Shown here one piece after another: positions 1 through 64,000 of a DNA stretch of 64,000 nucleotides. Each line of letters starts with the position of its first letter. Position 1 is the first letter of the stretch. The DNA comes from Komagataeibacter xylinus. GTDB taxonomy: Bacteria; Pseudomonadota; Alphaproteobacteria; Acetobacterales; Acetobacteraceae. The notes under the pieces were generated by a model, which worked only from the letters and a program-made list of their open reading frames with translations, was not told the DNA's origin and searched no databases. Location: positions 714,001-778,000 of the forward strand of contig NZ_CP041348.1 in the NCBI RefSeq assembly GCF_009834365.1, in the 5' to 3' direction. Made by a program: the position numbers and the translations under genes.

Positions 1-64
1 ACGTTTTCGCTCGTTACAGGAAATATTTCTTTTCCCATGCGATATATCCTCAGTTCTATTTTAA

Positions 65-2278
65 TTATTGAATGGCTTGCGACACGCTCTGCCCATTTTT
101 ACGGGAGAGAAGCCATTGCCCGAGTGCATCAGGGGGAAGCGGCTTCGAAAACAGGTAACCCTGCATGACATCGCAATGCAGCGTTTGCAGAAGCGCCTTC
201 TGCTCGGGCGTTTCCACCCCTTCGGTCACGACCGTCATGCCCAGTCCGCTGCCAATGCCGATTACCGCCGTCGTAACGGCCTGAGCATTGGCATCATGTT
301 CAAGGTTCATGATGAAACTGCGGTCGATCTTGATTTCGGTCAGGGGGAGGCGCGTCAGGCGCGACAGGCTGGAAAAGCCGGTGCCGAAATCATCCATGGA
401 CAGGCCTACGCCCATGGCGCGAATAGCATGGAGCACCGCCATTGTATCGGGGTTCTCATCCATCATGACACTCTCGGTAATTTCTACCGTAAGGCGATGC
501 GGCCCGATTGCGTATGCCTTGAGCAGTTGATCGATCGTGACGGGTAACTGACGCTTGCGGAAATGCCCGGCCGAAAGATTGACCGCAACGGTCGGAACAT
601 GGATGCCCGCCCGCTCCCACGCAACGATCTGCTGGCAGGCCTCCTGCAGTGACCATGTGCCGATCGCCTCGATCTGGCCGGTGGCTTCGGCAACCGCAAT
701 GAAACGGGAGGGAAAGATGTTGCCCAGATGCGGATGATGCCACCGTGCCAGGGCCTCGACACCATAGAGCTGGCCCGAACGACCATCTATCTGCGGCTGG
801 TAATGAAGCGCCAGTCTCCCCTCTTCAAGGGTTTTGCGCAGGGCCGAACCCAGCAGCAATCGGTCCTGTGCGGCGCTGTGATCATCGGGGATGGCAATGC
901 GGTATGTTCCGGGTGCCTCCTTCTTGACCTGCCGCATGGCAGATTCTGCCAGGCTGATCAGGGATTCGCTGTCAGATCCGGTATGGGGAAACATGCTGAT
1001 ACCGATGCCCAGCGAGGGCACGATATAGTTGTTATGCACATCAACCGGCTGCGTCAGCCCCTTGATCAGGGCCTGCGCAAAGCGGATTGCGCCTGCCTCA
1101 TCTGTCTCGGGCAGGATGATGATGAACTCATCAGCACTGGATCGGCCCAGCACGTAATGGCTGCGACTCAACCGTCGGATCCGCTCGGACACGACCTTGA
1201 GGAAAAGATCGCCATTGGCATGACCCAGCGCTTCGTTAATGTCCCGAAAGCGGTCGAGGTTCAGCATAACGACGGCAAAATGATGATCGCCCGGTTGTCC
1301 GACCTGTTTGTCCAGAAAATCATGCAGGGCCGCGCGATTGAAAAAGCCCGTGAGCGGGTCATAACGCACCAGATGCGCGATATGCTGGCGGGCCGCGTAC
1401 TGTTCGATCACGACACCGCAGAAAGGAACACACCCGTCGACTATGCGGCGTGCCCCTTCATGGCCATGGCCGGGGTTGCGCGAAAAGAGCGCCAGAATAC
1501 CACTCACCTGCCCCTGCGCAGACAGGATTGAAGACGCCCAGCAGTGATGCAGCCCCAACGAAATGCCAAGGGAATAATAATTGTTCCATACAACGGTGTC
1601 GGCATCTGAGGGGGTCTGTGCCAGCGCCGTCATATCGGCATCAGACAGCACGACATTTTCCAGTGCTGCGGCATAGCGGCGTGGAAAGCCCACACCCGAC
1701 AGGATTTCCAGTTTCCGGTTTTCATCGACAAGCATCAGCAGGGCCACGGTGTCGGGAACGAATGTCTCGATCTCACGGCACACAAGATCCGCGATTTCGC
1801 CAATCATCATGTCAGTGGACAGGGAACGGAAAACGGTATTCTGAAGATCTAGAATATTCCTGCGATGGCTTTCATCAGTAATACCCTTGATGCTGGCCAG
1901 GTAATATTTTTCGCCCTCAGGCACCATTTCCACAGCCGATATCGCCAGTTCGGCGGGAATATGGTCTCCGGCCTGATTCTGGAACATGATTTCCCGCGAT
2001 GTTCCCACGATCGTATTGACCCCGGTCTGGCGATTGCGGTTGATCAGGGCGTCATGCTCGTCTCGCATGCCGTCGGGCAGCAGCATGGCAGCATTGCGCC
2101 CGATCACGTCCTTGCGGGAGTACCCCCACATGGCCTCTGCCGCGGCATTGAAGAAAACAATGCTGTTCTGCCCATCAATCACCACAACTCCCTCGGGCAC
2201 GCCCTCAAGAAGCTGGAGAGCGTGCGGGCCAGAAAGTGAATGTTTTGACTCTGGAACAATATTGACAGATTTATTCAT
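65..2278 (-). CDS. PAS-GAF-GGDEF-EAL c-di-GMP turnover protein, probably a phosphodiesterase
   Basis: 737 aa. PAS domain at about residues 20-140, a GAF-like region at about 150-300, GGDEF at about 305-455 and EAL at about 480-730. The GGDEF signature is SADEF (381-385), so the first two glycines needed for GTP binding are lost and cyclase activity is doubtful. The EAL domain looks intact: EAL at 508-510, followed by the DDFGTGFSSLS, KIDRSF and EGVET motifs. The layout matches the PAS-GGDEF-EAL phosphodiesterases that control cellulose synthesis in Komagataeibacter by hydrolysing c-di-GMP. The PAS/GAF part presumably senses a ligand or oxygen; the ligand cannot be read from sequence. No signal peptide or membrane segment is seen, so it is probably cytoplasmic. 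It may act on the BcsA PilZ domain encoded further along. Confidence 0.88.
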   Translation of the reverse strand: MNKSVNIVPESKHSLSGPHALQLLEGVPEGVVVIDGQNSIVFFNAAAEAMWGYSRKDVIGRNAAMLLPDGMRDEHDALINRNRQTGVNTIVGTSREIMFQNQAGDHIPAELAISAVEMVPEGEKYYLASIKGITDESHRRNILDLQNTVFRSLSTDMMIGEIADLVCREIETFVPDTVALLMLVDENRKLEILSGVGFPRRYAAALENVVLSDADMTALAQTPSDADTVVWNNYYSLGISLGLHHCWASSILSAQGQVSGILALFSRNPGHGHEGARRIVDGCVPFCGVVIEQYAARQHIAHLVRYDPLTGFFNRAALHDFLDKQVGQPGDHHFAVVMLNLDRFRDINEALGHANGDLFLKVVSERIRRLSRSHYVLGRSSADEFIIILPETDEAGAIRFAQALIKGLTQPVDVHNNYIVPSLGIGISMFPHTGSDSESLISLAESAMRQVKKEAPGTYRIAIPDDHSAAQDRLLLGSALRKTLEEGRLALHYQPQIDGRSGQLYGVEALARWHHPHLGNIFPSRFIAVAEATGQIEAIGTWSLQEACQQIVAWERAGIHVPTVAVNLSAGHFRKRQLPVTIDQLLKAYAIGPHRLTVEITESVMMDENPDTMAVLHAIRAMGVGLSMDDFGTGFSSLSRLTRLPLTEIKIDRSFIMNLEHDANAQAVTTAVIGIGSGLGMTVVTEGVETPEQKALLQTLHCDVMQGYLFSKPLPPDALGQWLLSRKNGQSVSQAIQ

Positions 2279-2294
2279 GATGTAATATTCTATT

Positions 2295-3047
2295 TTATAT
2301 TCTTCTACTTATTTTTCTTATGCTTACATGAGAATCTTCTGAATTTTCAGATAAATAGGTTTTTATATAAAGTACAGAACACCCGCTATTATTCTGAACA
2401 CATTCGCTATTTGTAGCTGAAAGGCCGCAGGCATTACCCGGCACGCGCACGACGGCCCAGACATTGCCGTCAAGGCGGGACGCCACGGCGCCAAGCACCC
2501 CAATCAGGGTAATATCGGCCACTTCATCGTAAGTCACGGTCAGGCGGGAAACCTGTTTGAACACAATTTCCAGCGGTGCGCGGGTTACATCTGCATGAAA
2601 CGTGACGTCAACCAGCAATAACCCCGACTCTGGCGTGCGGGCTGCCAGAACCAGCGTTCCACCGGGCTCTTCCACGCCAAGACGCGTCCACAGCACATGC
2701 AGGGGGCCAGTACTGTCAAACTCGATGATGCCGCCGCGCAGGATATAATCCCGTTCACCCGAGTTAGCCAGTTCAAGCAGGCTGGCACGCAACCATGATC
2801 CCGGCCCCACGATCAGGCGGGCAACATTGCCCCCCGGTGCCGGTTGCCGGGACAGGGAAGCCCCCTGCGCAACGCCAACGAGTGCATGCGCCAGCACAAA
2901 GAACCCTCCGCGTATTTCCGTCTCCAGAGGGTTGCAGACCAATCTGGGCAAATTGTCTGTACTGCGCCCCATTTGTTCTATCACCTCATGTCGCAAAATT
3001 CTTAATTTTTGCGACGTAAATTTTTTGAAGTATTCACAGGAAAACAA
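2295..3047 (-). CDS. hypothetical protein, beta-rich
   Basis: 250 aa from a TTG start; an ATG at 2972 would give about 225 aa, and neither start has a strong ribosome binding site. I do not recognise the family. The middle (about residues 45-195) alternates hydrophobic residues as in a beta-sandwich and has no membrane segment or catalytic motif. The C-terminal tail is polar with a pair of cysteines. It lies 16 bp upstream of the c-di-GMP gene on the same strand, so the two may be co-transcribed. The AT-rich 5' end differs from the GC-rich body. Confidence 0.5.
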   Translation of the reverse strand: MFSCEYFKKFTSQKLRILRHEVIEQMGRSTDNLPRLVCNPLETEIRGGFFVLAHALVGVAQGASLSRQPAPGGNVARLIVGPGSWLRASLLELANSGERDYILRGGIIEFDSTGPLHVLWTRLGVEEPGGTLVLAARTPESGLLLVDVTFHADVTRAPLEIVFKQVSRLTVTYDEVADITLIGVLGAVASRLDGNVWAVVRVPGNACGLSATNSECVQNNSGCSVLYIKTYLSENSEDSHVSIRKISRRI

Positions 3048-3240
3048 TCTCTAAGGTTGTGCAATCACAACCTAAACGCGTGTAATTGAACAAAGGATTG
3101 CAAATTTACAAAGTAAATTGTATAGAGAATATAAAGTATCAAAAGTTAACAATTGTGCAAAAATACATGAATAAGGCATATTCATGCCTTAAAGAATATG
3201 CTCTTCTATCTCTTTGAAATATAACCCGAACGAAAATATA
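3048..3240. promoter_or_regulatory. AT-rich divergent intergenic region with inverted repeat
   Basis: AT-rich spacer between the minus-strand unknown gene and the serine recombinase. It contains the inverted repeat AAGGCAT-ATTC-ATGCCTT at 3173-3190, about 50 bp before the recombinase start. Resolvases usually bind such sequences at a res site beside their own gene, so a res-like or operator role is plausible but unproven. Confidence 0.3.
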
Positions 3241-3897
3241 ATGCTGGTTGGATATGCACGCGTAAGCACGGATGAACAGACTCTGGATGTGCAACTGGAG
3301 CACCTGCGCAAGGCTGGTTGTAATTTTATCTTTGAAGAAAAAATGTCAGGCGCGGAGCGGCAGCGTCCAGCACTCAACCGAATGTTAAAAAAAGTTAAAG
3401 CTGGTGATGTCGTCATCATTCACAAGCTCGACCGCCTCGCCCGCTCGACAAAACACCTTCTTGAAATTGCAGAGCATCTGCAAAAAAAACAGACGGGGCT
3501 TCGATCCATTTCAGAGCCATGGGCCGATACCACCTCTCCGGCGGGACGGATGATCCTGACCATATTTGCAGGTATAGCGGAGTTCGAACGGGCCCAGATC
3601 CGCGAACGTACGGCCGCAGGCCGCAGGCTTGCACGTCAACGCGGCGTTCAGATGGGCCGCCCGGCAAAGCTGGCACGTGATGATACGGCACTCGTCTGCC
3701 AACTGGTCATCAAAGAGAGGCTCTCCGTTGCGCATGTGGCCGAGAAGTTCGGGGTGCACAAGGCAACAGTCTACCGGATCCTGAACCGGCATCAGCAAAC
3801 CCCTGCGCAAAACCAGGTTCAGTCAATACAGGACGGGAATGAACGAACACCCGCGGGCACGGCCCTGTCAGCGATGCGACATGACACGGATCAATAG
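3241..3897 (+). CDS. serine recombinase / resolvase
   Basis: 218 aa from the ATG at 3241; a TTG 27 bp upstream would extend it. It begins with the family signature MLVGYARVSTDEQ, where the serine is the nucleophile that attacks DNA. The conserved arginines in HKLDRLARS and the E-helix segment IAEFERAQIRERT follow, then a C-terminal helix-turn-helix (about 155-195) of the Hin/Tn3-resolvase type. It resolves cointegrates or inverts DNA at a short res/inversion site. No transposase or invertible segment is visible beside it, so it may be a leftover of a Tn3-like or plasmid resolution system. Confidence 0.88.
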   Translation: MLVGYARVSTDEQTLDVQLEHLRKAGCNFIFEEKMSGAERQRPALNRMLKKVKAGDVVIIHKLDRLARSTKHLLEIAEHLQKKQTGLRSISEPWADTTSPAGRMILTIFAGIAEFERAQIRERTAAGRRLARQRGVQMGRPAKLARDDTALVCQLVIKERLSVAHVAEKFGVHKATVYRILNRHQQTPAQNQVQSIQDGNERTPAGTALSAMRHDTDQ

Positions 3898-3932
3898 GAT
3901 GAAATGTGCCCGATACGCTTTGTGGCTGACGC

Positions 3933-4700
3933 TTACTTCCTGCGCTGGCGCAGATGGTGGAACAACATCTGCACGAACTGGAAAAGCACCTTCCTGTCCA
4001 TTTTGCTCGCCCCTTCATGCCGGGCGCGGAACACGAATGGCAGTTCAATAACCCGCGGCCCCGCTTTCTGCGCCATGAGCAGATCAAGCAGGATCTTGAA
4101 CCCCGTGCCCGACAGGCTGCCGACCGACTGCACAAACAGGGCGCGCCGCATGGCGAAGAATCCGCTCATGGGGTCGCTCACGCGAATGGGCAGCAGGCAT
4201 TGCGCCACCCGGATGCCAAAGCCCGACAGCATGCGCCGCCAGGCATTGGCCAGCCCGGCATTGTCACCACCTTTAACATGGCGACTGCCTATGGCGATGT
4301 CATAGCCCTGGTGGCTTATGGCATCGGCCATAGCGGCGAGCAGGGTTTCATCATGCTGCATGTCACAGTCCATCACCGCCACGACTGGAGCTGAGGAAGA
4401 CAGCACCCCCTCGATCACGGCGGAAGACAGGCCCCGCCGCCCGATCCGCAGCAGGCCGCGCACGCGGCTGTCAGCCTGTGCCAGGCGCCAGATCTCATCA
4501 ATGGTGCCATCGGGTGAATTGTCATCGACAAAAACAAGTTCCCAGTCGTGACCGGTCACCGCTTTTGTGACGGCGTGGAACAGGGGAACGATGTTGCCCC
4601 GCTCCTGATAGCACGGAATGATGATGCTCAGCCCCGGCCCCGGGTGTGGGGGAGCGTCTTCATGCCTATCCCGTGGCTCAGATGCGGACAAAGCTTGCAT
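3933..4700 (-). CDS. family 2 glycosyltransferase, DPM1-like
   Basis: 255 aa starting at MQALS; longer readings in this frame have an N-terminus unlike the family. GT-A fold of the dolichol/polyprenyl-phosphate mannosyltransferase type: LSIIIPCYQERGN near residue 25, VFVDDNSPDGT, then the metal-binding MDCDMQHDE. The ending SGTGFKILLDLL...LPFVFRARHEGASKM is typical of DPM1-like enzymes. Unlike GtrB/ArnC it has no C-terminal membrane helices, so it would act on the cytoplasmic face as a soluble or peripheral enzyme transferring a sugar from a nucleotide donor (possibly GDP-mannose, since manC is nearby) to a lipid phosphate. It converges with the recombinase gene. Confidence 0.85.
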   Translation of the reverse strand: MQALSASEPRDRHEDAPPHPGPGLSIIIPCYQERGNIVPLFHAVTKAVTGHDWELVFVDDNSPDGTIDEIWRLAQADSRVRGLLRIGRRGLSSAVIEGVLSSSAPVVAVMDCDMQHDETLLAAMADAISHQGYDIAIGSRHVKGGDNAGLANAWRRMLSGFGIRVAQCLLPIRVSDPMSGFFAMRRALFVQSVGSLSGTGFKILLDLLMAQKAGPRVIELPFVFRARHEGASKMDRKVLFQFVQMLFHHLRQRRK

Positions 4701-4926
4701 GGTCGATAAAATCCCGGGCAGGGCACCTGATGAACACACGGGCGTGCAGACGCGACAGGAACGAAAAAAGGGTCGCTCATGCCTGGTCACCGGAGATAAA
4801 GGATTTCCCCTACAGCTGCAACATGGTAACGGCGCTCTCCACAATAAACACTTTTAAAACAATGCATTGAGTAGAAATAATAACGGTTCTGGCGCAGCAT
4901 CCCTTTTTCAGGGAGAGCACATTGCC

Positions 4927-4966
4927 CGAAGCTTTCTGCGCAAAGCTTCGCCAAAACCTTTTTTCT
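4927..4966 (+). terminator. hairpin followed by T-rich tract
   Basis: CGAAGCTTT, loop CTGCGC, AAAGCTTCG, then CCAAAACCTTTTTTC. It has the form of a rho-independent terminator reading rightward, but no plus-strand gene ends before it. The AAAGCTTC core recurs in other hairpins of this window. Confidence 0.4.
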
Positions 4967-5124
4967 GTTTTTCCTGCCACCTTTACGGGCGACAGGTAGG
5001 CGCCTGTGCCTCGTGGCCGCATGGTTCTTCCCTACAATCAATAACGCGCGTGCGCGAAGTATGGGAACAGCATAAAAGTTTCATTCACACTATTTATTTC
5101 TTTGCAACCATAACGTGCAGACTA

Positions 5125-5140
5125 TAAACCGTACGGTTTA
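5125..5140. promoter_or_regulatory. 16-bp perfect palindrome TAAACCGTACGGTTTA
   Basis: Perfectly symmetric site about 260 bp upstream of the flavoprotein start. Its size and symmetry suit a dimeric regulator such as a TetR protein. No regulator gene lies beside it. Confidence 0.4.
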
Positions 5141-5401
5141 CGGTGAGTAACTGTGCTATTTTTGCCAGATCACATATCTATTACATATATTTGTCTTTTT
5201 ACGATTGTTGTCTTTCATAGGGTAAATGTATGGTTAACGTATGGCCAGATCGTGATCCGGCCTTCGTTCTGACACGTAAACCTTTGTTTCCCATGCAAAA
5301 AGCACATCGGCATCTGTCATGAATGCCCAATACAGATTCACATCTCCACACTTTTACTGATCACTGTTCGCACTCCGAACCTACAGGCTGGTGGATTACT
5401 G

Positions 5402-6637
5402 ATGAATACCGACATCGCCATTATAGGGGCTGGCCCCTATGGTCTTTCCCTTGCGGCGCATCTGCGCGAGAGGGGGGTGAATTTCCGTATTTTCGGGCGG
5501 CCCATGGCGTTCTGGCGCGACCATGTGCCCGCTGCCCTGCGGCTCAAGGCGGAAGGCTTTGCGCTTGATCTGTTCGACCCCGCGCGGAAGTTCACGCTGG
5601 CGCATTTCTGCCGTGCGCGGGGCTACCCTTACGCGCCAACGGGCGTGCCCATTCCCGCCGAAGTCTTTCGGGAATATGGCGAGACGTTCCAGAAAACCCA
5701 CGTGCCCCAGCTCAGGCCTTTTCTGGTCACGCAACTTGCGCGTGCGGGCGAAGGCTTCGCACTGCGCCTGGAAAACGGCGAGAGCGTCACGGCGCGCAAC
5801 GTGGTGCTGGCGGTGGGCATCGAGCATTTCGCTTACCTGCCCCCCGCCGTGCGCGGCCTGCCGCGCGAGCGGATCAGCCATACGTTTGACGAGACGGAGT
5901 TCGCCCGCTTCGCGGGCAAGCGTGTGGCGGTGATCGGGGCGGGGTCATCGGCGGTGGATACGGCGTGCTTCCTGCATGATGCGGGAGCGGAAACCTTCAT
6001 CTGCACCCGGCGGCCCAAGATATGGATCAATAACCCGCCGCAGAAACTCAGCCCGCTCAGGCGGCTGGTCACGCGCATCAAGAAACCCCTCTCCGGCCTT
6101 GGCACGGGCTGGCGCTCGCGCATGGCGTGTGACCTGCCTGATGTGTTTCACATGCTGCCCGCGCGCCTGCGGCTGCGCATCACGCGCGGGCATCTGGGGC
6201 CTGCGGCGGGCTGGGTGACCGGGCAGGTCGTGCGCGAGAAGGTCCCGATCTGGCTCAACGTGGAACTCACCGCCGCCGCCATGCACGAGGGCACCATTCA
6301 CCTGACCTTCCGCGACAAACAGACCGGCCTGACCCGCACGGTGGAGGTGGACCACGTCTTTCTGGGCACCGGTGTGCAGGTTGCCGTTGACAAGCTGCCT
6401 TTTGTTGACCCCGCACTGGCGCGCGCCGTGCGCACGGAAGACAGCATGCCCGCGCTGTCCCGCCACTTCGAATCCAGCGTGCCGGGGCTGTATTTCATCG
6501 GCCCGATGGCAGCTGGCAGCTTTGGCCCGCTGCTGCGCTTTGCGTGGGGCGCGCGCTTTACCGCCCGCAGGCTGACGGCGCGTTTCAGGCGGCAGCGCGC
6601 CTTTGCCCCCATCCCGCAGCCGGCTTTCGCCCCGTAA
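5402..6637 (+). CDS. FAD/NAD(P)-binding oxidoreductase (monooxygenase-like)
   Basis: 411 aa. An N-terminal Rossmann motif, IAIIGAGPYGLSLAAHL (from residue 5), binds FAD. A second nucleotide site, VAVIGAGSSAVDTACFL (about 170-185), would bind NAD(P)H. This two-dinucleotide layout is that of flavin monooxygenases and the ornithine/lysine N-hydroxylase-like group. A late FLGTG and the GLYFIGPMA segment complete the FAD site. The substrate is unknown. An ATP-grasp gene follows after 53 bp on the same strand, so the two probably form an operon. The C-terminal 20 residues are proline/arginine rich and not typical. Confidence 0.82.
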   Translation: MNTDIAIIGAGPYGLSLAAHLRERGVNFRIFGRPMAFWRDHVPAALRLKAEGFALDLFDPARKFTLAHFCRARGYPYAPTGVPIPAEVFREYGETFQKTHVPQLRPFLVTQLARAGEGFALRLENGESVTARNVVLAVGIEHFAYLPPAVRGLPRERISHTFDETEFARFAGKRVAVIGAGSSAVDTACFLHDAGAETFICTRRPKIWINNPPQKLSPLRRLVTRIKKPLSGLGTGWRSRMACDLPDVFHMLPARLRLRITRGHLGPAAGWVTGQVVREKVPIWLNVELTAAAMHEGTIHLTFRDKQTGLTRTVEVDHVFLGTGVQVAVDKLPFVDPALARAVRTEDSMPALSRHFESSVPGLYFIGPMAAGSFGPLLRFAWGARFTARRLTARFRRQRAFAPIPQPAFAP

Positions 6638-6690
6638 CACTTCCCCTGCCGGTCATGGCCACCATGACCTGAACTGGAAAGTCCCGACCC

Positions 6691-8019
6691 ATGAAAAATG
6701 ATTTTACAGTTCTGATCGTCTCCTCCGTCTGGTGGTCCGCCATTACGCGGGCAGCGCTGGAATTCATCGAAAGCGGGGTGAGCGTGCATGCCATCTGCCC
6801 GCAGGGGCATTCGCTGCATTGCCTCGATGGCATCGAAAGCTTCAGCCGCTACCCCTATTTCGCCGCCCCCGGCGTTCTGGCCGAGGCCGTGGCCCGCATC
6901 CGGCCCGACCTGATCGTGCCCGCCGATGACCGGGTGGTGCTGGCCCTGCACCAGGCCCATGCCGAGGCCGACCCCGGCACCGAGGCTGGCCGCCTGTGCC
7001 GTGAAACCATTGAGCGTTCGCTCGGGCAGCCTGAATTCTTCAGCTATGCCGAAACACGGCTCAAGCTGATCGATGCGCTCCGGGCCAGAGGCGTACCCAC
7101 TCCTGCCGCAGCCTCCCTCGACACGGCGCAGGACATGAGCGCGTGGTGTGCACGCACACCCGGCCCGTGGGTGCTCAAGCGCGACCGGAGCTGGGGCGGG
7201 TCGGGCGTGGTCATTGCCGATACCCCGCCTGAGGCGATGGCAGCCTTCCGCCGCCTGTCGCAGCCCGCGCGCATGGCCTGCGCGCTGCGCGTGCTGCTGG
7301 CGGATCGCGACATCTATTCCTTCATGGAGGCCTCAAGCCGCCGCCCCACGCCGGTCATGGCGCAGGCGCATGTAACCGGCATGCCCGCCAATATCATGGT
7401 AGCGTGCTGGCGCGGCGAGGTGATTGCAACGCTGGGGGCGAACGTGGTGGCCTATCAGGGGCGCACGGGGGCGGCCACGGTCATCGAGATCACCGAGTCG
7501 GCGGATATGGAGCACGCGGCACGGGTGGCATGCGGCAGCCTGCAGCTTTCGGGTTTTTTTGGGCTGGATTTTGTGCGTTGCGCCAAAACTGGCACCTATC
7601 ACTTCATAGAAATGAACCCGCGCCTGACCCAGATCGGCCATCTGTGCCATAATGGCACAACGCTGATCCGCAGCCTGCTGCGCCATGTGCGCGGCCAGCC
7701 AGTTGCCGTAACCTCACCCGACATGCTGGACCTTGGCACGCGCACGCTCGTGGCCCTGTTCCCGCAGGTATTGCGCGCGGAAGCCGACAGCGTGCGCAAT
7801 GCCTCCGCATGGATCGACATTCCGTGGCGGCACCCGGCCCTGGTGGAGGAACTGCTGCGCCGCCCATGGCCACGCCGTGGCTCGGTAGCCCGGCTGGAGG
7901 AACGCCTGCGGCCCAACATGCCTTATGGTAAATCGGTGGACCGCAGCGAGGCCATGGGCAAGCTGTCCACCCTGCTGCAGGCGGGCATGATCACCGACAT
8001 GCCGCTGGCACTCCCGTAA
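6691..8019 (+). CDS. ATP-grasp domain protein
   Basis: 442 aa. A Rossmann-like N-terminal domain (about 1-120) is followed by an ATP-grasp fold: the WVLKRDRSWGGSGV lysine/glycine loop near residue 165, and the metal-binding end FGLDFVRCAKTGTYHFIEMNPRLTQ near 290-315. Such enzymes activate a carboxylate as acyl phosphate and join it to an amine or thiol. The C-terminal 120 residues are of unknown function. Pairing with a flavoprotein suggests a small-molecule tailoring pathway; the product cannot be inferred. The start has only a weak upstream purine run (GGAAAGTCCCGACCC). Confidence 0.8.
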   Translation: MKNDFTVLIVSSVWWSAITRAALEFIESGVSVHAICPQGHSLHCLDGIESFSRYPYFAAPGVLAEAVARIRPDLIVPADDRVVLALHQAHAEADPGTEAGRLCRETIERSLGQPEFFSYAETRLKLIDALRARGVPTPAAASLDTAQDMSAWCARTPGPWVLKRDRSWGGSGVVIADTPPEAMAAFRRLSQPARMACALRVLLADRDIYSFMEASSRRPTPVMAQAHVTGMPANIMVACWRGEVIATLGANVVAYQGRTGAATVIEITESADMEHAARVACGSLQLSGFFGLDFVRCAKTGTYHFIEMNPRLTQIGHLCHNGTTLIRSLLRHVRGQPVAVTSPDMLDLGTRTLVALFPQVLRAEADSVRNASAWIDIPWRHPALVEELLRRPWPRRGSVARLEERLRPNMPYGKSVDRSEAMGKLSTLLQAGMITDMPLALP

Positions 8020-8062
8020 GCCCACGCCCCGTGCACACTTGAACACGGACCGCACGCATGCA

Positions 8063-8095
8063 AACGGGCCGCATGGCATCACCATGCGGCCCGTT
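8063..8095. terminator. 14-bp perfect stem hairpin
   Basis: AACGGGCCGCATGG, loop CATCA, CCATGCGGCCCGTT, 43 bp after the ATP-grasp stop codon. There is no T-run after it, so it may terminate weakly or stabilise the 3' end of the message. Confidence 0.6.
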
Positions 8096-8205
8096 GCGTA
8101 ACCATGAGGCGCATGCCCCCTTGAATGCGGCTTACCGTGGTGACCTGAAAGCGGCGTGAAACACCCACCCACGGAACATTCTGAAAATCAGGAACGCGTC
8201 TGTCG

Positions 8206-8262
8206 TAAAGCTTTTTTCAAAACTTCAGGAAACGCCGCCCGCATGAAACAGGGCGGCGCCCG
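8206..8262 (-). repeat. dispersed AAGCTT / GCCGCC hairpin repeat, copy A (probable terminator)
   Basis: Contains AAAGCTTTTTTCAAAACTTC and then the stem CGCCGCCC (8233-8240), a 10-nt loop, and GGGCGGCG (8251-8258). It lies between the convergent ATP-grasp and porin genes, just past the porin stop, where it can terminate the porin message. The same layout occurs at 18613-18666 and near 25360-25410. Confidence 0.6.
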
Positions 8263-8270
8263 GAAGGCTG

Positions 8271-9980
8271 TTAGAAAGCGGCCTGGATACGACCGGCAAC
8301 GGAATTGCCATCGCGGCCATACAGGTCATACAGAGCGCTGTTGCGGCTGACGATGATGTGGTTGAAGTCAAGCATGAAGCGGAAGTGGCGGTTGGGATAC
8401 CAGTTTACCCCTGCCGACCAGACCGTCTGCTGCCCGCCGCGGATGGCACCGGGGGTGCCCAGGGCACTGTCCAGATCCGCCACGCTGTAACGGGCGGACA
8501 GTTCCAGTGCGCCCCAGTAACCGTGGGCGGGGTCAAACGCATGGTCTACACCCGGAGCAGCGAAGGCACCTTCCTTGATGTTGTAGCTACGCGCCTTGCC
8601 AAACAGGGTGTAGTTGGCCGCGCCATAGTAACCTTGGAAATTGACGGAACCACGGTTGGCGGCACTTGCGCCGTAGTTGTCACCACGGGTTACGCCGATG
8701 TGATAGTATTCACCCTTCAGCACCAGGCGCTTCCAGCGAAAGCCAAGTTCGGGACCGGCAGACCAGATGCTGCCCACGTTGCCCACTGCCGTGCTGAGGA
8801 ACTTGGTGGTGGTCAGGTTGACCTCGGGCCCTTCGGAGAAGGTGTAGCTGCGCGAACCGCCATTTTCCGCCACCTTGAACGCGGTAATGCCAGACAGGCC
8901 AACATGCACGTCAATATCCTTGGACATGTAAGGACGGCCCGCCACGCGGAAGGTGGCACCGCTCTGGCTATCGGCAATGCCGGTATAGCTGTTGACGCCG
9001 GTTACCTTTTCAGGTGAGCCGCCACGCGCGCCATAGCTCTGGCCTGTTACGTAACCGGCAATCCACCAGCGCTTGGCATAATGCAACCCGCCAAGGCTCA
9101 TGCGCGCATCGCCCGCAGCGATGTTACGCACGATATCGGTAATGGCGGGGCGCTCCATCATCTCGAATTCGTTCGAGCTTTCGGAGTCTTCTTCCGTCAC
9201 GCGCGGCTGGAAGTAACCGGCGGTCAGGATGGTGTTGTGAAAGCCCGCGTAGTTCAGGTTGGCTTCATACAGCGTTGTCGAGCCATCGCCCGTGCCGTTG
9301 CCGAAGTCAGGCGTAATGTTGGCGATCCAGTTCTTGTAGCGGAACGAGATGGGAATACGCAGGCGGCGGGCGTTTTCGGTCAGGCTGGAAAAATCACCAC
9401 GCGCCTCGCCCCGCCGCGGGGACATGCCCATGAAGCCACCGATATCTTCATGGAAAGCAAGGCCGATGGACATGGCATACATGCCATCGTCAGATGAAAT
9501 GGTCGGGCGGCCACCGGGGAAGCCGACCATCATGCCACCAAGGTGAAGGGCCTCTTCCTTTTCCGTCGCGGCGCGGAAGGAGGCCCAGGAGGAGGAAACG
9601 CCACGATCGGACGGCGGCGTGCCGAGATCGGCCTTCTGCATCACGCTTCCAAAATTGCTGCCCGTGCCCGTATCGCCACCGATATGGATGTCACGCGCGT
9701 AGCTTTCGGGCAGGGGCTGGCCATTGGCGGCGGCAACCCGGCGGGCCTGCGCCGCATTGGCGGCGGTGGTGTTGGGGGCGTGCACTTCAGCACGGGCAAG
9801 GCGCTGACGCAGGACGCTGATCTGGCCTGACATTTCGCGCCGCATTTCCTGCATCTCGCGCTGCAGGGCCTGAATCTGGGCAGCATCGGAAGCCGATGCC
9901 GCATGAGCCGGCTGCAGGGAACACGCCCCCCACAGGGCGGAGGAACCAAGCAACAGTGAAGCAGCTGAGCGGCGAATCAT
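8271..9980 (-). CDS. outer-membrane porin, OprP/OprO-type
   Basis: 569 aa from the ATG at 9980 (MIRRSAASLL), which has GGAATGG 5 bp upstream. Longer readings would run across the Pho-box promoter, so they are rejected. A signal peptide ends near AHA. Then comes a short heptad-like coiled coil (IQALQREMQEMRREM...), as in trimeric phosphate-selective porins, followed by a long beta-strand-rich barrel ending in phenylalanine, the outer-membrane assembly signal. A Pho-box-like repeat upstream and pstS as the neighbour support phosphate uptake across the outer membrane. Substrate specificity is inferred from context only. Confidence 0.82.
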   Translation of the reverse strand: MIRRSAASLLLGSSALWGACSLQPAHAASASDAAQIQALQREMQEMRREMSGQISVLRQRLARAEVHAPNTTAANAAQARRVAAANGQPLPESYARDIHIGGDTGTGSNFGSVMQKADLGTPPSDRGVSSSWASFRAATEKEEALHLGGMMVGFPGGRPTISSDDGMYAMSIGLAFHEDIGGFMGMSPRRGEARGDFSSLTENARRLRIPISFRYKNWIANITPDFGNGTGDGSTTLYEANLNYAGFHNTILTAGYFQPRVTEEDSESSNEFEMMERPAITDIVRNIAAGDARMSLGGLHYAKRWWIAGYVTGQSYGARGGSPEKVTGVNSYTGIADSQSGATFRVAGRPYMSKDIDVHVGLSGITAFKVAENGGSRSYTFSEGPEVNLTTTKFLSTAVGNVGSIWSAGPELGFRWKRLVLKGEYYHIGVTRGDNYGASAANRGSVNFQGYYGAANYTLFGKARSYNIKEGAFAAPGVDHAFDPAHGYWGALELSARYSVADLDSALGTPGAIRGGQQTVWSAGVNWYPNRHFRFMLDFNHIIVSRNSALYDLYGRDGNSVAGRIQAAF

Positions 9981-10050
9981 ATTAACCATTCCGTAATGAA
10001 GAATGGGTTCATTTAAGGGCACGACACAGTTTTGTGTGTTATGTTTCCAA

Positions 10051-10077
10051 TACAGTTTCATGAAGGTTTTATGACAA
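10051..10077 (-). promoter_or_regulatory. Pho-box-like direct repeats upstream of porin
   Basis: Read on the minus strand: TTGTCATAAAA, CCTTCATGAAA, CTGTA, that is 11-bp-spaced repeats close to the PhoB consensus CTGTCATAAA. The site lies about 70 bp upstream of the porin start and implies induction by PhoB at low phosphate. Confidence 0.6.
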
Positions 10078-10090
10078 TCCTCCATACAGA

Positions 10091-10116
10091 AAAACCGCCC
10101 GGAAACCGGGCGGTTC
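10091..10116 (-). terminator. rho-independent terminator of pstS
   Basis: Perfect 10-bp stem AACCGCCCGG / CCGGGCGGTT with a 3-nt loop. On the minus strand it is followed by a short T run. It is located 28 bp after the pstS stop. Confidence 0.8.
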
Positions 10117-10143
10117 TGTTATATCGTTACTTGATCAGGGATT

Positions 10144-11163
10144 TTATTTAGCGCTGTCCCACTGGCGCAGGATCTCGGTCTTGACCGTGTCCGGAACCGT
10201 TACGTAGTCAAGCTTGTAGGCTGCCGCATTTCCGCTCTTGAGCGCATAGCCAAAGAACTTGCGCACGGCTGCCCCATGGTCGGCCTTGGCGGTGGGCACC
10301 GGCACGAGCACATAGGTGGGCGAGACAATCGGCCATGCGCCAGCGCCCGCCGTATCGAGCAGGTCAACGGCGAAGTGGGAGGCGTCCTTCCAGTCCGCGG
10401 CCTCGGCAGCGCTCTTGAAGCTGTCCATATCGGGGGCGACATAGGCACCGCTATGGTTCTTCAGCTTGACGGTCACCATGTGCGCGTTGGCTGCGAAGGC
10501 ATATTCGACATAGCCGATCGCACCCTCGGTGTTGCGCACGGAGGCGGCAACGCCATCATTGCCACGCGCACCAATGCCGCCGGGCCAGGCGATGGAGGCA
10601 CCTGCGCCCTGCCCCTCGCGCCACTCGGGCGAGACGCGGGCGAGATAGCCGGTGAACACCGCCGTGGTGCCCGAGCCATCAGCGCGGTGCACGGTGGCGA
10701 CTGCCGTGTCAGGCAGTTTTACGCCGGGATTGAGGGCTGCGATGCGCTTGTCGTTCCACTGCTCGATCTCGCCACGATAGATGGCGGCAAGCGTGGGGCC
10801 ATCAAGCTGGATCTGGTTGGCGGCAATACCGGGCAGGTTGATGACCGGCACGATGCCACCCATGACCGTGGGGAACTGGAACAGATGGGCGTTTTCCAGC
10901 TTCTGCGCATCCATCGGCACGTCGGAGGCGCCAAAATCAACCGTGCCCGCCAGAATCTGGTTCTGCCCGGCGGAGGAGCCGACCGTCTGATAATTCAGGT
11001 TGACGCCCGCAGCACTCCGCGCATCCGCCCCCCAGGCACCATAGATGGGTGCGGCGAAGCTGGAACCGGCCCCTGTAATGTCAGCAGCATGGGCCATGAC
11101 GGGCAGGGCGCTTGCCAGCAGGGCACAGGTAAGCATTCGAGCAGAAAAAGACATAATACTCAT
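10144..11163 (-). CDS. pstS: phosphate ABC transporter substrate-binding protein PstS
   Basis: 339 aa from the ATG at 11163, chosen because GGAG sits 5 bp upstream; an ATG 12 bp further up lacks this. The signal peptide ends at AHA-A. The mature protein begins DITGAGSSFAAPIYGAW, and SSAGQNQILAGTVDFGASDVPM, DGSGTTAVFTGYL and GGIGARGNDGV follow, all PstS hallmarks for binding phosphate through main-chain and Ser/Thr/Asp groups. It is periplasmic. No pstC, pstA or pstB follows; the gene ends at a terminator and is paired instead with a porin, so the permease must lie elsewhere. Confidence 0.92.
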   Translation of the reverse strand: MSIMSFSARMLTCALLASALPVMAHAADITGAGSSFAAPIYGAWGADARSAAGVNLNYQTVGSSAGQNQILAGTVDFGASDVPMDAQKLENAHLFQFPTVMGGIVPVINLPGIAANQIQLDGPTLAAIYRGEIEQWNDKRIAALNPGVKLPDTAVATVHRADGSGTTAVFTGYLARVSPEWREGQGAGASIAWPGGIGARGNDGVAASVRNTEGAIGYVEYAFAANAHMVTVKLKNHSGAYVAPDMDSFKSAAEAADWKDASHFAVDLLDTAGAGAWPIVSPTYVLVPVPTAKADHGAAVRKFFGYALKSGNAAAYKLDYVTVPDTVKTEILRQWDSAK

Positions 11164-11253
11164 GTTCTCCGACATGAAGAATACAGACGTGTCTGGCCTT
11201 GCAGCCGACAGGCCGGAGAATAAAAAATTAGTGTCCGTAATGGAAATGATATG

Positions 11254-11275
11254 TCCATGACAGTTTTATGAAGGA
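11254..11275 (-). promoter_or_regulatory. Pho-box-like site upstream of pstS
   Basis: Minus strand reads CCTTCATAAAACTGTCATGG: two PhoB half sites (TTCATAAAA, CTGTCAT) at 11-bp spacing, about 90 bp before the pstS start. It matches the porin site, so both genes probably belong to one Pho regulon. Confidence 0.65.
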
Positions 11276-11310
11276 AATATGAACCCTTCCGATACCTGCC
11301 ATGACCCCGG

Positions 11311-12753
11311 TCAGGCGCGGCTGTACGCATCCTCAAGCCGCACGATATCATCCTCGCCCAGATACGGCCCGGACTGGACCTCGATCAGGGTAAGCGGAAT
11401 GCGGCCGGGGTTTTTCAGCCGGTGCGTGGCGCCAAGCGGCAGGTAGACGCTCTCGTTCTCGCGCACCAGAATGTCCTCCCCGTTGCGCGTGACCTGCGCC
11501 GTGCCTTCCACCACCACCCAGTGCTCGGCGCGGTGATAATGTTTCTGCAGCGACAGCATCCGCCCCGGCTCCACCACGATCCGCTTGACCTGGAAGCGGG
11601 TGCCCACGATCAGCGTTTCATAAAAACCCCAGGGGCGGTAGCGGCGGCGATGGGCAGTGGCTTCGGGGCGGTCGGCCTTTTTCAGCCGGGCCACGATGGT
11701 TTTCACATCCTGCGCATGACGGCGGTGGGTGACCAGCACCGCATCCTCATTGACCACCACCAGCAGGTCTTCCACCCCGCTCACCGCTGTCAGGACACCA
11801 TCGGTGCGCACGTAGCTGTTGGTGGTGTTGTTGAGCACCACATCGCCACTGACCACGTTGCCCGCACAATCCTGCGGGCCGAGTTCCCACAGCGCATCCC
11901 AACTGCCCACGTCCGACCAGCCGAAATCACCGGGGATGACGGTCATGAGGTCAGTGCGCTCGGCCACGGCGTAATCGATCGAGATATCGGGCGAGGCGGC
12001 AAACGCCGTGGGGTCCAGCCGTTCAAAATCAATGTCCGACCGCCGCTCGCGCACGGCCAGACGCATGGCGGCGAGAATGGCGGGCTCGAATTTTTCCATC
12101 TCGCCCAGCAGGGTCCGGGCGGTGAACACGAACATGCCCGAGTTCCATAAAAAACGCCCCGAGCCAAGCATGCGCTCCGCGTTGGCGGCATCGGGTTTTT
12201 CAACAAACCGCTCAACCGCGAAGGCACCGTCATACCCCGCAAGCGGCTCTCCCTTTTCAATATAGCCATAACCGGTCTCGGCCCGCGTGGGGGTCATGCC
12301 GAATGTTACGATCCGCCCGGCCCGCGCCACCTGTGCCGCCAGCGCAAGTGCCGGGGCGACGTTCTGCGGCTTCTGCATCGCGGCATCGGCGGCCATGATC
12401 CACAGCACCGCATCGGGGTCGGTCTCGGCCGCAAGCAGGGCGGCCGCCGTGATGGCGGGAGCGGAATTGCGCCCGACCGGCTCAAGCAGGATGCGCGGCG
12501 CGGTTATGCCCACCTCGCGCAGTTGTTCGGCCATGATGAAGCGGTGCTCGTTATTGCACACCACGATCGGCGCGCTGAAACCCGGACCATGACTGCGCAG
12601 CGCGGTTTCCTGCACCAGGGTACGCTGCGAGACCAGCGGCCAGAACTGCTTGGGGTAGGCACTGCGCGAGACGGGCCACAACCGGCTGCCGCTCCCGCCT
12701 GACAGAATGACCGGAACCACGGACAGGGCAGGATGCGGAAGAGAACCGGTCAT
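11311..12753 (-). CDS. manC: mannose-1-phosphate guanylyltransferase / mannose-6-phosphate isomerase
   Basis: 480 aa from the ATG at 12753 with AGGAG just upstream (longer readings in frame lack the family N-terminus). The bifunctional type II enzyme makes GDP-mannose and interconverts fructose-6-P and mannose-6-P. The N-terminal nucleotidyltransferase has VPVILSGGSGSRLWPVSR (about 12-29), the pyrophosphorylase signature, and FVEKPD for sugar binding. The C-terminal cupin has RPWGFYETL...QVKRIVVEPG and LQKHYHRAEHWVVVEGTA, the zinc-binding isomerase part. GDP-mannose feeds heteropolysaccharide such as acetan in acetic acid bacteria. Glycosyltransferase genes lie on the opposite strand about 1.2 kb away. 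Confidence 0.93.
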   Translation of the reverse strand: MTGSLPHPALSVVPVILSGGSGSRLWPVSRSAYPKQFWPLVSQRTLVQETALRSHGPGFSAPIVVCNNEHRFIMAEQLREVGITAPRILLEPVGRNSAPAITAAALLAAETDPDAVLWIMAADAAMQKPQNVAPALALAAQVARAGRIVTFGMTPTRAETGYGYIEKGEPLAGYDGAFAVERFVEKPDAANAERMLGSGRFLWNSGMFVFTARTLLGEMEKFEPAILAAMRLAVRERRSDIDFERLDPTAFAASPDISIDYAVAERTDLMTVIPGDFGWSDVGSWDALWELGPQDCAGNVVSGDVVLNNTTNSYVRTDGVLTAVSGVEDLLVVVNEDAVLVTHRRHAQDVKTIVARLKKADRPEATAHRRRYRPWGFYETLIVGTRFQVKRIVVEPGRMLSLQKHYHRAEHWVVVEGTAQVTRNGEDILVRENESVYLPLGATHRLKNPGRIPLTLIEVQSGPYLGEDDIVRLEDAYSRA

Positions 12754-12912
12754 GGAGACTCCTGAAGGAACGAAGCGCTGTATATTCACAAAGCGTTTGG
12801 AAATGACGGAAGTTCTGGGGCACGCTTTTTTCGGAACGTATCGCACAGCGTAGCCTTCGGGAAAAAAGCCGTCCCCGCACATTTTGATCAGCGCCCGGTT
12901 TTAAACACGCGC

Positions 12913-13581
12913 TCAGTGAATTTTCTGGGCATCGGCGCGCAGCACGTCAAGCGAGCTGCGCAGTTGCATCTCCTTCTCGAACTCGCTCATCTGCTCGCGC
13001 CGGTCGGCAAACAGGATGGCATCGACGCGCAGGACCAGCTTGCGCAACCGCCAGAACTGCTCGGCATCGACAATCAGCGTACGTGACATGTCTTCCAGCG
13101 CGCCGACCTGGATGTATTTGCTGTTGTGGAGCGGATCATCATGCAGTTCCTCCACGAAAATGGGCACGAAGCACAGCGCCACCGAACAGGGCGCGGGCGT
13201 GAAGGGCCGGGCCTCGTGCCCGTCATACACCTTGACGCGGCTGATATCGAACTTGGCGTATTCCTTCAGCAGCCACGCCATCTGGGTAGGGGGCGCGATG
13301 CGGGCGAAGTCCTCGCGGGTAAAATCAAGGAAGACCTTGCGGTCCCTGATGATGATCTGGTCATCAAGGGCAAGCTGCTGGGCATAGGCTGCTTCCTCCT
13401 GCGAATGCTTGATCAGGATATTGTGCTGGGAAAAATCCGCCTCGCTGCGCGCGCTCCAGTGCAGGTAGCCTGCGAATACCGTTCCCAGGCACAGCAGCAC
13501 CGGCACGCTCATGCAGGCCCACCAGTGCCGCCGCGCAAAGGCCCGCAGACCCTTATCTTCATCCATCTGGGCCGGATACAT
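12913..13581 (-). CDS. hypothetical membrane-anchored protein
   Basis: 222 aa. A basic N-terminus is followed by one membrane helix (about residues 20-42: WWACMSVPVLLCLGTVFAGYL). The remaining 180 residues would face the periplasm, with a charged C-terminal helix likely to form a coiled coil. I recognise no family. It lies upstream of manC on the same strand (gap about 160 bp) and may belong to the same polysaccharide locus, perhaps as an accessory assembly protein; that role is a guess. Confidence 0.6.
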   Translation of the reverse strand: MYPAQMDEDKGLRAFARRHWWACMSVPVLLCLGTVFAGYLHWSARSEADFSQHNILIKHSQEEAAYAQQLALDDQIIIRDRKVFLDFTREDFARIAPPTQMAWLLKEYAKFDISRVKVYDGHEARPFTPAPCSVALCFVPIFVEELHDDPLHNSKYIQVGALEDMSRTLIVDAEQFWRLRKLVLRVDAILFADRREQMSEFEKEMQLRSSLDVLRADAQKIH

Positions 13582-13976
13582 GCACCCGATCTCCCTGTCT
13601 GTGCCCCAAGGCTGGGCCCGCTTTTTCCAGCCGCCATGTTAGCAGAGCGGCCGTGAGCCTGTCATGCCGCGGGCATGCACGGGGCTGACCCCTGCCCTCC
13701 GCCCACGCCGCACGCCAGGGCCTTTCTGGCTGCCCGCTCCATTATATACATCATGATTGATAATACCGGATAAATAACACCCGATTCCGATGCCGGGCCA
13801 CGGCGGCATGCCCGCATAACCGGGCTTTTATGACTGCACGGTACAGGATACGGCCTGCAACCCGCGCTCCAGCAGCAAAAACCGCCCGTGCAATAATCAA
13901 TTCTTAAGGGATGTGCCCTAGCAGGAGGGATGTGCCCCGGCACGCCCCATGATGCCCCCAGCCAAGGTAAGAGCCA
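13582..13976. other. divergent intergenic region
   Basis: 395 bp between the divergent membrane protein and glycosyltransferase genes. It should hold both promoters. I see no clear hairpin, operator or small gene. Confidence 0.5.
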
Positions 13977-15545
13977 TTGTCCGCGGACCTGCTCCTGACA
14001 CTGACACCGACGGAACAACAGGACCTCCAGCAGATCAGGGAGTCCGGCCAGTTCGACGCCGCCTTCTATCTTGCCACCTATACGGATGTGGCCGGATCAG
14101 AACTCGATCCCCTGCTGCATTACGTCAAATACGGCTACCGTGAAGGCCGCCAGCCCAACCGCAACTTCCGGCCCGATGCCTACCTGATCCAGCACCCCGA
14201 TGCAGGGGCGCGCAACCGCAATCCCTTCATTCACTTCCTGCACACGCATGCGGGCTGCCATGTCGCCCATCAGGGCCTGCTCACGCGCTTCCACCTCGAG
14301 GACCTGAGCATCGGCGTGCGCACGCTCGAGCAACTGCCGTTTTTTGAACCCGGCGCCTATCACGACAGCAACCGCGACCTCGACCGCGACATGACGGACA
14401 TGGCCGAGCACGCCCTGCTCTATGGCGTGCCCGAAGGGCGGCGCATCTTCAGCCCGCTCCGCGTGTCCGAAACACTCGGCGCACTGTGCGCAGCAAAAGG
14501 GCTGGATGATGCGGATTACCTCACCCCCGGCGGCCCGGTGCCCGAAAGCATTGGCATCTATTACAATTCAGCCGGGAATGTCTTCATCCACGAAATCGCG
14601 GCCGACCTGCATCGCAGCCTGAGCGATGCCGGGCTGGACTGTCGCCTGCTTGATGAGACCGCCAGCATTGATGATCGGCCAGCGCTGTGCATTTTTGTCG
14701 CCCCGCATGAATTCTTCCATCTCGGGCGCGGGCGGGACTGGGCTACGGGTGCCATCATCCGCGATGCCATCATGTTCAATACCGAGCAGCCCCAGACCCT
14801 GTGGTTCGAGCGCGGTCTGCCCTTCATGCTCATGGCTGCGGGCGTGATCGATATCTGCCACCAGATGGCCGAGAGCTTCCGGCAGGCCGGGCTGCCCGCC
14901 ATCCATTTCACCCCCACGATCGGTACCACGCGGGATTATCTGGAAAAAGACGACATGCAGCACCCCATGGTGCGCATCCTGCCGCCCGCGTGCCGCAAGC
15001 GCCCCGACCCTGCAACGCCTTTTGCAGCCCGTGGGCTGGATATCAGCTTTTTTGGCGGCCTTTCCGCCCACCGCGAGAAATTCTTTGCCCGCAATGCCGG
15101 TTTCTTCGCGCAGTACCGCACCTATTTCTACTACCGCAAATTCACGACACCCATCGATACCAGCCCGCGCGACCGGCCGCTCTCGCGCCTGGCTACCCAT
15201 GTGGCGGGGCATTCGCGCATTGCGCTGAACATCCACCGCGATGATTACGGTTTTTTTGAATGGCACCGCATCGTCAAGGGCGCCATGGCCAATGGGGCGG
15301 TGGTGGTGTCCGAGCCGTGCCTGCCGCATCCGGTCTTCCGGGCGGGCGAGCACTTTCTTGAAGAAACAGGCCGCCATATCCCCAACCTGATCGAATGGCT
15401 CACCCACACGCCAGAGGGGCAGGTCAGGGCCGAGGCCATCCGCCGCAGCGCCCTGAAACTGATCGGCACGCCATCGGGAAACCGGGCGTGCTGCACGCGC
15501 ATCCGCGACTTTATCGCCCATGTATGGAGCACACCGGAAGAATGA
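13977..15545 (+). CDS. exopolysaccharide-cluster protein, glycosyltransferase-associated
   Basis: 522 aa from a TTG start preceded by AAGG. Residues 25-80 hold two copies of a motif seen in many bacterial glycosyltransferases: FDAAFYLATYTDVAG with HYVKYGYREGRQP, then PDAYLIQHPDA with FIHFL. The C-terminal half has a GT-B-like flavour (SIGIYYNSAGNVFIHEIA, then LNIHRDDYGFFEWHRIVKGAMANGAVVVSE), where the last stretch resembles the nucleotide-sugar site of glycosyltransferase family 1/4-like proteins. It overlaps the next gene by 3 bp (ATGA), so the two are translationally coupled. It probably transfers a sugar in exopolysaccharide assembly; donor and acceptor are unknown. Confidence 0.65.
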   Translation: MSADLLLTLTPTEQQDLQQIRESGQFDAAFYLATYTDVAGSELDPLLHYVKYGYREGRQPNRNFRPDAYLIQHPDAGARNRNPFIHFLHTHAGCHVAHQGLLTRFHLEDLSIGVRTLEQLPFFEPGAYHDSNRDLDRDMTDMAEHALLYGVPEGRRIFSPLRVSETLGALCAAKGLDDADYLTPGGPVPESIGIYYNSAGNVFIHEIAADLHRSLSDAGLDCRLLDETASIDDRPALCIFVAPHEFFHLGRGRDWATGAIIRDAIMFNTEQPQTLWFERGLPFMLMAAGVIDICHQMAESFRQAGLPAIHFTPTIGTTRDYLEKDDMQHPMVRILPPACRKRPDPATPFAARGLDISFFGGLSAHREKFFARNAGFFAQYRTYFYYRKFTTPIDTSPRDRPLSRLATHVAGHSRIALNIHRDDYGFFEWHRIVKGAMANGAVVVSEPCLPHPVFRAGEHFLEETGRHIPNLIEWLTHTPEGQVRAEAIRRSALKLIGTPSGNRACCTRIRDFIAHVWSTPEE

Positions 15546-16345
15546 GCATCGCTGCCCCCTGGATGGCGACCGACCAGACCGCCTTCGCCTTCAAGCACCG
15601 CCGCAGGAAGCCTGCCGATCTGGTCAGCCTGTGCGTGACCAACTTCAATTATGGCCGCTACATCATCGAAGCCCTTGAGTCCCTCGCCGCCCAGACCCAC
15701 GCCGCCCTTGATCTGGTGGTGGTGGATGACTGCTCGGGCAAGGATGACTCGGTTGCCCTCATCACCGCGTGGATGGAAGAAAACCACGCCCGCTTCTGGC
15801 GTTGCACCCTGGTGGTGCATACGCGCAACCTTGGCCCTTCAGCCGCGCGCAATACCGCATTCCGCCACGCGGTCGGGGCGTTCGTGTTTGTCATGGATGC
15901 GGATAACATGATCTACCCCCGCGCCATTGCCCGCCTGCACGAGGCGGCGGTGGATGGCGGGTTTGATGCGACCTACTGCCAGCTTGAATATTTTGGCAAG
16001 GAGCAGCGCATCGGCTCGGCTGACATATGGGACCCCGCCCAGATCGTGCGTGAAAATTACGTGGACGTCATGGCCCTGCTGCGCCGGGAGGTCTGGGTTG
16101 CGGTGGATGGCTACAGCCATATTGATGAAGGCTGGGAAGATTACGATTTCTGGCTGAAATTCATCGACCGCGACTTCCAGGCCGCCTATGTGCCCGAGAT
16201 CCTGTGCCGCTACCGCGTGCATGGCAATTCACGCACCACCAACGAGGCATGGGTCGCGCATGAAAGCCTGCGCGCCATCATGGCCTTTCGCCACCCTGCG
16301 CTGAGCGCGCGTTACCGCACCCCGCCCGCTATTGCCAGAACCTGA
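15542..16345 (+). CDS. family 2 glycosyltransferase
   Basis: 267 aa; the start is the ATG in the ATGA overlap with the gene before. GT-A fold: VSLCVTNFNYGRYIIEALESL near residue 30, VVVDDCSGKDD, GPSAARNTAFRHA and the metal-binding FVMDADNMI. The acidic ending DEGWEDYDFWLKF is typical of family 2 enzymes with the catalytic base ED. It is soluble and likely cytoplasmic. It forms a unit with the gene before and, after 48 bp, the GT-A gene behind it. Confidence 0.85.
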   Translation: MSIAAPWMATDQTAFAFKHRRRKPADLVSLCVTNFNYGRYIIEALESLAAQTHAALDLVVVDDCSGKDDSVALITAWMEENHARFWRCTLVVHTRNLGPSAARNTAFRHAVGAFVFVMDADNMIYPRAIARLHEAAVDGGFDATYCQLEYFGKEQRIGSADIWDPAQIVRENYVDVMALLRREVWVAVDGYSHIDEGWEDYDFWLKFIDRDFQAAYVPEILCRYRVHGNSRTTNEAWVAHESLRAIMAFRHPALSARYRTPPAIART

Positions 16346-16393
16346 AAAAAACCGCGTATTCCCGCCCGCGCCGTCCTGTGCCTATATAAGGTC

Positions 16394-17332
16394 ATGACGC
16401 CACCTGACCGCCCTGAAACGCATGGCTCCCGCCGCATTATCGTGACCGGGTGCGACCACACCTATTTTGAACTGACGGCCGAACTCATCACCTCCATCCG
16501 CAACCATACGGATACGACCATCGGTGTGATCGACTGCGGCATGACCGCACAGCAGCGCACGGTGCTGCACGGGCTGGGCGTGCGGGTGCTTGCACCCCAC
16601 ATCCCCGATTACGCGCCACGGCGGGCGCTGGCAGAGAAGCCCAGCCTTGCCATCAACATCAGCAAGCTGTGGCTTGACCAGATCCTGCCCGATTTTGACC
16701 TGATCCTGTGGCTCGATGCCGATACATGGGTGCAGGACGGGCAGGCGCTTGAGCGGCTGTTTGCCGCGGCAATGAACCAGACCATCGCCATCGTGCCCGA
16801 AATCGGCGCCAAGTGGGCCGACCTGCTGGGCGTGCGCTGGATCTGCCCCGGATGGATGCAGATCCGCTCGTTCCTGTATAAAAACGCCACCCGCGCCCGG
16901 CTGCCATTTGCCATCCGCAGGCGCATCGGGGCCAAGCCACTGCTCAATGCGGGCGTGTTCTGCCTGCACCGCCACGCCCCCATCTGGCCGGTGCTGCGCA
17001 AGTGGCAGGCGCAAATCCTGCCCCGCCGCCACATGGCCTTTACCCAGGACCAGCTCTGCATTGCCCTGGCCGTGTATATCGATGGCCAGGGCGTGACCTT
17101 TCTCGATAACAGCCACAACTATCTCGGCCCCTGGCTGCTTGATGAAACCACGGGCACGCTGGCCAACCTGTTCTTTCCACATGCGCCGGTGGGCATCGTG
17201 CACATGGCCTCGCAAAAAGCCATACGCAGCAAGCTGGAGAACACCCTCACCATCCGCACCGTGCAGGGCGGGCAGGCTGCGGTCAACCTGCGCTACGGGG
17301 GCATACGGGCGCTGTCAGGCCGCAGGGGTTGA
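16394..17332 (+). CDS. GT-A glycosyltransferase, family 8-like
   Basis: 312 aa. It starts with an IIVTGCDHTYFELTAELITSIR strand-helix and has the DxD metal site LILWLDADTWVQD near residue 110. NAGVFCLHRHAP near 195 and the conserved FTQDQLCIALAV are typical of family 8-like enzymes. It lacks a signal peptide and so is cytoplasmic. Being third in a row with the two glycosyltransferase-type genes before it, it is probably part of one exopolysaccharide operon. The 3' end overlaps the convergent small gene by 18 bp. Confidence 0.75.
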   Translation: MTPPDRPETHGSRRIIVTGCDHTYFELTAELITSIRNHTDTTIGVIDCGMTAQQRTVLHGLGVRVLAPHIPDYAPRRALAEKPSLAINISKLWLDQILPDFDLILWLDADTWVQDGQALERLFAAAMNQTIAIVPEIGAKWADLLGVRWICPGWMQIRSFLYKNATRARLPFAIRRRIGAKPLLNAGVFCLHRHAPIWPVLRKWQAQILPRRHMAFTQDQLCIALAVYIDGQGVTFLDNSHNYLGPWLLDETTGTLANLFFPHAPVGIVHMASQKAIRSKLENTLTIRTVQGGQAAVNLRYGGIRALSGRRG

Positions 17333-17581
17333 GGCGGTGCCCGGCTTTTCGGCGTGGGCGGACTGTATGCGCTCGGCGGCCTTGCGCAACTGCTCGGCAA
17401 GGTTGAGGGCCAGCTCGGGCGGCAGCACGGTCACCACGCGCTTATCGCCCTTGGGCATGTGCTCGGGTGCAGTCGCCATGAACAGGTCCATCACCACAAT
17501 GGAATCCTGCACGGCCTCCGCCCCGCAGCTGACGGTAGGGTAGACCACGGCCCGACCGGCGGCGTCGCGTTCCTCTTTCAT
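17315..17581 (-). CDS. small hypothetical protein
   Basis: 88 aa from the ATG at 17581, chosen because AGGAGGAA lies 7 bp upstream. The N-terminal half is beta-like with DSIVVMDLFMATAP. A C-terminal amphipathic helix (PPELALNLAEQLRKAAERIQSA) follows, then a Pro/Thr tail. Family not recognised. It is the last of three small genes in one operon with strong Shine-Dalgarno sequences and overlaps the end of the convergent glycosyltransferase gene. Confidence 0.65.
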   Translation of the reverse strand: MKEERDAAGRAVVYPTVSCGAEAVQDSIVVMDLFMATAPEHMPKGDKRVVTVLPPELALNLAEQLRKAAERIQSAHAEKPGTASTPAA

Positions 17582-17608
17582 GGTAGATTCCTCCTCAGTC
17601 CGGCACAT

Positions 17609-17761
17609 TCAGCGCTTGGCCGGGCGTGACGCATCACGTCGCAGTTGCAGGTTCAGGTCCTGTATGGTCTTGCGGGCCTGTGCGAGTTCTTCACGCAGGC
17701 GGGTGAGTTCCGCCTTCAGCGCCACGATTTCTGCCCGCAGGGCAGGAGGATGATCGGCCAT
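17609..17761 (-). CDS. 50-aa coiled-coil protein
   Basis: 50 aa, starting MADHPPALRA and ending SRPAKR. The middle is a clean heptad helix (LRAEIVALKAELTRLREELAQ, continuing to LNLQLRR), so a short coiled coil is expected. AAGGAAGG lies 6-13 bp before the ATG. It sits between two other small genes of the same strand (21 and 27 bp gaps), which supports it as a real gene. Function unknown; it may mediate assembly with its neighbours. Confidence 0.65.
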   Translation of the reverse strand: MADHPPALRAEIVALKAELTRLREELAQARKTIQDLNLQLRRDASRPAKR

Positions 17762-17782
17762 GTGCAACACCTTCCTTGCAAA

Positions 17783-18067
17783 TCAGGTTTTTGGGGCGGT
17801 CGATGCGAAGCGGGCGCGCACCTGCTCGAACAGGGCGCGCGCGGCCATGTCCTTCGTATCGGTATGTTCAATGTGATGGCGCATGCGGGCGGCGATTTCA
17901 TCGGCATGCAGCACCTTCGCCTCGACAAGCATCTGCATGAGGTCCATGACAACGATCTGCTGGGCTGCGATCATCTTGACCACAGGCATGACCTTGGCCT
18001 GCGCCGCATCACCCGCCGCCTGCGCCAGAACCTTGCGCAACTGGTCCGTTTCAGCCTGATCGTTCAT
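17783..18067 (-). CDS. small hypothetical helical protein
   Basis: 94 aa with GGAGG 8 bp upstream of the ATG. Almost entirely helical by eye: MNDQAETDQLRKVLAQAAGD, then VVKMIAAQQIVVMDLMQMLVEA, then a C-terminal helix. IVVMDLMQML resembles IVVMDLFMAT of the third gene in the operon, which suggests the two are related or bind the same partner. No known domain recognised. Confidence 0.65.
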   Translation of the reverse strand: MNDQAETDQLRKVLAQAAGDAAQAKVMPVVKMIAAQQIVVMDLMQMLVEAKVLHADEIAARMRHHIEHTDTKDMAARALFEQVRARFASTAPKT

Positions 18068-18200
18068 GATTGTGTTCCTCCGCTCTTGTCATCTCGCGGC
18101 AGGCATGGTGATAGCAAACAGCCGGTACAGCAATGCCGCCCACGCAGGGCCGCTCATAGGCGGCTGCCGCATCTACCCCCCTTCAGGACCGTAAACCGCC

Positions 18201-18608
18201 ATGCCGCCCCCCACCATCCCTGATGATGAATTACATGTGACCTATATCCTGGCCTCGGGGCCGGGCGGGCAGAACGTCAATAAGGTGGCAACGGCAGCGC
18301 AGTTGCGTTTCGATGCGCGTAATTCTCCCTCGCTTTCCGCCCGTGTCAAAAGCAGGCTGATTGCGGTGGCTGGCAGCCGCATGACGGCGGATGGCGTAAT
18401 CGTGCTGACCGCGCGCCGCTTTCGCAGCCAGATCCGCAACCGCGAGGATGCCGTGGCCCGCCTGCATGAAATGATTGGTGAGGCCAGCCACGTACAGGCC
18501 TACCGGGTGCCCACCCGCCCCTCGCGCACGCAGCGCCGCAAGCGGGTGGACAACAAGAAACACCGCAGCCGCATCAAGCAGGGCCGCAGCGGCAACCACA
18601 TGGACTGA
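18201..18608 (+). CDS. arfB: ribosome rescue factor ArfB (peptidyl-tRNA hydrolase)
   Basis: 135 aa, the usual length for ArfB/YaeJ. The catalytic GGQ sits in ASGPGGQNVNKVATA near residue 25, where the glutamine methylation site helps hydrolyse peptidyl-tRNA. The protein ends in the basic tail RRKRVDNKKHRSRIKQGRS, which enters the empty mRNA channel of stalled ribosomes. It lacks the codon-recognition domain of true release factors. It stands alone on the plus strand. Confidence 0.9.
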   Translation: MPPPTIPDDELHVTYILASGPGGQNVNKVATAAQLRFDARNSPSLSARVKSRLIAVAGSRMTADGVIVLTARRFRSQIRNREDAVARLHEMIGEASHVQAYRVPTRPSRTQRRKRVDNKKHRSRIKQGRSGNHMD

Positions 18609-18612
18609 GGAC

Positions 18613-18666
18613 ACAAGAGAAAAGCTTCAGAAGAACGCCGCCTTTAAAAAGACGGCGCCCGAAAAC
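18613..18666. repeat. dispersed AAGCTTC / GCCGCC hairpin repeat, copy B (probable terminator)
   Basis: AAAAGCTTCAGAAG, then CGCCGCC, loop TTTAAAAAGA, CGGCGCCCGAAAACTTCTG. It lies between the convergent arfB and oprM-like genes. Both the inner stem and the outer GAAGCTT/AACTTC arms can pair, so it may terminate in both directions. Confidence 0.6.
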
Positions 18667-18674
18667 TTCTGACC

Positions 18675-20171
18675 TCACCCTTTCCTGGTCACCTGCTGCC
18701 CTTTGGGCGGTGCGGGCACGGGCGTATGTTCCGTCCAGCCGCCGCCAAGAGCGCGGTAAAGGGTGATGAGATTCTGGTAGCGCGATACCGCAATCGAAAT
18801 CTGCCACTGCTGCGCCTGCAGCAACGTGCGCTGCGACACCAGCGAGGTAAGATAGGAATCCGTCCCCGCCCTGTAGCGCATCATGGCCAGGCTGTAGGCA
18901 TCGGCCGAGGTCGAGACATACCGGTCCATCTGCGTCGTCTCGTCGCGATAGGTGTCACGCGCGGCCAGCGCATCCGCTACTTCACGGAAGGCTGACTGCA
19001 CCGCCTTTTCATACGCCGCAGCCTTGGCCGCGCGCATGGCGCGCGAGGCCTTCAGGTTACCGCTGTTCTGCCCCCAGTTGAGCAGGGGCACCTGCAACTG
19101 CGGCGACACGCCCCATGTGGTCGCAGCCGATGTAAACAGCTTGTGCGGCTGCAGGCTGCTGATGCCATCGGATGCGGTGAGCGTGATGCGCGGATAGAAC
19201 GCCGCCTTGGCCGCGCCGATATCGGCATTGGCGGCCAGCAGGTCATGCTCGGCGGCCATGATGTCGGGGCGGTGTTCGAGTACCTCGCCTGGCAGCCCCG
19301 GCGGCAGGTCCTGCATGATGGTCTGCTGGCCCAGCGGGCTGGCAGGCGGCAGGTTATCGGGGATGGGCTGGCCAATCAGCATGGTCAGCAGATTTTCATC
19401 CTGCCGCACATGCCGGCGCGATTCATCGCGGAAGGCCCCGCTCTGCGCCACCTGCGTTTCCGTCTGGCGCAGGGTCATCTGGTCGGTTTCGCCATGGGCG
19501 AAGCGGGCCTTCACCATCTCCAGCGTGGCCTCCTGCGAGGCCATCGTCTCATCGGACAGGCGCAGAGAGGCCTGGTCACCCAGCCATGAAACATAGGCCG
19601 TGGCCACCTGCGAGATGATGCTGATCAGCATGGCGCGCGCGTTTTCGCGCTGCATCAGCGCATGTTCGGCCGCCTCGCGCGACATGCTGCGGATGCGCCC
19701 GAACAGGTCGATCTCATACGACGAGACACCAATGCCCATCTGGTAATATTTGAACATGGGCGGGTTGCCGGTATCGAGGCCAGGCGCAAAGCTCAGGCCC
19801 GCAGCATCCGACGGCCCCTGGAACATCGCCTCGCCACCGCCGCTGATGGCGGGGAACAGGCTGGCGTGCTGGATGTCGAACTGCCCCTGCGCGCGGCGGA
19901 TATCGGCTGCCGCCTCCCGCAGGTCGCGGTTCTGCCGGATGGCGATGGCAATCAGCGCCCTGAGCCGGGGGTCGGTAAAGAACTCCGCCCAGCCCAGATT
20001 GGCCGCGAGCGGGTTCTCGGCCACCGCATCACCCGTGGTGGCGTAAGCAGGCCATGAAGTCGCCAGCGGCGGGGTGGGGCGCTTGTAATGCGGGATCATG
20101 GTGCAGCCCGCCAGCAGCATGGCCGCCAGTGTCGCGGCACCCGCCCGCCTGAGTGTGGGGAGAACGGTCAT
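18675..20171 (-). CDS. RND efflux outer-membrane lipoprotein (OprM/NodT family)
   Basis: 498 aa from the ATG at 20171; a longer reading would overlap the pump gene. A lipoprotein signal, TLAAMLLAGCTMIPHYKRP, places the lipidated cysteine near residue 23. Two OEP repeats follow, with the typical YQMGIGVSSYEIDLFGRIRS in the first half and WGVSPQLQVPLLNWGQNSGNLKA in the second. It forms the trimeric channel across the outer membrane. It starts 4 bp after the pump gene, completing the operon MFP-RND-OMF. Confidence 0.9.
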   Translation of the reverse strand: MTVLPTLRRAGAATLAAMLLAGCTMIPHYKRPTPPLATSWPAYATTGDAVAENPLAANLGWAEFFTDPRLRALIAIAIRQNRDLREAAADIRRAQGQFDIQHASLFPAISGGGEAMFQGPSDAAGLSFAPGLDTGNPPMFKYYQMGIGVSSYEIDLFGRIRSMSREAAEHALMQRENARAMLISIISQVATAYVSWLGDQASLRLSDETMASQEATLEMVKARFAHGETDQMTLRQTETQVAQSGAFRDESRRHVRQDENLLTMLIGQPIPDNLPPASPLGQQTIMQDLPPGLPGEVLEHRPDIMAAEHDLLAANADIGAAKAAFYPRITLTASDGISSLQPHKLFTSAATTWGVSPQLQVPLLNWGQNSGNLKASRAMRAAKAAAYEKAVQSAFREVADALAARDTYRDETTQMDRYVSTSADAYSLAMMRYRAGTDSYLTSLVSQRTLLQAQQWQISIAVSRYQNLITLYRALGGGWTEHTPVPAPPKGQQVTRKG

Positions 20172-20175
20172 GGCA

Positions 20176-23100
20176 TTACGCTCCCTTGGTCCGCTCGGAC
20201 AGGCGCCTGACGCGGAACAGACGCAGCACCACCACAAAAAACAGCGGCACGAAATACACCGCCAGCAGGGTGGCCGTGAGCATGCCGCCCACCACCGCGG
20301 TGCCGATCGCGACACGCGCGGCCGAACCCGCCCCCGTGGCAATGGCCAGCGGAAACACACCCACCACGAAGGCGATGGAGGTCATGAGAATGGGGCGCAG
20401 GCGCTCGCGACCTGCTTCAAGCACCGATTCCTCAAGCGTTGCCCCGTTCTCGAAAAACGCCTTGGCGAATTCCACGATCAGGATGGCATTCTTCACCGCC
20501 AGCCCCACCGTGGTCAGCAGCCCCACCTGGAAATACACGTCATTGGCCATGCCGCGCAGCAGGGTGGCCACGATCGCACCCAGTACGCCCAGCGGAATGA
20601 CCAGCAGCACGGCAAACGGAATGGCCCAGCTTTCATAAAGGGCGGCCAGGCAGAACAGGATGACGATCACCGCCAGCGCGTAAAGCGGCCCGGTGGAAGA
20701 GCCCGAGGCCATCTGCTCGAACGAAAGCCCGGTCCACTCATACCCCACGCCTGTGGGCAGCTTGGCCAGGATCTCCTTCATGGCAGCGATCGAATCCCCC
20801 GAACTGTAGCCCGCGGCGGGCTGGCCAAGGATTTCAAAGGCATTGAGGCCGTTATAGTCCTCGACCTTCTGCGGCCCCATGATCCACTGCCCGGACACGA
20901 AGGCGTTGAACGGCACCATGCCGCCGGCGGCGTTGCGGATATACCATTTGTTCAGGTCATCGGGGATCATGCGCGCATCGGGCTCACCCTGGATGTAGAC
21001 CTGCTTCACGCGGTCATCGCGCAGGAACTGGTTGACGTAGATCGACCCCAGCGCGCCCTCGATGGTGGTATTGATGTCGGCAATGGTGATGCCCAGCGCA
21101 TTGGCCTTCTCGCGGTCGATATCGAGATGGAACTGCGGCGCATCTTCCATGCCGTTGGGGCGCACGGCGGTCAGGCGGCGATCCTTGGCGGCCATGCCCA
21201 GCACCATGTTGCGCGCCGCGAGCAGCTTGGTGTGGCCCAGGTGGCCACGGTCTTCAAGTTCAAGGTCGAATCCGGTGGCGTTGCCGAGTTCCAGCACGGC
21301 GGGCGGGTTGACGGCAAAGATCTGGGCGACCGGATCCATCCAGAAATGCATCATGATACGCATGGCAATCGCCGCCGAGGTCTGGCTGGCGGCGGGCCGC
21401 TCATCCCAGTCCTTGAGCCGGATGAAGAAGGCACCAGCACTCTGCCCCTGCCCTGCAAAGTTGAACCCGTTCGTGGAATAGACGGATTCGACATTCTTGC
21501 CCTCGGTCTTGAGAACGTAGTCCGCCACCTTGCGGTTGACGGCCGCCGTCTCCTCCAGCGTGGCCCCTGCAGGCATGGTGACCTGGCCGAAGATCAGGCC
21601 CTGATCCTCATCGGGCAGGAAGCCGCCGGGCAGGCGCATGAAAAGCCAGCCCACACCTGCCGTAATCAGCACGAACACCAGCATGGACAGGCCCGCATGC
21701 CCGAGCACGCGCCCTACCCCGTTCTGGTAGGCCGTGGTCATGCGCGCAAAATGGCGGTTGAACCAGCCTGCGGCCCCGGTGGTCTTTTCATGCGTGCCGG
21801 GCTTGAGCATGGTGGCGCACAGGGCCGGTGTCATGACCATGGCCACCACGACCGAAAGCCACATGGCCGCGACGATGGTGATGGAAAACTGCCGGTAGAT
21901 CACGCCCGTCGAGCCACCAAAGGCAGCCATGGGCAGGAACACCGCCGTGAGCACCAGCACGATGCCCACCAGCGCGCCCGAGATTTCATCCATCGACTGC
22001 CGGGCCGCATCACGCGGGGAGAGCTTCTTCTCGGTCATGACGCGCTCGACGTTTTCCACCACCACGATGGCATCATCAACCAGCAGGCCCACGGCCAGCA
22101 CCATAGCCAGCATGGTCAGCGTGTTGATGGAAAAGCCAAGGGCGGCCAGGATGCCGAACGTGCCCAGCAGCACCACCGGCACCGCGATGGTCGGAATGAG
22201 GGTGGCGCGGAAGTTCTGCAAGAACACCAGCATGACCAGGAACACCAGCGCGATCGCCTCGATCAGCGTAATGACCACTTCCTTGATCGACAGCACGATG
22301 AAGGGTTCGGTATCGAGCGGGTAGACGGTTTTCAGGCCCGGCGGGAAGAACTGCTCGAGTTCCCTGATCTGCTCGCGCACCGCGTTCTCGGTCTGGAGCT
22401 GGTTGGCGCCCGGCGCAAGCTTGAGCGCCATGCCCGAGGCCGGCATGTTGTTATAGAAGGAATGGGTGTTGTAGGTCTGCGGCCCCAGTTCGACACGGGC
22501 CACGTCACGGATGCGCACCTGCGAGCCATCCTGCTGCACCTTGAGCAGGATCTTCTCGAACTCCTCGGGCGAGCGCAGGCGCGTCGGTCCGATGATGGTG
22601 GCATCGAGTCGCGCGCCCTTGACCGCGGGCACGCCGCCAAGCTCGCCTGATGAAACCTGGATGTTCTGCGTCTGGATCGCGGTCTGCACATCGCCCACGG
22701 TCAGGCCGTATTTGTACAGCTTTGAGGGGTCGAGCCAGATGCGCATGGCGTATTCCGCGCCGAACAGCGTGTGGTCACCCACGCCGGTCACGCGGCTGAG
22801 CGGATCGGAGATGTTGGAGGCCACGTAATCGGCAATATCAGCACCGCTCATGCTGTTATCGGTCGAGATAAAGCCGAGCACCATCATGAAGTTCTTGACG
22901 GCCTTGGTAATGCTCAGGCCCTGGGCAGTCACTTCCTGCGGCAGCTTGGGCTGGGCAAGCTGCAGCTTGTTCTGCACCTGCACCTGCGCGATGTCGGGGT
23001 TGGTACCCTGCGCGAAGGTGAGATCGATTTCCATCTGCCCCGAGGCATAGGACTGCGAGGAGATGTATTCGAGGTGATCGAGCCCGAACATCTGCTGCAG

Positions 23101-23301
23101 GATGGGGCGCACCACCGTATCGTTCACCGTATCGGCCGACGCACCCGGATAGGTCACGGTAATGGCGATCTGGGGTGGGGCGATGGAGGGATACTGCGCG
23201 ATGGGCAGGCGGAAGATCGACACCCCGCCCACGAGCATGATGATCAGCCCGATCACCCACGCGAAGACAGGCCGGTCAATGAAAAAGCGCGACAGAGACA
23301 T
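20176..23301 (-). CDS. RND multidrug efflux pump, HAE1 (AcrB/MexB) family
   Basis: 1041 aa, full length for the family. MSLSRFFIDRPVFAWVIGLIIMLVG at the N-terminus, two groups of membrane helices and two large periplasmic loops. The proton-relay aspartates are present in VGLLVDDAIVVVENVERVM, and the second half has LTTVGLAVKNAILIVEFAKAF. A proton-driven inner-membrane pump for amphiphilic drugs or solvents. It sits 6 bp after the adaptor gene. Confidence 0.95.
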   Translation of the reverse strand: MSLSRFFIDRPVFAWVIGLIIMLVGGVSIFRLPIAQYPSIAPPQIAITVTYPGASADTVNDTVVRPILQQMFGLDHLEYISSQSYASGQMEIDLTFAQGTNPDIAQVQVQNKLQLAQPKLPQEVTAQGLSITKAVKNFMMVLGFISTDNSMSGADIADYVASNISDPLSRVTGVGDHTLFGAEYAMRIWLDPSKLYKYGLTVGDVQTAIQTQNIQVSSGELGGVPAVKGARLDATIIGPTRLRSPEEFEKILLKVQQDGSQVRIRDVARVELGPQTYNTHSFYNNMPASGMALKLAPGANQLQTENAVREQIRELEQFFPPGLKTVYPLDTEPFIVLSIKEVVITLIEAIALVFLVMLVFLQNFRATLIPTIAVPVVLLGTFGILAALGFSINTLTMLAMVLAVGLLVDDAIVVVENVERVMTEKKLSPRDAARQSMDEISGALVGIVLVLTAVFLPMAAFGGSTGVIYRQFSITIVAAMWLSVVVAMVMTPALCATMLKPGTHEKTTGAAGWFNRHFARMTTAYQNGVGRVLGHAGLSMLVFVLITAGVGWLFMRLPGGFLPDEDQGLIFGQVTMPAGATLEETAAVNRKVADYVLKTEGKNVESVYSTNGFNFAGQGQSAGAFFIRLKDWDERPAASQTSAAIAMRIMMHFWMDPVAQIFAVNPPAVLELGNATGFDLELEDRGHLGHTKLLAARNMVLGMAAKDRRLTAVRPNGMEDAPQFHLDIDREKANALGITIADINTTIEGALGSIYVNQFLRDDRVKQVYIQGEPDARMIPDDLNKWYIRNAAGGMVPFNAFVSGQWIMGPQKVEDYNGLNAFEILGQPAAGYSSGDSIAAMKEILAKLPTGVGYEWTGLSFEQMASGSSTGPLYALAVIVILFCLAALYESWAIPFAVLLVIPLGVLGAIVATLLRGMANDVYFQVGLLTTVGLAVKNAILIVEFAKAFFENGATLEESVLEAGRERLRPILMTSIAFVVGVFPLAIATGAGSAARVAIGTAVVGGMLTATLLAVYFVPLFFVVVLRLFRVRRLSERTKGA

Positions 23302-23307
23302 GGGGGA

Positions 23308-24459
23308 TTATCCTGCCTTGGCCGGTTCGGCCGCATCCTGCGGGGTGACGGTGTCGCCGGGGTGGATTTTCTGCACCCCGTCAAGCACCACGCGCTCGCC
23401 ACTTTTCAGCCCGTCGGTCACCAGCCAGTCCGTGCCGATGGCCTGCCCGACCGTGATGGGGCGCAGGCTGACCTTGTTATCGGCATCGACCACCCATACC
23501 TGCGGGTCACCGTGAGAGTTGCGCTGCACGGCCTGCTGCGGCACCAGCAGGGCGGTGGGGTCCAGACCCTCGGCCAGCTGGGCGTGCACGTACATGCCCG
23601 GCAGCAGCAGCCGCTCGGGGTTGGGCATGACCGCACGGACCACAACGGTGGCGGTGGCTTCATCCACATTGACTTCCGAGAATTCCATGCTGCCGGAATG
23701 CTCGTAGGTCGTGCCATCCTCCAGGGTGATGCTGATGGAGGCGGCATTGTTGCCCGCGCGCGTCAGCCGCCCCTGCGCCAGCTCGCGCCTGAAGCGCAGC
23801 AGTTCGGTCGCGGGCAGGTTCACATCCACATAAATCGGGTCAAGCCGGGTCACGATGGCGACATTGTTGGTCTGGTTGGCGGTGACCAGAGCACCCACGG
23901 TCAGGATGGAGCGGCCGATCCGGCCCGTGATCGGGGCATTCATGTGGGTGTAGCCCAGATCGACCGTAGCACGCTCGAGCTGGCCCTTCGCACTCAGGAT
24001 ATCGCCCTGGGCCGCGCGCTCGGCGGCCAGTGCATCGTCATATTCCTGCTGGCTGACGGCATGGGCCTTGAGCAGCGGCCCGTAGCGGGTCAGCTTGGCG
24101 CGTGCCGTGACCTCACTGCTCTGGGCATGCAGCAACTGGCCCTGCGCGCTGTCGACTGCGGCCTGATAGATGCTGGGATCGATCTGGTAGAGCTGCTGGC
24201 CTGCCTGCACGTCCGTGCCTTCAACGAACAGACGCTTCTGGATGACGCCACTGACCTGCGGGCGCACCTGCGCGATCTCGAACGCCTCGGTTCGGCCCGG
24301 CAACTGGGTGTGGATTTCCACGGGGGCGGCCTTGAGCGTCATGACCGTGACGGGCTGCGGCGGCATCTTGGGGGCGGCAGCATGCTTCTGGCACCCCGCC
24401 AGGGCAAGTATCAGAGCCGCCGGGGCTACGACACGGGAATATTGCATCATGGTCACCAA
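23308..24459 (-). CDS. RND efflux periplasmic adaptor (AcrA/MexA family)
   Basis: 383 aa. Lipobox LILALAGCQKH places the lipid-modified cysteine near residue 23. Then the barrel-sandwich half motifs AFEIAQVRPQVSGVIQKRLF and GQQLYQIDPSIYQA, a coiled-coil hairpin (about 95-160), and LGYTHMNAPITGRIGRSILTVGALV, all typical membrane fusion features. It links the pump to the outer-membrane channel. It is the first gene of the operon and is divergent from the tetR gene. Confidence 0.93.
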   Translation of the reverse strand: MVTMMQYSRVVAPAALILALAGCQKHAAAPKMPPQPVTVMTLKAAPVEIHTQLPGRTEAFEIAQVRPQVSGVIQKRLFVEGTDVQAGQQLYQIDPSIYQAAVDSAQGQLLHAQSSEVTARAKLTRYGPLLKAHAVSQQEYDDALAAERAAQGDILSAKGQLERATVDLGYTHMNAPITGRIGRSILTVGALVTANQTNNVAIVTRLDPIYVDVNLPATELLRFRRELAQGRLTRAGNNAASISITLEDGTTYEHSGSMEFSEVNVDEATATVVVRAVMPNPERLLLPGMYVHAQLAEGLDPTALLVPQQAVQRNSHGDPQVWVVDADNKVSLRPITVGQAIGTDWLVTDGLKSGERVVLDGVQKIHPGDTVTPQDAAEPAKAG

Positions 24460-24544
24460 CCGGCTTGAAGGCCGTAATCTAAAAATGTTTCTGAATCACG
24501 TCCGTGCTGTTTGCCGCACATGGCCGCCATATGAAAGCCAAATA

Positions 24545-24580
24545 AGGAAACCATTTGGTTTTCAATGAATGGAAAACTAT
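24545..24580. promoter_or_regulatory. putative TetR operator between efflux operon and regulator
   Basis: Overlapping inverted repeats: GAAACCA-TT-TGGTTTTC (24547-24563) and GTTTTC-AATGAATG-GAAAAC (24558-24577). Its place in the divergent promoter fits autoregulation plus repression of the efflux operon. Confidence 0.5.
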
Positions 24581-24674
24581 ATCGTCTCCATAAGGCGGTC
24601 AAGCAGTGCGCCCATTCAAAAATGGCCGGAACAGATTACGAATGAGCAAGATTGGACGGGAAGGACACGGCTCC

Positions 24675-25334
24675 ATGCATGATAACTGTGATACCCCGCG
24701 CCGCGGCCCCGGTCGCCCCCCGGAAATGGAGGAATGCGAACGCCGCGAACGCATTCTCGATGCGGCAAGCGAAGTGTTGCAGAAATGCGGCTATCATGCG
24801 GCCTCGATGGACAAGGTGGCCCAGCATTCAGCCATGTCCAAGCGCACGCTGTACCTCATGTTCCATTCCAAGCAGGATCTGTTCCGCACGCTGGTCAGCA
24901 GCAGGCTGTTCAATGTCAGCCCCGGCAAATGCCTGCACATGGCCGACCCGGTGGAGGAACTGACCGAACTGCTCATGCGGCTTGGCAGCGTGATCCTGCG
25001 GCCTGACCGCATCAGCCTGATCCGCGCACTCGTTACCGAATCGCAGCAGTCGGAAGATATCCGCCAGATCCTGACCAGCCTGCGCGCGGGCGGAAAGGAC
25101 AATGTGCTCACCACCTGGCTCGACCGCTACGTGCGTGCGCGGAACGGGCCGGTGGAGAACATATCGATGTACGGCAACATGCTGTTTGGCATGACCATTG
25201 GCGACCTGATGCTGCAAAGCCTGGCCTGCGCGCCCGATCAGGCATGGAGCGAGCAGGGCATGCGCCCGCGCTTTCGCAGGGCGGTGCAGATTTTCCTGGC
25301 GGGCTTCGCAGATGGTTGCCCTGCGGCTTCATAG
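24675..25334 (+). CDS. TetR/AcrR-family regulator of the efflux operon
   Basis: 219 aa from the ATG at 24675, preceded by GGAAGGAC; an ATG at 24642 would add 11 residues. The N-terminal helix-turn-helix is clear: RRERILDAASEVLQKCGYHAASMDKVAQHSAMSKRTLYLMFHSKQDLF. The C-terminal ligand domain is variable (about 70-219). Its position opposite the MFP-RND-OMF operon with palindromic sites between implies it represses the pump until a pump substrate binds. Confidence 0.85.
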   Translation: MHDNCDTPRRGPGRPPEMEECERRERILDAASEVLQKCGYHAASMDKVAQHSAMSKRTLYLMFHSKQDLFRTLVSSRLFNVSPGKCLHMADPVEELTELLMRLGSVILRPDRISLIRALVTESQQSEDIRQILTSLRAGGKDNVLTTWLDRYVRARNGPVENISMYGNMLFGMTIGDLMLQSLACAPDQAWSEQGMRPRFRRAVQIFLAGFADGCPAAS

Positions 25335-25354
25335 AGCGCTTGAAAACAGCGCCT

Positions 25355-25412
25355 CGCGTTTTGGGGTGCCGCCTTTGTTTGCTGATGGCGGCACCCTCTG
25401 AAGCTTTTTGAA
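25355..25412. repeat. dispersed AAGCTTC / GCCGCC hairpin repeat, copy C (probable terminator)
   Basis: GGGTGCCGCC, loop, GGCGGCACCC followed by CTGAAGCTTTTTGAAAAA. It lies between the convergent tetR and unknown genes. Read on the minus strand it has the same order as copies A and B: AAGCTTC, GCCGCC stem, GGCGGC, AAAAC. Confidence 0.6.
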
Positions 25413-25438
25413 AAAAAACGACACAAAAAAACTTCCTG

Positions 25439-26059
25439 TTATTGCTGAACCGGTCTCTCCACTTCAGGCGGCGCGGCTGTCGCGCTGCCTGCGGGTACCA
25501 CTCCATATGGCCCTCCGGCCAGAACCTCCAGGCACAGCACGCCCAGCATGCCGGGATGACGCGGGCCAAGATCCAGCAACGCCTGTCCATCCGTCCAGCG
25601 GCAGGGTTCGGGGCGCGGCGCGTAAAAACCATCATGCCACCCAGATGGAGCTTTCTGGGCCAGATGCATCACGATATGGCGGGCCACGGTGCCTTCAAAC
25701 AGCTTGATATGCCGGACCAGTACGCCACGCGGGCGGCGCTCATCGCCACAGGCACCAGCCATGCCGGCCGGGCGGACGGTGCGCGACATGATCCGCACGG
25801 CGCCAACACCGGGCGGCAGCATGAAGACCGCATAGCGATTGGCATCGCGCATCTTGCGCAGGGTAATACCCTCATCGGTCATGAGGTGCAGATCGGCATC
25901 ATGCGTTGTGCCGGGGGATGCAGCTTCCGCCCTCTCCGGCGTGGGTTTCGCGCCTGGCATGGCGCCATTGGGGGGCATGCCGCCCCCGTCATACCTGCCC
26001 CTGTTGGAACGGTTCATACCCGTGGTTAGGCCACCAGACATTTTCTTCCCCCATGGCAT
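25439..26059 (-). CDS. hypothetical protein
   Basis: About 206 aa from the ATG at 26059; a TTG 18 bp upstream and an ATG at 26041 are alternatives. The first 60 residues are low-complexity and Gly/Pro/Asn-rich. The rest looks beta-rich, with RIMSRTVRPAG and EPCRWTDGQALLDLG. The RWTDG-type motif recalls domains found in acetic-acid-bacterial polysaccharide proteins, but that is only a memory-based resemblance. The tail is proline-rich. No membrane segment. Function unknown. Confidence 0.5.
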   Translation of the reverse strand: MPWGKKMSGGLTTGMNRSNRGRYDGGGMPPNGAMPGAKPTPERAEAASPGTTHDADLHLMTDEGITLRKMRDANRYAVFMLPPGVGAVRIMSRTVRPAGMAGACGDERRPRGVLVRHIKLFEGTVARHIVMHLAQKAPSGWHDGFYAPRPEPCRWTDGQALLDLGPRHPGMLGVLCLEVLAGGPYGVVPAGSATAAPPEVERPVQQ

Positions 26060-26531
26060 AAATTCCAGTTCCAGCAAGGCAACAGCACCAAAACTGACAT
26101 GGAGGAAAAATATCGGCGTAAAGAATTAAAAATACTCTAACAGCCTGTCCGGCCGGGCATTTCAGGGAGGGTCATGATGCCGAGGCCGGCATGGCTTTTG
26201 CCGCCAGCGCCGTACCGTTCTTTTGCCGTTACAAACGCGTGCAGCAAAGATCCATCCGGTCGTGACTTCTGCAAGACCACACAGGCGGCAGAAGAGTGGG
26301 ACCGAGATCGGTCACACGGTATATCGCACCACTTTACAGCCTCGCCGCATCAGCGGGCGCTCCAGCCCGACAGGCGTGCCAGACGCCGGGCCCGTACAAC
26401 AACGTCTTCAGAAACATGGGGCAATTCACATCGATCAATAATGGTTCATCCGCTGAACTTCAAAGTCCAGCATATGTTGCACCTGTTCAGGGCGCCTTAT
26501 AAGATGCAGAAAATTTATAGAGAATGGAAAC
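26060..26531. other. intergenic region, element scar
   Basis: I see no supported gene; short readings here have no family features. GATCGGTCACACGG at 26306-26319 recurs in the same orientation at 32978-32991 and may be a scar of a mobile element. The AT-rich last 80 bp probably hold the promoter of the next gene. Confidence 0.35.
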
Positions 26532-27890
26532 ATGAATTATAAAAACAATTATATAATGCCATCATGTTTTTCATTCTTTATGGCCATGATTTCAAGCTGC
26601 GTGTTCTTCCCCGGGTTCATGAGCTTTGATTCCTTTTATCAGTATGGGCAGGCTCTTGGGCTGGAACCCCTTACCGATGTCCATCCACCCATCATGTCCT
26701 ATATCTGGCGGGCACTCTGTGTGGTGACAAAATCACCCGGAACATTGTTGTTCTTTGATCAGATCATTTACTGGCTGGCCATTCTTCTCTTTGCCTGCGC
26801 GGTGTCCAGACGGTCCTGGCGTCGTGTCATCATGATCGGGTGTCTCGGCTTCTGGCCACCGCTTTACATCACCTCGCTCCATTTATGGGCCGATGCAGGC
26901 ATGATGGCCTTTCTGGCGCTTACTGTCGCCTGCCTGGCAGTCCAGATTACTGACGAGAGAAAACGCTGGCTTGTCATGGCAGGCGTGGCCCTGTTTGTTG
27001 CCGCTTCCTTGCGGCATAATGCCATAACCGGCGTCATTCCACTGATGTGTTACATTGCATGGCGTTTTGCCAGGAATTTTCCTGCGCCGGTTCCAGCCTG
27101 CATGAAAATTCTTGCTTCTTTATTCCTGGTTCTGGTGCTTGGCCAGAAAGCCTTGTCCATTGGCGTCGAACACGTGCCACAACTTGGCACAGTTCTTGTA
27201 TGGGACCTGACAGCAATCAGCGTGGCCGAAAATAAAGATGTCATTCCTGATTATGTTCCAAAAACACCCGGCCCGGATTTTGTCGGGCGCTTACGCTCTC
27301 ATTGGGACGCCAACACAAGGGTGCCCAGCGCCGCTGAATCTTCTCCAGACCTGACGCCAGCGGAGGTAAGGCAACAGTGGACGCCGGTGCAGGAAAAGCG
27401 ACTGATCAAGGACTGGCTAAAAGCAATCATTCATGATCCTGGCGCATATGCCGCACATCGCATGCACGTGGCCAAAACGCTCCTCGGCCTTACGCATGAA
27501 GTTTATTTACCGTATTTCTATATCGGCATAGATACGCCCAACGCATATGGCATTGATTTTAAATTTCATAAACTTGTTTATAAAATAATGCATTCAGTAT
27601 TTGATAAAGAAAAAAAATGGATAATCTATAAAGTATGGATTTACGCTTTGATTGAATTGTATTTGTTGTCTTTCTATCTATATCGATCACTCGTTCTCCA
27701 TAAAACGGGTTATTTTGGTGCATTGCCTGCCATAACCGTATTAAGTGGCATCATGATAGAACTGCCCCTCTTCATTCTTGCCCCGGCGGCTCATTTCCGA
27801 TATTCGGTCTGGCTTGTTTTCAGCACTCTTCTTGCGCTTATCCTGACAGTTTCTGAAAGGTATATGCGAAAAACCTCTGACGCTGCCTGA
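26532..27890 (+). CDS. multi-spanning membrane protein, GT-C glycosyltransferase-like
   Basis: 452 aa with about ten hydrophobic segments. The first loop after helix 1 has FMSFDSFYQYGQA and TDVHPPIMSYIWR. Acidic residues in the first periplasmic loop and the PP pattern are features of GT-C enzymes such as PMT/ArnT that use polyprenyl-phosphate sugars. A soluble loop lies at about 230-310, then further helices. It would work at the outer face of the inner membrane. The lipid-sugar synthase (broken GT2) and a flippase-like gene lie 1.4-5 kb downstream on the other strand, so the three may have formed one glycosylation module. The gene is AT-richer than the chromosomal neighbours. Confidence 0.6.
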   Translation: MNYKNNYIMPSCFSFFMAMISSCVFFPGFMSFDSFYQYGQALGLEPLTDVHPPIMSYIWRALCVVTKSPGTLLFFDQIIYWLAILLFACAVSRRSWRRVIMIGCLGFWPPLYITSLHLWADAGMMAFLALTVACLAVQITDERKRWLVMAGVALFVAASLRHNAITGVIPLMCYIAWRFARNFPAPVPACMKILASLFLVLVLGQKALSIGVEHVPQLGTVLVWDLTAISVAENKDVIPDYVPKTPGPDFVGRLRSHWDANTRVPSAAESSPDLTPAEVRQQWTPVQEKRLIKDWLKAIIHDPGAYAAHRMHVAKTLLGLTHEVYLPYFYIGIDTPNAYGIDFKFHKLVYKIMHSVFDKEKKWIIYKVWIYALIELYLLSFYLYRSLVLHKTGYFGALPAITVLSGIMIELPLFILAPAAHFRYSVWLVFSTLLALILTVSERYMRKTSDAA

Positions 27891-27929
27891 CGTGCCTCCA
27901 AAAATATAACCCGTTTCAGGAAGCGTTTA

Positions 27930-28980
27930 GAGCATTCTGTGATTAGATTGATGCGTATCCTGAGTTCTTGAGATAATTGGCGCATTCCCGTGGAGAGAAG
28001 CATTTGATGAGTTCGCCGATGCGTTTCCATGTTGTCTCAACGGATCTCTCTGCGGCTTTTCGCAGCAAAGTCTTGAGTTTGGCGAAGGCCTGTTCGATCG
28101 GATTGAGATCGGGACTGTAGGGCGGCAGGAAGATCATCCTCGCCCCGACAGCCCGAATGGCCTTGCGAACCGCATCGCCCTTGTGACTGCCGAGATTGTC
28201 GAGCACGACGATATCGCCCGGCTTGAGTGTTGGAACCAGAAACTGCTCGACATAGGCCAAAAAACTGCGCCCGTTGATCGGTCCGTCGAGAACGCAGGGT
28301 GCGGTGATCCGGTCATGACGCAAGGCAGCCAGAAAGGTCAGTGTCTTCCAGTGGCCATGAGGGACTCTGGCTCTCAGTCTCTCACCTTTGCGGCAACGGC
28401 CGTGCGTGCGCGTCATGTTGGTCTTGGCCCAGGTTTCGTCGATAAAGACCAGATGCGTGGGATCTATATCGGCCTGATAGCGCTTCCAGAATTTACGCTT
28501 GCGCGCGACGTCAGGCCGATCCTGCTCGCAGGGCAGCACGCTTTTTTTTGAAGCTGATCCCTTCGGATTGGAAAAAGCGCGAGAGCATGCCTGTGTCGGC
28601 CTGAACGCCACGCTCCTCGCGCAGTCGGATCGACAGCGCCGCAAGGGTGATATCAGGTTCGGCATCAATGATGGCCAGCAGCCAGGCCCGTTCAGGTCTG
28701 GTTTTCGAGGGACGATGCCCGCCCGTGCCGGCGCAGCACCGATCTCCGATGCGTCTTGCGCGCTGCACCCATTTGATCGCTGAAGAATCACTCACGCCGA
28801 AACGCCGCGCCGCTGCCCGGCAACTCATGCCGTCTTTCTCCACCGCATCAATCACGCGGTCTCGTAAATCCTGCGAGTAAGCTTTTGGCATGAAGGCTGG
28901 CCTCCTTCACCAGTCTTCATCTTGAATCACATCAGACGCCCTTTTGGAATCCTATGATTCAATCTATTCGCAGCGTGCTC
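27930..28980 (-). mobile_element. IS630-family insertion sequence
   Basis: 1051 bp. Imperfect terminal inverted repeats: left end GAGCATTCTGTGATTAGATT, right end (complement) GAGCACGCTGCGAATAGATT. The element is flanked by TA on both sides (27928-27929 and 28981-28982), the IS630 target duplication. It carries one transposase in two frames. Confidence 0.88.
27943..28891 (-). CDS. IS630-family transposase, two overlapping frames
   Basis: Frame A (28511-28891) starts [20 protein letters not shown] with an N-terminal helix-turn-helix. Frame B (to 27943) has the DDE catalytic core: [24 protein letters not shown], and [20 protein letters not shown]. Frames join at a run of eight A (complement of 28542-28549), where transcriptional slippage or a +1/-2 ribosomal shift would give a full transposase. 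The DDE residues look intact, so the element may be active. Confidence 0.85.
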
Positions 28981-28982
28981 TA

Positions 28983-29190
28983 GTCGAGCAGGAACCGGAA
29001 GCCGGACTGAAGGTCTCCAACCTTTGCAGCAGCCACGGGACCAGTGACACGACGCTCTATACCGTTATGTCGGACTCAAGGTTTCCGCACCGAAACGCCT
29101 GACAGCACTGGAAGGCAAAAGCAGCCACCTGAAACGTCTTCTTGCAGATACCATACTGGCACAACGCGACACTGTTCACGCCCCTGACGC
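28983..29190 (+). pseudogene. remnant of IS3-family transposase orfA
   Basis: Two pieces in different frames read GLKVSNLCSSHGTSDTTLY and then YRYVGLKVSAPKRLTALEGK, followed by SSHLKRLLADTILAQRD. This is the orfA pattern LKVxDLCRKxGISxATxY / RLKALExENxxLKKLLAEL. A frameshift lies near 29070. No orfB follows; the remnant abuts the IS630 right end. Confidence 0.55.
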
Positions 29191-29322
29191 ATGCCCGCCA
29201 GGTTCTGCTCAGACCGCCATACAAGGATGCAAGAGCGGCACGTCAGTCGGGTAGCGCTTATCGCGCCGCCTGAACATCGGGGACGACTTCTGTAACCTTC
29301 CAGCAGATCAGGGCAGGATTTC
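29191..29322. other. short intergenic stretch
   Basis: Degenerate sequence after the IS3 remnant; I see no gene or hairpin of note. Confidence 0.35.
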
Positions 29323-30213
29323 TTATTTGTTCAACGATATGGAAGACGGACGGGGCATTAAGAAAGCACTTACAAAAAACAGTAAGTCACCCATAACTGT
29401 GACCATCCGCCCTAAAAAAACGGCCATCAGCAGATCGGCTTCCACCACAATACCTTTGAGAAAAAAGAGCAGAATCATTTCACGAATGCCTACACCGGCA
29501 GGCGCGCCTGGTGTGACCATGCCAATGAGCCAGGCAATAATATAAGAACCACCAATGAAAATCCATTGTTGAATGGTAATATTACTTTCCCCAGATATTA
29601 TTCTCAGAACAAGAGAAAAAACCGAGCTTGAGATAAAAAGAAAAATCATCTGCCAAAAGAATGCCCATGCCAGATGCTTGCCTGCAAATTTCCACAAGAA
29701 ACCAATTATGGCGATGGAAACCGATATCAGTAATATAACACCAAAAAATGGCGTAAAGGAAGGAAACGCGTACGATGATATAACGCAGACAAACAACGAT
29801 CCGGTTATGAACTGGAGCCCGTGTTCCCAGATCATTGATTTGGTCAGTATTCCTGCAGGTATTCCTTCTGCCATGCCCCTGATCTGCCGACTGGCTAGAT
29901 GGAAAATATTGCCAGGTACATATTTGGCAAGCTGGGACAGACCGTAAATCCTGATTGCATTAAGTCTTTTTATAGGCACATCAAAATATTTTATTATATA
30001 CCACCATGACAGACCAAGTAAATGACTTGCAGTTCCATAAATAACAATGAGAAGGCAGATCAAACACCATGAAAGAGGCGTAACAACTGATATGTTTATT
30101 TTTGACCAGTATGAATACAGTTTAATCGCAACAAAAATAATACCGGATAAAGCTAATCCGCTCCCACCCCAATGCAGAATACGTTGAAAAGTGGGAGATA
30201 TTTTTGATGTCAT
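29323..30213 (-). CDS. flippase-like membrane protein (LPG synthase TM / UPF0104 type)
   Basis: 296 aa, about eight membrane helices. Key stretch YGLSQLAKYVPGNIFHLASR near residue 90 and GMVTPGAPAGVGIREMILLFFL near 235 are the two conserved motifs of this family, which includes the membrane part of lysylphosphatidylglycerol synthase. Members next to GT2 genes are thought to move or protect polyprenyl-linked sugars. Its start overlaps the stop of the broken GT2 gene by 4 bp (ATGA), so loss of the GT2 through the IS probably also reduces its translation. Confidence 0.75.
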   Translation of the reverse strand: MTSKISPTFQRILHWGGSGLALSGIIFVAIKLYSYWSKINISVVTPLSWCLICLLIVIYGTASHLLGLSWWYIIKYFDVPIKRLNAIRIYGLSQLAKYVPGNIFHLASRQIRGMAEGIPAGILTKSMIWEHGLQFITGSLFVCVISSYAFPSFTPFFGVILLISVSIAIIGFLWKFAGKHLAWAFFWQMIFLFISSSVFSLVLRIISGESNITIQQWIFIGGSYIIAWLIGMVTPGAPAGVGIREMILLFFLKGIVVEADLLMAVFLGRMVTVMGDLLFFVSAFLMPRPSSISLNK

Positions 30214-30789
30214 GAAGATTTATCCGTATCCTGCCTGAACGTATTGTTCTGTCTGCCTGTATCTGTCTCAGACAATTCAAAAACCGTATCGGGTGTCAGA
30301 TTGGATGCCTTGAAACGGATATCTTCCAGCAATTTGCGGTTCGCTGCGAGAAGGTCAGCGAGGAACGCCACCAGAAATGTCTGAAAGCCCATCCCCAAGG
30401 CGACCGACGCCAGGATCAGGGACTGGATATGTCCATTTCCTGATCCCGTAAAATAATACCACATGAAGCGCAGACCGATCAAAAAACCGATACTGAAGGT
30501 GATCGCCCCAATTGTTCCAAAAAATCGGAAAGGACTATAAATTATAAAAATACGTACAATGGTTACAATGCTACGTTTTATATAAGATGGAATGCTTTTC
30601 AACAATCTCGAGGGTCGAAGATCATCGTTTACATGCACTGGAACCGAGACAATGGTCATGTTGTTTTGACCTGCCTGAATAATTGTTTCCAGCGTGTAAG
30701 TATAATCATTGAAAACGATCAGTCTTTGTGCCGCAGCACGACTGATGGCCCGGAAGCCGCTAGGCGCATCGGGAATATTCGTGCGACTG
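30210..30789 (-). pseudogene. 3' part of IS-split GT2 polyprenyl-phosphate glycosyltransferase
   Basis: Resumes the reading frame at RTNIPDAPSGFRAISRAAAQ and runs through two C-terminal membrane helices (IFIIYSPFRFFGTIGAITF; LILASVALGMGFQTFLVAF), as in GtrB/ArnC-type enzymes. Removing the IS and one ACTG copy joins this in frame with the 5' part at 32081-32518, giving GVVRMAS-RTNIPDAPSGF and a protein of 337 aa. On its own this piece lacks the nucleotide-sugar site. Confidence 0.85.
30786..30789. repeat. ACTG target-site duplication (left copy)
   Basis: ACTG here matches ACTG at 32081-32084, immediately outside the two IS5 ends. Confidence 0.8.
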
Positions 30790-32080
30790 GGAGGGTTCGA
30801 AAAACCCCTTGGCTCTGAATTGGTGGCTGTGATTCCATACCTTGTGTGATGATTGGGGGGATGGCTCATGAAGCAGCCGGGTTTCTTTGATGTTGACGAG
30901 CGGCTTGCCCGGTTAAGCGGGCTTGGCGATCAGTTGGAGGCATTTTCCCGGACTGTGGATTTTGAGGCGTTCCGCCCTGATCTGGAGAAGGCTCTGGCCT
31001 ATTCAGACAGGAGCAAAGGCGGCCGTCCCCCGTTCGATCCGGTGCTGATGTTCAAGATCCTGGTCATCCAGACGCTGAACAATCTCTCCGACGAGCGAAC
31101 GGAATATCTGATCAACGACCGCCTGTCCTTCATGCGTTTCCTCGGTCTGGGACTGTCGGACCGGGTGCCCGATGCCAAAACGGTCTGGCTGTTTCGCGAG
31201 CGTCTGACCGAGGCAGGCGCCATCCAGAAGCTGTTCGAGCGCTTTGACGCCACCCTGCGTAACGCTGGGTATCTGCCGATGTCCGGCCAGATCCTGGATG
31301 CCACGCTGGTGGCAGCGCCAAAGCAGCGCAATACCAAAGGGGAGAAAGCGGATCTCCGGGCGGGACGTATTCCAGAAGACTGGCAGGACAAGCCCGCAAA
31401 GATGTCGCACAAGGATCGTCATGCACGATGGACACTTAAGTTCACGAAGGCGAAGCGGCAGGACGATGGAACCATACCGTCGAGCGATCTCGCCATCCCG
31501 TTCTTTGGCTACAAATCCCACATCTCCATCGACCGGAAGTTTCGGTTCATCCGAAAATGGAAGACGACGGATGCCGCCGCCAGTGATGGTGCGCGATTGA
31601 GAGAGGGGCTGTTAGATAAAACCAATACGGCCTCAAGCGTTTGGGCTGATACAGCTTATCGCTCGAAAGCGAATGAGGACTTCATGGACAAAGAGGGTTT
31701 TGTCTCAAAGGTTCACAGAAAAAAGCCGCATCTCAAGCCTATGCCCCGACATATCCAGAAATCGAATGCTGGAAAGTCCGTGATCCGATCACGCGTCGAG
31801 CACGTCTTTGCCGACCAGAAATCACAGACGGGATTGTTCATCCGAACTGTCGGTATCACCCGGGCCACCATGAGGATCGGGCTGGCCAATATCGTCTACA
31901 ACATGCGCCGCTTCCTCTTCCTCGAAAGGTTGAACGCGAGCGCGTAGTCATCCAGCGGGAGGGCAGTCCCCGATCTGCTCAAAACGCAGATCAAAAGCTA
32001 CCCCAAAAACCGTAAATCAAATCGCCAAAACCCTGAAATCACGAGCCAGGCGCATCAACCAACGGTTCTTCGATCCCTCC
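30790..32080 (+). mobile_element. IS5-family insertion sequence
   Basis: 1291 bp. Left end GGAGGGTTCGAAAAACC; right end in complement GGAGGGATCGAAGAACC: imperfect inverted repeats. Flanked by a perfect 4-bp duplication ACTG. It carries one intact DDE transposase and interrupts a GT2 gene in the opposite orientation. Confidence 0.9.
30868..31947 (+). CDS. IS5-family transposase
   Basis: 359 aa from the ATG at 30868 (MKQPGFFDVDERLARLSGLG); an ATG 15 bp upstream is possible. The N-terminal DUF772-type domain includes RPPFDPVLMFKILVIQTLNNLSDE. The DDE triad is visible in ILDATLVAAPKQR, SSVWADTAYRS and SRVEHVFADQK. No frameshift or stop, so it should be functional. Confidence 0.92.
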   Translation: MKQPGFFDVDERLARLSGLGDQLEAFSRTVDFEAFRPDLEKALAYSDRSKGGRPPFDPVLMFKILVIQTLNNLSDERTEYLINDRLSFMRFLGLGLSDRVPDAKTVWLFRERLTEAGAIQKLFERFDATLRNAGYLPMSGQILDATLVAAPKQRNTKGEKADLRAGRIPEDWQDKPAKMSHKDRHARWTLKFTKAKRQDDGTIPSSDLAIPFFGYKSHISIDRKFRFIRKWKTTDAAASDGARLREGLLDKTNTASSVWADTAYRSKANEDFMDKEGFVSKVHRKKPHLKPMPRHIQKSNAGKSVIRSRVEHVFADQKSQTGLFIRTVGITRATMRIGLANIVYNMRRFLFLERLNASA

Positions 32081-32518
32081 ACTGGCCATTCGCACGACCC
32101 CGCTGCCTAATTTCTGCAGGGATTTCTTTACAAGCGAGAAATGTTCAATGGTGGATATGGGGCGAGCCCCTATCACAATCTCAGCCTGGTTTTGTGTAAC
32201 GGGCAGAGTAAGCTTTGGAATGTCATCGGCGCTGTACTGATTATCGGCATCGGTATTGACGATGACATCCGCACCAAGCCGCAGGCCTGTCTCCAGTCCC
32301 GTCATAAAAGCGCGGGCAAGACCCTTGTTGCTTATATGCCTGACAACATGATCGACACCATTCGCCCTGGCAACCTCCGCAGTGTTATCCTGGCTGCCGT
32401 CATCAATAACGAGCCACTCTACAGTATCAAATCCAGGCACTTGCCGTGGCAGGGCTGCAAGTGCGATTGCAAGTGTTTCAGATTCATTAAAACATGGAAT
32501 TTGTATGATAAGTTTCAT
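32081..32518 (-). pseudogene. 5' part of IS-split GT2 polyprenyl-phosphate glycosyltransferase
   Basis: 146 codons of the original gene: [51 protein letters not shown] and the metal-binding [15 protein letters not shown]. As it stands the frame continues 13 codons into the IS and stops at 32039, giving a 159-aa protein that has the donor site but no acceptor domain or membrane anchor, so it is very likely non-functional. Confidence 0.88.
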
Positions 32519-33117
32519 AATCTATACCTCGGACAGTTTATTCGGGTTGAATAATTCGTGCCCGATTAATGTTACACCATCGTATTGAGAGTGTTACCGC
32601 TCGTCAGATGACCCAGAGCCAACCCTCACCAGGTGACGTTTGCGAGGTATGATGTGCCTCATCGGACGGACGCCCACCGCATTAGCCAATGCGATCTGTT
32701 GGCGGTGCAACAGGTGAGCCGATATCCCTGCCCCGCACGGCGCTTTAATCCGGTCTTGAACGCACGAAGGTCGTGTCGAACCCGCGCGGCTGCGGATTGG
32801 GTCAGAAGGAGGCGATACATCAACGCAGCATATCATAATGACCGCTTTCGATCAACCATGGGTTGCATGACTATCGGATGCTTCGATCAATCAGGGAATG
32901 CCATCCCGTGTGATCCTGTTTCCTGAACTGCCCCGAATTGGGCGGAGCGTAAAATTCCCGGCGGAAAACCGACCCGGGATCGGTCACACGGAATGAAACC
33001 GCTGCAGGGAGCGTAACCGGCGCAGATGCAGCCCTGCCGTTCATTTTTATAATCTCCTGCGCAGCACGTTCCTGCGCTATCGTGATAACAGGCATGTGAG
33101 GATAAGGGAGAAGCCGC
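32519..33117. other. 600-bp intergenic region with element scars
   Basis: No supported gene. The second half (about 32920-33000) has the look of an insertion-sequence end (GAACTGCCCCGAATTGGGCGG region) and the 14-mer GATCGGTCACACGG also found at 26306. The last 20 bp hold the ribosome binding site AAGGGAG of the next gene. Confidence 0.35.
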
Positions 33118-33630
33118 GTGAGTCAGACGTGGGGTGATTTTCAGGCTGTCGTGCAGTTATCGGCGGGCCTGAATGTAGCTATTCTCAGCTTTGTGGATAT
33201 CAGCCTGCCCGCCATAAAGGAACGTCGGCGCGTTTTTGCCAAGGCCCAGCAGGAACTCGACATGCACCGCTCGGCACCGGGAAAGGTGACCTCCGCCGCC
33301 CAGCTTGAGCATGACTGCCAGGTCGATGAAATGAACCAGAAGCTTTACCTGCTGTGGAAAGAATCCTCATCGTTCAGTAACGAGGAAGATTCCCTTATCC
33401 ATTCCACCGGCATTCTGGGCTTTATTGGCGCAGCACTCAGTCTTTTCCTGCTGTGGTATTCAGCGGAATATTATGATGCCAGCATCAGCGTGACCGGAAA
33501 ATTCGTCATCGGCCTGTCATTCTGTTCGTTGATCGGGGCCTTCATCATCAATTTCATGACCGCATCGCAGGCCAGCGTCTTTACCAAACAGTGCAACCAG
33601 ATCCGCGAGCAAATGCGGCAGAAGCTCTAG
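33118..33630 (+). CDS. hypothetical membrane protein
   Basis: 170 aa from a GTG start with AAGGGAG upstream. A charged, helical N-terminal half (FVDISLPAIKERRRVFAKAQQELDMH) is followed by two membrane helices (STGILGFIGAALSLFLLWYS and FVIGLSFCSLIGAFIINFM) and a short cytoplasmic tail. Family unknown. It stands alone on the plus strand between the IS-rich region and the cellulose operon. Confidence 0.65.
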   Translation: MSQTWGDFQAVVQLSAGLNVAILSFVDISLPAIKERRRVFAKAQQELDMHRSAPGKVTSAAQLEHDCQVDEMNQKLYLLWKESSSFSNEEDSLIHSTGILGFIGAALSLFLLWYSAEYYDASISVTGKFVIGLSFCSLIGAFIINFMTASQASVFTKQCNQIREQMRQKL

Positions 33631-33697
33631 ATCCGGCCGTAACGGCACCCGCCCCATGCCAACAGGGCGGATGAAGATATTATCCCGTTACAAAAGC

Positions 33698-34018
33698 CTA
33701 ATGGCCTGCAACACCAGATGACATGACATCCTTCCTGAGATGACTGTCACACTCCATCATGGCGGCATTCTGATCAAAAGCACCACTGGCGGGTGCCGGC
33801 GCATTTCCCACGCATTCCGGGAGGATACGCATGGCCTGAACCTGCTGCGGGCAGGGCAGGTCCGCAACCGGCGGCACGGAAGGTACCCCCCCATAAGGGC
33901 CGGTCAGTTGCGTGTAAGCGGCTCTGGCATCAGGGCACAGATCAGCAGCCTGCGCGGTGCCAGAAATCATCAAAAGTCCAGCCGCAAGTATCAGGCTGCA
34001 TGGACTCCATGCATGCAA
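33698..34018 (-). CDS. small secreted cysteine-containing protein behind bcsC
   Basis: 106 aa from a TTG start 6 bp after the bcsC stop. The N-terminus SLILAAGLLMISGTAQAAD is a good signal peptide cleaved after AQA. The mature 80 residues contain four cysteines (LCPDAR, LPCPQQV, PECVGN, ECDSH), which may form two disulfides in the periplasm. No family recognised. It is placed to be translated with bcsC, so a role in cellulose export or packing is possible. The start codon is the main doubt; there is no ATG before the signal sequence in this frame. Confidence 0.6.
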   Translation of the reverse strand: MHAWSPCSLILAAGLLMISGTAQAADLCPDARAAYTQLTGPYGGVPSVPPVADLPCPQQVQAMRILPECVGNAPAPASGAFDQNAAMMECDSHLRKDVMSSGVAGH

Positions 34019-34024
34019 TATTCA

Positions 34025-37000
34025 TCACCCCGGTGCGTAATGCAGCATGAGCATGCCATGCACTTCATCCCAGCTACCTGAACGCGAATAGCCCCCTTCC
34101 GCCCCCAGCCGCAGGGAAGGTGTCAGTTGATAGACCGCCCGCGCCAGCACGTTACCTGCCAGCCCGCCAGTGGACTGACCCGCATACTGCTCGCGCGCCG
34201 CCATCCCGCCTTCCCCCATGGGGAACATGGCCGTGGCATGCTCGGTATAGTGCTGGTAGCCCGCCTCACCCTTGAACAGCCAGGTCCACCTTCCCGCATG
34301 CCCGTCATAGGTTACCGGCACCAGGGCGGCCATGAAGGCATGCGGCGAGAAGTATCCCCCCTGCCCCCAGGTGAAGAAATACGTGTTGCGCTTATACCCG
34401 AAATACACAAGATCCAGCCCCAGCCGCACGTGATGCGCATCATGGCGGTGCCAGACAAGGGCGGCCCCTCCAGCACCAGCCTCGCTCTCGTGGTTGGCTA
34501 CTGTATGGGTGCCCTGCATCACTGCATAACCACCGCCAGCATACAGGTTATAGCCCGGCTGCGCCCATTCCAGCTGTCCATGCCCGCGGTTGCGCGTTAC
34601 CCCGCCCCAGACCTGCCCCGTGCCGGGATCACGTGCGCCGGAATAGGCCAGAAGGCTGTCGGTCACCGCACGGCGCTCGCCTGTCAGGCGCAGGGTCAGG
34701 TTTTGGGTCAGGTGCGGTGTCAGTTCGATGCCACCCAGCACATTGGTCGTGGTGAAGCCCAGCGGCGTCGAGCCGACATCGGCCGCAAGCCACCGCCACT
34801 GGTAATGCGCTGACAGCGCCACCCCCGCCACGGCGGCCGGCACATGAAAGCCCGGTCGCACGCCATTGGTCGCCACACTGCCATATTGCTGCGCCGTGGT
34901 GCCTGAGGCCAGCGGATCGCCCGACATGAGCACGCTGGGCATGACCGAAAAGGCAAACTGGTGCTGCGTGGACGAGAACGACATGATGGCGGTCATGGGA
35001 ATATTGACCACCGTCATGTGGCCCAGCCCCGGCTGGCCCGAACGGTCGCGGATTTCGAGGTTGCCATCCGCCTGCGGCCCCAGCGTGCGCGACAGGTAAT
35101 CGGCCTGCCGGTCCAGCGCCTGCACGGGGGTCAGATGTGGATCATAATGATAGATCTCCGGCATGCCAGCGCCCATGCCGGGCACGAAATTCGTGCTGAT
35201 ATCGGGCCATTCATCCGTCGCCTGCACGCGCTGTGGCATGCAGCCTGCGTCAATGCGCGTGCCGTGGCCGGTAGTGTCATCCTCATCAGGCCGGGGCGTG
35301 CAGTCGAGCACGCGGGCGCGCTGCACGTCATGCAGGCGGCGGCGGTCGTGGCCGGTCAGGCCATCAATCTCGGCCTGGATCTCCCACGTATCGCCCCAGT
35401 GCGGGTGAGTGGCCTGCAAGGTGCGGGCCATGTCACGTGCCGCGCGTTCATCACCGCTGGCCAGGCTGTCACGCGCAAGGGCGGCCTGGCCCATCCTGTC
35501 ATCGGGGCGCTGGGCCAGCGCCCTTCGGTCATATGTCACGGCACTGCCGGGTAGCCTGCGGGCGGCATCGACACGGCCACGCGCCAGCAGCAGACCGGCA
35601 TCGTTGGGGTTCTGCGCCACAAGGGGGTCGAGCAGGCGGCGGGCGGCATCGGGGTGGCCGTCCAGATCATCTCGGTCCGCCTGCGCGATTGTGAGACTGC
35701 GCTGCATGTCGCTCAGATCACGGGCCTGCCTGGGCGTAAGAGGCCTGCCCTGAATGATGGTGGGCAGGCCGTCGAGCACATGCTGCGCCGCTACGGGGTC
35801 GTCTATCTGCATGAACAGTCCGGCATAGGACAGACTCTGGTTCACGCTCACATGCCCCGCGCTGCCCGCAAGGGCGCGTTGCAGCACGCCTTGCGCCACT
35901 GCCACGGGCGCATGGCGCCTGAGCAGCGCATCCACTACCAGCCGCGCCTGCGTGCCTTCGGGGTCGGGCAAGACAGGCATGGCTGCAAGCAGCGGGATGG
36001 CCTGTGCGTCATCGGCGGGCAGCATGCGGATCTGGTGCCACAGCCTGACCTGCGCCACGCCATCGGCCATAGCAGTGGTAATGTCCGCGCGCGGCAGGCG
36101 GGCAAGCAGCGCATCGGCGCGCGGCATGTCCTGATCCAGCAGGGCGAAGCTGAAGCAGGCCTGCAGGTTCTCATCGGTTGCGGGCACAGGATTGCACGGG
36201 GGCGTCATCAGTGCCCGGGCGCGCGTGGCCTGCCCCTGCGCCAGCCACAGCTGGGCCAGATGCAGGCGCAGCCAGCCATTGCGGGGGGCATCACGCACTG
36301 CCTGCTCAAGCAGCACGGCCCGCTTGCCGGGATCTGGCTCGGTCTCGGCCATGGCGCCGAGCAGGCCTGCTTCAAGGATGGTCACGTCGGGGTAATGCGC
36401 CGCCCTGAGGCGCGCGACCCAGCCTTTGGCCTCGTGAAGCCTGCCTTCCTCGATCAGCACATCGGACAGGGCGGCAATGGCGGCCATGTCACCGGGCGCC
36501 ATCCGCAGCACAGCCCGCCATCCTGCCTCGGCCTGTGCAAGCCGGTGGCGCGACTGTTCAATAATGGCGCGTACCCGCACTGTATCGACAATCTGGCCAT
36601 GGTTTTTCTCCACGGCGGCCAGCATGGCCCAGGCTTCCTCATACTGGTGGCGGCCTACCAGCGCCCACAGTTGCGCAAGCTGTGGGTCGCCCCCCGGCGC
36701 ATCCAGCCCCGCGAGGGCGGTGCGGATGCCCTCGTCAGTAGGAGTGAGGGCGCGCGCCTGCTCCAGAAAGGCGCGCGCGGCCTTTACATCGCCCCGGCGC
36801 TGCGCCACGAGGCCCAGCCCCTCCAGCGCCTCGGGGCGGGGGGGCATACCCTGCATGGAGGTCTGGAAATCACTTTCCGCCTGATCCAGATCCCCTTTCG
36901 CCAGCGCATGGTAGCCCGTACCCACCAGCGCCAGATGTTCGGCCAGCGCACGGTTGGCCTCCTGCACCTTGAGGCGGCTGGCCATGTCCGTATCATCAGG

Positions 37001-37825
37001 GTGGAGCGTCAGCCACTCGCGGTAATAGGGGGCGGCCTGCGGGTCGGTGCCCATCCATTCCAGCGTTTTGCGCCATGACTGCGTCGCCTCGTCACGAATG
37101 AAATCCGGCGTGGCGGGAGACGTGGCGAGTGTGCGCATGTCCTCGATCGCATCCGCGCGGGTGCCCGGACGGTAGCTCAGGGCCTGCGCCAGCGCCATGC
37201 GGATTTCAAGATCATGCGGCAGCAGGCTGCCCAGCGCGTGCAGGCGCTGCGTAGCCTCCCCCCAGCCCAGTATCGAGCCGGACAGCACACGGTCATATTC
37301 GAGCTCCGCTTCCGGTAACGGGTGGCCGCCATGATAAATGCCACGATAGGCCAGCGTGGCCTGCAAATGCTTGCCCGCATCCGCCAGGGCGCGTGCTCGC
37401 GACAGCGCCACCGGGTCAACCACCCCCTGCCCGATCCAGCCCTGCAGGGCGTCAACCTGTGCCTGCGCTCCGCCCTGCGCCTGCAGGGCCTGCAAGGTGG
37501 CGCGCGCGCCCGCAAGGTCATTGGCATGCACCTGCACGGCACCCAGCATCAGGCGGGCTTCCAGATTGTCCGGCTCGATGCGTAGCGCGCGCTCAAGCGC
37601 GTGCCGGGCATGGGTGTCATCGCCGTGATGGATCCAGAACGCGCCTTCTTCTATCTGCGCGTTGAGAATGCCCTCGGCATAGCGCACGGGCGCCTGCGCC
37701 CAGGCAGGCGCGCACAGGCTGAACAGCCCGGCCAGGACAAGGCCGCCCCATGCCCCTGCCCCCGCACCGCGACAGGCCGGAAGCTGGATGCGACAGGGCG
37801 CGAAAAGCCGATCATGCATGGTCAC
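34025..37825 (-). CDS. bcsC: cellulose synthase outer-membrane protein BcsC
   Basis: 1266 aa. Signal peptide (LVLAGLFSLCAPAWAQA), then about 850 residues of TPR-like helices (e.g. HALERALRIEPDNLEARLMLG) forming the periplasmic scaffold, and a C-terminal BCSC barrel domain of about 330 residues (QVWGGVTRNRGHGQLEWAQPG, GYSRSGSWDEVHGMLMLHYAP). It guides the glucan chain across the outer membrane. Its start overlaps the bcsAB stop by 4 bp, as expected for coupled translation. Confidence 0.93.
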   Translation of the reverse strand: MTMHDRLFAPCRIQLPACRGAGAGAWGGLVLAGLFSLCAPAWAQAPVRYAEGILNAQIEEGAFWIHHGDDTHARHALERALRIEPDNLEARLMLGAVQVHANDLAGARATLQALQAQGGAQAQVDALQGWIGQGVVDPVALSRARALADAGKHLQATLAYRGIYHGGHPLPEAELEYDRVLSGSILGWGEATQRLHALGSLLPHDLEIRMALAQALSYRPGTRADAIEDMRTLATSPATPDFIRDEATQSWRKTLEWMGTDPQAAPYYREWLTLHPDDTDMASRLKVQEANRALAEHLALVGTGYHALAKGDLDQAESDFQTSMQGMPPRPEALEGLGLVAQRRGDVKAARAFLEQARALTPTDEGIRTALAGLDAPGGDPQLAQLWALVGRHQYEEAWAMLAAVEKNHGQIVDTVRVRAIIEQSRHRLAQAEAGWRAVLRMAPGDMAAIAALSDVLIEEGRLHEAKGWVARLRAAHYPDVTILEAGLLGAMAETEPDPGKRAVLLEQAVRDAPRNGWLRLHLAQLWLAQGQATRARALMTPPCNPVPATDENLQACFSFALLDQDMPRADALLARLPRADITTAMADGVAQVRLWHQIRMLPADDAQAIPLLAAMPVLPDPEGTQARLVVDALLRRHAPVAVAQGVLQRALAGSAGHVSVNQSLSYAGLFMQIDDPVAAQHVLDGLPTIIQGRPLTPRQARDLSDMQRSLTIAQADRDDLDGHPDAARRLLDPLVAQNPNDAGLLLARGRVDAARRLPGSAVTYDRRALAQRPDDRMGQAALARDSLASGDERAARDMARTLQATHPHWGDTWEIQAEIDGLTGHDRRRLHDVQRARVLDCTPRPDEDDTTGHGTRIDAGCMPQRVQATDEWPDISTNFVPGMGAGMPEIYHYDPHLTPVQALDRQADYLSRTLGPQADGNLEIRDRSGQPGLGHMTVVNIPMTAIMSFSSTQHQFAFSVMPSVLMSGDPLASGTTAQQYGSVATNGVRPGFHVPAAVAGVALSAHYQWRWLAADVGSTPLGFTTTNVLGGIELTPHLTQNLTLRLTGERRAVTDSLLAYSGARDPGTGQVWGGVTRNRGHGQLEWAQPGYNLYAGGGYAVMQGTHTVANHESEAGAGGAALVWHRHDAHHVRLGLDLVYFGYKRNTYFFTWGQGGYFSPHAFMAALVPVTYDGHAGRWTWLFKGEAGYQHYTEHATAMFPMGEGGMAAREQYAGQSTGGLAGNVLARAVYQLTPSLRLGAEGGYSRSGSWDEVHGMLMLHYAPG

Positions 37826-40800
37826 AGGTCGCCCGTCAGATCATTGTTGAGAATGCGCCGCCTGCTGCGCGCGCCGAGCACCGCCATGGCCCATGAGGTG
37901 CCGCACAGCGCGGCCAGAACTCCCAGCCCGCAAAGCAGCAGCGGGTGGCCGCCCAGATACCAGTCCGGCAGCATCCAAGCGGGCATGTTGCCTACGGTAT
38001 AGAGTCCGCCCGTGCGATAATTATCCAGCCGCGCCCCGTGGCGGATCACCATATCGCCCTGAAAGCGCTGCATCAGGGCCGGGTCGCGCAGGTCACGCAC
38101 CATGGCGGGCAATGCAGCAGGCGCGCCGCCGAGCACGGCCACGACGGAACGGTGCGCAACAAAGGGCGACTGCGCCGCCACCACCGCCCCTTCGGTCAGG
38201 TTATATGTCGGTGCAGGCGCGCCGGGGTGCATCATCCGCATGCGCAGGCGTTGCAACAGCGAGGGCCCGCGCACGTAACCGGCCCGCGCCAGCGCCGCCT
38301 GTCCGTTGCCCAGCCCGTCAAGCGTGGAAAAAATCAGGATATCGCCAGTAATCGTATCATCAACCGGCATGTCGGTGGTCCGCACGCTCACGCCGGTGGC
38401 GGGATAGCGGTTGATGGCACCTGCAAGGCCCATCATGTCCACAAAGGCAGCGACCGTGTCGGGAGCGGGATGGGGCGGCAGCAGTACGGTCGTTTCCGAC
38501 AGGTCGGCCATGCGCGAAAACGGAAAGGCTGAAGAGGCAAACAGCGCCACATCAGGCAGCACCGCGAAATGCCGCGACTTGGAAAAATCAATGGTGGAGG
38601 ACGGGTCGAGTTCAACCACATCGGGCGAGGCTGCAGCCTCGGCCTGCGTCATGTGCCGGGGATACACATTAAAATACAACCGCAGTTCGTTCTGCTGCCC
38701 CATTCTCCATACCGGCAGTTCCAGGTCATGTTCCACCGGCGCGCCCGCCACACGGAACGGGTTGAGCGACCACGGCACCAGCGGATAGACATGCAGGAAT
38801 GTGTCGTTCAGCATAACGCTGACATGGGATTTCTTCCGCTCCAGCACACCGCCTTCCGGCGCGATGAGCCGCAGCCGCGCCATGAACGGCCGCGAGCGCC
38901 ATGAACGCAGGTCTGGCGGCAGCGACAGCTTCACCCTGAGCATGCCCGATGTCAGGCCATGTGTGCGCAGGTCCGCCGTCGAGACCAGTTCGCGCAGGGG
39001 CACGGGCTGGTCGGTGCGCACAAGACCCGGTGCATCATAGGGCTGGCGGGCAGGAGGGTGCACGACGGGTGCCGCCGCAAAAGACCCCGCTGCATCATGT
39101 TCCGCGCCCAGCACCAGAGCCCTTGCTGCTGTTGTGACATCGGCCATGCTGCGCCCGGTCACGACGAGGATCGTGCCGAAACCATCCTGCGGGTTGGGCA
39201 TGACCGCGAGTTCCGGCCCCGGCGGCACGGCACCCCACGGCCCCGGCTGGTTGGGCGCGATGAGCACCGCATTGCCCTGCGCGGGCAGGACGGGCGTCAC
39301 GTTGAAACTGATCCTGCGATCCTGTCCGTCTGCCCCGAACCATGAGGCCACCATGCCCGCAGCCGCCAGCACGCCGGGGTCCGACACATCAGGCAGGGCA
39401 AAGGTGACCACCGGCATTTGTGCCGCATCAGGGTCCAGCACCGGATAGGGCAGCGCCGAGAGCAGCCGATGGGGCATGAGGCTGACCGTGGTCAGCGCAA
39501 GAGTGGAGTGCGGGGTAATCGTGATCGAGGCATCCGCGGCACTCACCCGCGCTGTATCGGGCGCGGGGGCACGGGCACCCGGCCCGCAGGCCGCAACACC
39601 GGCAGTGCCGGTGGCCGGGCGCATGAACAGGCGGAAATTGATCCTGTTGCGCGTGTCAAAAAACAACGGACTGACCGGCAGGCTGACGGGACCGAACGCG
39701 CCATCAGCCGCCGGGCAGATGACGCCGATATCCTGATTGTTGACGCTGACGGCCACCGCAACCGGCCCCGCCACATGCCCCATATGTGCGGTGCCCGAAA
39801 GAGTCAGCGTGCCGCCTGTAATGATGACATCGCGCCCGACCCTGACGCCAAGCCCATGCAGCGGCGCATCGGCACGCAGCACCATGTCGTCTTCCTGCCC
39901 GAGCTCAGCAAGGCTGCGCGTGTACGTGTGCGGCTGGTGCGAGACCCGGTCCACATCAACCATGGTCATGCGCGCATCATCCACCGCGGCAACGGACTCG
40001 CCCGCGGCCTCCACCGGCGCCATGTCAGACAGTGCATCGGGCGTAGCCCGCGCGCTACCAGCCAGGCCGCACAGTAACAGGGCCGCCATTGCCAGCGGCA
40101 GGCCGGATGCACCAGCACCTGACCTGTGCGGCGGCAAAATAACCAGCTGCCGGGCAGGCAGCTTTTCGTCCGGTTCGGCATCAGGCGGTGCGGCGGGCGA
40201 GGGAGATGCCTGCATCTGCGCGCGCGGATAGGGCCGGAACAGCCCGCAGATGCTGACCAGCAGCAGGTAAAGACTGTGCAGGGGCCGGTCAGGCGGGAAA
40301 TCGGACCACTGCGCCCAGGCATCATCACGACCGAACACAAGCCCTACAACCTGCTTTTCGGTTGCAAGGTCCGGAATGACCCACGCAACATGCGCACGCC
40401 CCTCGTGCCGGGCAATGCAGATGGCGCGCAGCGTAAGCGGGCCAGCAGCAAGGGTACCGTGCAGGCGCAACTCATCGCCCACGGCAAGGGGCAGTGTGGG
40501 CGGCAGGTCAAGCAGACACCCGCCCATCGACACATCTACCGTGCGGCACGCAACACCCTGCGCGCCACCTGCTGCCACGGTAAAGGGAATGCTGGCCGCA
40601 ATGCGGTGGTTGCGGCGGCGCTGGCGGGTTTCACGCGCGGCCGCGACACCCCCAAGCACGATGATCAGGCTGAACAGCACCCAGACCGAATTGACGGCCA
40701 TTGCGCGGAACACCACCGTTTCATGATAATGGGCGATCGCGGCCCAGATGCCGCTTACCAGTCCCACTGCCAGTATCACGGCCATGATCACGCCAGGATA

Positions 40801-42279
40801 GGAGGCCCGCCAGTCAAAGCGCTCGCGGTCGAGCAGGCCGCCCTTGTCAGTTACGTTGAACTTACCCTTGTGCGGCGCCACCACGGTCACGAACGTCATG
40901 CGCACCAGAAAGGGTGCCAGCATGGATTCGTAGATCTCGCTCCAGAACGAATAGCGCCACCGCCCCTGCAGCCGCGACATGGTCATGGTGGTATGAAACA
41001 GATGCGGCAGGGCATAGACCGCGAGTTCATAGGGCGAGGCCGCGATCATGGTCACGCCCAGGAACAGATAGGCCAGCGGGGCCATCAGGAACATGATCCG
41101 TGGTATGGCGAAGAAGTAATTCGTTGCCGCCGCCATGTAGCAGATGCGCTGCGTCAGGCGCAGGCCAGGGCCGCGCATGGGATTGTCGATCCGCAGCATC
41201 TGGATCATGCCGCGCGCCCAGCGCACGCGCTGCCCGACCTGCAGCAGGAGGGTTTCCGTCTCGAGGCCTGCTGCAAGCGGCTCGCGCAGATAGGCCGTGC
41301 CCCACCCCTTGCGCTGCATGCGCAGGGCAGTGTGGGCATCTTCCGTTACGGTTTCAGTGGCGAAGCCGTCGATGGAGGTGATGGCCTTGCGCCTCAGCAG
41401 GGCGCATGACCCGCAGAAGAAAGTGGCATTCCAGAAATCATTGCCATCCTGCAAAAGGCCATAGAACAGGTTGCTCTCGGGAGGCACCTGCATGCCCCGG
41501 CTCATGTTGCGGCGGAACGGATCGGGGGAGTAGAAGTGATGCGGTGTCTGCAGCAGCGCGAGGTTGGGGTCGGCGACCATCCACCCCACGGTCTTCTTGA
41601 GGAAGCTGCGCACGGGCACATGGTCGCAGTCAAAGATCGCGATAATGTCGCCCGTTGTCACCTTGATGGCATGGTTGAGGTTGCCAGCTTTGGCGTGGGC
41701 ATTTTCTGCGCGGTTGATGTAGCCTGCCCCGACCTGCTCGGCAAAATCACGGAACGACCGCCGCCGCCCGTCATCAAGAATATAAACGTTCAGCTTGTCT
41801 GCCGGCCAGTCCATGGACAGGCAGCCCAGCACCGTGGTGCGGACGATCGACATATCCTCGTTATAGGTCGGCACATAGACATCAATGACCGGCCAGGTGC
41901 TTTCATCCTCCGGCAGCGGGTGAATCTGCCGTCGCAGGGGCCAGGCGAGCTGAAAATACGTAAAGCCCACCCGACAGGTGGTATAGATTTCACCAATTGC
42001 CAGTGCCAGCACCAGGATTGTCTGCAACACGCCATCCAGATCAAGCGTGGAAGTAAAGCGCCACACCAGATAGCGCCCGGATACCACAATGGACAGCACC
42101 ATCAGGAAACAGCGCGACCGGCGTTCATCATGTCGGCGAACAAGGAAGAACAGGAGCGCGCCTCCTACCGCCACGAAAAACTGGTGGTCGGGGGAGAGAT
42201 AGGTCAGGCAGACCACCGCAAGGAGTATGGCGAATAACGGGCCAGAGACGAGAGGAGATTTTAAAACGCGCCAGATCAT
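37822..42279 (-). CDS. bcsAB: fused cellulose synthase BcsAB
   Basis: 1485 aa, catalytic BcsA fused to periplasmic BcsB. The GT2 core keeps all UDP-glucose residues: DDG (169-171), DCD (217-219), TED (312-314) and QRVRW (350-354). The gating loop FNVTDK is at 474-479. The PilZ domain has RRNHR (555-559) and DVSMGG (582-587), so activation by c-di-GMP is expected. From about 740 the BcsB part begins with a hydrophobic segment, carries the carbohydrate-binding domains and ends in one membrane helix. A two-gene layout without bcsD, bcsX, bcsY, bcsZ or ccpAx corresponds to the third cellulose operon of Komagataeibacter. Confidence 0.95.
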   Translation of the reverse strand: MIWRVLKSPLVSGPLFAILLAVVCLTYLSPDHQFFVAVGGALLFFLVRRHDERRSRCFLMVLSIVVSGRYLVWRFTSTLDLDGVLQTILVLALAIGEIYTTCRVGFTYFQLAWPLRRQIHPLPEDESTWPVIDVYVPTYNEDMSIVRTTVLGCLSMDWPADKLNVYILDDGRRRSFRDFAEQVGAGYINRAENAHAKAGNLNHAIKVTTGDIIAIFDCDHVPVRSFLKKTVGWMVADPNLALLQTPHHFYSPDPFRRNMSRGMQVPPESNLFYGLLQDGNDFWNATFFCGSCALLRRKAITSIDGFATETVTEDAHTALRMQRKGWGTAYLREPLAAGLETETLLLQVGQRVRWARGMIQMLRIDNPMRGPGLRLTQRICYMAAATNYFFAIPRIMFLMAPLAYLFLGVTMIAASPYELAVYALPHLFHTTMTMSRLQGRWRYSFWSEIYESMLAPFLVRMTFVTVVAPHKGKFNVTDKGGLLDRERFDWRASYPGVIMAVILAVGLVSGIWAAIAHYHETVVFRAMAVNSVWVLFSLIIVLGGVAAARETRQRRRNHRIAASIPFTVAAGGAQGVACRTVDVSMGGCLLDLPPTLPLAVGDELRLHGTLAAGPLTLRAICIARHEGRAHVAWVIPDLATEKQVVGLVFGRDDAWAQWSDFPPDRPLHSLYLLLVSICGLFRPYPRAQMQASPSPAAPPDAEPDEKLPARQLVILPPHRSGAGASGLPLAMAALLLCGLAGSARATPDALSDMAPVEAAGESVAAVDDARMTMVDVDRVSHQPHTYTRSLAELGQEDDMVLRADAPLHGLGVRVGRDVIITGGTLTLSGTAHMGHVAGPVAVAVSVNNQDIGVICPAADGAFGPVSLPVSPLFFDTRNRINFRLFMRPATGTAGVAACGPGARAPAPDTARVSAADASITITPHSTLALTTVSLMPHRLLSALPYPVLDPDAAQMPVVTFALPDVSDPGVLAAAGMVASWFGADGQDRRISFNVTPVLPAQGNAVLIAPNQPGPWGAVPPGPELAVMPNPQDGFGTILVVTGRSMADVTTAARALVLGAEHDAAGSFAAAPVVHPPARQPYDAPGLVRTDQPVPLRELVSTADLRTHGLTSGMLRVKLSLPPDLRSWRSRPFMARLRLIAPEGGVLERKKSHVSVMLNDTFLHVYPLVPWSLNPFRVAGAPVEHDLELPVWRMGQQNELRLYFNVYPRHMTQAEAAASPDVVELDPSSTIDFSKSRHFAVLPDVALFASSAFPFSRMADLSETTVLLPPHPAPDTVAAFVDMMGLAGAINRYPATGVSVRTTDMPVDDTITGDILIFSTLDGLGNGQAALARAGYVRGPSLLQRLRMRMMHPGAPAPTYNLTEGAVVAAQSPFVAHRSVVAVLGGAPAALPAMVRDLRDPALMQRFQGDMVIRHGARLDNYRTGGLYTVGNMPAWMLPDWYLGGHPLLLCGLGVLAALCGTSWAMAVLGARSRRRILNNDLTGDL

Positions 42280-42858
42280 AGAAACTCGTAACTGTACCGT
42301 GCTGGCCTTGAGCAGGCTATTTAAAAGGGTGGATCAGGACCGTATTGGGGGATGGTCCTTACGGTTTTACGTCCATGACTGTCTGTTCAGGCAAGCAGGT
42401 TTCCTGCCATTACATGATGATTATTCATTAGAAATTTTTCTTTCCTGCAATGAAATCAACAGGTTATGAATATGTATTTTTTATACCAATTTGCCCTCCC
42501 GTTATATTGAAAATATAACCCTGTCAACGCCTGCCCCCATGGAATCAACATGACATCCCCGAAGCCCTAGGCATACAGGTCAAGGCTCACACGCCACCAG
42601 AAGAATACAAGGACCGTGCCCTGCGCCTGTCGCCACACCTGAGAAGGTACAAACGGTTCAGCAAGCAGTGCAATCAGCGCCTATATCTGAACGAATGTTT
42701 GAAGATGACCAAGACGGGCATTGTCAGGAGCTGCGGGACGAACAGCATGGCATGCGAGTAAGGACGCCATGCATGCACTGGGTTCATCAATCTGGAGCCT
42801 TGCTTATGGTGCCTCCACCAGAGCAGGGCTTTTTCATTGATGCTTTTTTATCCACGTC
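42280..42858. promoter_or_regulatory. upstream region of the bcs operon and degenerate DNA
   Basis: The first 260 bp are AT-rich and should hold the bcsAB promoter; GTTATATT-GAA-AATATAAC at 42501-42519 is an 8-bp perfect inverted repeat about 220 bp upstream of the start. The remaining 320 bp contain no supported gene and may be debris from insertion sequences. Confidence 0.4.
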
Positions 42859-43718
42859 TCAATTTTCATCATGAAAATCAGTCTTGACCCTGGCGTTCAT
42901 TAAAATATCAAACACCAGCCTTTTATGCTCGACCGATGGCATCCAGTCATCGAGACTGACGTGAGAAGCATTCCTGCCGACAAGGATGGATTTCACCACC
43001 ATATCCGCGACAGCCCGCCACTCCTTGAGCCTTGCCCACAGGTTTTCGACCAGATGCCAGTGTCTGTAAGCCCATTTGGGACAGGCGACTTCTGGATCAT
43101 TCTTCCTTGGCGGGATGACAGGGCGAGATCCACGGTTCCAAAGATCTTCACGAAATTTATGTGAGGCATACCCACGATCGCAGACGACATAGATTGGTGG
43201 GTATGGCAGAGCGTCAAGCAGGGCGTAGGCACACGGTAATTCATGTGCCTGTCCGGGTGCCAGCGTGAAGGACAGTGCCCTGCCATGACTGTCCGCAGCT
43301 ACGCAGACCTTGGTGCCAAATCCTCCACGTGAGCGGCCAAGAGCCTCACGATCCTTTCGGCGTTCTCTGTGCCCCCTTTTTTAGCCGCTCCGGCCGCCTT
43401 ATGATGGGCACGGATTGTCGTGCCATCAAGAAAGACCATGCCGAGGTCTTGATCCCTGTCTTTGACCTTTTCAAAGAGGCGCTGCCACACACCGAGCTTC
43501 GACCATCGAATGAACAACTGTGCTGCAATCCACCAGGGACCAAACTCTGATGGCAAGGCACGCCACTTCGCGCCGTTCTGATGGCGCCAGAAAATCGCGG
43601 ATATCGTCCGTCGAAGGTTCTTTGGTGGGGTCTTGCCCTTCGGACGGACTTCCTCGATCAAAGGCTCCCAGACGGACCATGCGGTATCGGAAAAGACAGA
43701 CTGCATCATGCTCATCAT
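42859..43718 (-). pseudogene. IS427-like transposase in two frames, degenerate C-terminus
   Basis: Frame A (43299-43718) has WSVWEPLIEEVRPKGKTPPK and the first catalytic aspartate in VFLDGTTIRAHHKAAGAAKK. A run A6G5 (complement of 43372-43382) is a classic -1 slip site into frame B: LGRSRGGFGTKVCVAADSHG, then YVVCDRGYASHKF with the second aspartate and LVENLWARLKEWRAVA. After that, the expected TRYEKT...ending is replaced by unrelated residues to the stop at 42859, and the expected ending reappears weakly in another frame. A frameshift or truncation is likely. Confidence 0.65.
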
Positions 43719-43763
43719 AAACAGCTATGCAATCCGTTCCGTCATTCAAGACCTAACAGGCCC
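42859..43763 (-). mobile_element. IS5-family (IS427-like) element, partial or degenerate
   Basis: The right end (complement) reads GGGCCTGTTAGGTCTTGAAT, a good terminal repeat start, flanked by TA. I cannot find the matching left repeat, so the left boundary is set at the stop of the transposase frame. Probably truncated. Confidence 0.55.
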
Positions 43764-43911
43764 TAATCACCCGTTCCCTCTGCTGATGGAATATTCAGCG
43801 ATGCCATGCCAGAGATAGTTATCTGGCGATGTTTCTGGAATTGTCTTCATCATACAAAACACAGAGGCCTATGTCGCTTTCCAGTTTTTCCAGTAAAATT
43901 AATTCCAATTA

Positions 43912-44181
43912 TTATTTTATTCTGCATATTATTCTTCTTTCTGTCTTCTGAGACTTCATGATGGACACGTTCCGCATTGAGACAGAAATACCGATGCATT
44001 CGAAGAACTCACGTGCCAACGTGGATTTCCCGTTACCCACAGGACCAATGAGTAGGCTTTTGAACGCAAAAACCCCGCCATTGGGGGCGGGTTTTTGTAT
44101 TTTATTAGGTGATGTAAGTCTGGTTGCGGGGACACGCAGCCCCCGATACCGACAGTCTTTGATTTTTTCTATATAAATCAA
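43912..44181 (-). CDS. small ORF with P-loop-like motif, doubtful
   Basis: 89 aa. It holds LLIGPVGNGKSTLAREF, which matches the Walker A pattern GxxxxGK(S/T), but the protein is far too short for an ATPase and has no Walker B. The middle (KIQKPAPNGGVFAF) is encoded by the terminator hairpin at 44068-44096. The pattern RGLRVPATRLTSPNK resembles short phage-derived Ash-type reading frames as I remember them. It may be a phage remnant or not a gene at all. Confidence 0.25.
   Translation of the reverse strand: MIYIEKIKDCRYRGLRVPATRLTSPNKIQKPAPNGGVFAFKSLLIGPVGNGKSTLAREFFECIGISVSMRNVSIMKSQKTERRIICRIK
44068..44099 (+). terminator. rho-independent terminator-like hairpin
   Basis: AAAAACCCCGCC, loop, GGGGGCGGGTTTTTG: G+C-rich stem with A/T flanks that can also work on the minus strand, where it lies past the RES gene stop at 44222. 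Confidence 0.6.
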
Positions 44182-44221
44182 AAATAAAATTCATACAGTC
44201 TTTCGATAGATGACAAATACG

Positions 44222-45253
44222 CTAATCCTCTTTGACCGGTTTTACATCAACGGCCACTTTAGAAACATTGTAGCGTGCAACCGAACCACAAGAAGCCTTC
44301 TCGGGATCGAAAAGCGCCAGATTGAATCCGTCACTCACAGAACTACGATAAATGACCCCATCAAAGCCGCTTTTCTTAATGAACTCACATAAGTATTGAC
44401 TAGGAATATAATCAATAGCGGCACCGTGAGGTAGCACCGGTCGGGTCAGTTCATCGCCAAGGCGCTCTAGAAACGGGAGAGCAGCTCGTAACCGGCCGAT
44501 ATCAGTAGTGTCGGTCAAAATAAATGGCGAAACAAGCTTACGTGGATTACGCAAATCGACAGCTTTAATACTTGGAATGTCAAACTGAGCCACACAAGCA
44601 TTTTCGCCGGTATGTGGTCGGACTTCTGCCACTGCAGTGCCTGGTTGCGATCCAAGATAAAGATATGGGATACCCGCAGGATTGGCACGACCGTGCGAGG
44701 CCCTACGACGTGGCGGCGCGCCCATCTGGTCGATCGGATAATCTTCGTCGTCGACACAGATACGGGAGCGAAACCAGCGGTGCGGCAAGTTCGACGCAAT
44801 CAGCAACGCCAAATGTCCTCGCAACTGATCAAGGTCGATCTCCACGTCGAGAAACCAACGATTCCTATACATCATTTCATCACGAAGTTTTTCCCACTGC
44901 TCTAAACCCTTGCTAATGTAACTCTCGGAAGGAGCAAAATATTGACGGACTATTTCGCCATCATCCAGAATTTCACTGAGCAATTCTTTAGCATGTGCCA
45001 CGTCCATTGCTGGATGGTCAAAGAGATTCCAATCATCCTTCAACCACTCAACCAAAAGCTTGCCATCATCATTACGTTCATAGATGTTAATGAGCGCCCC
45101 AAAAACATCCGCAAGCTGCGATGGCTCGACTAAAGGTACATTTAGCGTGCCACAAAAACTACATGTACCCTGCTTAGATTTGAGTGACGGTATTATGTTG
45201 CCACGAAGCCCAACGTCACCAAAACACTCAGGGCAACAGTATCTTTTAGCCAT
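44222..45253 (-). CDS. RES-domain protein with N-terminal zinc ribbon / HEPN-RES-type domain
   Basis: 343 aa. The N-terminus has paired cysteines (YCCPECFGD and GTCSFCGT), a likely zinc ribbon, then a helical region (about 45-150). The RES domain follows at about 155-335: GRANPAGIPYLYLGSQPGTA and VAEVRP give the conserved Arg, Tyr and Glu, and VIYRSSVSDGFNLALFDPE the conserved Ser. Characterised RES toxins break down NAD+ and stop growth. No Xre antitoxin lies beside it. The gene follows the sce7725-type gene after 7 bp, so it belongs to the same operon, probably as the toxic effector of a three-gene system. Confidence 0.75.
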   Translation of the reverse strand: MAKRYCCPECFGDVGLRGNIIPSLKSKQGTCSFCGTLNVPLVEPSQLADVFGALINIYERNDDGKLLVEWLKDDWNLFDHPAMDVAHAKELLSEILDDGEIVRQYFAPSESYISKGLEQWEKLRDEMMYRNRWFLDVEIDLDQLRGHLALLIASNLPHRWFRSRICVDDEDYPIDQMGAPPRRRASHGRANPAGIPYLYLGSQPGTAVAEVRPHTGENACVAQFDIPSIKAVDLRNPRKLVSPFILTDTTDIGRLRAALPFLERLGDELTRPVLPHGAAIDYIPSQYLCEFIKKSGFDGVIYRSSVSDGFNLALFDPEKASCGSVARYNVSKVAVDVKPVKED

Positions 45254-45260
45254 ACGCGCC

Positions 45261-46196
45261 TCAACCGAGATAGGCTGCTAAGGTCTCGATATGATGTTTC
45301 ATTGAGAGTTTTTTTACATAACCCAGCCCTGGAAAATGACCTTTCGCATGTAGTTCTCGAAACTCCTTAATCGCACTAGTTTCGAGTAGCTTTGATCTCT
45401 TCGTATTAAGTTTCTTGATTAGCTTATCAAGTGCTTGCCCGAATTTTCCGGCAGGATCTGTTGGAGTATCTTTAGTATCTGACACAAAATGATAAATATA
45501 CATCATATCATCTTGGTCAGGATCTATAAAAGTCAAATGGAGAGCAACAGCATACGCAGGGCCTCCGCTTTCACTATAACTATCACCAACCGTCAAAAAA
45601 TCTCCGAAGCCAGACATACCAAGATCTGAATATGTCACATGCAAATCAGAAAATTCCTCAATTTCTGGGTAATCAGCATTCCTCTGACGATTAAAACCAT
45701 CCTGCACAAGAACGCGATCACTTGAAACAAAATGCTTTCGATAAAGAAGTTTAGCATGATCTTCAATGAAGACATTCTTGATATTCTTCATTTCACTTGC
45801 CAGATCCGCAACCAGCAATTTAGGTGCACTAAAGCCAGCATGAATAAATACTGGATGATGATCAGCGTGAGATGAATAACACGTAAGGACATCTTCTACA
45901 TTCATGTCACTACGCAACAGGATTCCTGCAACGATAGATTCATGACAGGAATAACCATCTTTGAGCAATTGACTAATATTAGCACCATCTTCTTGATGGT
46001 CACCGTGATGAGGATTTACAATAACGATTGCACGACCACCGGCAGAGCAAATTGCTTTGAGGGTTTTTTCAAGTCCCCCTAACGCCTCTCTAACGGGTTC
46101 AATGATCGGAGTGAAATTGTTATCAGCCATTAAAGTGGCCATTTCACGAATAGTAATCAGTTCGAATTGTTTTCCACGAAAATAAGGATAATACAT
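45261..46196 (-). CDS. sce7725-family protein
   Basis: 311 aa from the ATG at 46196 (MYYPYFRGKQFELITIREMA), the usual start of this family; GGAG lies about 11 bp upstream. NNFTPIIEPVREALGGLEKTL and RAIVIVNPHHGDH suggest alternating strands and helices as in a barrel, related in outline to T4 beta-protein-like families. Biochemical function is not known to me. It follows the sce7726-type gene by 7 bp, and these two families occur as a pair in other genomes. Confidence 0.7.
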   Translation of the reverse strand: MYYPYFRGKQFELITIREMATLMADNNFTPIIEPVREALGGLEKTLKAICSAGGRAIVIVNPHHGDHQEDGANISQLLKDGYSCHESIVAGILLRSDMNVEDVLTCYSSHADHHPVFIHAGFSAPKLLVADLASEMKNIKNVFIEDHAKLLYRKHFVSSDRVLVQDGFNRQRNADYPEIEEFSDLHVTYSDLGMSGFGDFLTVGDSYSESGGPAYAVALHLTFIDPDQDDMMYIYHFVSDTKDTPTDPAGKFGQALDKLIKKLNTKRSKLLETSAIKEFRELHAKGHFPGLGYVKKLSMKHHIETLAAYLG

Positions 46197-46203
46197 GCGG
46201 TCT

Positions 46204-47088
46204 TCAGCTCCATGCCATTGCCGCATCCAGCGGACTTCTGACGGCCTCTACCAACCGATCATGATCGGTCCGGCGAACGGGAATTGATAGGGCAGCAGCT
46301 TGCAACGATTGCGGCAACTGCTCGACAAGTTCACTCAGTGGCGCAAGATTACGGGTCCGCTTGAGAACACGTACCATTTCGGCATGCACACTCACTGGAT
46401 CGAGATCAATGAAAAGCTCTCGTAAAACAGCATGACGTCGAGTGTTAGGAACATCTGGCACAGTACGTCCTAACGCTTTAATAATCGAAGTCGCTTCAGC
46501 AGCCCGAAGTGACTCGAATACAGATGCAGGGCAAACCCGTTCAGGGCTATCCAGAGCTTCCCGCACCGTTGATATCTGGTAGCGTTTGGATAAGCACATA
46601 ACACCAACGTCTGACGGAACAGTAGATAAGACGCCGTTTACATGACTTTCACTCGCGATAACGTTAACTTTCGCGAATACACGTTTATAATTTTCGACTT
46701 GGTTAGCAAGACGGACCAAACTATCCCGTTCGGATTTTATCTCATAAACGGTCGCTGTACCGTTCAAAACAACAAGGTCAGCTTTGCATGATCCCGCCCT
46801 GAATTCATTGAGCATCGATGCAGTACGCAGTGAGTGGGTGCCCATCAGTATCTTGTGACTGATTGCCGTCCGATAGACATACTCGTCACGCTTCCCCGCG
46901 ACTTTAAGTGTGTCAAAAGCCGCATCGAAAACGTCACCAATGCTTGCCTGCAAGCCACAACGAGCCTCAAGATCAGTTTGATCTACGAGCCGACGGAATA
47001 GACCGGACCGCCCCTTCTTCGCCAGTTCCCGGAAAACAGCGGCGGAGAATAGGCGTGTAAACGCAGACAGTTGTACTGAGCTGTAGAT
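46204..47088 (-). CDS. sce7726-family protein, putative PD-(D/E)XK nuclease
   Basis: At least 249 aa from the TTG at 46953, but the reading frame is open and family-like for 45 more codons: LSAFTRLFSAAVFRELAKKG and then RSGLFRRLVDQ. The only well-placed ribosome binding site (GGGAGGA) lies before an ATC codon at 47086-47088; a CTG lies at 47068-47070. The core KADLVVLNGTATVYEIKSER gives D...ExK, the metal site of PD-(D/E)XK nucleases, and MLNEFRAGSCKADLV is the most conserved stretch. It heads the three-gene cassette and lies just behind the conjugation genes. The boundary given includes the extension. Confidence 0.65.
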   Translation of the reverse strand: MYSSVQLSAFTRLFSAAVFRELAKKGRSGLFRRLVDQTDLEARCGLQASIGDVFDAAFDTLKVAGKRDEYVYRTAISHKILMGTHSLRTASMLNEFRAGSCKADLVVLNGTATVYEIKSERDSLVRLANQVENYKRVFAKVNVIASESHVNGVLSTVPSDVGVMCLSKRYQISTVREALDSPERVCPASVFESLRAAEATSIIKALGRTVPDVPNTRRHAVLRELFIDLDPVSVHAEMVRVLKRTRNLAPLSELVEQLPQSLQAAALSIPVRRTDHDRLVEAVRSPLDAAMAWS

Positions 47089-47262
47089 GGCCGTTCCTCC
47101 CGTCCATTGAGCAGTTCACTTTATGACCTTACGATTCGAGTATTTTTACCAAAAAACTCTTACCAAGGAATCCAGAAAATTGGCGGGGCAGACCAGACAA
47201 ACACTCCGATGACACCAGATCACACTCTTCACCTTGATTGTAACCAATCAGCGTCCCTTGCG
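47089..47262. other. junction between conjugation operon and cargo cassette
   Basis: 170 bp between the DUF2274 gene and the sce7726 gene, same strand. It should contain the cassette promoter or read-through from the trb operon. No hairpin terminator is seen. Confidence 0.35.
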
Positions 47263-47484
47263 CTAGAGCTTCGCTCTTCGCGCCTTGGCGAAACCCCGAT
47301 CGGTAGCGATAAACCGGGTCAGCATGGGCGCGATGAGACGCACGGGATCGATGGGCACCAGCCCGGTTCCACGACCCAAAATTTCAGCATAGGCGACAAG
47401 ATCACGATGCAGGGTGGCCGGCAACTCCAGCGTGACTTTCACGGGCTTGTCATCCTCGATCGGACCGAGCTTCAGCTTCGTCAT
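47263..47484 (-). CDS. DUF2274 protein, conjugation operon
   Basis: 73 aa from the ATG at 47484, which overlaps the trbI stop by 4 bp. Begins MTKLKLGPIEDDKPVKVTLE and has a ribbon-helix-helix look (LPATLHRDLVAYAEILGR). Families of this type regularly close trb operons of Tn4371-like elements. C-terminus ATDRGFAKARRAK. A copy of the same ending occurs in the remnant near 62600. Confidence 0.75.
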   Translation of the reverse strand: MTKLKLGPIEDDKPVKVTLELPATLHRDLVAYAEILGRGTGLVPIDPVRLIAPMLTRFIATDRGFAKARRAKL

Positions 47485-48674
47485 GGGTGGATTTCCTCCT
47501 GTGTCCAAGGCTTTAGAACCAGATCGCGGTTCAGAATGAGCGTGAACGGCAGGCCGGGCCTGTCGGTCAGCGTCGGCTGAATATCCAGACTGCGGTCGAT
47601 CAGACGGTTACCGACCATGGAGAAACCATTGCTGGCCCCTGAACGGATGGCCTGCATCAGGTTGTTCTCGTTCCATGACGTGCCGGCTTCGGAACCCACG
47701 CTGAGAAGAGTCGTCACGAGGGCAGCCTTGAAAAGCTGGCCCCAATGATTGTTCACCTCATCGGATAGACCGGACTGCCCGATGGCGTCGCCACCGAGCA
47801 GCTTTTCCAGCACCAGGCTCTCCCCGTTCGGGTAGATCAGCCGGGTCCAGATGATCTGGGTCCGCTGCTGTCCGAAGGAAACACTGCTGTTATAGGCCCC
47901 GAACAGGGTGCTGCCCTGCGGGACCAGCAGATAACGACCGGTCGGGCTGTCATAGACGTTCTGGGTGACATGACCGACGATCTGGCCGGGCAGATCGGAG
48001 CTGATTTTCGTATTCAATGCTCCGGCGATGACGGTCCCTGCCTGAAGGATATAAGGGGACGCGGGCGGCATAATCCGGTCCGGGCTGACCGTCGCACGGT
48101 CCGGCTTCCCCGCCAGAAAGGTACGATTGACAGCCTGCTGGTCGGTTCCTGCCGATGATGCCCGCACTCCAGGAGCGGCCGCCATCACCGGCACCGCCTG
48201 GGCGCTCTGACCCTCTCGTACCTCGACCTGCGCGAAGAGCCTGCTGGTGCGCGCGGCTTCGATCTCCTGGTCGCCGCGACGATTCCCCATGCCGGGAACC
48301 GGCCCCGCACGTCCCTGCCGCTGCGCATTGAGGATCGGCCCGCCCAGATCACCGGGCAGAGGCTGCCCCAGCTTCGGTACATTGGTATAGTCGCTGGGCA
48401 AAGCCGACAGCCCGTCGGCCGAGGCCCGCGCGTCGGTATCCTGTGCTGCCTGAACCGGCCCTTTTGGCGTGTTGCCTTGCAGCGCGTAACCCAGCGCGAG
48501 ACCGATGGCGAGCATCCCAGCCGCCCCCAGGGTCCAGATGACGGGGCGCGACAGCTTTACGACCGGCGGACGCTGTGCGCGCAGCCGCAGATCGGGTGAC
48601 GGTGCTGGTCCCGCTGCGCTCCCGTTGCCGGTAGCGCCCCCGTCCTCATCCGGGCGTTCTTCCGCGCTGCTCAT
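47481..48674 (-). CDS. trbI: conjugal transfer protein TrbI (VirB10-like)
   Basis: 397 aa. Short N-terminal cytoplasmic part, one membrane helix (PVIWTLGAAGMLAIGLALGYAL), a Pro/Gln-rich linker and the C-terminal VirB10 domain: LQAGTVIAGALNTKISSDLPGQ, VTQNVYDSPTGRYLLVPQGS and RTQIIWTRLIYPNGESLVLE. It spans inner and outer membranes in the type IV secretion core complex. ATGA overlap with trbG. Confidence 0.93.
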   Translation of the reverse strand: MSSAEERPDEDGGATGNGSAAGPAPSPDLRLRAQRPPVVKLSRPVIWTLGAAGMLAIGLALGYALQGNTPKGPVQAAQDTDARASADGLSALPSDYTNVPKLGQPLPGDLGGPILNAQRQGRAGPVPGMGNRRGDQEIEAARTSRLFAQVEVREGQSAQAVPVMAAAPGVRASSAGTDQQAVNRTFLAGKPDRATVSPDRIMPPASPYILQAGTVIAGALNTKISSDLPGQIVGHVTQNVYDSPTGRYLLVPQGSTLFGAYNSSVSFGQQRTQIIWTRLIYPNGESLVLEKLLGGDAIGQSGLSDEVNNHWGQLFKAALVTTLLSVGSEAGTSWNENNLMQAIRSGASNGFSMVGNRLIDRSLDIQPTLTDRPGLPFTLILNRDLVLKPWTQEEIHP

Positions 48675-49672
48675 GACTTTCTGCCGTCCGTGCGCACGAT
48701 CCGCACACGCTGCTCGGAATGCTTATCACCCAGGCGTAATTCGGCAGCGGCGAACAGGCGATCGACGATCATCCAGTTCTGTCGCACCCGGTAATTGACC
48801 AGTTCCGGCCCTCCATCGGCCCCAAGCACAAAAAGCGGCGGCAGTTCCCCTTGCCCTATGCCAGCCGGAAAGGCGATATAGACCTTCCGCCCGTCATCAA
48901 AAGCCCGGCTGGGAAGCCAGGGTGATGTCTCGCCTTTCACCGGCTGGATGGCATAGCGGAAATTCAGGGCGTCGAGTTTCAAGCCCGTATCTACTGATGC
49001 CGCCTCGTCGGCATCGCTGTCCTGCCGGTGCAGGGCAATCAGATCATCCTCAGGGTAGTCCCAGGACACCGAGGCCATGTAGGTGGCTGGTGTGGAGCGC
49101 AGTTCGGCCAGATACGTCCGCCGATCCGTATTGACGATCAGGTTGGTAGTCAGATCCGGCCGCGTCGGCTTGACCAGGATATGGATGCGTTTGGTCGCCC
49201 CTGCCCCGCTTTCGGTGTCGCCAATGATCCAGCGCACCGTATCACCGGCAGCAACCGGCCCGGTGCCGACCAGCTTTTCGCCCTGCTGGAGCATGATGTC
49301 AGTGATTTCGCCGGGCGAGGTATAGACCTGATAGAGGGCACCGGGAGAATAAGGATAGACCTGCACCGCATTGATGAAGCCAGCACGCGTAGGTTGAATT
49401 CGGGCCGCCAGATTGGCCTGTGTCACGCGCGCTGCGGGGTCGGCGACTTCGGGAGCCGTATGGACCGCGCGTCGTGACGGCAGCGGCTTGAGCTGGCCCG
49501 GCAGGGGAAGTGGCTGCGGGACTTCGACGATCTGTACCGGTTTCGGTGGGTCCGGCAGGCGCATGGCCTGAACAGCGTCATCGTACCGGATGACAGGCGG
49601 ATGGTAATGCTGCGCGCATCCGGCCAGGGGCAGGACAAGCAACGGGAGAAAACGAAGAGCGCGACGGATCAT
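48671..49672 (-). CDS. trbG: conjugal transfer protein TrbG (VirB9-like)
   Basis: 333 aa. Lipoprotein-like signal FLPLLVLPLAGCAQHY. The VirB9 domain contains IHILVKPTRPDLTTNLIVNT and ALNFRYAIQPVKGE, and it ends in NYRVRQNWMIVDRLFAAAEL. Forms the outer-membrane part of the secretion core with TrbI. Coupled to trbF by a 4-bp overlap. Confidence 0.93.
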   Translation of the reverse strand: MIRRALRFLPLLVLPLAGCAQHYHPPVIRYDDAVQAMRLPDPPKPVQIVEVPQPLPLPGQLKPLPSRRAVHTAPEVADPAARVTQANLAARIQPTRAGFINAVQVYPYSPGALYQVYTSPGEITDIMLQQGEKLVGTGPVAAGDTVRWIIGDTESGAGATKRIHILVKPTRPDLTTNLIVNTDRRTYLAELRSTPATYMASVSWDYPEDDLIALHRQDSDADEAASVDTGLKLDALNFRYAIQPVKGETSPWLPSRAFDDGRKVYIAFPAGIGQGELPPLFVLGADGGPELVNYRVRQNWMIVDRLFAAAELRLGDKHSEQRVRIVRTDGRKS

Positions 49673-50361
49673 TGGCCAAGCTCCTTCGACCAGTTGATGG
49701 CGGAGACGTATATGCCGAGGGGATTTTTCCGCAGATGATCCGCATCGCGGGGCGTCCGCAGCACGATGGACACGATGGCGGTCCAGCGTTCGGTGCCGGT
49801 AAACGCTCCATCGCGGTAATGACGCTCGGTCCAGGCGACACGGAAACTGCCAGACGAGGCGCGGATGACCGAGGCAATGTCCACCTCGACCTGCTCCCGT
49901 CCGATCCGCGAAAACGGATCGTTGAGGCGGGCATAATCATTAAGCGCCTGCGCGCCCGACGTGGTGGTGAAATCATAGGCGCGCAGCCAGTTATGCCGGA
50001 CCACCACCGCATCTGATGACAGACCACGGACATCGCCGATAAACTGCGCCAGATACCAGGCAATCTGCGGATCGGTCGGTGTGTAACCCGCTGTCGCAGG
50101 CATCACGACCTGCGCCTGCCCCAGTCGATCGACCTGCACCACCCATGGCACGACGGTGCCATGCGCGGACTGCCAGACCAACCCGGCACCAAGGCCGGCG
50201 GACAGAAACAGTGACCCGAACGCCATCAGACGCCAATTGCGGGCCTGCACACGGGCGGAGCCGATGCGCTCGTCCCAGATCTGCGCTGCTTTCTGGTATG
50301 GGGTTACGGGCTCGGGCGTGGTCCCGTAACGGCTGGTGGAGCGACGGAACATCGTCCTCAT
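49669..50361 (-). CDS. trbF: conjugal transfer protein TrbF (VirB8-like)
   Basis: 230 aa. Short cytoplasmic N-terminus, one membrane helix (WRLMAFGSLFLSAGLGAGL), then the periplasmic VirB8 domain with VPWVVQVDRLGQAQVVMPAT, YTPTDPQIAWYLAQFIGDVR and FRVAWTERHYRDG. Assembly platform of the secretion channel. Overlaps trbL by 4 bp. Confidence 0.93.
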   Translation of the reverse strand: MRTMFRRSTSRYGTTPEPVTPYQKAAQIWDERIGSARVQARNWRLMAFGSLFLSAGLGAGLVWQSAHGTVVPWVVQVDRLGQAQVVMPATAGYTPTDPQIAWYLAQFIGDVRGLSSDAVVVRHNWLRAYDFTTTSGAQALNDYARLNDPFSRIGREQVEVDIASVIRASSGSFRVAWTERHYRDGAFTGTERWTAIVSIVLRTPRDADHLRKNPLGIYVSAINWSKELGQ

Positions 50362-51761
50362 TCCTTTTCCGAGAGATCAATGCTGGAACTTCCGCCGCCG
50401 CCATCGGCTGAGCGGATGACATGCGCCACTTCGGCGGCATGGGTGGCTGCATTGCGGCGTTTCATGCTCCGCGCCCAGCGGGGTGGCGTGCCTTCGGGGC
50501 CAGAGCCGCCACCGGCAACACCACCTCCGCCACCGCCATTACCTGACGGGCCGCCGGACGCCCCGGCACCCGCATCGGACCCTCCCGTGAAGCGTCCGCC
50601 TGTCGCAGTGGAAGCGCCTCGCGCGCCCTCGCCGTAGCTCTGCTTCATGGCGTTCGCCGCAAACGACATTTTGCTCTTCACGGCATTCGCGGCAGCACTG
50701 CCCGGCGCCCGGGCAACACCGCCCAGCCCGGCTGCCATGCGGGCACCGGCACTTTCGCCAGCGGCATTCATGGCGCCCACCGAATAAGCCGTATTGGCCG
50801 CACCCGCGATCGCAGCCCCTCCCCGCGCGGCAGCAGCGGTGGCACCCACGGCCGCAGCCCCGCCAGAGGCAACCGCTCCAACGCCAGCCACGGCCGTTGC
50901 CCCCATCGCGCCAACCGCCATGCCGGTGCCGACAGCGGCGCCCGCGCCAAGCTGGGGCGCGCCTGAGATCAGCCCGTTGGCAATGCTGCCGCCATAAATG
51001 GACAGACCGACGATAGCGAGTGACGCCAGTACCACCGACGTTGCCTGTCCGACGGTGGGCACGGCATCGCCATAAGAAGTCGTAAACTGCCGGAATAATA
51101 CAGACGCGATGCCGGAGATCACCGCCAGCACCATCACCTTCACACCCGATGACACGACATTGCCCAGTACCTTCTCCGCCAGGAAGGCCGTCCGGTTGAA
51201 CAGCGCGAACGGGATCAGCACAAACCCTGCCAGCGTGGTCAGCTTGAATTCGATCAGGGCCACGAAAAGCTGAACGGCGAGAATGAAGAATGCCGCCAGC
51301 ACAATCAGCCAGGACAGGCACAGCACAAAGATCTGGATGAAGTTTTTGAAGAAGGCCACCGGACCCAGAAGGTTGTGGACAGAGTCCAGCAGAGGCTGGG
51401 CCGCATCGAATCCGGTCGAGGCCAGTCGGCCGGGACGGAGGAAATCCGACAATGTCAGATTGCCACCCCCGGCCCTGAGACCCATGGCGGCGAAACTATC
51501 GAAAACCACCTTCGCAAGATGGTCAAAATTGTTGATCAGGAAAGCGAAGAACCCGATATACAGTGTCTTCTTCACCAGACGCTGGATGATGTCCTCATCC
51601 GCCGCCCACGCCCAGAACAGCCCGGCCAGTACCATATCCAGCACGGACAACGATCCGGCCAGAGAAACGACGTTTCCTTTCAGCAGACCAAAGCCGCTGT
51701 CGATCGTAGTCGTGAAGGTATTGAGGAAAGTGTCGATAACACCGACATCGTTCGTGGGCAT
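50358..51761 (-). CDS. trbL: conjugal transfer protein TrbL (VirB6-like)
   Basis: 467 aa. Six or so membrane helices in the first 250 residues (LVLAGLFWAWAADED, FFAFLINNFDHLAKVVFDSF, FIQIFVLCLSWLIVLAAFF and others), then a Gly/Ala-rich stretch (about 270-370) and a polar Gly/Ser C-terminus. Inner-membrane channel part. The low-complexity Ala/Gly run is usual for P-type TrbL. Confidence 0.9.
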   Translation of the reverse strand: MPTNDVGVIDTFLNTFTTTIDSGFGLLKGNVVSLAGSLSVLDMVLAGLFWAWAADEDIIQRLVKKTLYIGFFAFLINNFDHLAKVVFDSFAAMGLRAGGGNLTLSDFLRPGRLASTGFDAAQPLLDSVHNLLGPVAFFKNFIQIFVLCLSWLIVLAAFFILAVQLFVALIEFKLTTLAGFVLIPFALFNRTAFLAEKVLGNVVSSGVKVMVLAVISGIASVLFRQFTTSYGDAVPTVGQATSVVLASLAIVGLSIYGGSIANGLISGAPQLGAGAAVGTGMAVGAMGATAVAGVGAVASGGAAAVGATAAAARGGAAIAGAANTAYSVGAMNAAGESAGARMAAGLGGVARAPGSAAANAVKSKMSFAANAMKQSYGEGARGASTATGGRFTGGSDAGAGASGGPSGNGGGGGGVAGGGSGPEGTPPRWARSMKRRNAATHAAEVAHVIRSADGGGGSSSIDLSEKE

Positions 51762-51766
51762 GACCG

Positions 51767-52504
51767 TCAGTTTCCATTGCTGCCGAACATGGACACCGTG
51801 CTCGGCACATAGGCGTCATGCTGCGAGAAATGCTGATACTGCGCGTCACTTTCCGCTTCCGTCGCGGCATCACGTGCCTGTTGCAGGGCCGTGGCGCGAC
51901 CGTTGGCGGCCAGTTCGGCCTGAATATCGGACAATTGGCGGGACTGTAGCGCCAGAAGCTGGTTTCCCGCCTGCGCCGCCTGCAACGCCCCGGTGGAGGT
52001 CTGGCTGGCCGAAGCCAGTTGTGTCATGGCAGAACTGTCGCTCGGGATGTTCCCCACTACCCGCGCCTGCAATTTCAGCGCATCCTCGAACCCACCGACG
52101 GAATTCTTCCACCGTGTCTGCGCCTGGCTGAACAGGGCACTGTCGGACATGCCCGAGGAGACGGACGTGTATGCCTGCTGGTATTGCTGCTCGACGGACT
52201 GGACGCTGTAGGCGATGTTCTGCGCCTGAGCGAGGAGTGCCGTCGTCTGGGAAATCGTTGACTGCAACGTCGATAATGTCGAAATCGGCAGGCTCGCCAG
52301 ATTACGCCCCTGATTGACCAGCATCTGCGCCTGGTTGGCGAGTGACGTGATCTGGTTGCCGATCTGCTGGAGCGTTCGGGCCGCGATCAGCACGTTCTCA
52401 ACATGGTTCGCGCCGTCATACACCGCCCATTGCGCGTGGGCAGGTGGAGAAGATGAAACCGTAAAAGCAATGACCACTACGGCAGGAATCAGACGATATC
52501 TCAC
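51767..52504 (-). CDS. trbJ: conjugal transfer protein TrbJ (VirB5-like)
   Basis: 245 aa from a GTG start within GTGA, overlapping the trbE stop, with AAGGAG upstream. Signal peptide AVVVIAFTVSSSPPAHA, then a long helical body with many Gln/Ala (IAARTLQQIGNQITSLANQA). Minor pilus component. Coupled to trbL after 5 bp. Confidence 0.9.
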   Translation of the reverse strand: MRYRLIPAVVVIAFTVSSSPPAHAQWAVYDGANHVENVLIAARTLQQIGNQITSLANQAQMLVNQGRNLASLPISTLSTLQSTISQTTALLAQAQNIAYSVQSVEQQYQQAYTSVSSGMSDSALFSQAQTRWKNSVGGFEDALKLQARVVGNIPSDSSAMTQLASASQTSTGALQAAQAGNQLLALQSRQLSDIQAELAANGRATALQQARDAATEAESDAQYQHFSQHDAYVPSTVSMFGSNGN

Positions 52505-54942
52505 GACACGTCTCCTTGCCGCAGAAGGTCCGCCGCCCACGTGACACCACGCGCCTCAAACCATGCGGGCAGGAAACCATCCCGCCCGTGCTTGGTCAGC
52601 ACGCTATCGATCAGTCGATGATCGTCCTTGCCGGACGCGGCACACAACGCCAGCGCCACCGGGCCGAGGCCCAGTTCGAACAGGCGGTTGCCACCTTGCG
52701 TCTGACAGTAATACTCCCGCTTGGACGCGGCGCGGGCGATGATGGCGATCTGCCGGTCATTCAGCCCGAAATCCCGATAGAGCGCCATGATCTGCGGCTC
52801 GATGGCCCGCTCATTGGGCAGGAATATCCGCGTGGGACAGCTTTCCACTACAGCCGGAGCAATGGGGGAATTGGCAATATCGGACAGGGACTGAGTAGCA
52901 AAAATCACCGATGCGTTCTTCTTGCGCAGGGTTTTCAGCCATTCCCGGAGTTGTCCGGCGAAATCACCGTCATCCAGAACCAACCAGCCCTCATCAATGA
53001 CCAGCAGGGTCGGGCGGCCATCCAGACGGCCCTCAATGCGGTGGAACAGATAGGACAGCACGGAAGAGGCTGCGTCAGAACCGATCAGCCCCTCGGTTTC
53101 AAACACCACGACATCGGCATCGCCCAGCCGCTCGGCGTCCGCATCCAGCAACCGGCCATAAGGACCACCGAGGCAGTATGGGGCCAGAGCCTGCTTCAGG
53201 ACGTTGGACTGGAGGAGCGCCACCAGACCGGAGATCGTGCGTTCATGGTCGGGCGATGACGCGAGGGAATTCAGGGCCGACCAGAGATGGGACTTCACCT
53301 CGGGGTTAAGCGTTATCCCCTCACCCACGAGGATCTGCCCCAGCCACTCACTGGCCCATTTGCGCTCGTCGGGATCGTAAATCTGTGCCAGCGGCTGGAG
53401 CGATACACTGCCACCCTGTTCTTCCGATGGATCATCATCGGTCAAACCGCCGCCGAGATCATGCCAATCGCCTCCCATTGCCATCGTCGCCGCACGCATG
53501 GAGCCACCAAAATCGAAGGCAAAAATCTGCGAACCCGCATAGCGCCGGAACTGGAGCGCCATCAATGCCAGCAGCACGGATTTGCCCGCGCCTGTCGGTC
53601 CCGCGATCAGCGTGTGACCGACATCCCCGACATGCAGTGAAAACCGGAATGGTGTTGCTCCCGCCGTTTTTCCGTAGAACAGCGGTGCTGCCTTGAAATG
53701 CCCGTCCTGCTCCGGCCCGGCCCACACGGCGGAAAGCGGGATCATATGCGCCAGATTCAGGGTCGAGACCGGGGGCTGGCGCACATTGGCGTAGACATGG
53801 CCCGGCAGACTCCCGAGCCATGCCTCCACCGCATTGAGGCTTTCCGCCATGTAGGTGAAGTCCCGCCCCTGAATGATCTTTTCCACGAGGCGAAGTTTTT
53901 CCGCCGCGATACTGGCGCTGCCATCCCAGACCGTGACGGTCGCAGTGATATAGGCTTGACCGACATCGTCGGCACCAAGGGATTGCAGCGCCAGATCAGC
54001 ATCGGCGGCCTTGTTGGCGGCATCGTTGTCCTCCAGCACCGACGCCTCGTTGGTCATGACTTCCCGCACAATGGCTGCGATGCTCTTGCGCTTTGCGAAC
54101 CACTGCCGACGGATCTTCGTCAGCACCTTCGTGGCATCGGTCTTGTCAAGCAGGATAGCGCGGGTGGACCAGCGATACGGCATGGCCAGCCGGTTCAGAT
54201 CGTCGAGAATTCCAGGGAAGGTCCGGCTGGGGAAACCCGTGATGGTCAGGGTTTTCAGATAGGCGTCACCAAGTTTCGGCTCCAGGCCACCCGAGAGCGG
54301 CTGGTCCACCAGCAGAGCATCGAGGTGCATCGGGATTTCCGGCACCCGGACCCGCTGGTTCCGCGTCGAGATGGTGGAATGCAGGTACGTGAGCGTCTCG
54401 CCGTCATTCAGCCACACCGCTTCGGGCATGAACCCGTCCAGCAGGGCCAGCATCCGATCCGTGCGGTCCACGAACGCATGGAGCATGCCATACCGATCGG
54501 GACCATCGCGTTCCCTGCCTTCATAGAGAAAACGCTCGGCACGCCCAGAAGATTCCGCCGGTGGCAGCCAGACCAGGGTGAGAAAATACCGGCTCTCGAA
54601 ATGCGCCCCCTCGTCCTCGAACTGCTCCCGGCGTTCCAGATCGACCATCTGACTGGCGGCATCCGGGAAATCGCTCTCGGGATACACTGTTGCCGGGACG
54701 CGCTGGGCTTCCACGAACACCGCCCAGCCGGAGCCCAGGCGCCGCAGGGCATTATTCAGCCGCCCGGTCACGCCAACCAGTTCGGCGGGCGTCGCACTAT
54801 CCAGATCGGGACCACGGATGCGTGCGGTACGCTGGAAGGAACCGTCCTTGTTCAGCACGACACCTTTTGCGACCTGAGCGGCCCAGGGCAGGAAATCAGC
54901 CAAGAGGGCAGCACGGTTGCGATATTCGCCAAGGGACATCAT
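52501..54942 (-). CDS. trbE: conjugal transfer ATPase TrbE (VirB4-like)
   Basis: 813 aa from the first of two adjacent ATGs (MMSLGEYRNRAALLADFLPW); longer readings run through trbD. Walker A in HTLIAGPTGAGKSVLLALMA near residue 465, Walker B in TLLVIDEGWLVLDDGDFA, then the arginine-rich region VIFATQSLSDIANSPIA. Hexameric ATPase that powers pilus assembly and DNA transfer. Confidence 0.95.
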   Translation of the reverse strand: MMSLGEYRNRAALLADFLPWAAQVAKGVVLNKDGSFQRTARIRGPDLDSATPAELVGVTGRLNNALRRLGSGWAVFVEAQRVPATVYPESDFPDAASQMVDLERREQFEDEGAHFESRYFLTLVWLPPAESSGRAERFLYEGRERDGPDRYGMLHAFVDRTDRMLALLDGFMPEAVWLNDGETLTYLHSTISTRNQRVRVPEIPMHLDALLVDQPLSGGLEPKLGDAYLKTLTITGFPSRTFPGILDDLNRLAMPYRWSTRAILLDKTDATKVLTKIRRQWFAKRKSIAAIVREVMTNEASVLEDNDAANKAADADLALQSLGADDVGQAYITATVTVWDGSASIAAEKLRLVEKIIQGRDFTYMAESLNAVEAWLGSLPGHVYANVRQPPVSTLNLAHMIPLSAVWAGPEQDGHFKAAPLFYGKTAGATPFRFSLHVGDVGHTLIAGPTGAGKSVLLALMALQFRRYAGSQIFAFDFGGSMRAATMAMGGDWHDLGGGLTDDDPSEEQGGSVSLQPLAQIYDPDERKWASEWLGQILVGEGITLNPEVKSHLWSALNSLASSPDHERTISGLVALLQSNVLKQALAPYCLGGPYGRLLDADAERLGDADVVVFETEGLIGSDAASSVLSYLFHRIEGRLDGRPTLLVIDEGWLVLDDGDFAGQLREWLKTLRKKNASVIFATQSLSDIANSPIAPAVVESCPTRIFLPNERAIEPQIMALYRDFGLNDRQIAIIARAASKREYYCQTQGGNRLFELGLGPVALALCAASGKDDHRLIDSVLTKHGRDGFLPAWFEARGVTWAADLLRQGDVS

Positions 54943-54955
54943 CGCCCTGCCCTCC

Positions 54956-55234
54956 CTATGCCCGGAGCCAGGCGGGATAGCGGAGATGCCGCCGGCCCAC
55001 CTCGACGAACAGCGGATCGCGCTTCGCTCCCCAGACCGCGAGGCTATGCCCCACGATCCAGAATACCGCCCCAACCAGCCAGAGCCGCAGCCCCAGCGAG
55101 ATGGCTGCGCCCAACGTGCCGTTGGCGATCGCCAGAGTCCTTGGCGCCCCACCCAGCAGGATCGGATCGGTCAGGGAGCGATGCACCGGGACATGGAAGC
55201 CCGGCACGGCGTCATCGTCATATCCGGCGGCCAT
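54956..55234 (-). CDS. trbD: conjugal transfer protein TrbD (VirB3-like)
   Basis: 92 aa, starting MAAGYDDDAVPGFHVPVHRS. Two membrane helices lie at about 35-65 (TLAIANGTLGAAISLGLRLW, then LVGAVFWIVGHSLAVWGAKR). VPVHRSLTDPILLGGAPR is the family signature. Start overlaps the trbC stop by 1 bp (TGATG). Small inner-membrane partner of TrbE. Confidence 0.9.
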   Translation of the reverse strand: MAAGYDDDAVPGFHVPVHRSLTDPILLGGAPRTLAIANGTLGAAISLGLRLWLVGAVFWIVGHSLAVWGAKRDPLFVEVGRRHLRYPAWLRA

Positions 55235-55566
55235 CAGATCAGTGCTCCGCCCGAGAAGGAGAAGAACGACAGAAAGAACGAGCTGGCGGCGAAGGCGATG
55301 GACAGGCCGAACACGATCTGGATCAGGCGGCGGAAGCCGCCGGATGTTTCCCCGAACGCCAGCGTCAGGCCGGTCACGGTGATGATGATCACCGACACGA
55401 TGCGCGCCACCGGTCCCTGCACGGATTCCAGAATCTGGTTGAGCGGTTCCTCCCACGGCATGTCGGAGCCCGAGGCAAGAGCCGAGGAGCACCATGCGAT
55501 GGACAGCAGCAGCATGGCGGAAAGGACAGGCGCGTGCCGACGCACGCGGAACAGCGTGAGGTTCAT
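55234..55566 (-). CDS. trbC: conjugal transfer pilin TrbC (VirB2-like)
   Basis: 110 aa. Signal peptide SAMLLLSIAWCSSALAS, then MPWEEPLNQILESVQGPVAR and two hydrophobic segments (IVSVIIITVTGLTLAFGE; VFGLSIAFAASSFFLSF), as in pilins of P-type systems. Overlaps trbB by 4 bp. Confidence 0.92.
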   Translation of the reverse strand: MNLTLFRVRRHAPVLSAMLLLSIAWCSSALASGSDMPWEEPLNQILESVQGPVARIVSVIIITVTGLTLAFGETSGGFRRLIQIVFGLSIAFAASSFFLSFFSFSGGALI

Positions 55567-56540
55567 AGGGAATCTCCATCGGTATCAATTGAATGAATGC
55601 GATAGGCGCCTGTGGTGGGGTCGAGCCCGTCCACGGTGGCGAGTTCGGACAGCCGGCGCTGCGCGCCCCGGCCGGAAAGGACGGCGATTACGTCGATGGT
55701 CTCGGCGATCAGCGCGCGCGGCACCGTGACCACAATTTCCTGGATCAGCTGCTCCATACGGTGCAAGGCACCGATGGCGGTGCCGGCATGAAGCGTGCCA
55801 ATGCCGCCGGGGTGACCGGTGCCCCACGCCTTGAGCAGATCCAGCGCCTCGGGACCGCGCACCTCACCAATCGGGATACGATCAGGCCGCAGGCGCAGGG
55901 CCGAGCGTACCAGTTCGGACAGGGTCACGATGCCGTCGCGCGTACGGAGCGAGACAAGGTTGGGCGCAGCACATTGCAGTTCGCGCGTATCTTCGATCAG
56001 CACGACCCGGTCGTCGGTTTTTGCGACCTCGGCCAGCAGGGCGTTGACCAGCGTGGTCTTGCCGGTGGATGTCCCGCCCGCGACCAGAATGTTTTTCCGC
56101 TCGGCAACGACCTGGCGCAGGAAACTGGCCTGGGCGTTGGTCATGATCCCGGCTTCGACATAGTCATCGAGGGTGAACACGGCGACAGCGGGTTTACGGA
56201 TTGCGAAACTCGGGGCTGTCACCACGGGCGGGAGCAAACCCTCGAACCGCTCCCCGGTCGGCAGTTCCGCCGACACGCGCGGTGCCTCGTCATGCACCTC
56301 CGCCCCGACATGGTGCGCCACAAGGCGGACGATGCGCTCCGCATCGGCGGGGGTGATGATCTCACCCGTGTCGTATAGCCCCTCGGACAGACGATCGATC
56401 CACAGCCGCCCGTCCGGATTAAGCATCACCTCTACGACAGCGGGATCGGCAAGGTGCCCCGCGATCGCCGACCCCATCGCTGTGCGCAGCATCGAGATGC
56501 CGCGTGCCTGACTTTCCGAATTATAATGCGAAACCGCCAT
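55563..56540 (-). CDS. trbB: conjugal transfer ATPase TrbB (VirB11-like)
   Basis: 325 aa. Walker A in [20 protein letters not shown] near residue 160, Asp box [10 protein letters not shown], Walker B region [20 protein letters not shown] and His box [15 protein letters not shown]. Hexameric traffic ATPase at the base of the secretion channel. First trb gene of the operon; 170 bp separate it from the copG-like gene. Confidence 0.95.
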
Positions 56541-56712
56541 CTGATCCCCGCTCGAACGGGACCGGAACAGATGGTCCCCACACGGGGATGATTAAAAGAG
56601 GGCCATTTCGGCTCGATTCAACAACTATTGCGGACCGTGCGGCCATTGCGTGGAAACGGCGGTAATCGGCGGGATTGACGAATCCTTTTGGCTGCCCCAC
56701 GCAATCTGACGA

Positions 56713-57150
56713 TTACTGGGGGTCTTCACCACGATTGCGCCGCGTGTCGATGTCCCGCGACAGTTCCCTGAGAAAGCGATCTCCCGTCGCCAGTTTTCGC
56801 CCGAGCGATTGCAGGAAACCCTCGAACCGCTCGACGCCTTTCGCTCTGGCCGATGCCTGGGCACTGTCAGGCAGCGGTGGAGTGACGGTCAGCCAGAAAC
56901 GAATGAACAGTGCCAACGTCTCGCCCATAATAGCGAGATCTTCGTCCATCCCGGCAATCTGGCGGTCGATCCTTTCCATACGACGGGCAAACACCGCCTC
57001 CAGCCGCTCCGACGCATCGGCCGAAAGGAAGGAGGCGACGGCAGCCTCGATCACCGCCGATTTCGAGACGTTGCGCCGCAACGCCAGCGCTTCGACCTGC
57101 TTCAGAAGCTCGGCCTCGAAATACACGTTCATGCGGGTCTTGCTCGGCAT
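56713..57150 (-). CDS. CopG/ribbon-helix-helix protein of conjugative element
   Basis: 145 aa from the ATG at 57150, chosen for GAGG upstream; ATG 57156 is an alternative. N-terminus MPSKTRMNVYFEAELLKQVEAL then RNVSKSAVIEAAVASFLS: ribbon-helix-helix DNA-binding fold. The rest is helical (ERLEAVFARRMERIDRQIAGM) with one hydrophobic helix (LALFIRFWLTVTPPLP). Stands between traG and trbB as in Tn4371-type elements, probably regulating transfer genes. Confidence 0.82.
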   Translation of the reverse strand: MPSKTRMNVYFEAELLKQVEALALRRNVSKSAVIEAAVASFLSADASERLEAVFARRMERIDRQIAGMDEDLAIMGETLALFIRFWLTVTPPLPDSAQASARAKGVERFEGFLQSLGRKLATGDRFLRELSRDIDTRRNRGEDPQ

Positions 57151-57158
57151 GGGCATCC

Positions 57159-59147
57159 TCACAGATCGAGGCCATCGGCAGGGTCCATCGTCGCCTGCCG
57201 CGCAACGGAACGAGCCTGCTGACGTATGGTGCGCGCCCTGACGGCATCGACATCCGGCTCGTCGTCGAGCACATCGAACTCCTGCACGCACGGATGCTCG
57301 GGTGGCGCGACATCCTCATGCTCCGGCAATTCCGGTTCGCGGCGAATACCGGCATTGGCCGAATCGCCATCAGCCCCATTACTGCGATCCGGTGCTGGCC
57401 CTTCTGATGGAGCGCCTACCTCCAGCGCCGACCAGTCATCGGACGGGAGCGCGGACGGGGGTTTCGTCCCGGCGGACGGGGGCGGCAGGACACGCTCCAT
57501 GAACCGCGCATCCTCGTAATAGCGCGCCTTCTTCGCGCGGACGGGGGCGACGCCCGCGACCAGCAGCAGTTCATCGGTCGGCGGAAGCTGCATCACCTCG
57601 CCGGGCGTGAGCAAAGGTCGTGCCGTTTCCTGCCGCGACACCATGAGATGCCCGAGCCAGGGCGATAGCCGGTGCCCGGCATAATTGGTGGAATCACGCA
57701 TCTCGGTCGCGGTGCCGAGCGCGTCCGACACCCGCCGGGCGGTGCGCTCGTCGTTGGTAGCAAACGCGACGCGGACATGGCAGTTGTCGAGAATGCTGTT
57801 GTTCGCGCCGTAAGCTTTTTCGATCTGGTTGAGGCTCTGCGCGATCAGAAAGGATTTGATCCCATAGCCCGCCATGAAGGCTAGCGCGCTCTCGAAGAAA
57901 TCGAGACGGCCGAGGGCGGGAAACTCATCGAGCATCAGTAGCAGCCGGTGCCGATGAGTGGACACATACAGATCCTCCGTCAGACGACGGCCGATCTGAT
58001 TGAGGATCAGACGGATCAGCGGCTTGGTGCGGGCGATGTCGGATGGTGGGACGACGAGATAGAGGCTGGCGGGCTGCTGGCCGGACACCAGATCCGCGAT
58101 GCGCCAGTCGCACCGTGCCGTCACCTTTGCAACTACGGGGTCGCGATACAGGCCGAGGAACGACATGGCGGTGGACAACACACCTGACCGCTCATTATCG
58201 CTCTTGTTCAGCAGCTCGCGCGCCGACGAAGCAATGACGGGATGCACGCCCGCCTTGCCGAGATGCTGCGTGGACATCATGGCACGTAGCGTCGCCTCCA
58301 CCGGCCGCTTAGGATCGGAGAGAAAATTGGCGACACCGGCCAGCGTCTTGTCCGGTTCGGCATAGAGGACATGCAGGATCGCACCCACCAGCAGGGAGTG
58401 CGAGGTCTTTTCCCAATGGTTCCGCCGGTCCAGAGCACCTTCGGGATCGACGAGGATATCGGCGATGTTCTGGACGTCCCGCACCTCCTTATCGCCACGC
58501 CGGACCTCCAGCAGCGGGTTGTAGGGCGAGGATGCCGGATCGGTCGGGTCAAACAGCAGCACGCGCCCGTGGCGCGCACGAAATCCGGCGGTCAACCCCC
58601 AGTTCTCTCCCTTGATGTCATGGACGATGGCCGAGCCCGGCCATGTCAGCAGCGTCGGCACGACCAGCCCGACACCTTTGCCCGAACGGGTCGGCGCAAA
58701 GCACAGGACATGCTCTGGACCATTATGCCGGAGATAGTCCCGATCCCATCGGCCCAGCACCACGCCGTCGGGGTCGAGCAGCCCTGCCTGCTTCACCTCG
58801 CCGGCCTCCGCCCAGCGGGCCGAGCCGTATGTGGCGACGTTGCGGGCCTCGCGCGCCCGTAGGATGGACAGGCCGATGGCCACGACGCTGCCGATAATTC
58901 CACCGGACGAGGCGATGTATCCGCCCGTCACGAAAATCGACGGCGCGTAGGCATCGTAGAAATACCACCACCAGAAGAAAGCTGGCGGATAGTAGAACGG
59001 CCAGCCTGCCACCATGAACCAGGGAGCGCCAAGCTGGGGCTGAAAACCCAGGCGCCAGGCCGTCCATTCCGTGGCACTCCAGATGGCGACGAAGACGATC
59101 AGCAGGACGAGGGCGACCGCCCCCCACAGGACACGGCTTCCGGGCAT
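57159..59147 (-). CDS. traG: conjugative coupling protein TraG (VirD4-like)
   Basis: 662 aa from the ATG at 59147 (MPGSRVLWGAVALVLLIVFV); longer readings have no membrane-start character. Two or more N-terminal membrane helices, Walker A in LCFAPTRSGKGVGLVVPT near residue 150, Walker B in RLLLMLDEFPALGRLDF. The C-terminus (about 560-662) is acidic and Pro-rich. It recruits the relaxosome to the secretion channel. The relaxase gene that usually lies upstream is not in this window. Confidence 0.95.
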   Translation of the reverse strand: MPGSRVLWGAVALVLLIVFVAIWSATEWTAWRLGFQPQLGAPWFMVAGWPFYYPPAFFWWWYFYDAYAPSIFVTGGYIASSGGIIGSVVAIGLSILRAREARNVATYGSARWAEAGEVKQAGLLDPDGVVLGRWDRDYLRHNGPEHVLCFAPTRSGKGVGLVVPTLLTWPGSAIVHDIKGENWGLTAGFRARHGRVLLFDPTDPASSPYNPLLEVRRGDKEVRDVQNIADILVDPEGALDRRNHWEKTSHSLLVGAILHVLYAEPDKTLAGVANFLSDPKRPVEATLRAMMSTQHLGKAGVHPVIASSARELLNKSDNERSGVLSTAMSFLGLYRDPVVAKVTARCDWRIADLVSGQQPASLYLVVPPSDIARTKPLIRLILNQIGRRLTEDLYVSTHRHRLLLMLDEFPALGRLDFFESALAFMAGYGIKSFLIAQSLNQIEKAYGANNSILDNCHVRVAFATNDERTARRVSDALGTATEMRDSTNYAGHRLSPWLGHLMVSRQETARPLLTPGEVMQLPPTDELLLVAGVAPVRAKKARYYEDARFMERVLPPPSAGTKPPSALPSDDWSALEVGAPSEGPAPDRSNGADGDSANAGIRREPELPEHEDVAPPEHPCVQEFDVLDDEPDVDAVRARTIRQQARSVARQATMDPADGLDL

Positions 59148-59265
59148 CGGGGCTCCAATCGGCTTGGGGAAATGAAACCGATCAGAGAAGGGGCGACCCA
59201 GCGGCAGGCAATATATAATGAGTCGCGATCGTACCACCGGATACCATGGCGAAGAAAAAGGACGG

Positions 59266-59562
59266 TCAGTGCCGGGTTGCACGGGCGTCGATCACGGCCC
59301 GTTCGAGAATCTTCCGATAACCGATTTTCGTCATCCATCGCGCACGGGCGAGATGGCTTTCCCAGCAGATGCGCGTGCGCTCTCCGTCCGCCGGATCGCG
59401 ATGCAGCACGATCCGCGCCACCTCCGCCCAGTCGGCCCGATCCGCCTCGGCATCAAGTAGGCGGAGATAGGTGATGAAATGCACTTCGTCATAGGTCGTG
59501 ATCTCCGGCACGGTCGGCGTCAGATCATCGACATCGGGGTCCAGTTCGGGTCTTGCTGTCAT
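59266..59562 (-). CDS. DUF2285-type protein
   Basis: 98 aa from the ATG at 59562. Contains EVHFITYLRLLDAEADRADW and then RIVLHRDPADGERTRICWES and HLARARWMTKIGYR, the DUF2285 pattern common next to conjugation genes of alpha-proteobacterial elements. It lies upstream of traG on the same strand and is divergent from an XRE gene with shared operators. Function unknown, possibly DNA-binding. Confidence 0.75.
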   Translation of the reverse strand: MTARPELDPDVDDLTPTVPEITTYDEVHFITYLRLLDAEADRADWAEVARIVLHRDPADGERTRICWESHLARARWMTKIGYRKILERAVIDARATRH

Positions 59563-59593
59563 CCGACAGCCCTCCAGCAGGATCGCAGTCAAC

Positions 59594-59632
59594 CATATCC
59601 TAAAATGGGATAATCCCAAATCAGGATTATCG
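59594..59632. promoter_or_regulatory. palindromic operator upstream of first XRE gene
   Basis: TGGGATAATCCCA (59606-59618) is a perfect palindrome, and ATAATCC-CAAATCA-GGATTAT (59610-59630) a second, with an extra ATCC half site before. In the divergent promoter between the DUF2285 gene and the XRE gene, so both could be controlled. Confidence 0.55.
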
Positions 59633-59667
59633 GAACGGCTCCCCTCCCCGTCGGAGAGCCGTTCCGC

Positions 59668-59952
59668 ATGAAGAAATCCCTGCGCACACCCCGGCAGCTT
59701 TTGCTGCAATCGCTTCTTACAGAAGCGCGCAAAACCGGGGGTATGACGCAGGCGGAACTGGCCGCCGCACTCGGCAAGCCACAATCCTTCGTCGCCAAAT
59801 ATGAGAATGGCGAGCGACGAATCGATGTCATCGAGTTTGCTGACATAACAGCCGCCCTCGGCGTTTCCGGCGCTGATCTTCTCGTTCGTCTTGCACCTGG
59901 CGCAGAAAAGCCCCCGCCAGAGGGCGAGAATACCACGGGCCGGGACGAATAG
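59668..59952 (+). CDS. XRE-family regulator
   Basis: 94 aa. Helix-turn-helix MTQAELAAALGKPQSFVAKYENGERRIDV (about 26-54) in Cro/C1 style. C-terminal helix (VIEFADITAALGVSGADLL) for dimerisation, then a Pro-rich tail. Likely represses conjugation or its own promoter through the operators just upstream. Confidence 0.85.
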   Translation: MKKSLRTPRQLLLQSLLTEARKTGGMTQAELAAALGKPQSFVAKYENGERRIDVIEFADITAALGVSGADLLVRLAPGAEKPPPEGENTTGRDE

Positions 59953-59980
59953 GAACGATCATTCCTGGAACGATCGTTCC
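59952..59980. promoter_or_regulatory. tandem 14-bp palindromes upstream of second XRE gene
   Basis: GGAACGATCATTCC and GGAACGATCGTTCC, one perfect and one with a single mismatch, separated by 1 bp. They lie 22 bp upstream of the second XRE start and abut the stop of the first. Confidence 0.7.
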
Positions 59981-60001
59981 GACACGGGTCTCGATGATGG
60001 C

Positions 60002-60226
60002 ATGGACCTCAAAGAGGTCATGGCGGTCAACCTGCGTCGGATGCGTCATGACAGGGATATGACGCAAGAGGAGCTGGCCGATCGCGCTGGCCTGAGCACC
60101 CGCTATGTCGGGGCGATCGAACGCGCGGACGTGTCGGCAAGCGTTACGATCCTGGGAAAGATTGCCGAGGCGCTGGGCGTGGAACCGGGTGTGTTATTGA
60201 AAACTGTCCCGGCCAGCCCGCGCTGA
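60002..60226 (+). CDS. XRE-family regulator
   Basis: 74 aa from the ATG at 60002. Helix-turn-helix MTQEELADRAGLSTRYVGAIERADVSASV, then GKIAEALGVEPGVLL. The length of a bare Cro-like repressor. The tandem palindromes 22 bp upstream are probably its own operators, as in phage- or ICE-type switches. Confidence 0.85.
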   Translation: MDLKEVMAVNLRRMRHDRDMTQEELADRAGLSTRYVGAIERADVSASVTILGKIAEALGVEPGVLLKTVPASPR

Positions 60227-60249
60227 TCGGCTGAGGGTACAAGACGCCC

Positions 60250-60852
60250 TCAGTTCTTCCACGCGGTGCTATCCTTGACAACGACGGCGAACATATCCGC
60301 CAGTTCGGCCAGCGCAACGCGGCGCACGGTTTCGGCCGCGATCGTTCCGCCCAGCGGATCGGTAACATCGCGTGCGGCAATGGCGTCCGCCACCAGGGTC
60401 ACGCGCAGGCCGTACTCCTCCGCTGCCGCGCGGGCGGTGGTGGACACACAGACACCCACCGTATCACCGGCGATGATGACCTCGTTCCGACCCGTCTCCT
60501 TGATCCGGTCCGCGAGCCCGGTGCCGATAAACGCATTAGCGTGAGTCTTGAACAGAACCGTCTCCCCTTCTTGAGGCGCGACCTGGGGCAGGAAATCGCG
60601 ATACGGTCCATCGCTGGCGAAGGCAGGAGCGCCGGGTCCGGCGTCATGGGCGATATGGATGACCGGCATGCCCTTGCGACGCGCAAGGGCAAGAAGCCGC
60701 CCGGCCTCATCCGCCGCCGCATCGACATTGGCGAGCGGCACCCGCCCGTCGCGATATTCCCGCTGGATGTCGATCAGGATCAGCACCGACCGATCAAGCG
60801 GGGACGGACTGTCGTCGAGACCGTAGATCTGACGGAAGGTTTCAAGGGTCAT
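60250..60852 (-). CDS. isochorismatase-family cysteine hydrolase
   Basis: 200 aa from the ATG at 60852 with AGGAGG upstream. Catalytic triad residues are visible: Asp in SVLILIDIQREY, Lys in VLFKTHANAF, Cys in GDTVGVCVSTTARAA. The family includes nicotinamidase, which turns nicotinamide to nicotinate, and isochorismatase; the substrate cannot be told. It is convergent with the second XRE gene. A salvage role for NAD+ would be interesting beside a RES toxin, but the genes are 13 kb apart. Confidence 0.85.
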   Translation of the reverse strand: MTLETFRQIYGLDDSPSPLDRSVLILIDIQREYRDGRVPLANVDAAADEAGRLLALARRKGMPVIHIAHDAGPGAPAFASDGPYRDFLPQVAPQEGETVLFKTHANAFIGTGLADRIKETGRNEVIIAGDTVGVCVSTTARAAAEEYGLRVTLVADAIAARDVTDPLGGTIAAETVRRVALAELADMFAVVVKDSTAWKN

Positions 60853-61063
60853 TGAGGTTTTCCTCCTGGTGACAAGGAGTTCTAACGAATTGGGCATTTC
60901 ATAAACATGCGCCGCACGTTTCGTGACGTCCCGGTATCTTGACTGGAAACGATGATGGCATGGTTTGACCCTGCATGGTCAGACCGCTTATGCACTACGC
61001 CCGAACGCAGGTCGCGAAGCCGGTGGATGATCCCGATCGTGCTCCGGCGGCAAACAGCCAAAG

Positions 61064-61092
61064 CCTTATCCCGCTGACTTCGCGGGATAAGG
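61064..61092 (-). terminator. 11-bp stem hairpin after the SDR gene
   Basis: CCTTATCCCGC, loop TGACTTC, GCGGGATAAGG, about 50 bp past the SDR stop. No T tract, so it may be a 3'-end stabiliser or an attenuated terminator. Confidence 0.5.
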
Positions 61093-61139
61093 ACAATGCA
61101 CCTGCGGCATAGGCTGACCGCGATTTCTCGCGGCAGGCG

Positions 61140-61898
61140 TCAAACGGCGACGAAGCCGCCATCGACCAGAAGCTCTTCGCCGCCGACAAAGCTGCTGTCC
61201 TGTGACGCAAGGAAAAGCACGGCCTTGGCGATCTCGTCGGTTTGGGCGAGCCGACCGAAAGGAATGGCCTGCTGCATCCAGGCTTCGGCACCTTCGTTAT
61301 TGCCGAAATAGGTCTCCATCGCCGGTGTCAGCACCATGCCGGGCGACACCACATTGACGCGAATGCCCCGGCCCTTCAGATCAACTGTCCAACCGCGCGC
61401 AAGAGAACGGATCGCCGCTTTCGTCGCACTATAGATAGAGAGGTTCGGGAAACCTTTTACTGCCGCGCCGGAGCCCGCCAGAACGATGGCCCCGCCATCA
61501 GACATCAGCGGCAGCGCCTTTTGCACGGTGAAGACCATGCCTTTCACATTGATGTTAAAAAGGCGGTCGAAATGGGCCTCATCGATCTCGCCCAGAGCGG
61601 CCTGTTCGGAAATTCCGGCATTCGCAAAAACTACGTCGACCCGACCGTGATCACGGTTGATCTGCGCATAAAGCCGGTCAAGGTCTGCGGGATTAGACAC
61701 ATCACCCTGCACACCCGTTACGTTCCCGCCGGTTACTTCCTTGCCGATCTCGGTTACGGCAGCGTCAAGGCGGCTCTGGCTGCGCCCAATGATATAGACT
61801 TGGGCTCCTTCCTCGACGAAGGTCTTGGCTGTGGTAAGGCCGATACCGTCTGTACCACCTGTTACCACTACGACTCTGTCCGTGAATCGTTGCGACAT
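61140..61898 (-). CDS. short-chain dehydrogenase/reductase
   Basis: 252 aa, classical SDR length. NAD(P) site VVVVTGGTDGIGLTTAKTF, VFANAGI, catalytic Ser in LAGSGAAVKGF and Tyr/Lys in SIYSATKAAIRSLARGW, then VVSPGMVLTPAME. Substrate unknown. It is divergent from a tetR gene with palindromic sites between, so probably repressed by that protein and induced by an aldehyde, ketone or quinone-like compound. Confidence 0.9.
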   Translation of the reverse strand: MSQRFTDRVVVVTGGTDGIGLTTAKTFVEEGAQVYIIGRSQSRLDAAVTEIGKEVTGGNVTGVQGDVSNPADLDRLYAQINRDHGRVDVVFANAGISEQAALGEIDEAHFDRLFNINVKGMVFTVQKALPLMSDGGAIVLAGSGAAVKGFPNLSIYSATKAAIRSLARGWTVDLKGRGIRVNVVSPGMVLTPAMETYFGNNEGAEAWMQQAIPFGRLAQTDEIAKAVLFLASQDSSFVGGEELLVDGGFVAV

Positions 61899-61912
61899 CT
61901 TTACGTCCTCAC

Positions 61913-61962
61913 ATAAGTGGAGTGTTGTTCCACTTATGGATATGGATTACCGCTCCACTTAT
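61913..61962. promoter_or_regulatory. TetR operator in SDR / tetR divergent promoter
   Basis: ATAAGTGGA (61913-61921), 7-bp spacer, TCCACTTAT (61929-61937): perfect 9-bp inverted repeat. A further TCCACTTAT half site lies at 61954-61962, close to the tetR start. Confidence 0.75.
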
Positions 61963-61978
61963 CAAGCGGGAAAGAGAT

Positions 61979-62548
61979 ATGCCGTTGACCGATGAAACGC
62001 CCTTGCGCGCGGACGCACAGCAAAACAGAGACAAGATCCTTGCTGCTGCCGAGGAGATTTTCCTCGAGAGGGGTGCGACCGTTTCGATGAACGAGGTCGC
62101 GAGGCACGCGGGCGTTGGTATAGGCACGCTTTACCGGCGTTTTGCGACACGGGAAGATCTGCTTGCTGCTGCCTACAGCGCACGTTTCGTCGCCTTTGCC
62201 GAGGAAATGCAGGCGCACGCAGAAAGGGCCGATTGTGTTTTGGCGCTGCGTGACTACCTTGAGCGACTTGTGCGCCACACGATCATCTATCGGGGTTTTG
62301 CGTCCTCGCTTGGCATCGTGTTGAAAACCGGCACGCCGGGATGTCTTGCCACCAGCAAAGTAGGCCAGCAGCTCTTACAGTCTGCACAAGATAGCGGTCG
62401 AGTGCGTTTGGACGTATCTTTCGAGGATGTGGTGTGCATTGCTACGGCGATCTCGCTTTGCGTGGAGCAGAATGGAAATTCACAATCGCGCATCGCAAAT
62501 CTTGTCGGCGTGTTCACGGGCGGTATCTTGACTGGCTTGCCAGAGTGA
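61979..62548 (+). CDS. TetR-family regulator
   Basis: 189 aa from the ATG at 61979. DNA-binding part RDKILAAAEEIFLERGATVS then MNEVARHAGVGIGTLYRRFATREDLL. The C-terminal domain (about 75-189) is ligand-binding and of the type found with SDR genes. Divergent from the SDR gene with a shared operator. Confidence 0.87.
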   Translation: MPLTDETPLRADAQQNRDKILAAAEEIFLERGATVSMNEVARHAGVGIGTLYRRFATREDLLAAAYSARFVAFAEEMQAHAERADCVLALRDYLERLVRHTIIYRGFASSLGIVLKTGTPGCLATSKVGQQLLQSAQDSGRVRLDVSFEDVVCIATAISLCVEQNGNSQSRIANLVGVFTGGILTGLPE

Positions 62549-62579
62549 ACCGGTCTTTTTTCTATAAAGCGTCATCCAA

Positions 62580-63018
62580 TTCACGAACTTTCCATCGCCC
62601 GCCGCGCCTTGGCGAAGCCGCGATCCGTGGTCCATTCATCGGCACGGTGCCAGTTCTAACGGACGACGATGGCATCGGCCGGGATCGCGCGCAGCCGTTC
62701 TATGAATCGGCCCAGATGGAACGCGATTTGCGGATCAGTCGGCCGATAGTCGGCAACGGTCGCCGCGACGGTCTGCGCGTGGCCGAGCTTATCGACCTGC
62801 ACCACCCACGGCACGACGGTCCCGCGCGCAGATTGCCAGACAAGGGCGGTGGCGATCCGGCCGATAGGATAGGGAGCCGAAGGCCATATATCGCCAGTTC
62901 TTCGCCGGAACGCCACCCATTGCGCCGCCGCCCAGGTCCTGATCAGAACGATGATGAAGACGACAGTGATCTGACCCCAGAGTATTCGAATTCCACGCAT
63001 ACAGGCTCCAATTGGCAA
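62580..63018 (-). pseudogene. collapsed remnant of a second traG/trbF/DUF2274 cluster
   Basis: Read on the minus strand, three fragments lie in cluster order. A traG-like start (MRGIRILWGQITVVFIIVL, from 63000) runs into a trbF middle piece (GTVVPWVVQVDKLGHAQTVA and PTDPQIAFHLGRFIERLRAI) ending in a stop. A DUF2274-like end (TDRGFAKARRA) follows at about 62580-62640. All genes between were deleted. The trbF piece is similar to but clearly diverged from the intact trbF, so this comes from a different element rather than a recent duplication. Confidence 0.75.
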
Positions 63019-63167
63019 AAGAGACGGAGCCGATCAGAAAATAGGCAATTTCGGGTCTGCATTAGTAAAGGCATTGCCGGAGAGCTGTAGGATACGATCG
63101 GCGGCAAATAGGACAGTGTGTCGCGGCACTATTCCGGCACTGAGGTGGTGGATTGGCTGCGATTCGC

Positions 63168-64000
63168 TCAGTGCATGTTCGTCGCGAGCGCGAGCAACTT
63201 GAGAAGTGCGGGCGCGCGATTGGACGGCGACCAGACAGCCGAAAATGGGATGGTTTCAGCCTCGTCCTGGATCGGGCGGAAAGCGACATTCGCCGTGCTG
63301 TCAGCTGCGCCTTCCTCGACGGAAAGCGAGATGCCGTGTCCGATCGCTACCATGGACAGCAGGGTGCTGCGCTCAACATCAAAACGCAGGATTGTTGGCG
63401 TCAGCCATTTTCCGGCCGCCCGCGCCACGATCATGTCGTCAACCTGCGGGCCAGTGCCGCTATGGCGGACGAGGAAAGTTTCGTCCGCAAGGTGACGCCA
63501 TTCCACACCCGATCGTGCCGCCAAAGGATGTTTGACCGGCAGCGCAACCATAAGGCGGTCGCGCCATATCACGCGGGAATTAAGGTCGGGGGTCTGATGG
63601 GTGCAGGCCATGAAGGCGACATCGAGCCTGCCTTCGCGGATCATGAATTGGGCGTCTCTCGCCGTTCCCTCGGTAACTTGTAGCCGGACTCCGGGATGGT
63701 CGATGTGGAACCGCTCCAATAGCCGGTCGAGAAAGCAGCCAGGGGTGAGCGCATGCACGCCGACGCGAAGTTCTCCGGCCTCGCCGCGCGCCTGCATCCC
63801 GGCGATCTTGATGGCGCGGTCGAGGATACCCATGCCCTCACCGACCTGATCGACGAAGCGGCGTCCGGCTTCAGTCAGGCGGACGCCGCGCGTGTTGCGG
63901 TCGAAGAGAACGATGCCAAGGTCTTCCTCCAACGCTTTTATCCGAGCGCTGACGCTCGATTGACTTGTGCCGAGCGCCAGCGCGGCACGATTGAAGCTGA
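63168..64000 (-). CDS. LysR-family regulator, 5' end beyond window
   Basis: At least 277 codons; the frame is open to the window end, where SFNRAALALGTSQSSVSARI is the helix-turn-helix, followed by ALEEDLGIVLFDRNTRGVRL. The substrate-binding domain starts near GELRVGVHALTPGCFL and includes VIWRDRLMVALPVKHPLAAR. The missing start is outside the window. Target genes cannot be seen. Confidence 0.88.
   Translation of the reverse strand, partial: SFNRAALALGTSQSSVSARIKALEEDLGIVLFDRNTRGVRLTEAGRRFVDQVGEGMGILDRAIKIAGMQARGEAGELRVGVHALTPGCFLDRLLERFHIDHPGVRLQVTEGTARDAQFMIREGRLDVAFMACTHQTPDLNSRVIWRDRLMVALPVKHPLAARSGVEWRHLADETFLVRHSGTGPQVDDMIVARAAGKWLTPTILRFDVERSTLLSMVAIGHGISLSVEEGAADSTANVAFRPIQDEAETIPFSAVWSPSNRAPALLKLLALATNMH

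What the first reader, a model, noticed from the sequence alone, without database searches (positions are those of the whole stretch)
44222..47088. Three-gene cassette sce7726 - sce7725 - RES: candidate undescribed defence system
Seen: three minus-strand genes 7 bp apart, immediately behind the trb operon of a conjugative element. The first has a D...ExK nuclease-like core, the second belongs to the sce7725 family with no known function, the third has zinc-ribbon cysteines and a RES domain with Arg, Tyr, Glu and Ser in place. Known: RES toxins deplete NAD+ and normally come with an Xre antitoxin; none is here. Inference: a sensor/nuclease pair controls a NAD+-depleting effector, an abortive-infection logic carried as ICE cargo.
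Basis: partly seen in the sequence, partly recalled or inferred. Interest (0 to 1): 0.78.

Follow-up and report, generated by a model that had tools for sequence, protein, structure and literature searches.

The report
Nuclease–barrel–RES defence cassette on ICE
Three genes that travel together on mobile DNA in very different bacteria look like an anti-phage suicide system: a nuclease and a barrel-shaped partner, both related to parts of a known phage-P4 defence system, but joined to an enzyme predicted to destroy the cell's NAD+.

Summary
The cassette is real: sce7726 (46204-~47088), sce7725 (45261-46196) and a zinc-ribbon/RES protein (44222-45253), minus strand, 7 bp apart, behind the trb genes. 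It is one unit: of the 80 sce7725 loci kept from a species-genome scan (best 80 of 234), 80 have RES and 79 have sce7726 in the same order and strand; blastn homology to the window ends at the cassette in all 157 matches (95 loci). All 4 full-length RES orthologues found in 398 Pseudomonadota genomes (own included) lie in the cassette.

P4 gop-beta-cII is a published anti-phage system, so this looks like its effector-swapped sibling, Gop replaced by a predicted NAD+ phosphorylase. Eight of 18 E. coli loci were read; all lie beside defence-type genes (Kiwa-like, Pycsar-like, BREX, restriction).

Phage resistance, NAD+ loss and what restrains RES are untested; sequence-level evidence for sce7725-Beta homology is weak. 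The window's sce7726 lacks a canonical start where homologues begin. New variant of a known kind.

The parts
46204..47088 (-). sce7726-family protein: PD-(D/E)XK nuclease domain (about residues 64-180, MmcB-like in the viral library) with helical N- and C-terminal parts; homologue of satellite P4 cII. First canonical start is TTG at 46953; homology continues to about 47088-47094 without a canonical start codon
46777..46779 (-). Asp104, first catalytic-type acid of the nuclease core
   Evidence: invariant in 44 sequences; coordinates
46735..46743 (-). Glu116-x-Lys118, ExK motif of the nuclease core
   Evidence: invariant in 44 sequences; coordinates
45261..46196 (-). sce7725-family protein: predicted TIM barrel with the Beta fold; proposed restraint/sensor partner of the effector (start as in homologues; ORF listed from ATG 46226)
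   Evidence: NF033831 3.3e-109; AF2 pLDDT 89.9, pTM 0.90; only BFVD match at E <= 0.001 is a Gordonia phage Powerball protein, gp33, which is PF14350
44222..45253 (-). Effector: zinc ribbon (C7, C10, C31, C34), HEPN/RES-NTD1-like helical region (about 26-136, weak), RES NAD+ phosphorylase domain (181-321)
   Evidence: PF08808 1.8e-19; PF18870 E 0.021, below cut-off, and 6e-5 and 1e-4 in two orthologues, also below cut-off; invariant residues
44321..44764 (-). span holding the conserved RES active-site-type residues R164, R189, Y199, E210, S304, N311
   Evidence: compared by motif with NatT R23, R82, Y93, S184, N193 (PMC11535050, passages)
47263..47508 (-). DUF2274 gene, last gene of the trb operon before the cassette (boundary, not part of it)
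   Evidence: PF10038 2.5e-33

Best explanation
An abortive-infection-type anti-phage cassette carried as cargo of a conjugative element, and an effector-swapped sibling of the P4 gop-beta-cII system. Shown by computation: three co-inherited genes; sce7726 has a PD-(D/E)XK nuclease fold with an intact D/ExK core and is the cII family; sce7725 is a TIM barrel whose best viral fold match is a Beta protein; the third protein carries a RES domain with the conserved residues. Inferred: in uninfected cells sce7725 (as Beta does for Gop in P4) keeps RES inactive. The sce7726-sce7725 pair, whose nuclease domain touches nucleic acid, senses or is disturbed by infection. RES is then released and phosphorolyses NAD+, stopping the cell before phage is made. 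The sensing step and which partner restrains RES are the least certain parts.
For: Conserved unit: RES in 80 of 80 and sce7726 in 79 of 80 sce7725 loci kept (best 80 of 234), order and strand kept in 79; also in Moraxella (sce7725 34%) and an unannotated gut contig (sce7725 30%, RES 27%). Reverse: the 4 full-length RES orthologues in 398 Pseudomonadota genomes, own included, are all in the cassette. Co-inheritance: distance-matrix r 0.92-0.94 over 84 loci (0.80-0.81 without five divergent ones; best of 500 permutations per pair 0.36). Discrete cargo: 157 HSPs in 95 of 197 loci, none beyond 44240-47100. P4 link: cII is sce7726 family; the 14 of 398 genomes with sce7726 over cut-off have sce7725+RES (4) or a convergent Beta gene (10); sce7725's single BFVD match at E <= 0.001 is Powerball gp33 = PF14350, convergent with gp32 = sce7726 family; global profile alignment 48% against 0.2-0.3% for reversed controls. 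gop-beta-cII protects against lambda and P1, and Gop is toxic without beta (PMC9122126, passages). Neighbourhood: 8 of 18 E. coli loci read, 8 of 8 beside defence-type genes.
Against: No phage or NAD+ data. sce7725 gives no PF14350 hit; its HMM does not find gp33 (E 0.11-0.14) and its profile against gp33 alone gives 0.3-0.5%; the local profile probability against Beta is 7-9%, no better than sce7725 against sce7726 in the same run (8%). P4's cII is convergent, here all genes are co-directional. Of five further genomes with sub-cut-off sce7726 matches two were looked at and showed neither partner; three of 13 Beta loci have no sce7726 detected. The conserved charged residues of sce7725 would also suit an enzyme. 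The window's sce7726 lacks a canonical start, so this copy may be weakly expressed or decaying. In 5 of 80 loci a gene is split into two or more frames, and one E. coli RES is annotated frameshifted. The E. coli loci are partly near-identical. The general neighbour scan shows only a modest excess (203 against 91 PADLOC families).
Confidence: 0.6

Rival explanations
1. Enzymatic partner: sce7725 is not a passive antitoxin but a TIM-barrel enzyme that makes or removes a small molecule (for example a nucleotide signal, or the RES product), and RES is gated by that molecule.
For: Barrel with many invariant polar residues (R17, E43, N71, D209, E219, H230, H246, K305, K306, H311, H312, 51 sequences); structural neighbours are mostly enzymes such as aldolases, glycoside hydrolases and reductases; Beta proteins keep acids and a His at aligned places.
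Confidence: 0.3
2. Toxin-antitoxin addiction module that stabilises the conjugative element (RES toxin, sce7725/sce7726 antitoxin), without a role against phage.
For: Carried behind trb genes here and on plasmids or mobile elements elsewhere; RES toxins coupled to an HTH antitoxin are described (PMC9503650, passages).
Against: Not a two-gene module; includes a conserved nuclease; the P4 relative protects against phage; E. coli copies lie with defence-type genes. Addiction and defence are not exclusive.
Confidence: 0.2
3. Two-layer defence: sce7726 with sce7725 degrades incoming DNA directly, and RES is only a back-up suicide arm that fires when restriction fails.
Against: No modification partner that would protect self DNA was seen; the RES gene is present in all 80 close loci, so it is not optional there.
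Confidence: 0.25
4. Non-defence cargo: a metabolic or repair module (MmcB-like nuclease plus NAD+-using enzyme).
For: Viral matches of sce7726 include proteins named MmcB-like DNA repair protein; the closest solved structure, 3dnx, is of unknown function; RES activity uses NAD+.
Against: Sporadic distribution (4 of 398 Pseudomonadota genomes; 2 of 200 of the family; own included in both), variable flanks, defence-type neighbours.
Confidence: 0.07

Closest known systems
gop-beta-cII anti-phage system of satellite P4 (Rousset et al. 2022, PMC9122126, passages seen; Ghisotti et al. 1990 only as cited there)
   Same: cII is the sce7726 family (31% identity over the nuclease core); sce7725 has a Beta-like fold; one effector gene next to the pair; carried by mobile elements.
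   Different: Gop (133 aa, two hydrophobic N-terminal stretches, no Pfam or NCBIfam match over cut-off) is replaced by a 343-aa RES protein; all genes co-directional instead of beta and cII convergent; sce7725 is outside PF14350 by sequence.
RES-Xre toxin-antitoxin modules (NatRT seen in PMC11535050, passages; ParST and MbcTA recalled)
   Same: RES domain with the conserved R, R, Y, S, N positions; predicted NAD+ phosphorolysis (for NatT).
   Different: No Xre-type antitoxin gene recognised; RES is C-terminal to a zinc ribbon and an NTD1-like region; two further conserved partner genes.
HEPN/RES-NTD1 + RES proteins with N-terminal zinc ribbon (Anantharaman et al. 2013, PMC3710099, passages)
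   Same: Same effector domain layout, noted there from sequence.
   Different: The passages seen do not mention sce7725 or sce7726 (no occurrence of sce7725 in that text); RES was then predicted to be an RNase.
MmcB-like / PD-(D/E)XK nucleases
   Same: sce7726 core fold and D/ExK residues.
   Different: Extra helical N- and C-terminal parts; conserved operon with a TIM barrel.
RES, sce7725 and sce7726 genes of an integrative mobilizable element in Pseudomonas aeruginosa PA_HN002 (PMC9394441, passage)
   Same: The same three families listed in one element.
   Different: Only listed; no system or function proposed in the passage.

Membership tests
gop-beta-cII system | cII / sce7726-family nuclease | tested here: met
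   NF033832 7.4e-55 window, 2.5e-44 P4 cII; BLASTP 3e-13
gop-beta-cII system | Beta protein recognised by PF14350 | tested here: not met
   no PF14350 hit for sce7725 at E 0.1, none in the window's genome at E 0.001
gop-beta-cII system | Beta-like fold | tested here: met
   one BFVD match at E <= 0.001, a PF14350 protein, E 3.9e-9, TM 0.65/0.57, rmsd 7.1; global profile 48% against 0.2-0.3% reversed; local profile not better than a control pair. P4 Beta itself was not modelled
gop-beta-cII system | Gop effector | tested here: not met
   third gene is PF08808 RES
gop-beta-cII system | beta and cII convergent | tested here: not met
   all genes on one strand
gop-beta-cII system | protection against phage | not testable with these tools
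   needs experiment
RES-Xre toxin-antitoxin | RES domain with catalytic residues | tested here: met
RES-Xre toxin-antitoxin | adjacent Xre/DUF2384-type antitoxin | tested here: not met
   by eye no such ORF among the 22 listed; no HTH hit among the seven of them scanned
RES family NAD+ phosphorylases | NAD+ phosphorolysis | not testable with these tools
   domain and residues only
PD-(D/E)XK nuclease superfamily (sce7726) | fold and D...ExK core | tested here: met
HEPN ribonuclease (N-terminal part of the RES protein) | conserved R-x4-6-H motif (motif recalled) | tested here: not met
   no invariant or nearly invariant His in A4; the weak match is to HEPN/RES-NTD1, a partner domain
anti-phage defence system | recurrent location among defence genes | tested here: met
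   8 of 8 E. coli loci read, of 18 found, partly the same element; only a modest excess in the wider neighbour scan

The most novel reading that the evidence does not exclude
sce7726 (cII) plus a Beta-type TIM barrel is a general, possibly enzymatic, infection-sensing core of a modular immune family, to which unrelated killers are coupled: Gop in P4-like satellites, RES NAD+ phosphorylase here, and an M78/IrrE-type peptidase in many Beta loci (ORF with an HExxH motif directly upstream in 9 of 13 Beta loci; one of these checked and matching PF06114).
Probability: 0.45. Interest if true: 0.8.

Novelty: new variant of a known kind. Interest (0 to 1): 0.62.

Why it matters
It gives a testable role to two families without a known function (sce7725, 5074 proteins at E <= 0.001; sce7726) by tying them to a published P4 defence system whose mechanism I found only suggested, not worked out, in the passages seen. 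It also predicts that the same kind of pair drives different killing proteins. If right, many genomes hold an unannotated NAD+-depleting defence operon of which PADLOC-DB 2.0 recognises one protein of three.

Tried and rejected
Canonical RES-Xre module: rejected, no antitoxin gene recognised and a different protein layout. HEPN RNase in the effector: rejected for lack of a conserved His. sce7725 as an ATPase ('ATP-binding protein' in some records): not supported; the model is a TIM barrel and Pfam gives nothing. Search of solved structures by sequence: none for RES; chance-like for sce7725; for sce7726 only a repeat region of CagY at E 0.0007, outside the nuclease core and taken as chance. PADLOC scan of 141 neighbours (two nearest genes per side, odd-numbered loci) against 138 control genes from 20 other stretches of some of the scanned genomes: 203 against 91 matching families; the tool does not give the number of proteins hit, both sets share mad3 and AriA matches, and the control held a DpdF gene, so this is weak evidence. 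The second neighbour batch (128 genes) was not scanned. Upstream genes beside the two other RES genes of the genome look HTH-like by eye but gave no Pfam hit, so the contrast 'other RES genes here have an antitoxin' is unsettled. Literature: searches for sce7726; sce7725; HEPN/RES domain/antiphage; gop/phage P4/satellite/anti-phage; gop-beta-cII; RES domain/NAD/phage defense; a gop/beta/PF14350/cII/RES combination; RES family NAD/phage/defense system; and Beta_protein/PF14350 (listings, of which at most the top 25 were shown) showed no paper describing an sce7726-sce7725-RES system; subscription journals and bioRxiv are mostly outside this library. The genome census rests on the best 80 of 234 relatives; the other 154 were not seen. 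In one search at most five candidates per genome were scored, so further RES orthologues could have been missed. L017 (same strain as L018) was left out of the distance comparison; four loci of the window's own genome were left out of the blastn comparison.
Full report
Observation. The window holds three minus-strand genes directly behind a trb conjugation operon (TrbI 47481-48674, DUF2274 47263-47508): an sce7726-family gene (NF033832 7e-55), an sce7725-family gene (NF033831 3e-109) and a RES gene (PF08808 1.8e-19). With homologue-based starts both gaps are 7 bp. One correction: the position where sce7726 homologues begin carries no ATG, GTG or TTG in this copy. The stop-bounded frame is open and homologous up to about 47088-47094 (ACG at 47094, ATC at 47088 with GGAGG seven bases upstream), and the first canonical start is TTG 46953. 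Of 93 loci surveyed, window included, 86 show the RLFS-type motif; 82 of these have a canonical start 9-17 codons before it, and the four without are the window, L020, L023 and L028.

The three genes are one unit. A profile scan of the species-genome collection with sce7725 found 234 relatives; the best 80 were kept. With locally iterated HMMs, RES is next to sce7725 in 80 of 80 and sce7726 in 79 of 80 (missing in L084), in the same order and on one strand in 79 of 80; in 5 of 80 a gene is split into two or more frames. By record titles the hosts include alpha-, beta- and gammaproteobacteria, Actinomycetota, Acidobacteria and Nitrospinae. Of 7 viral-collection contigs all have sce7726 and 5 have RES. 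Of 12 plasmid records with a match six were fetched: four hold the complete cassette, the Enterococcus one lacks RES and the Arthrobacter one is cut by an IS3. The layout persists in Moraxella (sce7725 34%) and in an unannotated gut contig (sce7725 30%, RES 27%). In the reverse direction, a search of 398 Pseudomonadota genomes with the full RES alignment gives four full-length orthologues (E < 1e-100; the window's own is one), all four in the cassette; 19 weaker matches are partial; at most five candidates per genome were scored. Pairwise distances of the three proteins correlate at 0.92-0.94 over 84 loci, 0.80-0.81 without five divergent loci; the best of 500 permutations per pair was 0.36. 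Of 157 blastn HSPs between window 40000-50000 and 95 of 197 fetched loci (loci of this stretch of the window's own genome left out), none lies beyond 44240-47100. So this is a discrete cargo cassette, not a shared island. It is patchy: 4 of 398 Pseudomonadota genomes and 2 of 200 in the window's family, own included in both, absent from the three other same-genus genomes listed; 18 of 5426 E. coli genomes.

Link to satellite P4. PADLOC's only hit in the cassette is sce7726 to 'cll', which I recalled as the gop-beta-cII entry. The P4 record agrees: its cII gene is annotated sce7726 family, scores 2.5e-44 to NF033832 and aligns to the window protein at 31% over the nuclease core. In 398 Pseudomonadota genomes 14 have sce7726 above cut-off: four with sce7725+RES, ten with a PF14350 Beta gene in convergent orientation, as in P4. 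Five more genomes have sce7726 matches below cut-off; two of these were fetched and showed neither partner. Of 13 Beta loci fetched, three have no sce7726 detected. sce7725 itself has no PF14350 hit. Its AlphaFold2 model (pLDDT 89.9, pTM 0.90) is a TIM barrel. Against the viral structure library exactly one match has E <= 0.001 (3.9e-9; next 6e-3): a 379-aa protein of Gordonia phage Powerball. A Beta protein finds the same phage in tblastn at gene 33 (E 4e-3); the 379-aa product of gene 33 scores 5.4e-37 to PF14350, and its convergent neighbour gp32 scores 7.8e-43 to the sce7726 family. That the library entry is gp33 rests on phage name and length. Sequence comparison is weak: the sce7725 HMM does not find gp33 (E 0.11-0.14), and local profile alignment to Beta gives 7-9%, no better than sce7725 against sce7726 in the same run (8%). 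In global mode it gives 48%, aligning the N-terminal YxP..R..E motif, the GDF/GDY motif and the C-terminal His region, where reversed controls give 0.2-0.3% and other pairs 0.0-0.2%. I therefore treat sce7725 as a structural relative of Beta, not as a PF14350 member.

Function. In P4, gop-beta-cII protects against lambda and P1, and Gop is toxic without beta (PMC9122126, passages). In E. coli, 8 of the 18 cassette loci were read. Six lie beside a four-gene block with TIR and caspase genes, annotated as Pycsar effector family and as adenylate/guanylate cyclase; four beside a KwaB-like gene; one beside a reverse transcriptase and a phosphoribosyltransferase-like gene; one beside AbiE and BREX genes; type I restriction genes, whole or partial, are near. 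Five show a relaxase gene, and searches show near-identical loci, so these are not eight independent events. The wider neighbour scan is only suggestive (203 against 91 PADLOC families in 141 and 138 genes). The most likely mechanism is abortive infection: sce7725 restrains RES, the nuclease pair responds to infection, RES consumes NAD+. The first part rests on analogy with Beta and Gop, the second is conjecture, the third on conserved residues and on published activity of other RES proteins.

Scale of certainty (my estimates): conserved cassette, about 0.99; defence role, about 0.8; RES as NAD+-consuming effector, about 0.85; sce7725 of Beta-like fold, about 0.8; sce7725 as the restraint on RES, about 0.5; sce7726 as sensor or trigger, about 0.4. 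The fold estimate was lowered from 0.85 on rechecking, because the local profile control did not favour Beta. Novelty: a variant of gop-beta-cII with another effector and gene order. I did not find it described in the nine literature searches listed under Tried and rejected; one paper lists the three families in one Pseudomonas element without comment (passage), and another lists sce7726 and sce7725 in a Leptospira island (passages).

Noticed in passing
window 47086-47094: sce7726 has ACG/ATC where 82 of 86 loci with the motif have an ATG/GTG/TTG nearby; three other loci (L020, L023, L028) share the lack. Rare start codon or decay, not settled.
   Followed up: partly
window 43912-44181 and 43299-43718: Just beyond RES: an 89-aa P-loop fragment (weak LmuB-like match, E 0.0013) and an ORF of an IS4/5-type transposase (PF13340); looks like a truncated neighbour gene.
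   Followed up: no
L142-L153, L129 (Beta loci): Beta genes have an ORF with an HExxH motif directly upstream in 9 of 13 loci; the one checked carries an M78/IrrE domain and a sub-cut-off HTH match. A third possible effector or regulator of the Beta module.
   Followed up: partly
L010 7306-8957, L013 6730-8378: In Enterococcus and a Listeria-phage-labelled contig sce7725 pairs with another ExK protein (229 aa) and there is no RES.
   Followed up: partly
L025, L031, L038, L060, L093; E. coli UTME-9 (L204): Cassettes with one gene split or interrupted, and one RES annotated frameshifted; sequencing errors not excluded.
   Followed up: no
window 34025-42279: Fused cellulose synthase A-B (1485 aa) and BcsC-like (1266 aa) genes lie beyond the cassette; suggests an acetic-acid-bacterium-like host (recalled, not tested).
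   Followed up: no
alignment A5 (neighbours of odd-numbered loci): GMP synthase domains (4 of 141) and IMP dehydrogenase (3 of 141) recur, and 4 phage-type integrases are in the same set; the guaA region may be an integration site of carrier elements. Adjacency was not checked.
   Followed up: no
E. coli ET210, L209 10998-18627: The cassette lies about 4 kb from P4-like satellite genes (polarity suppression, ogr/Delta-like).
   Followed up: no
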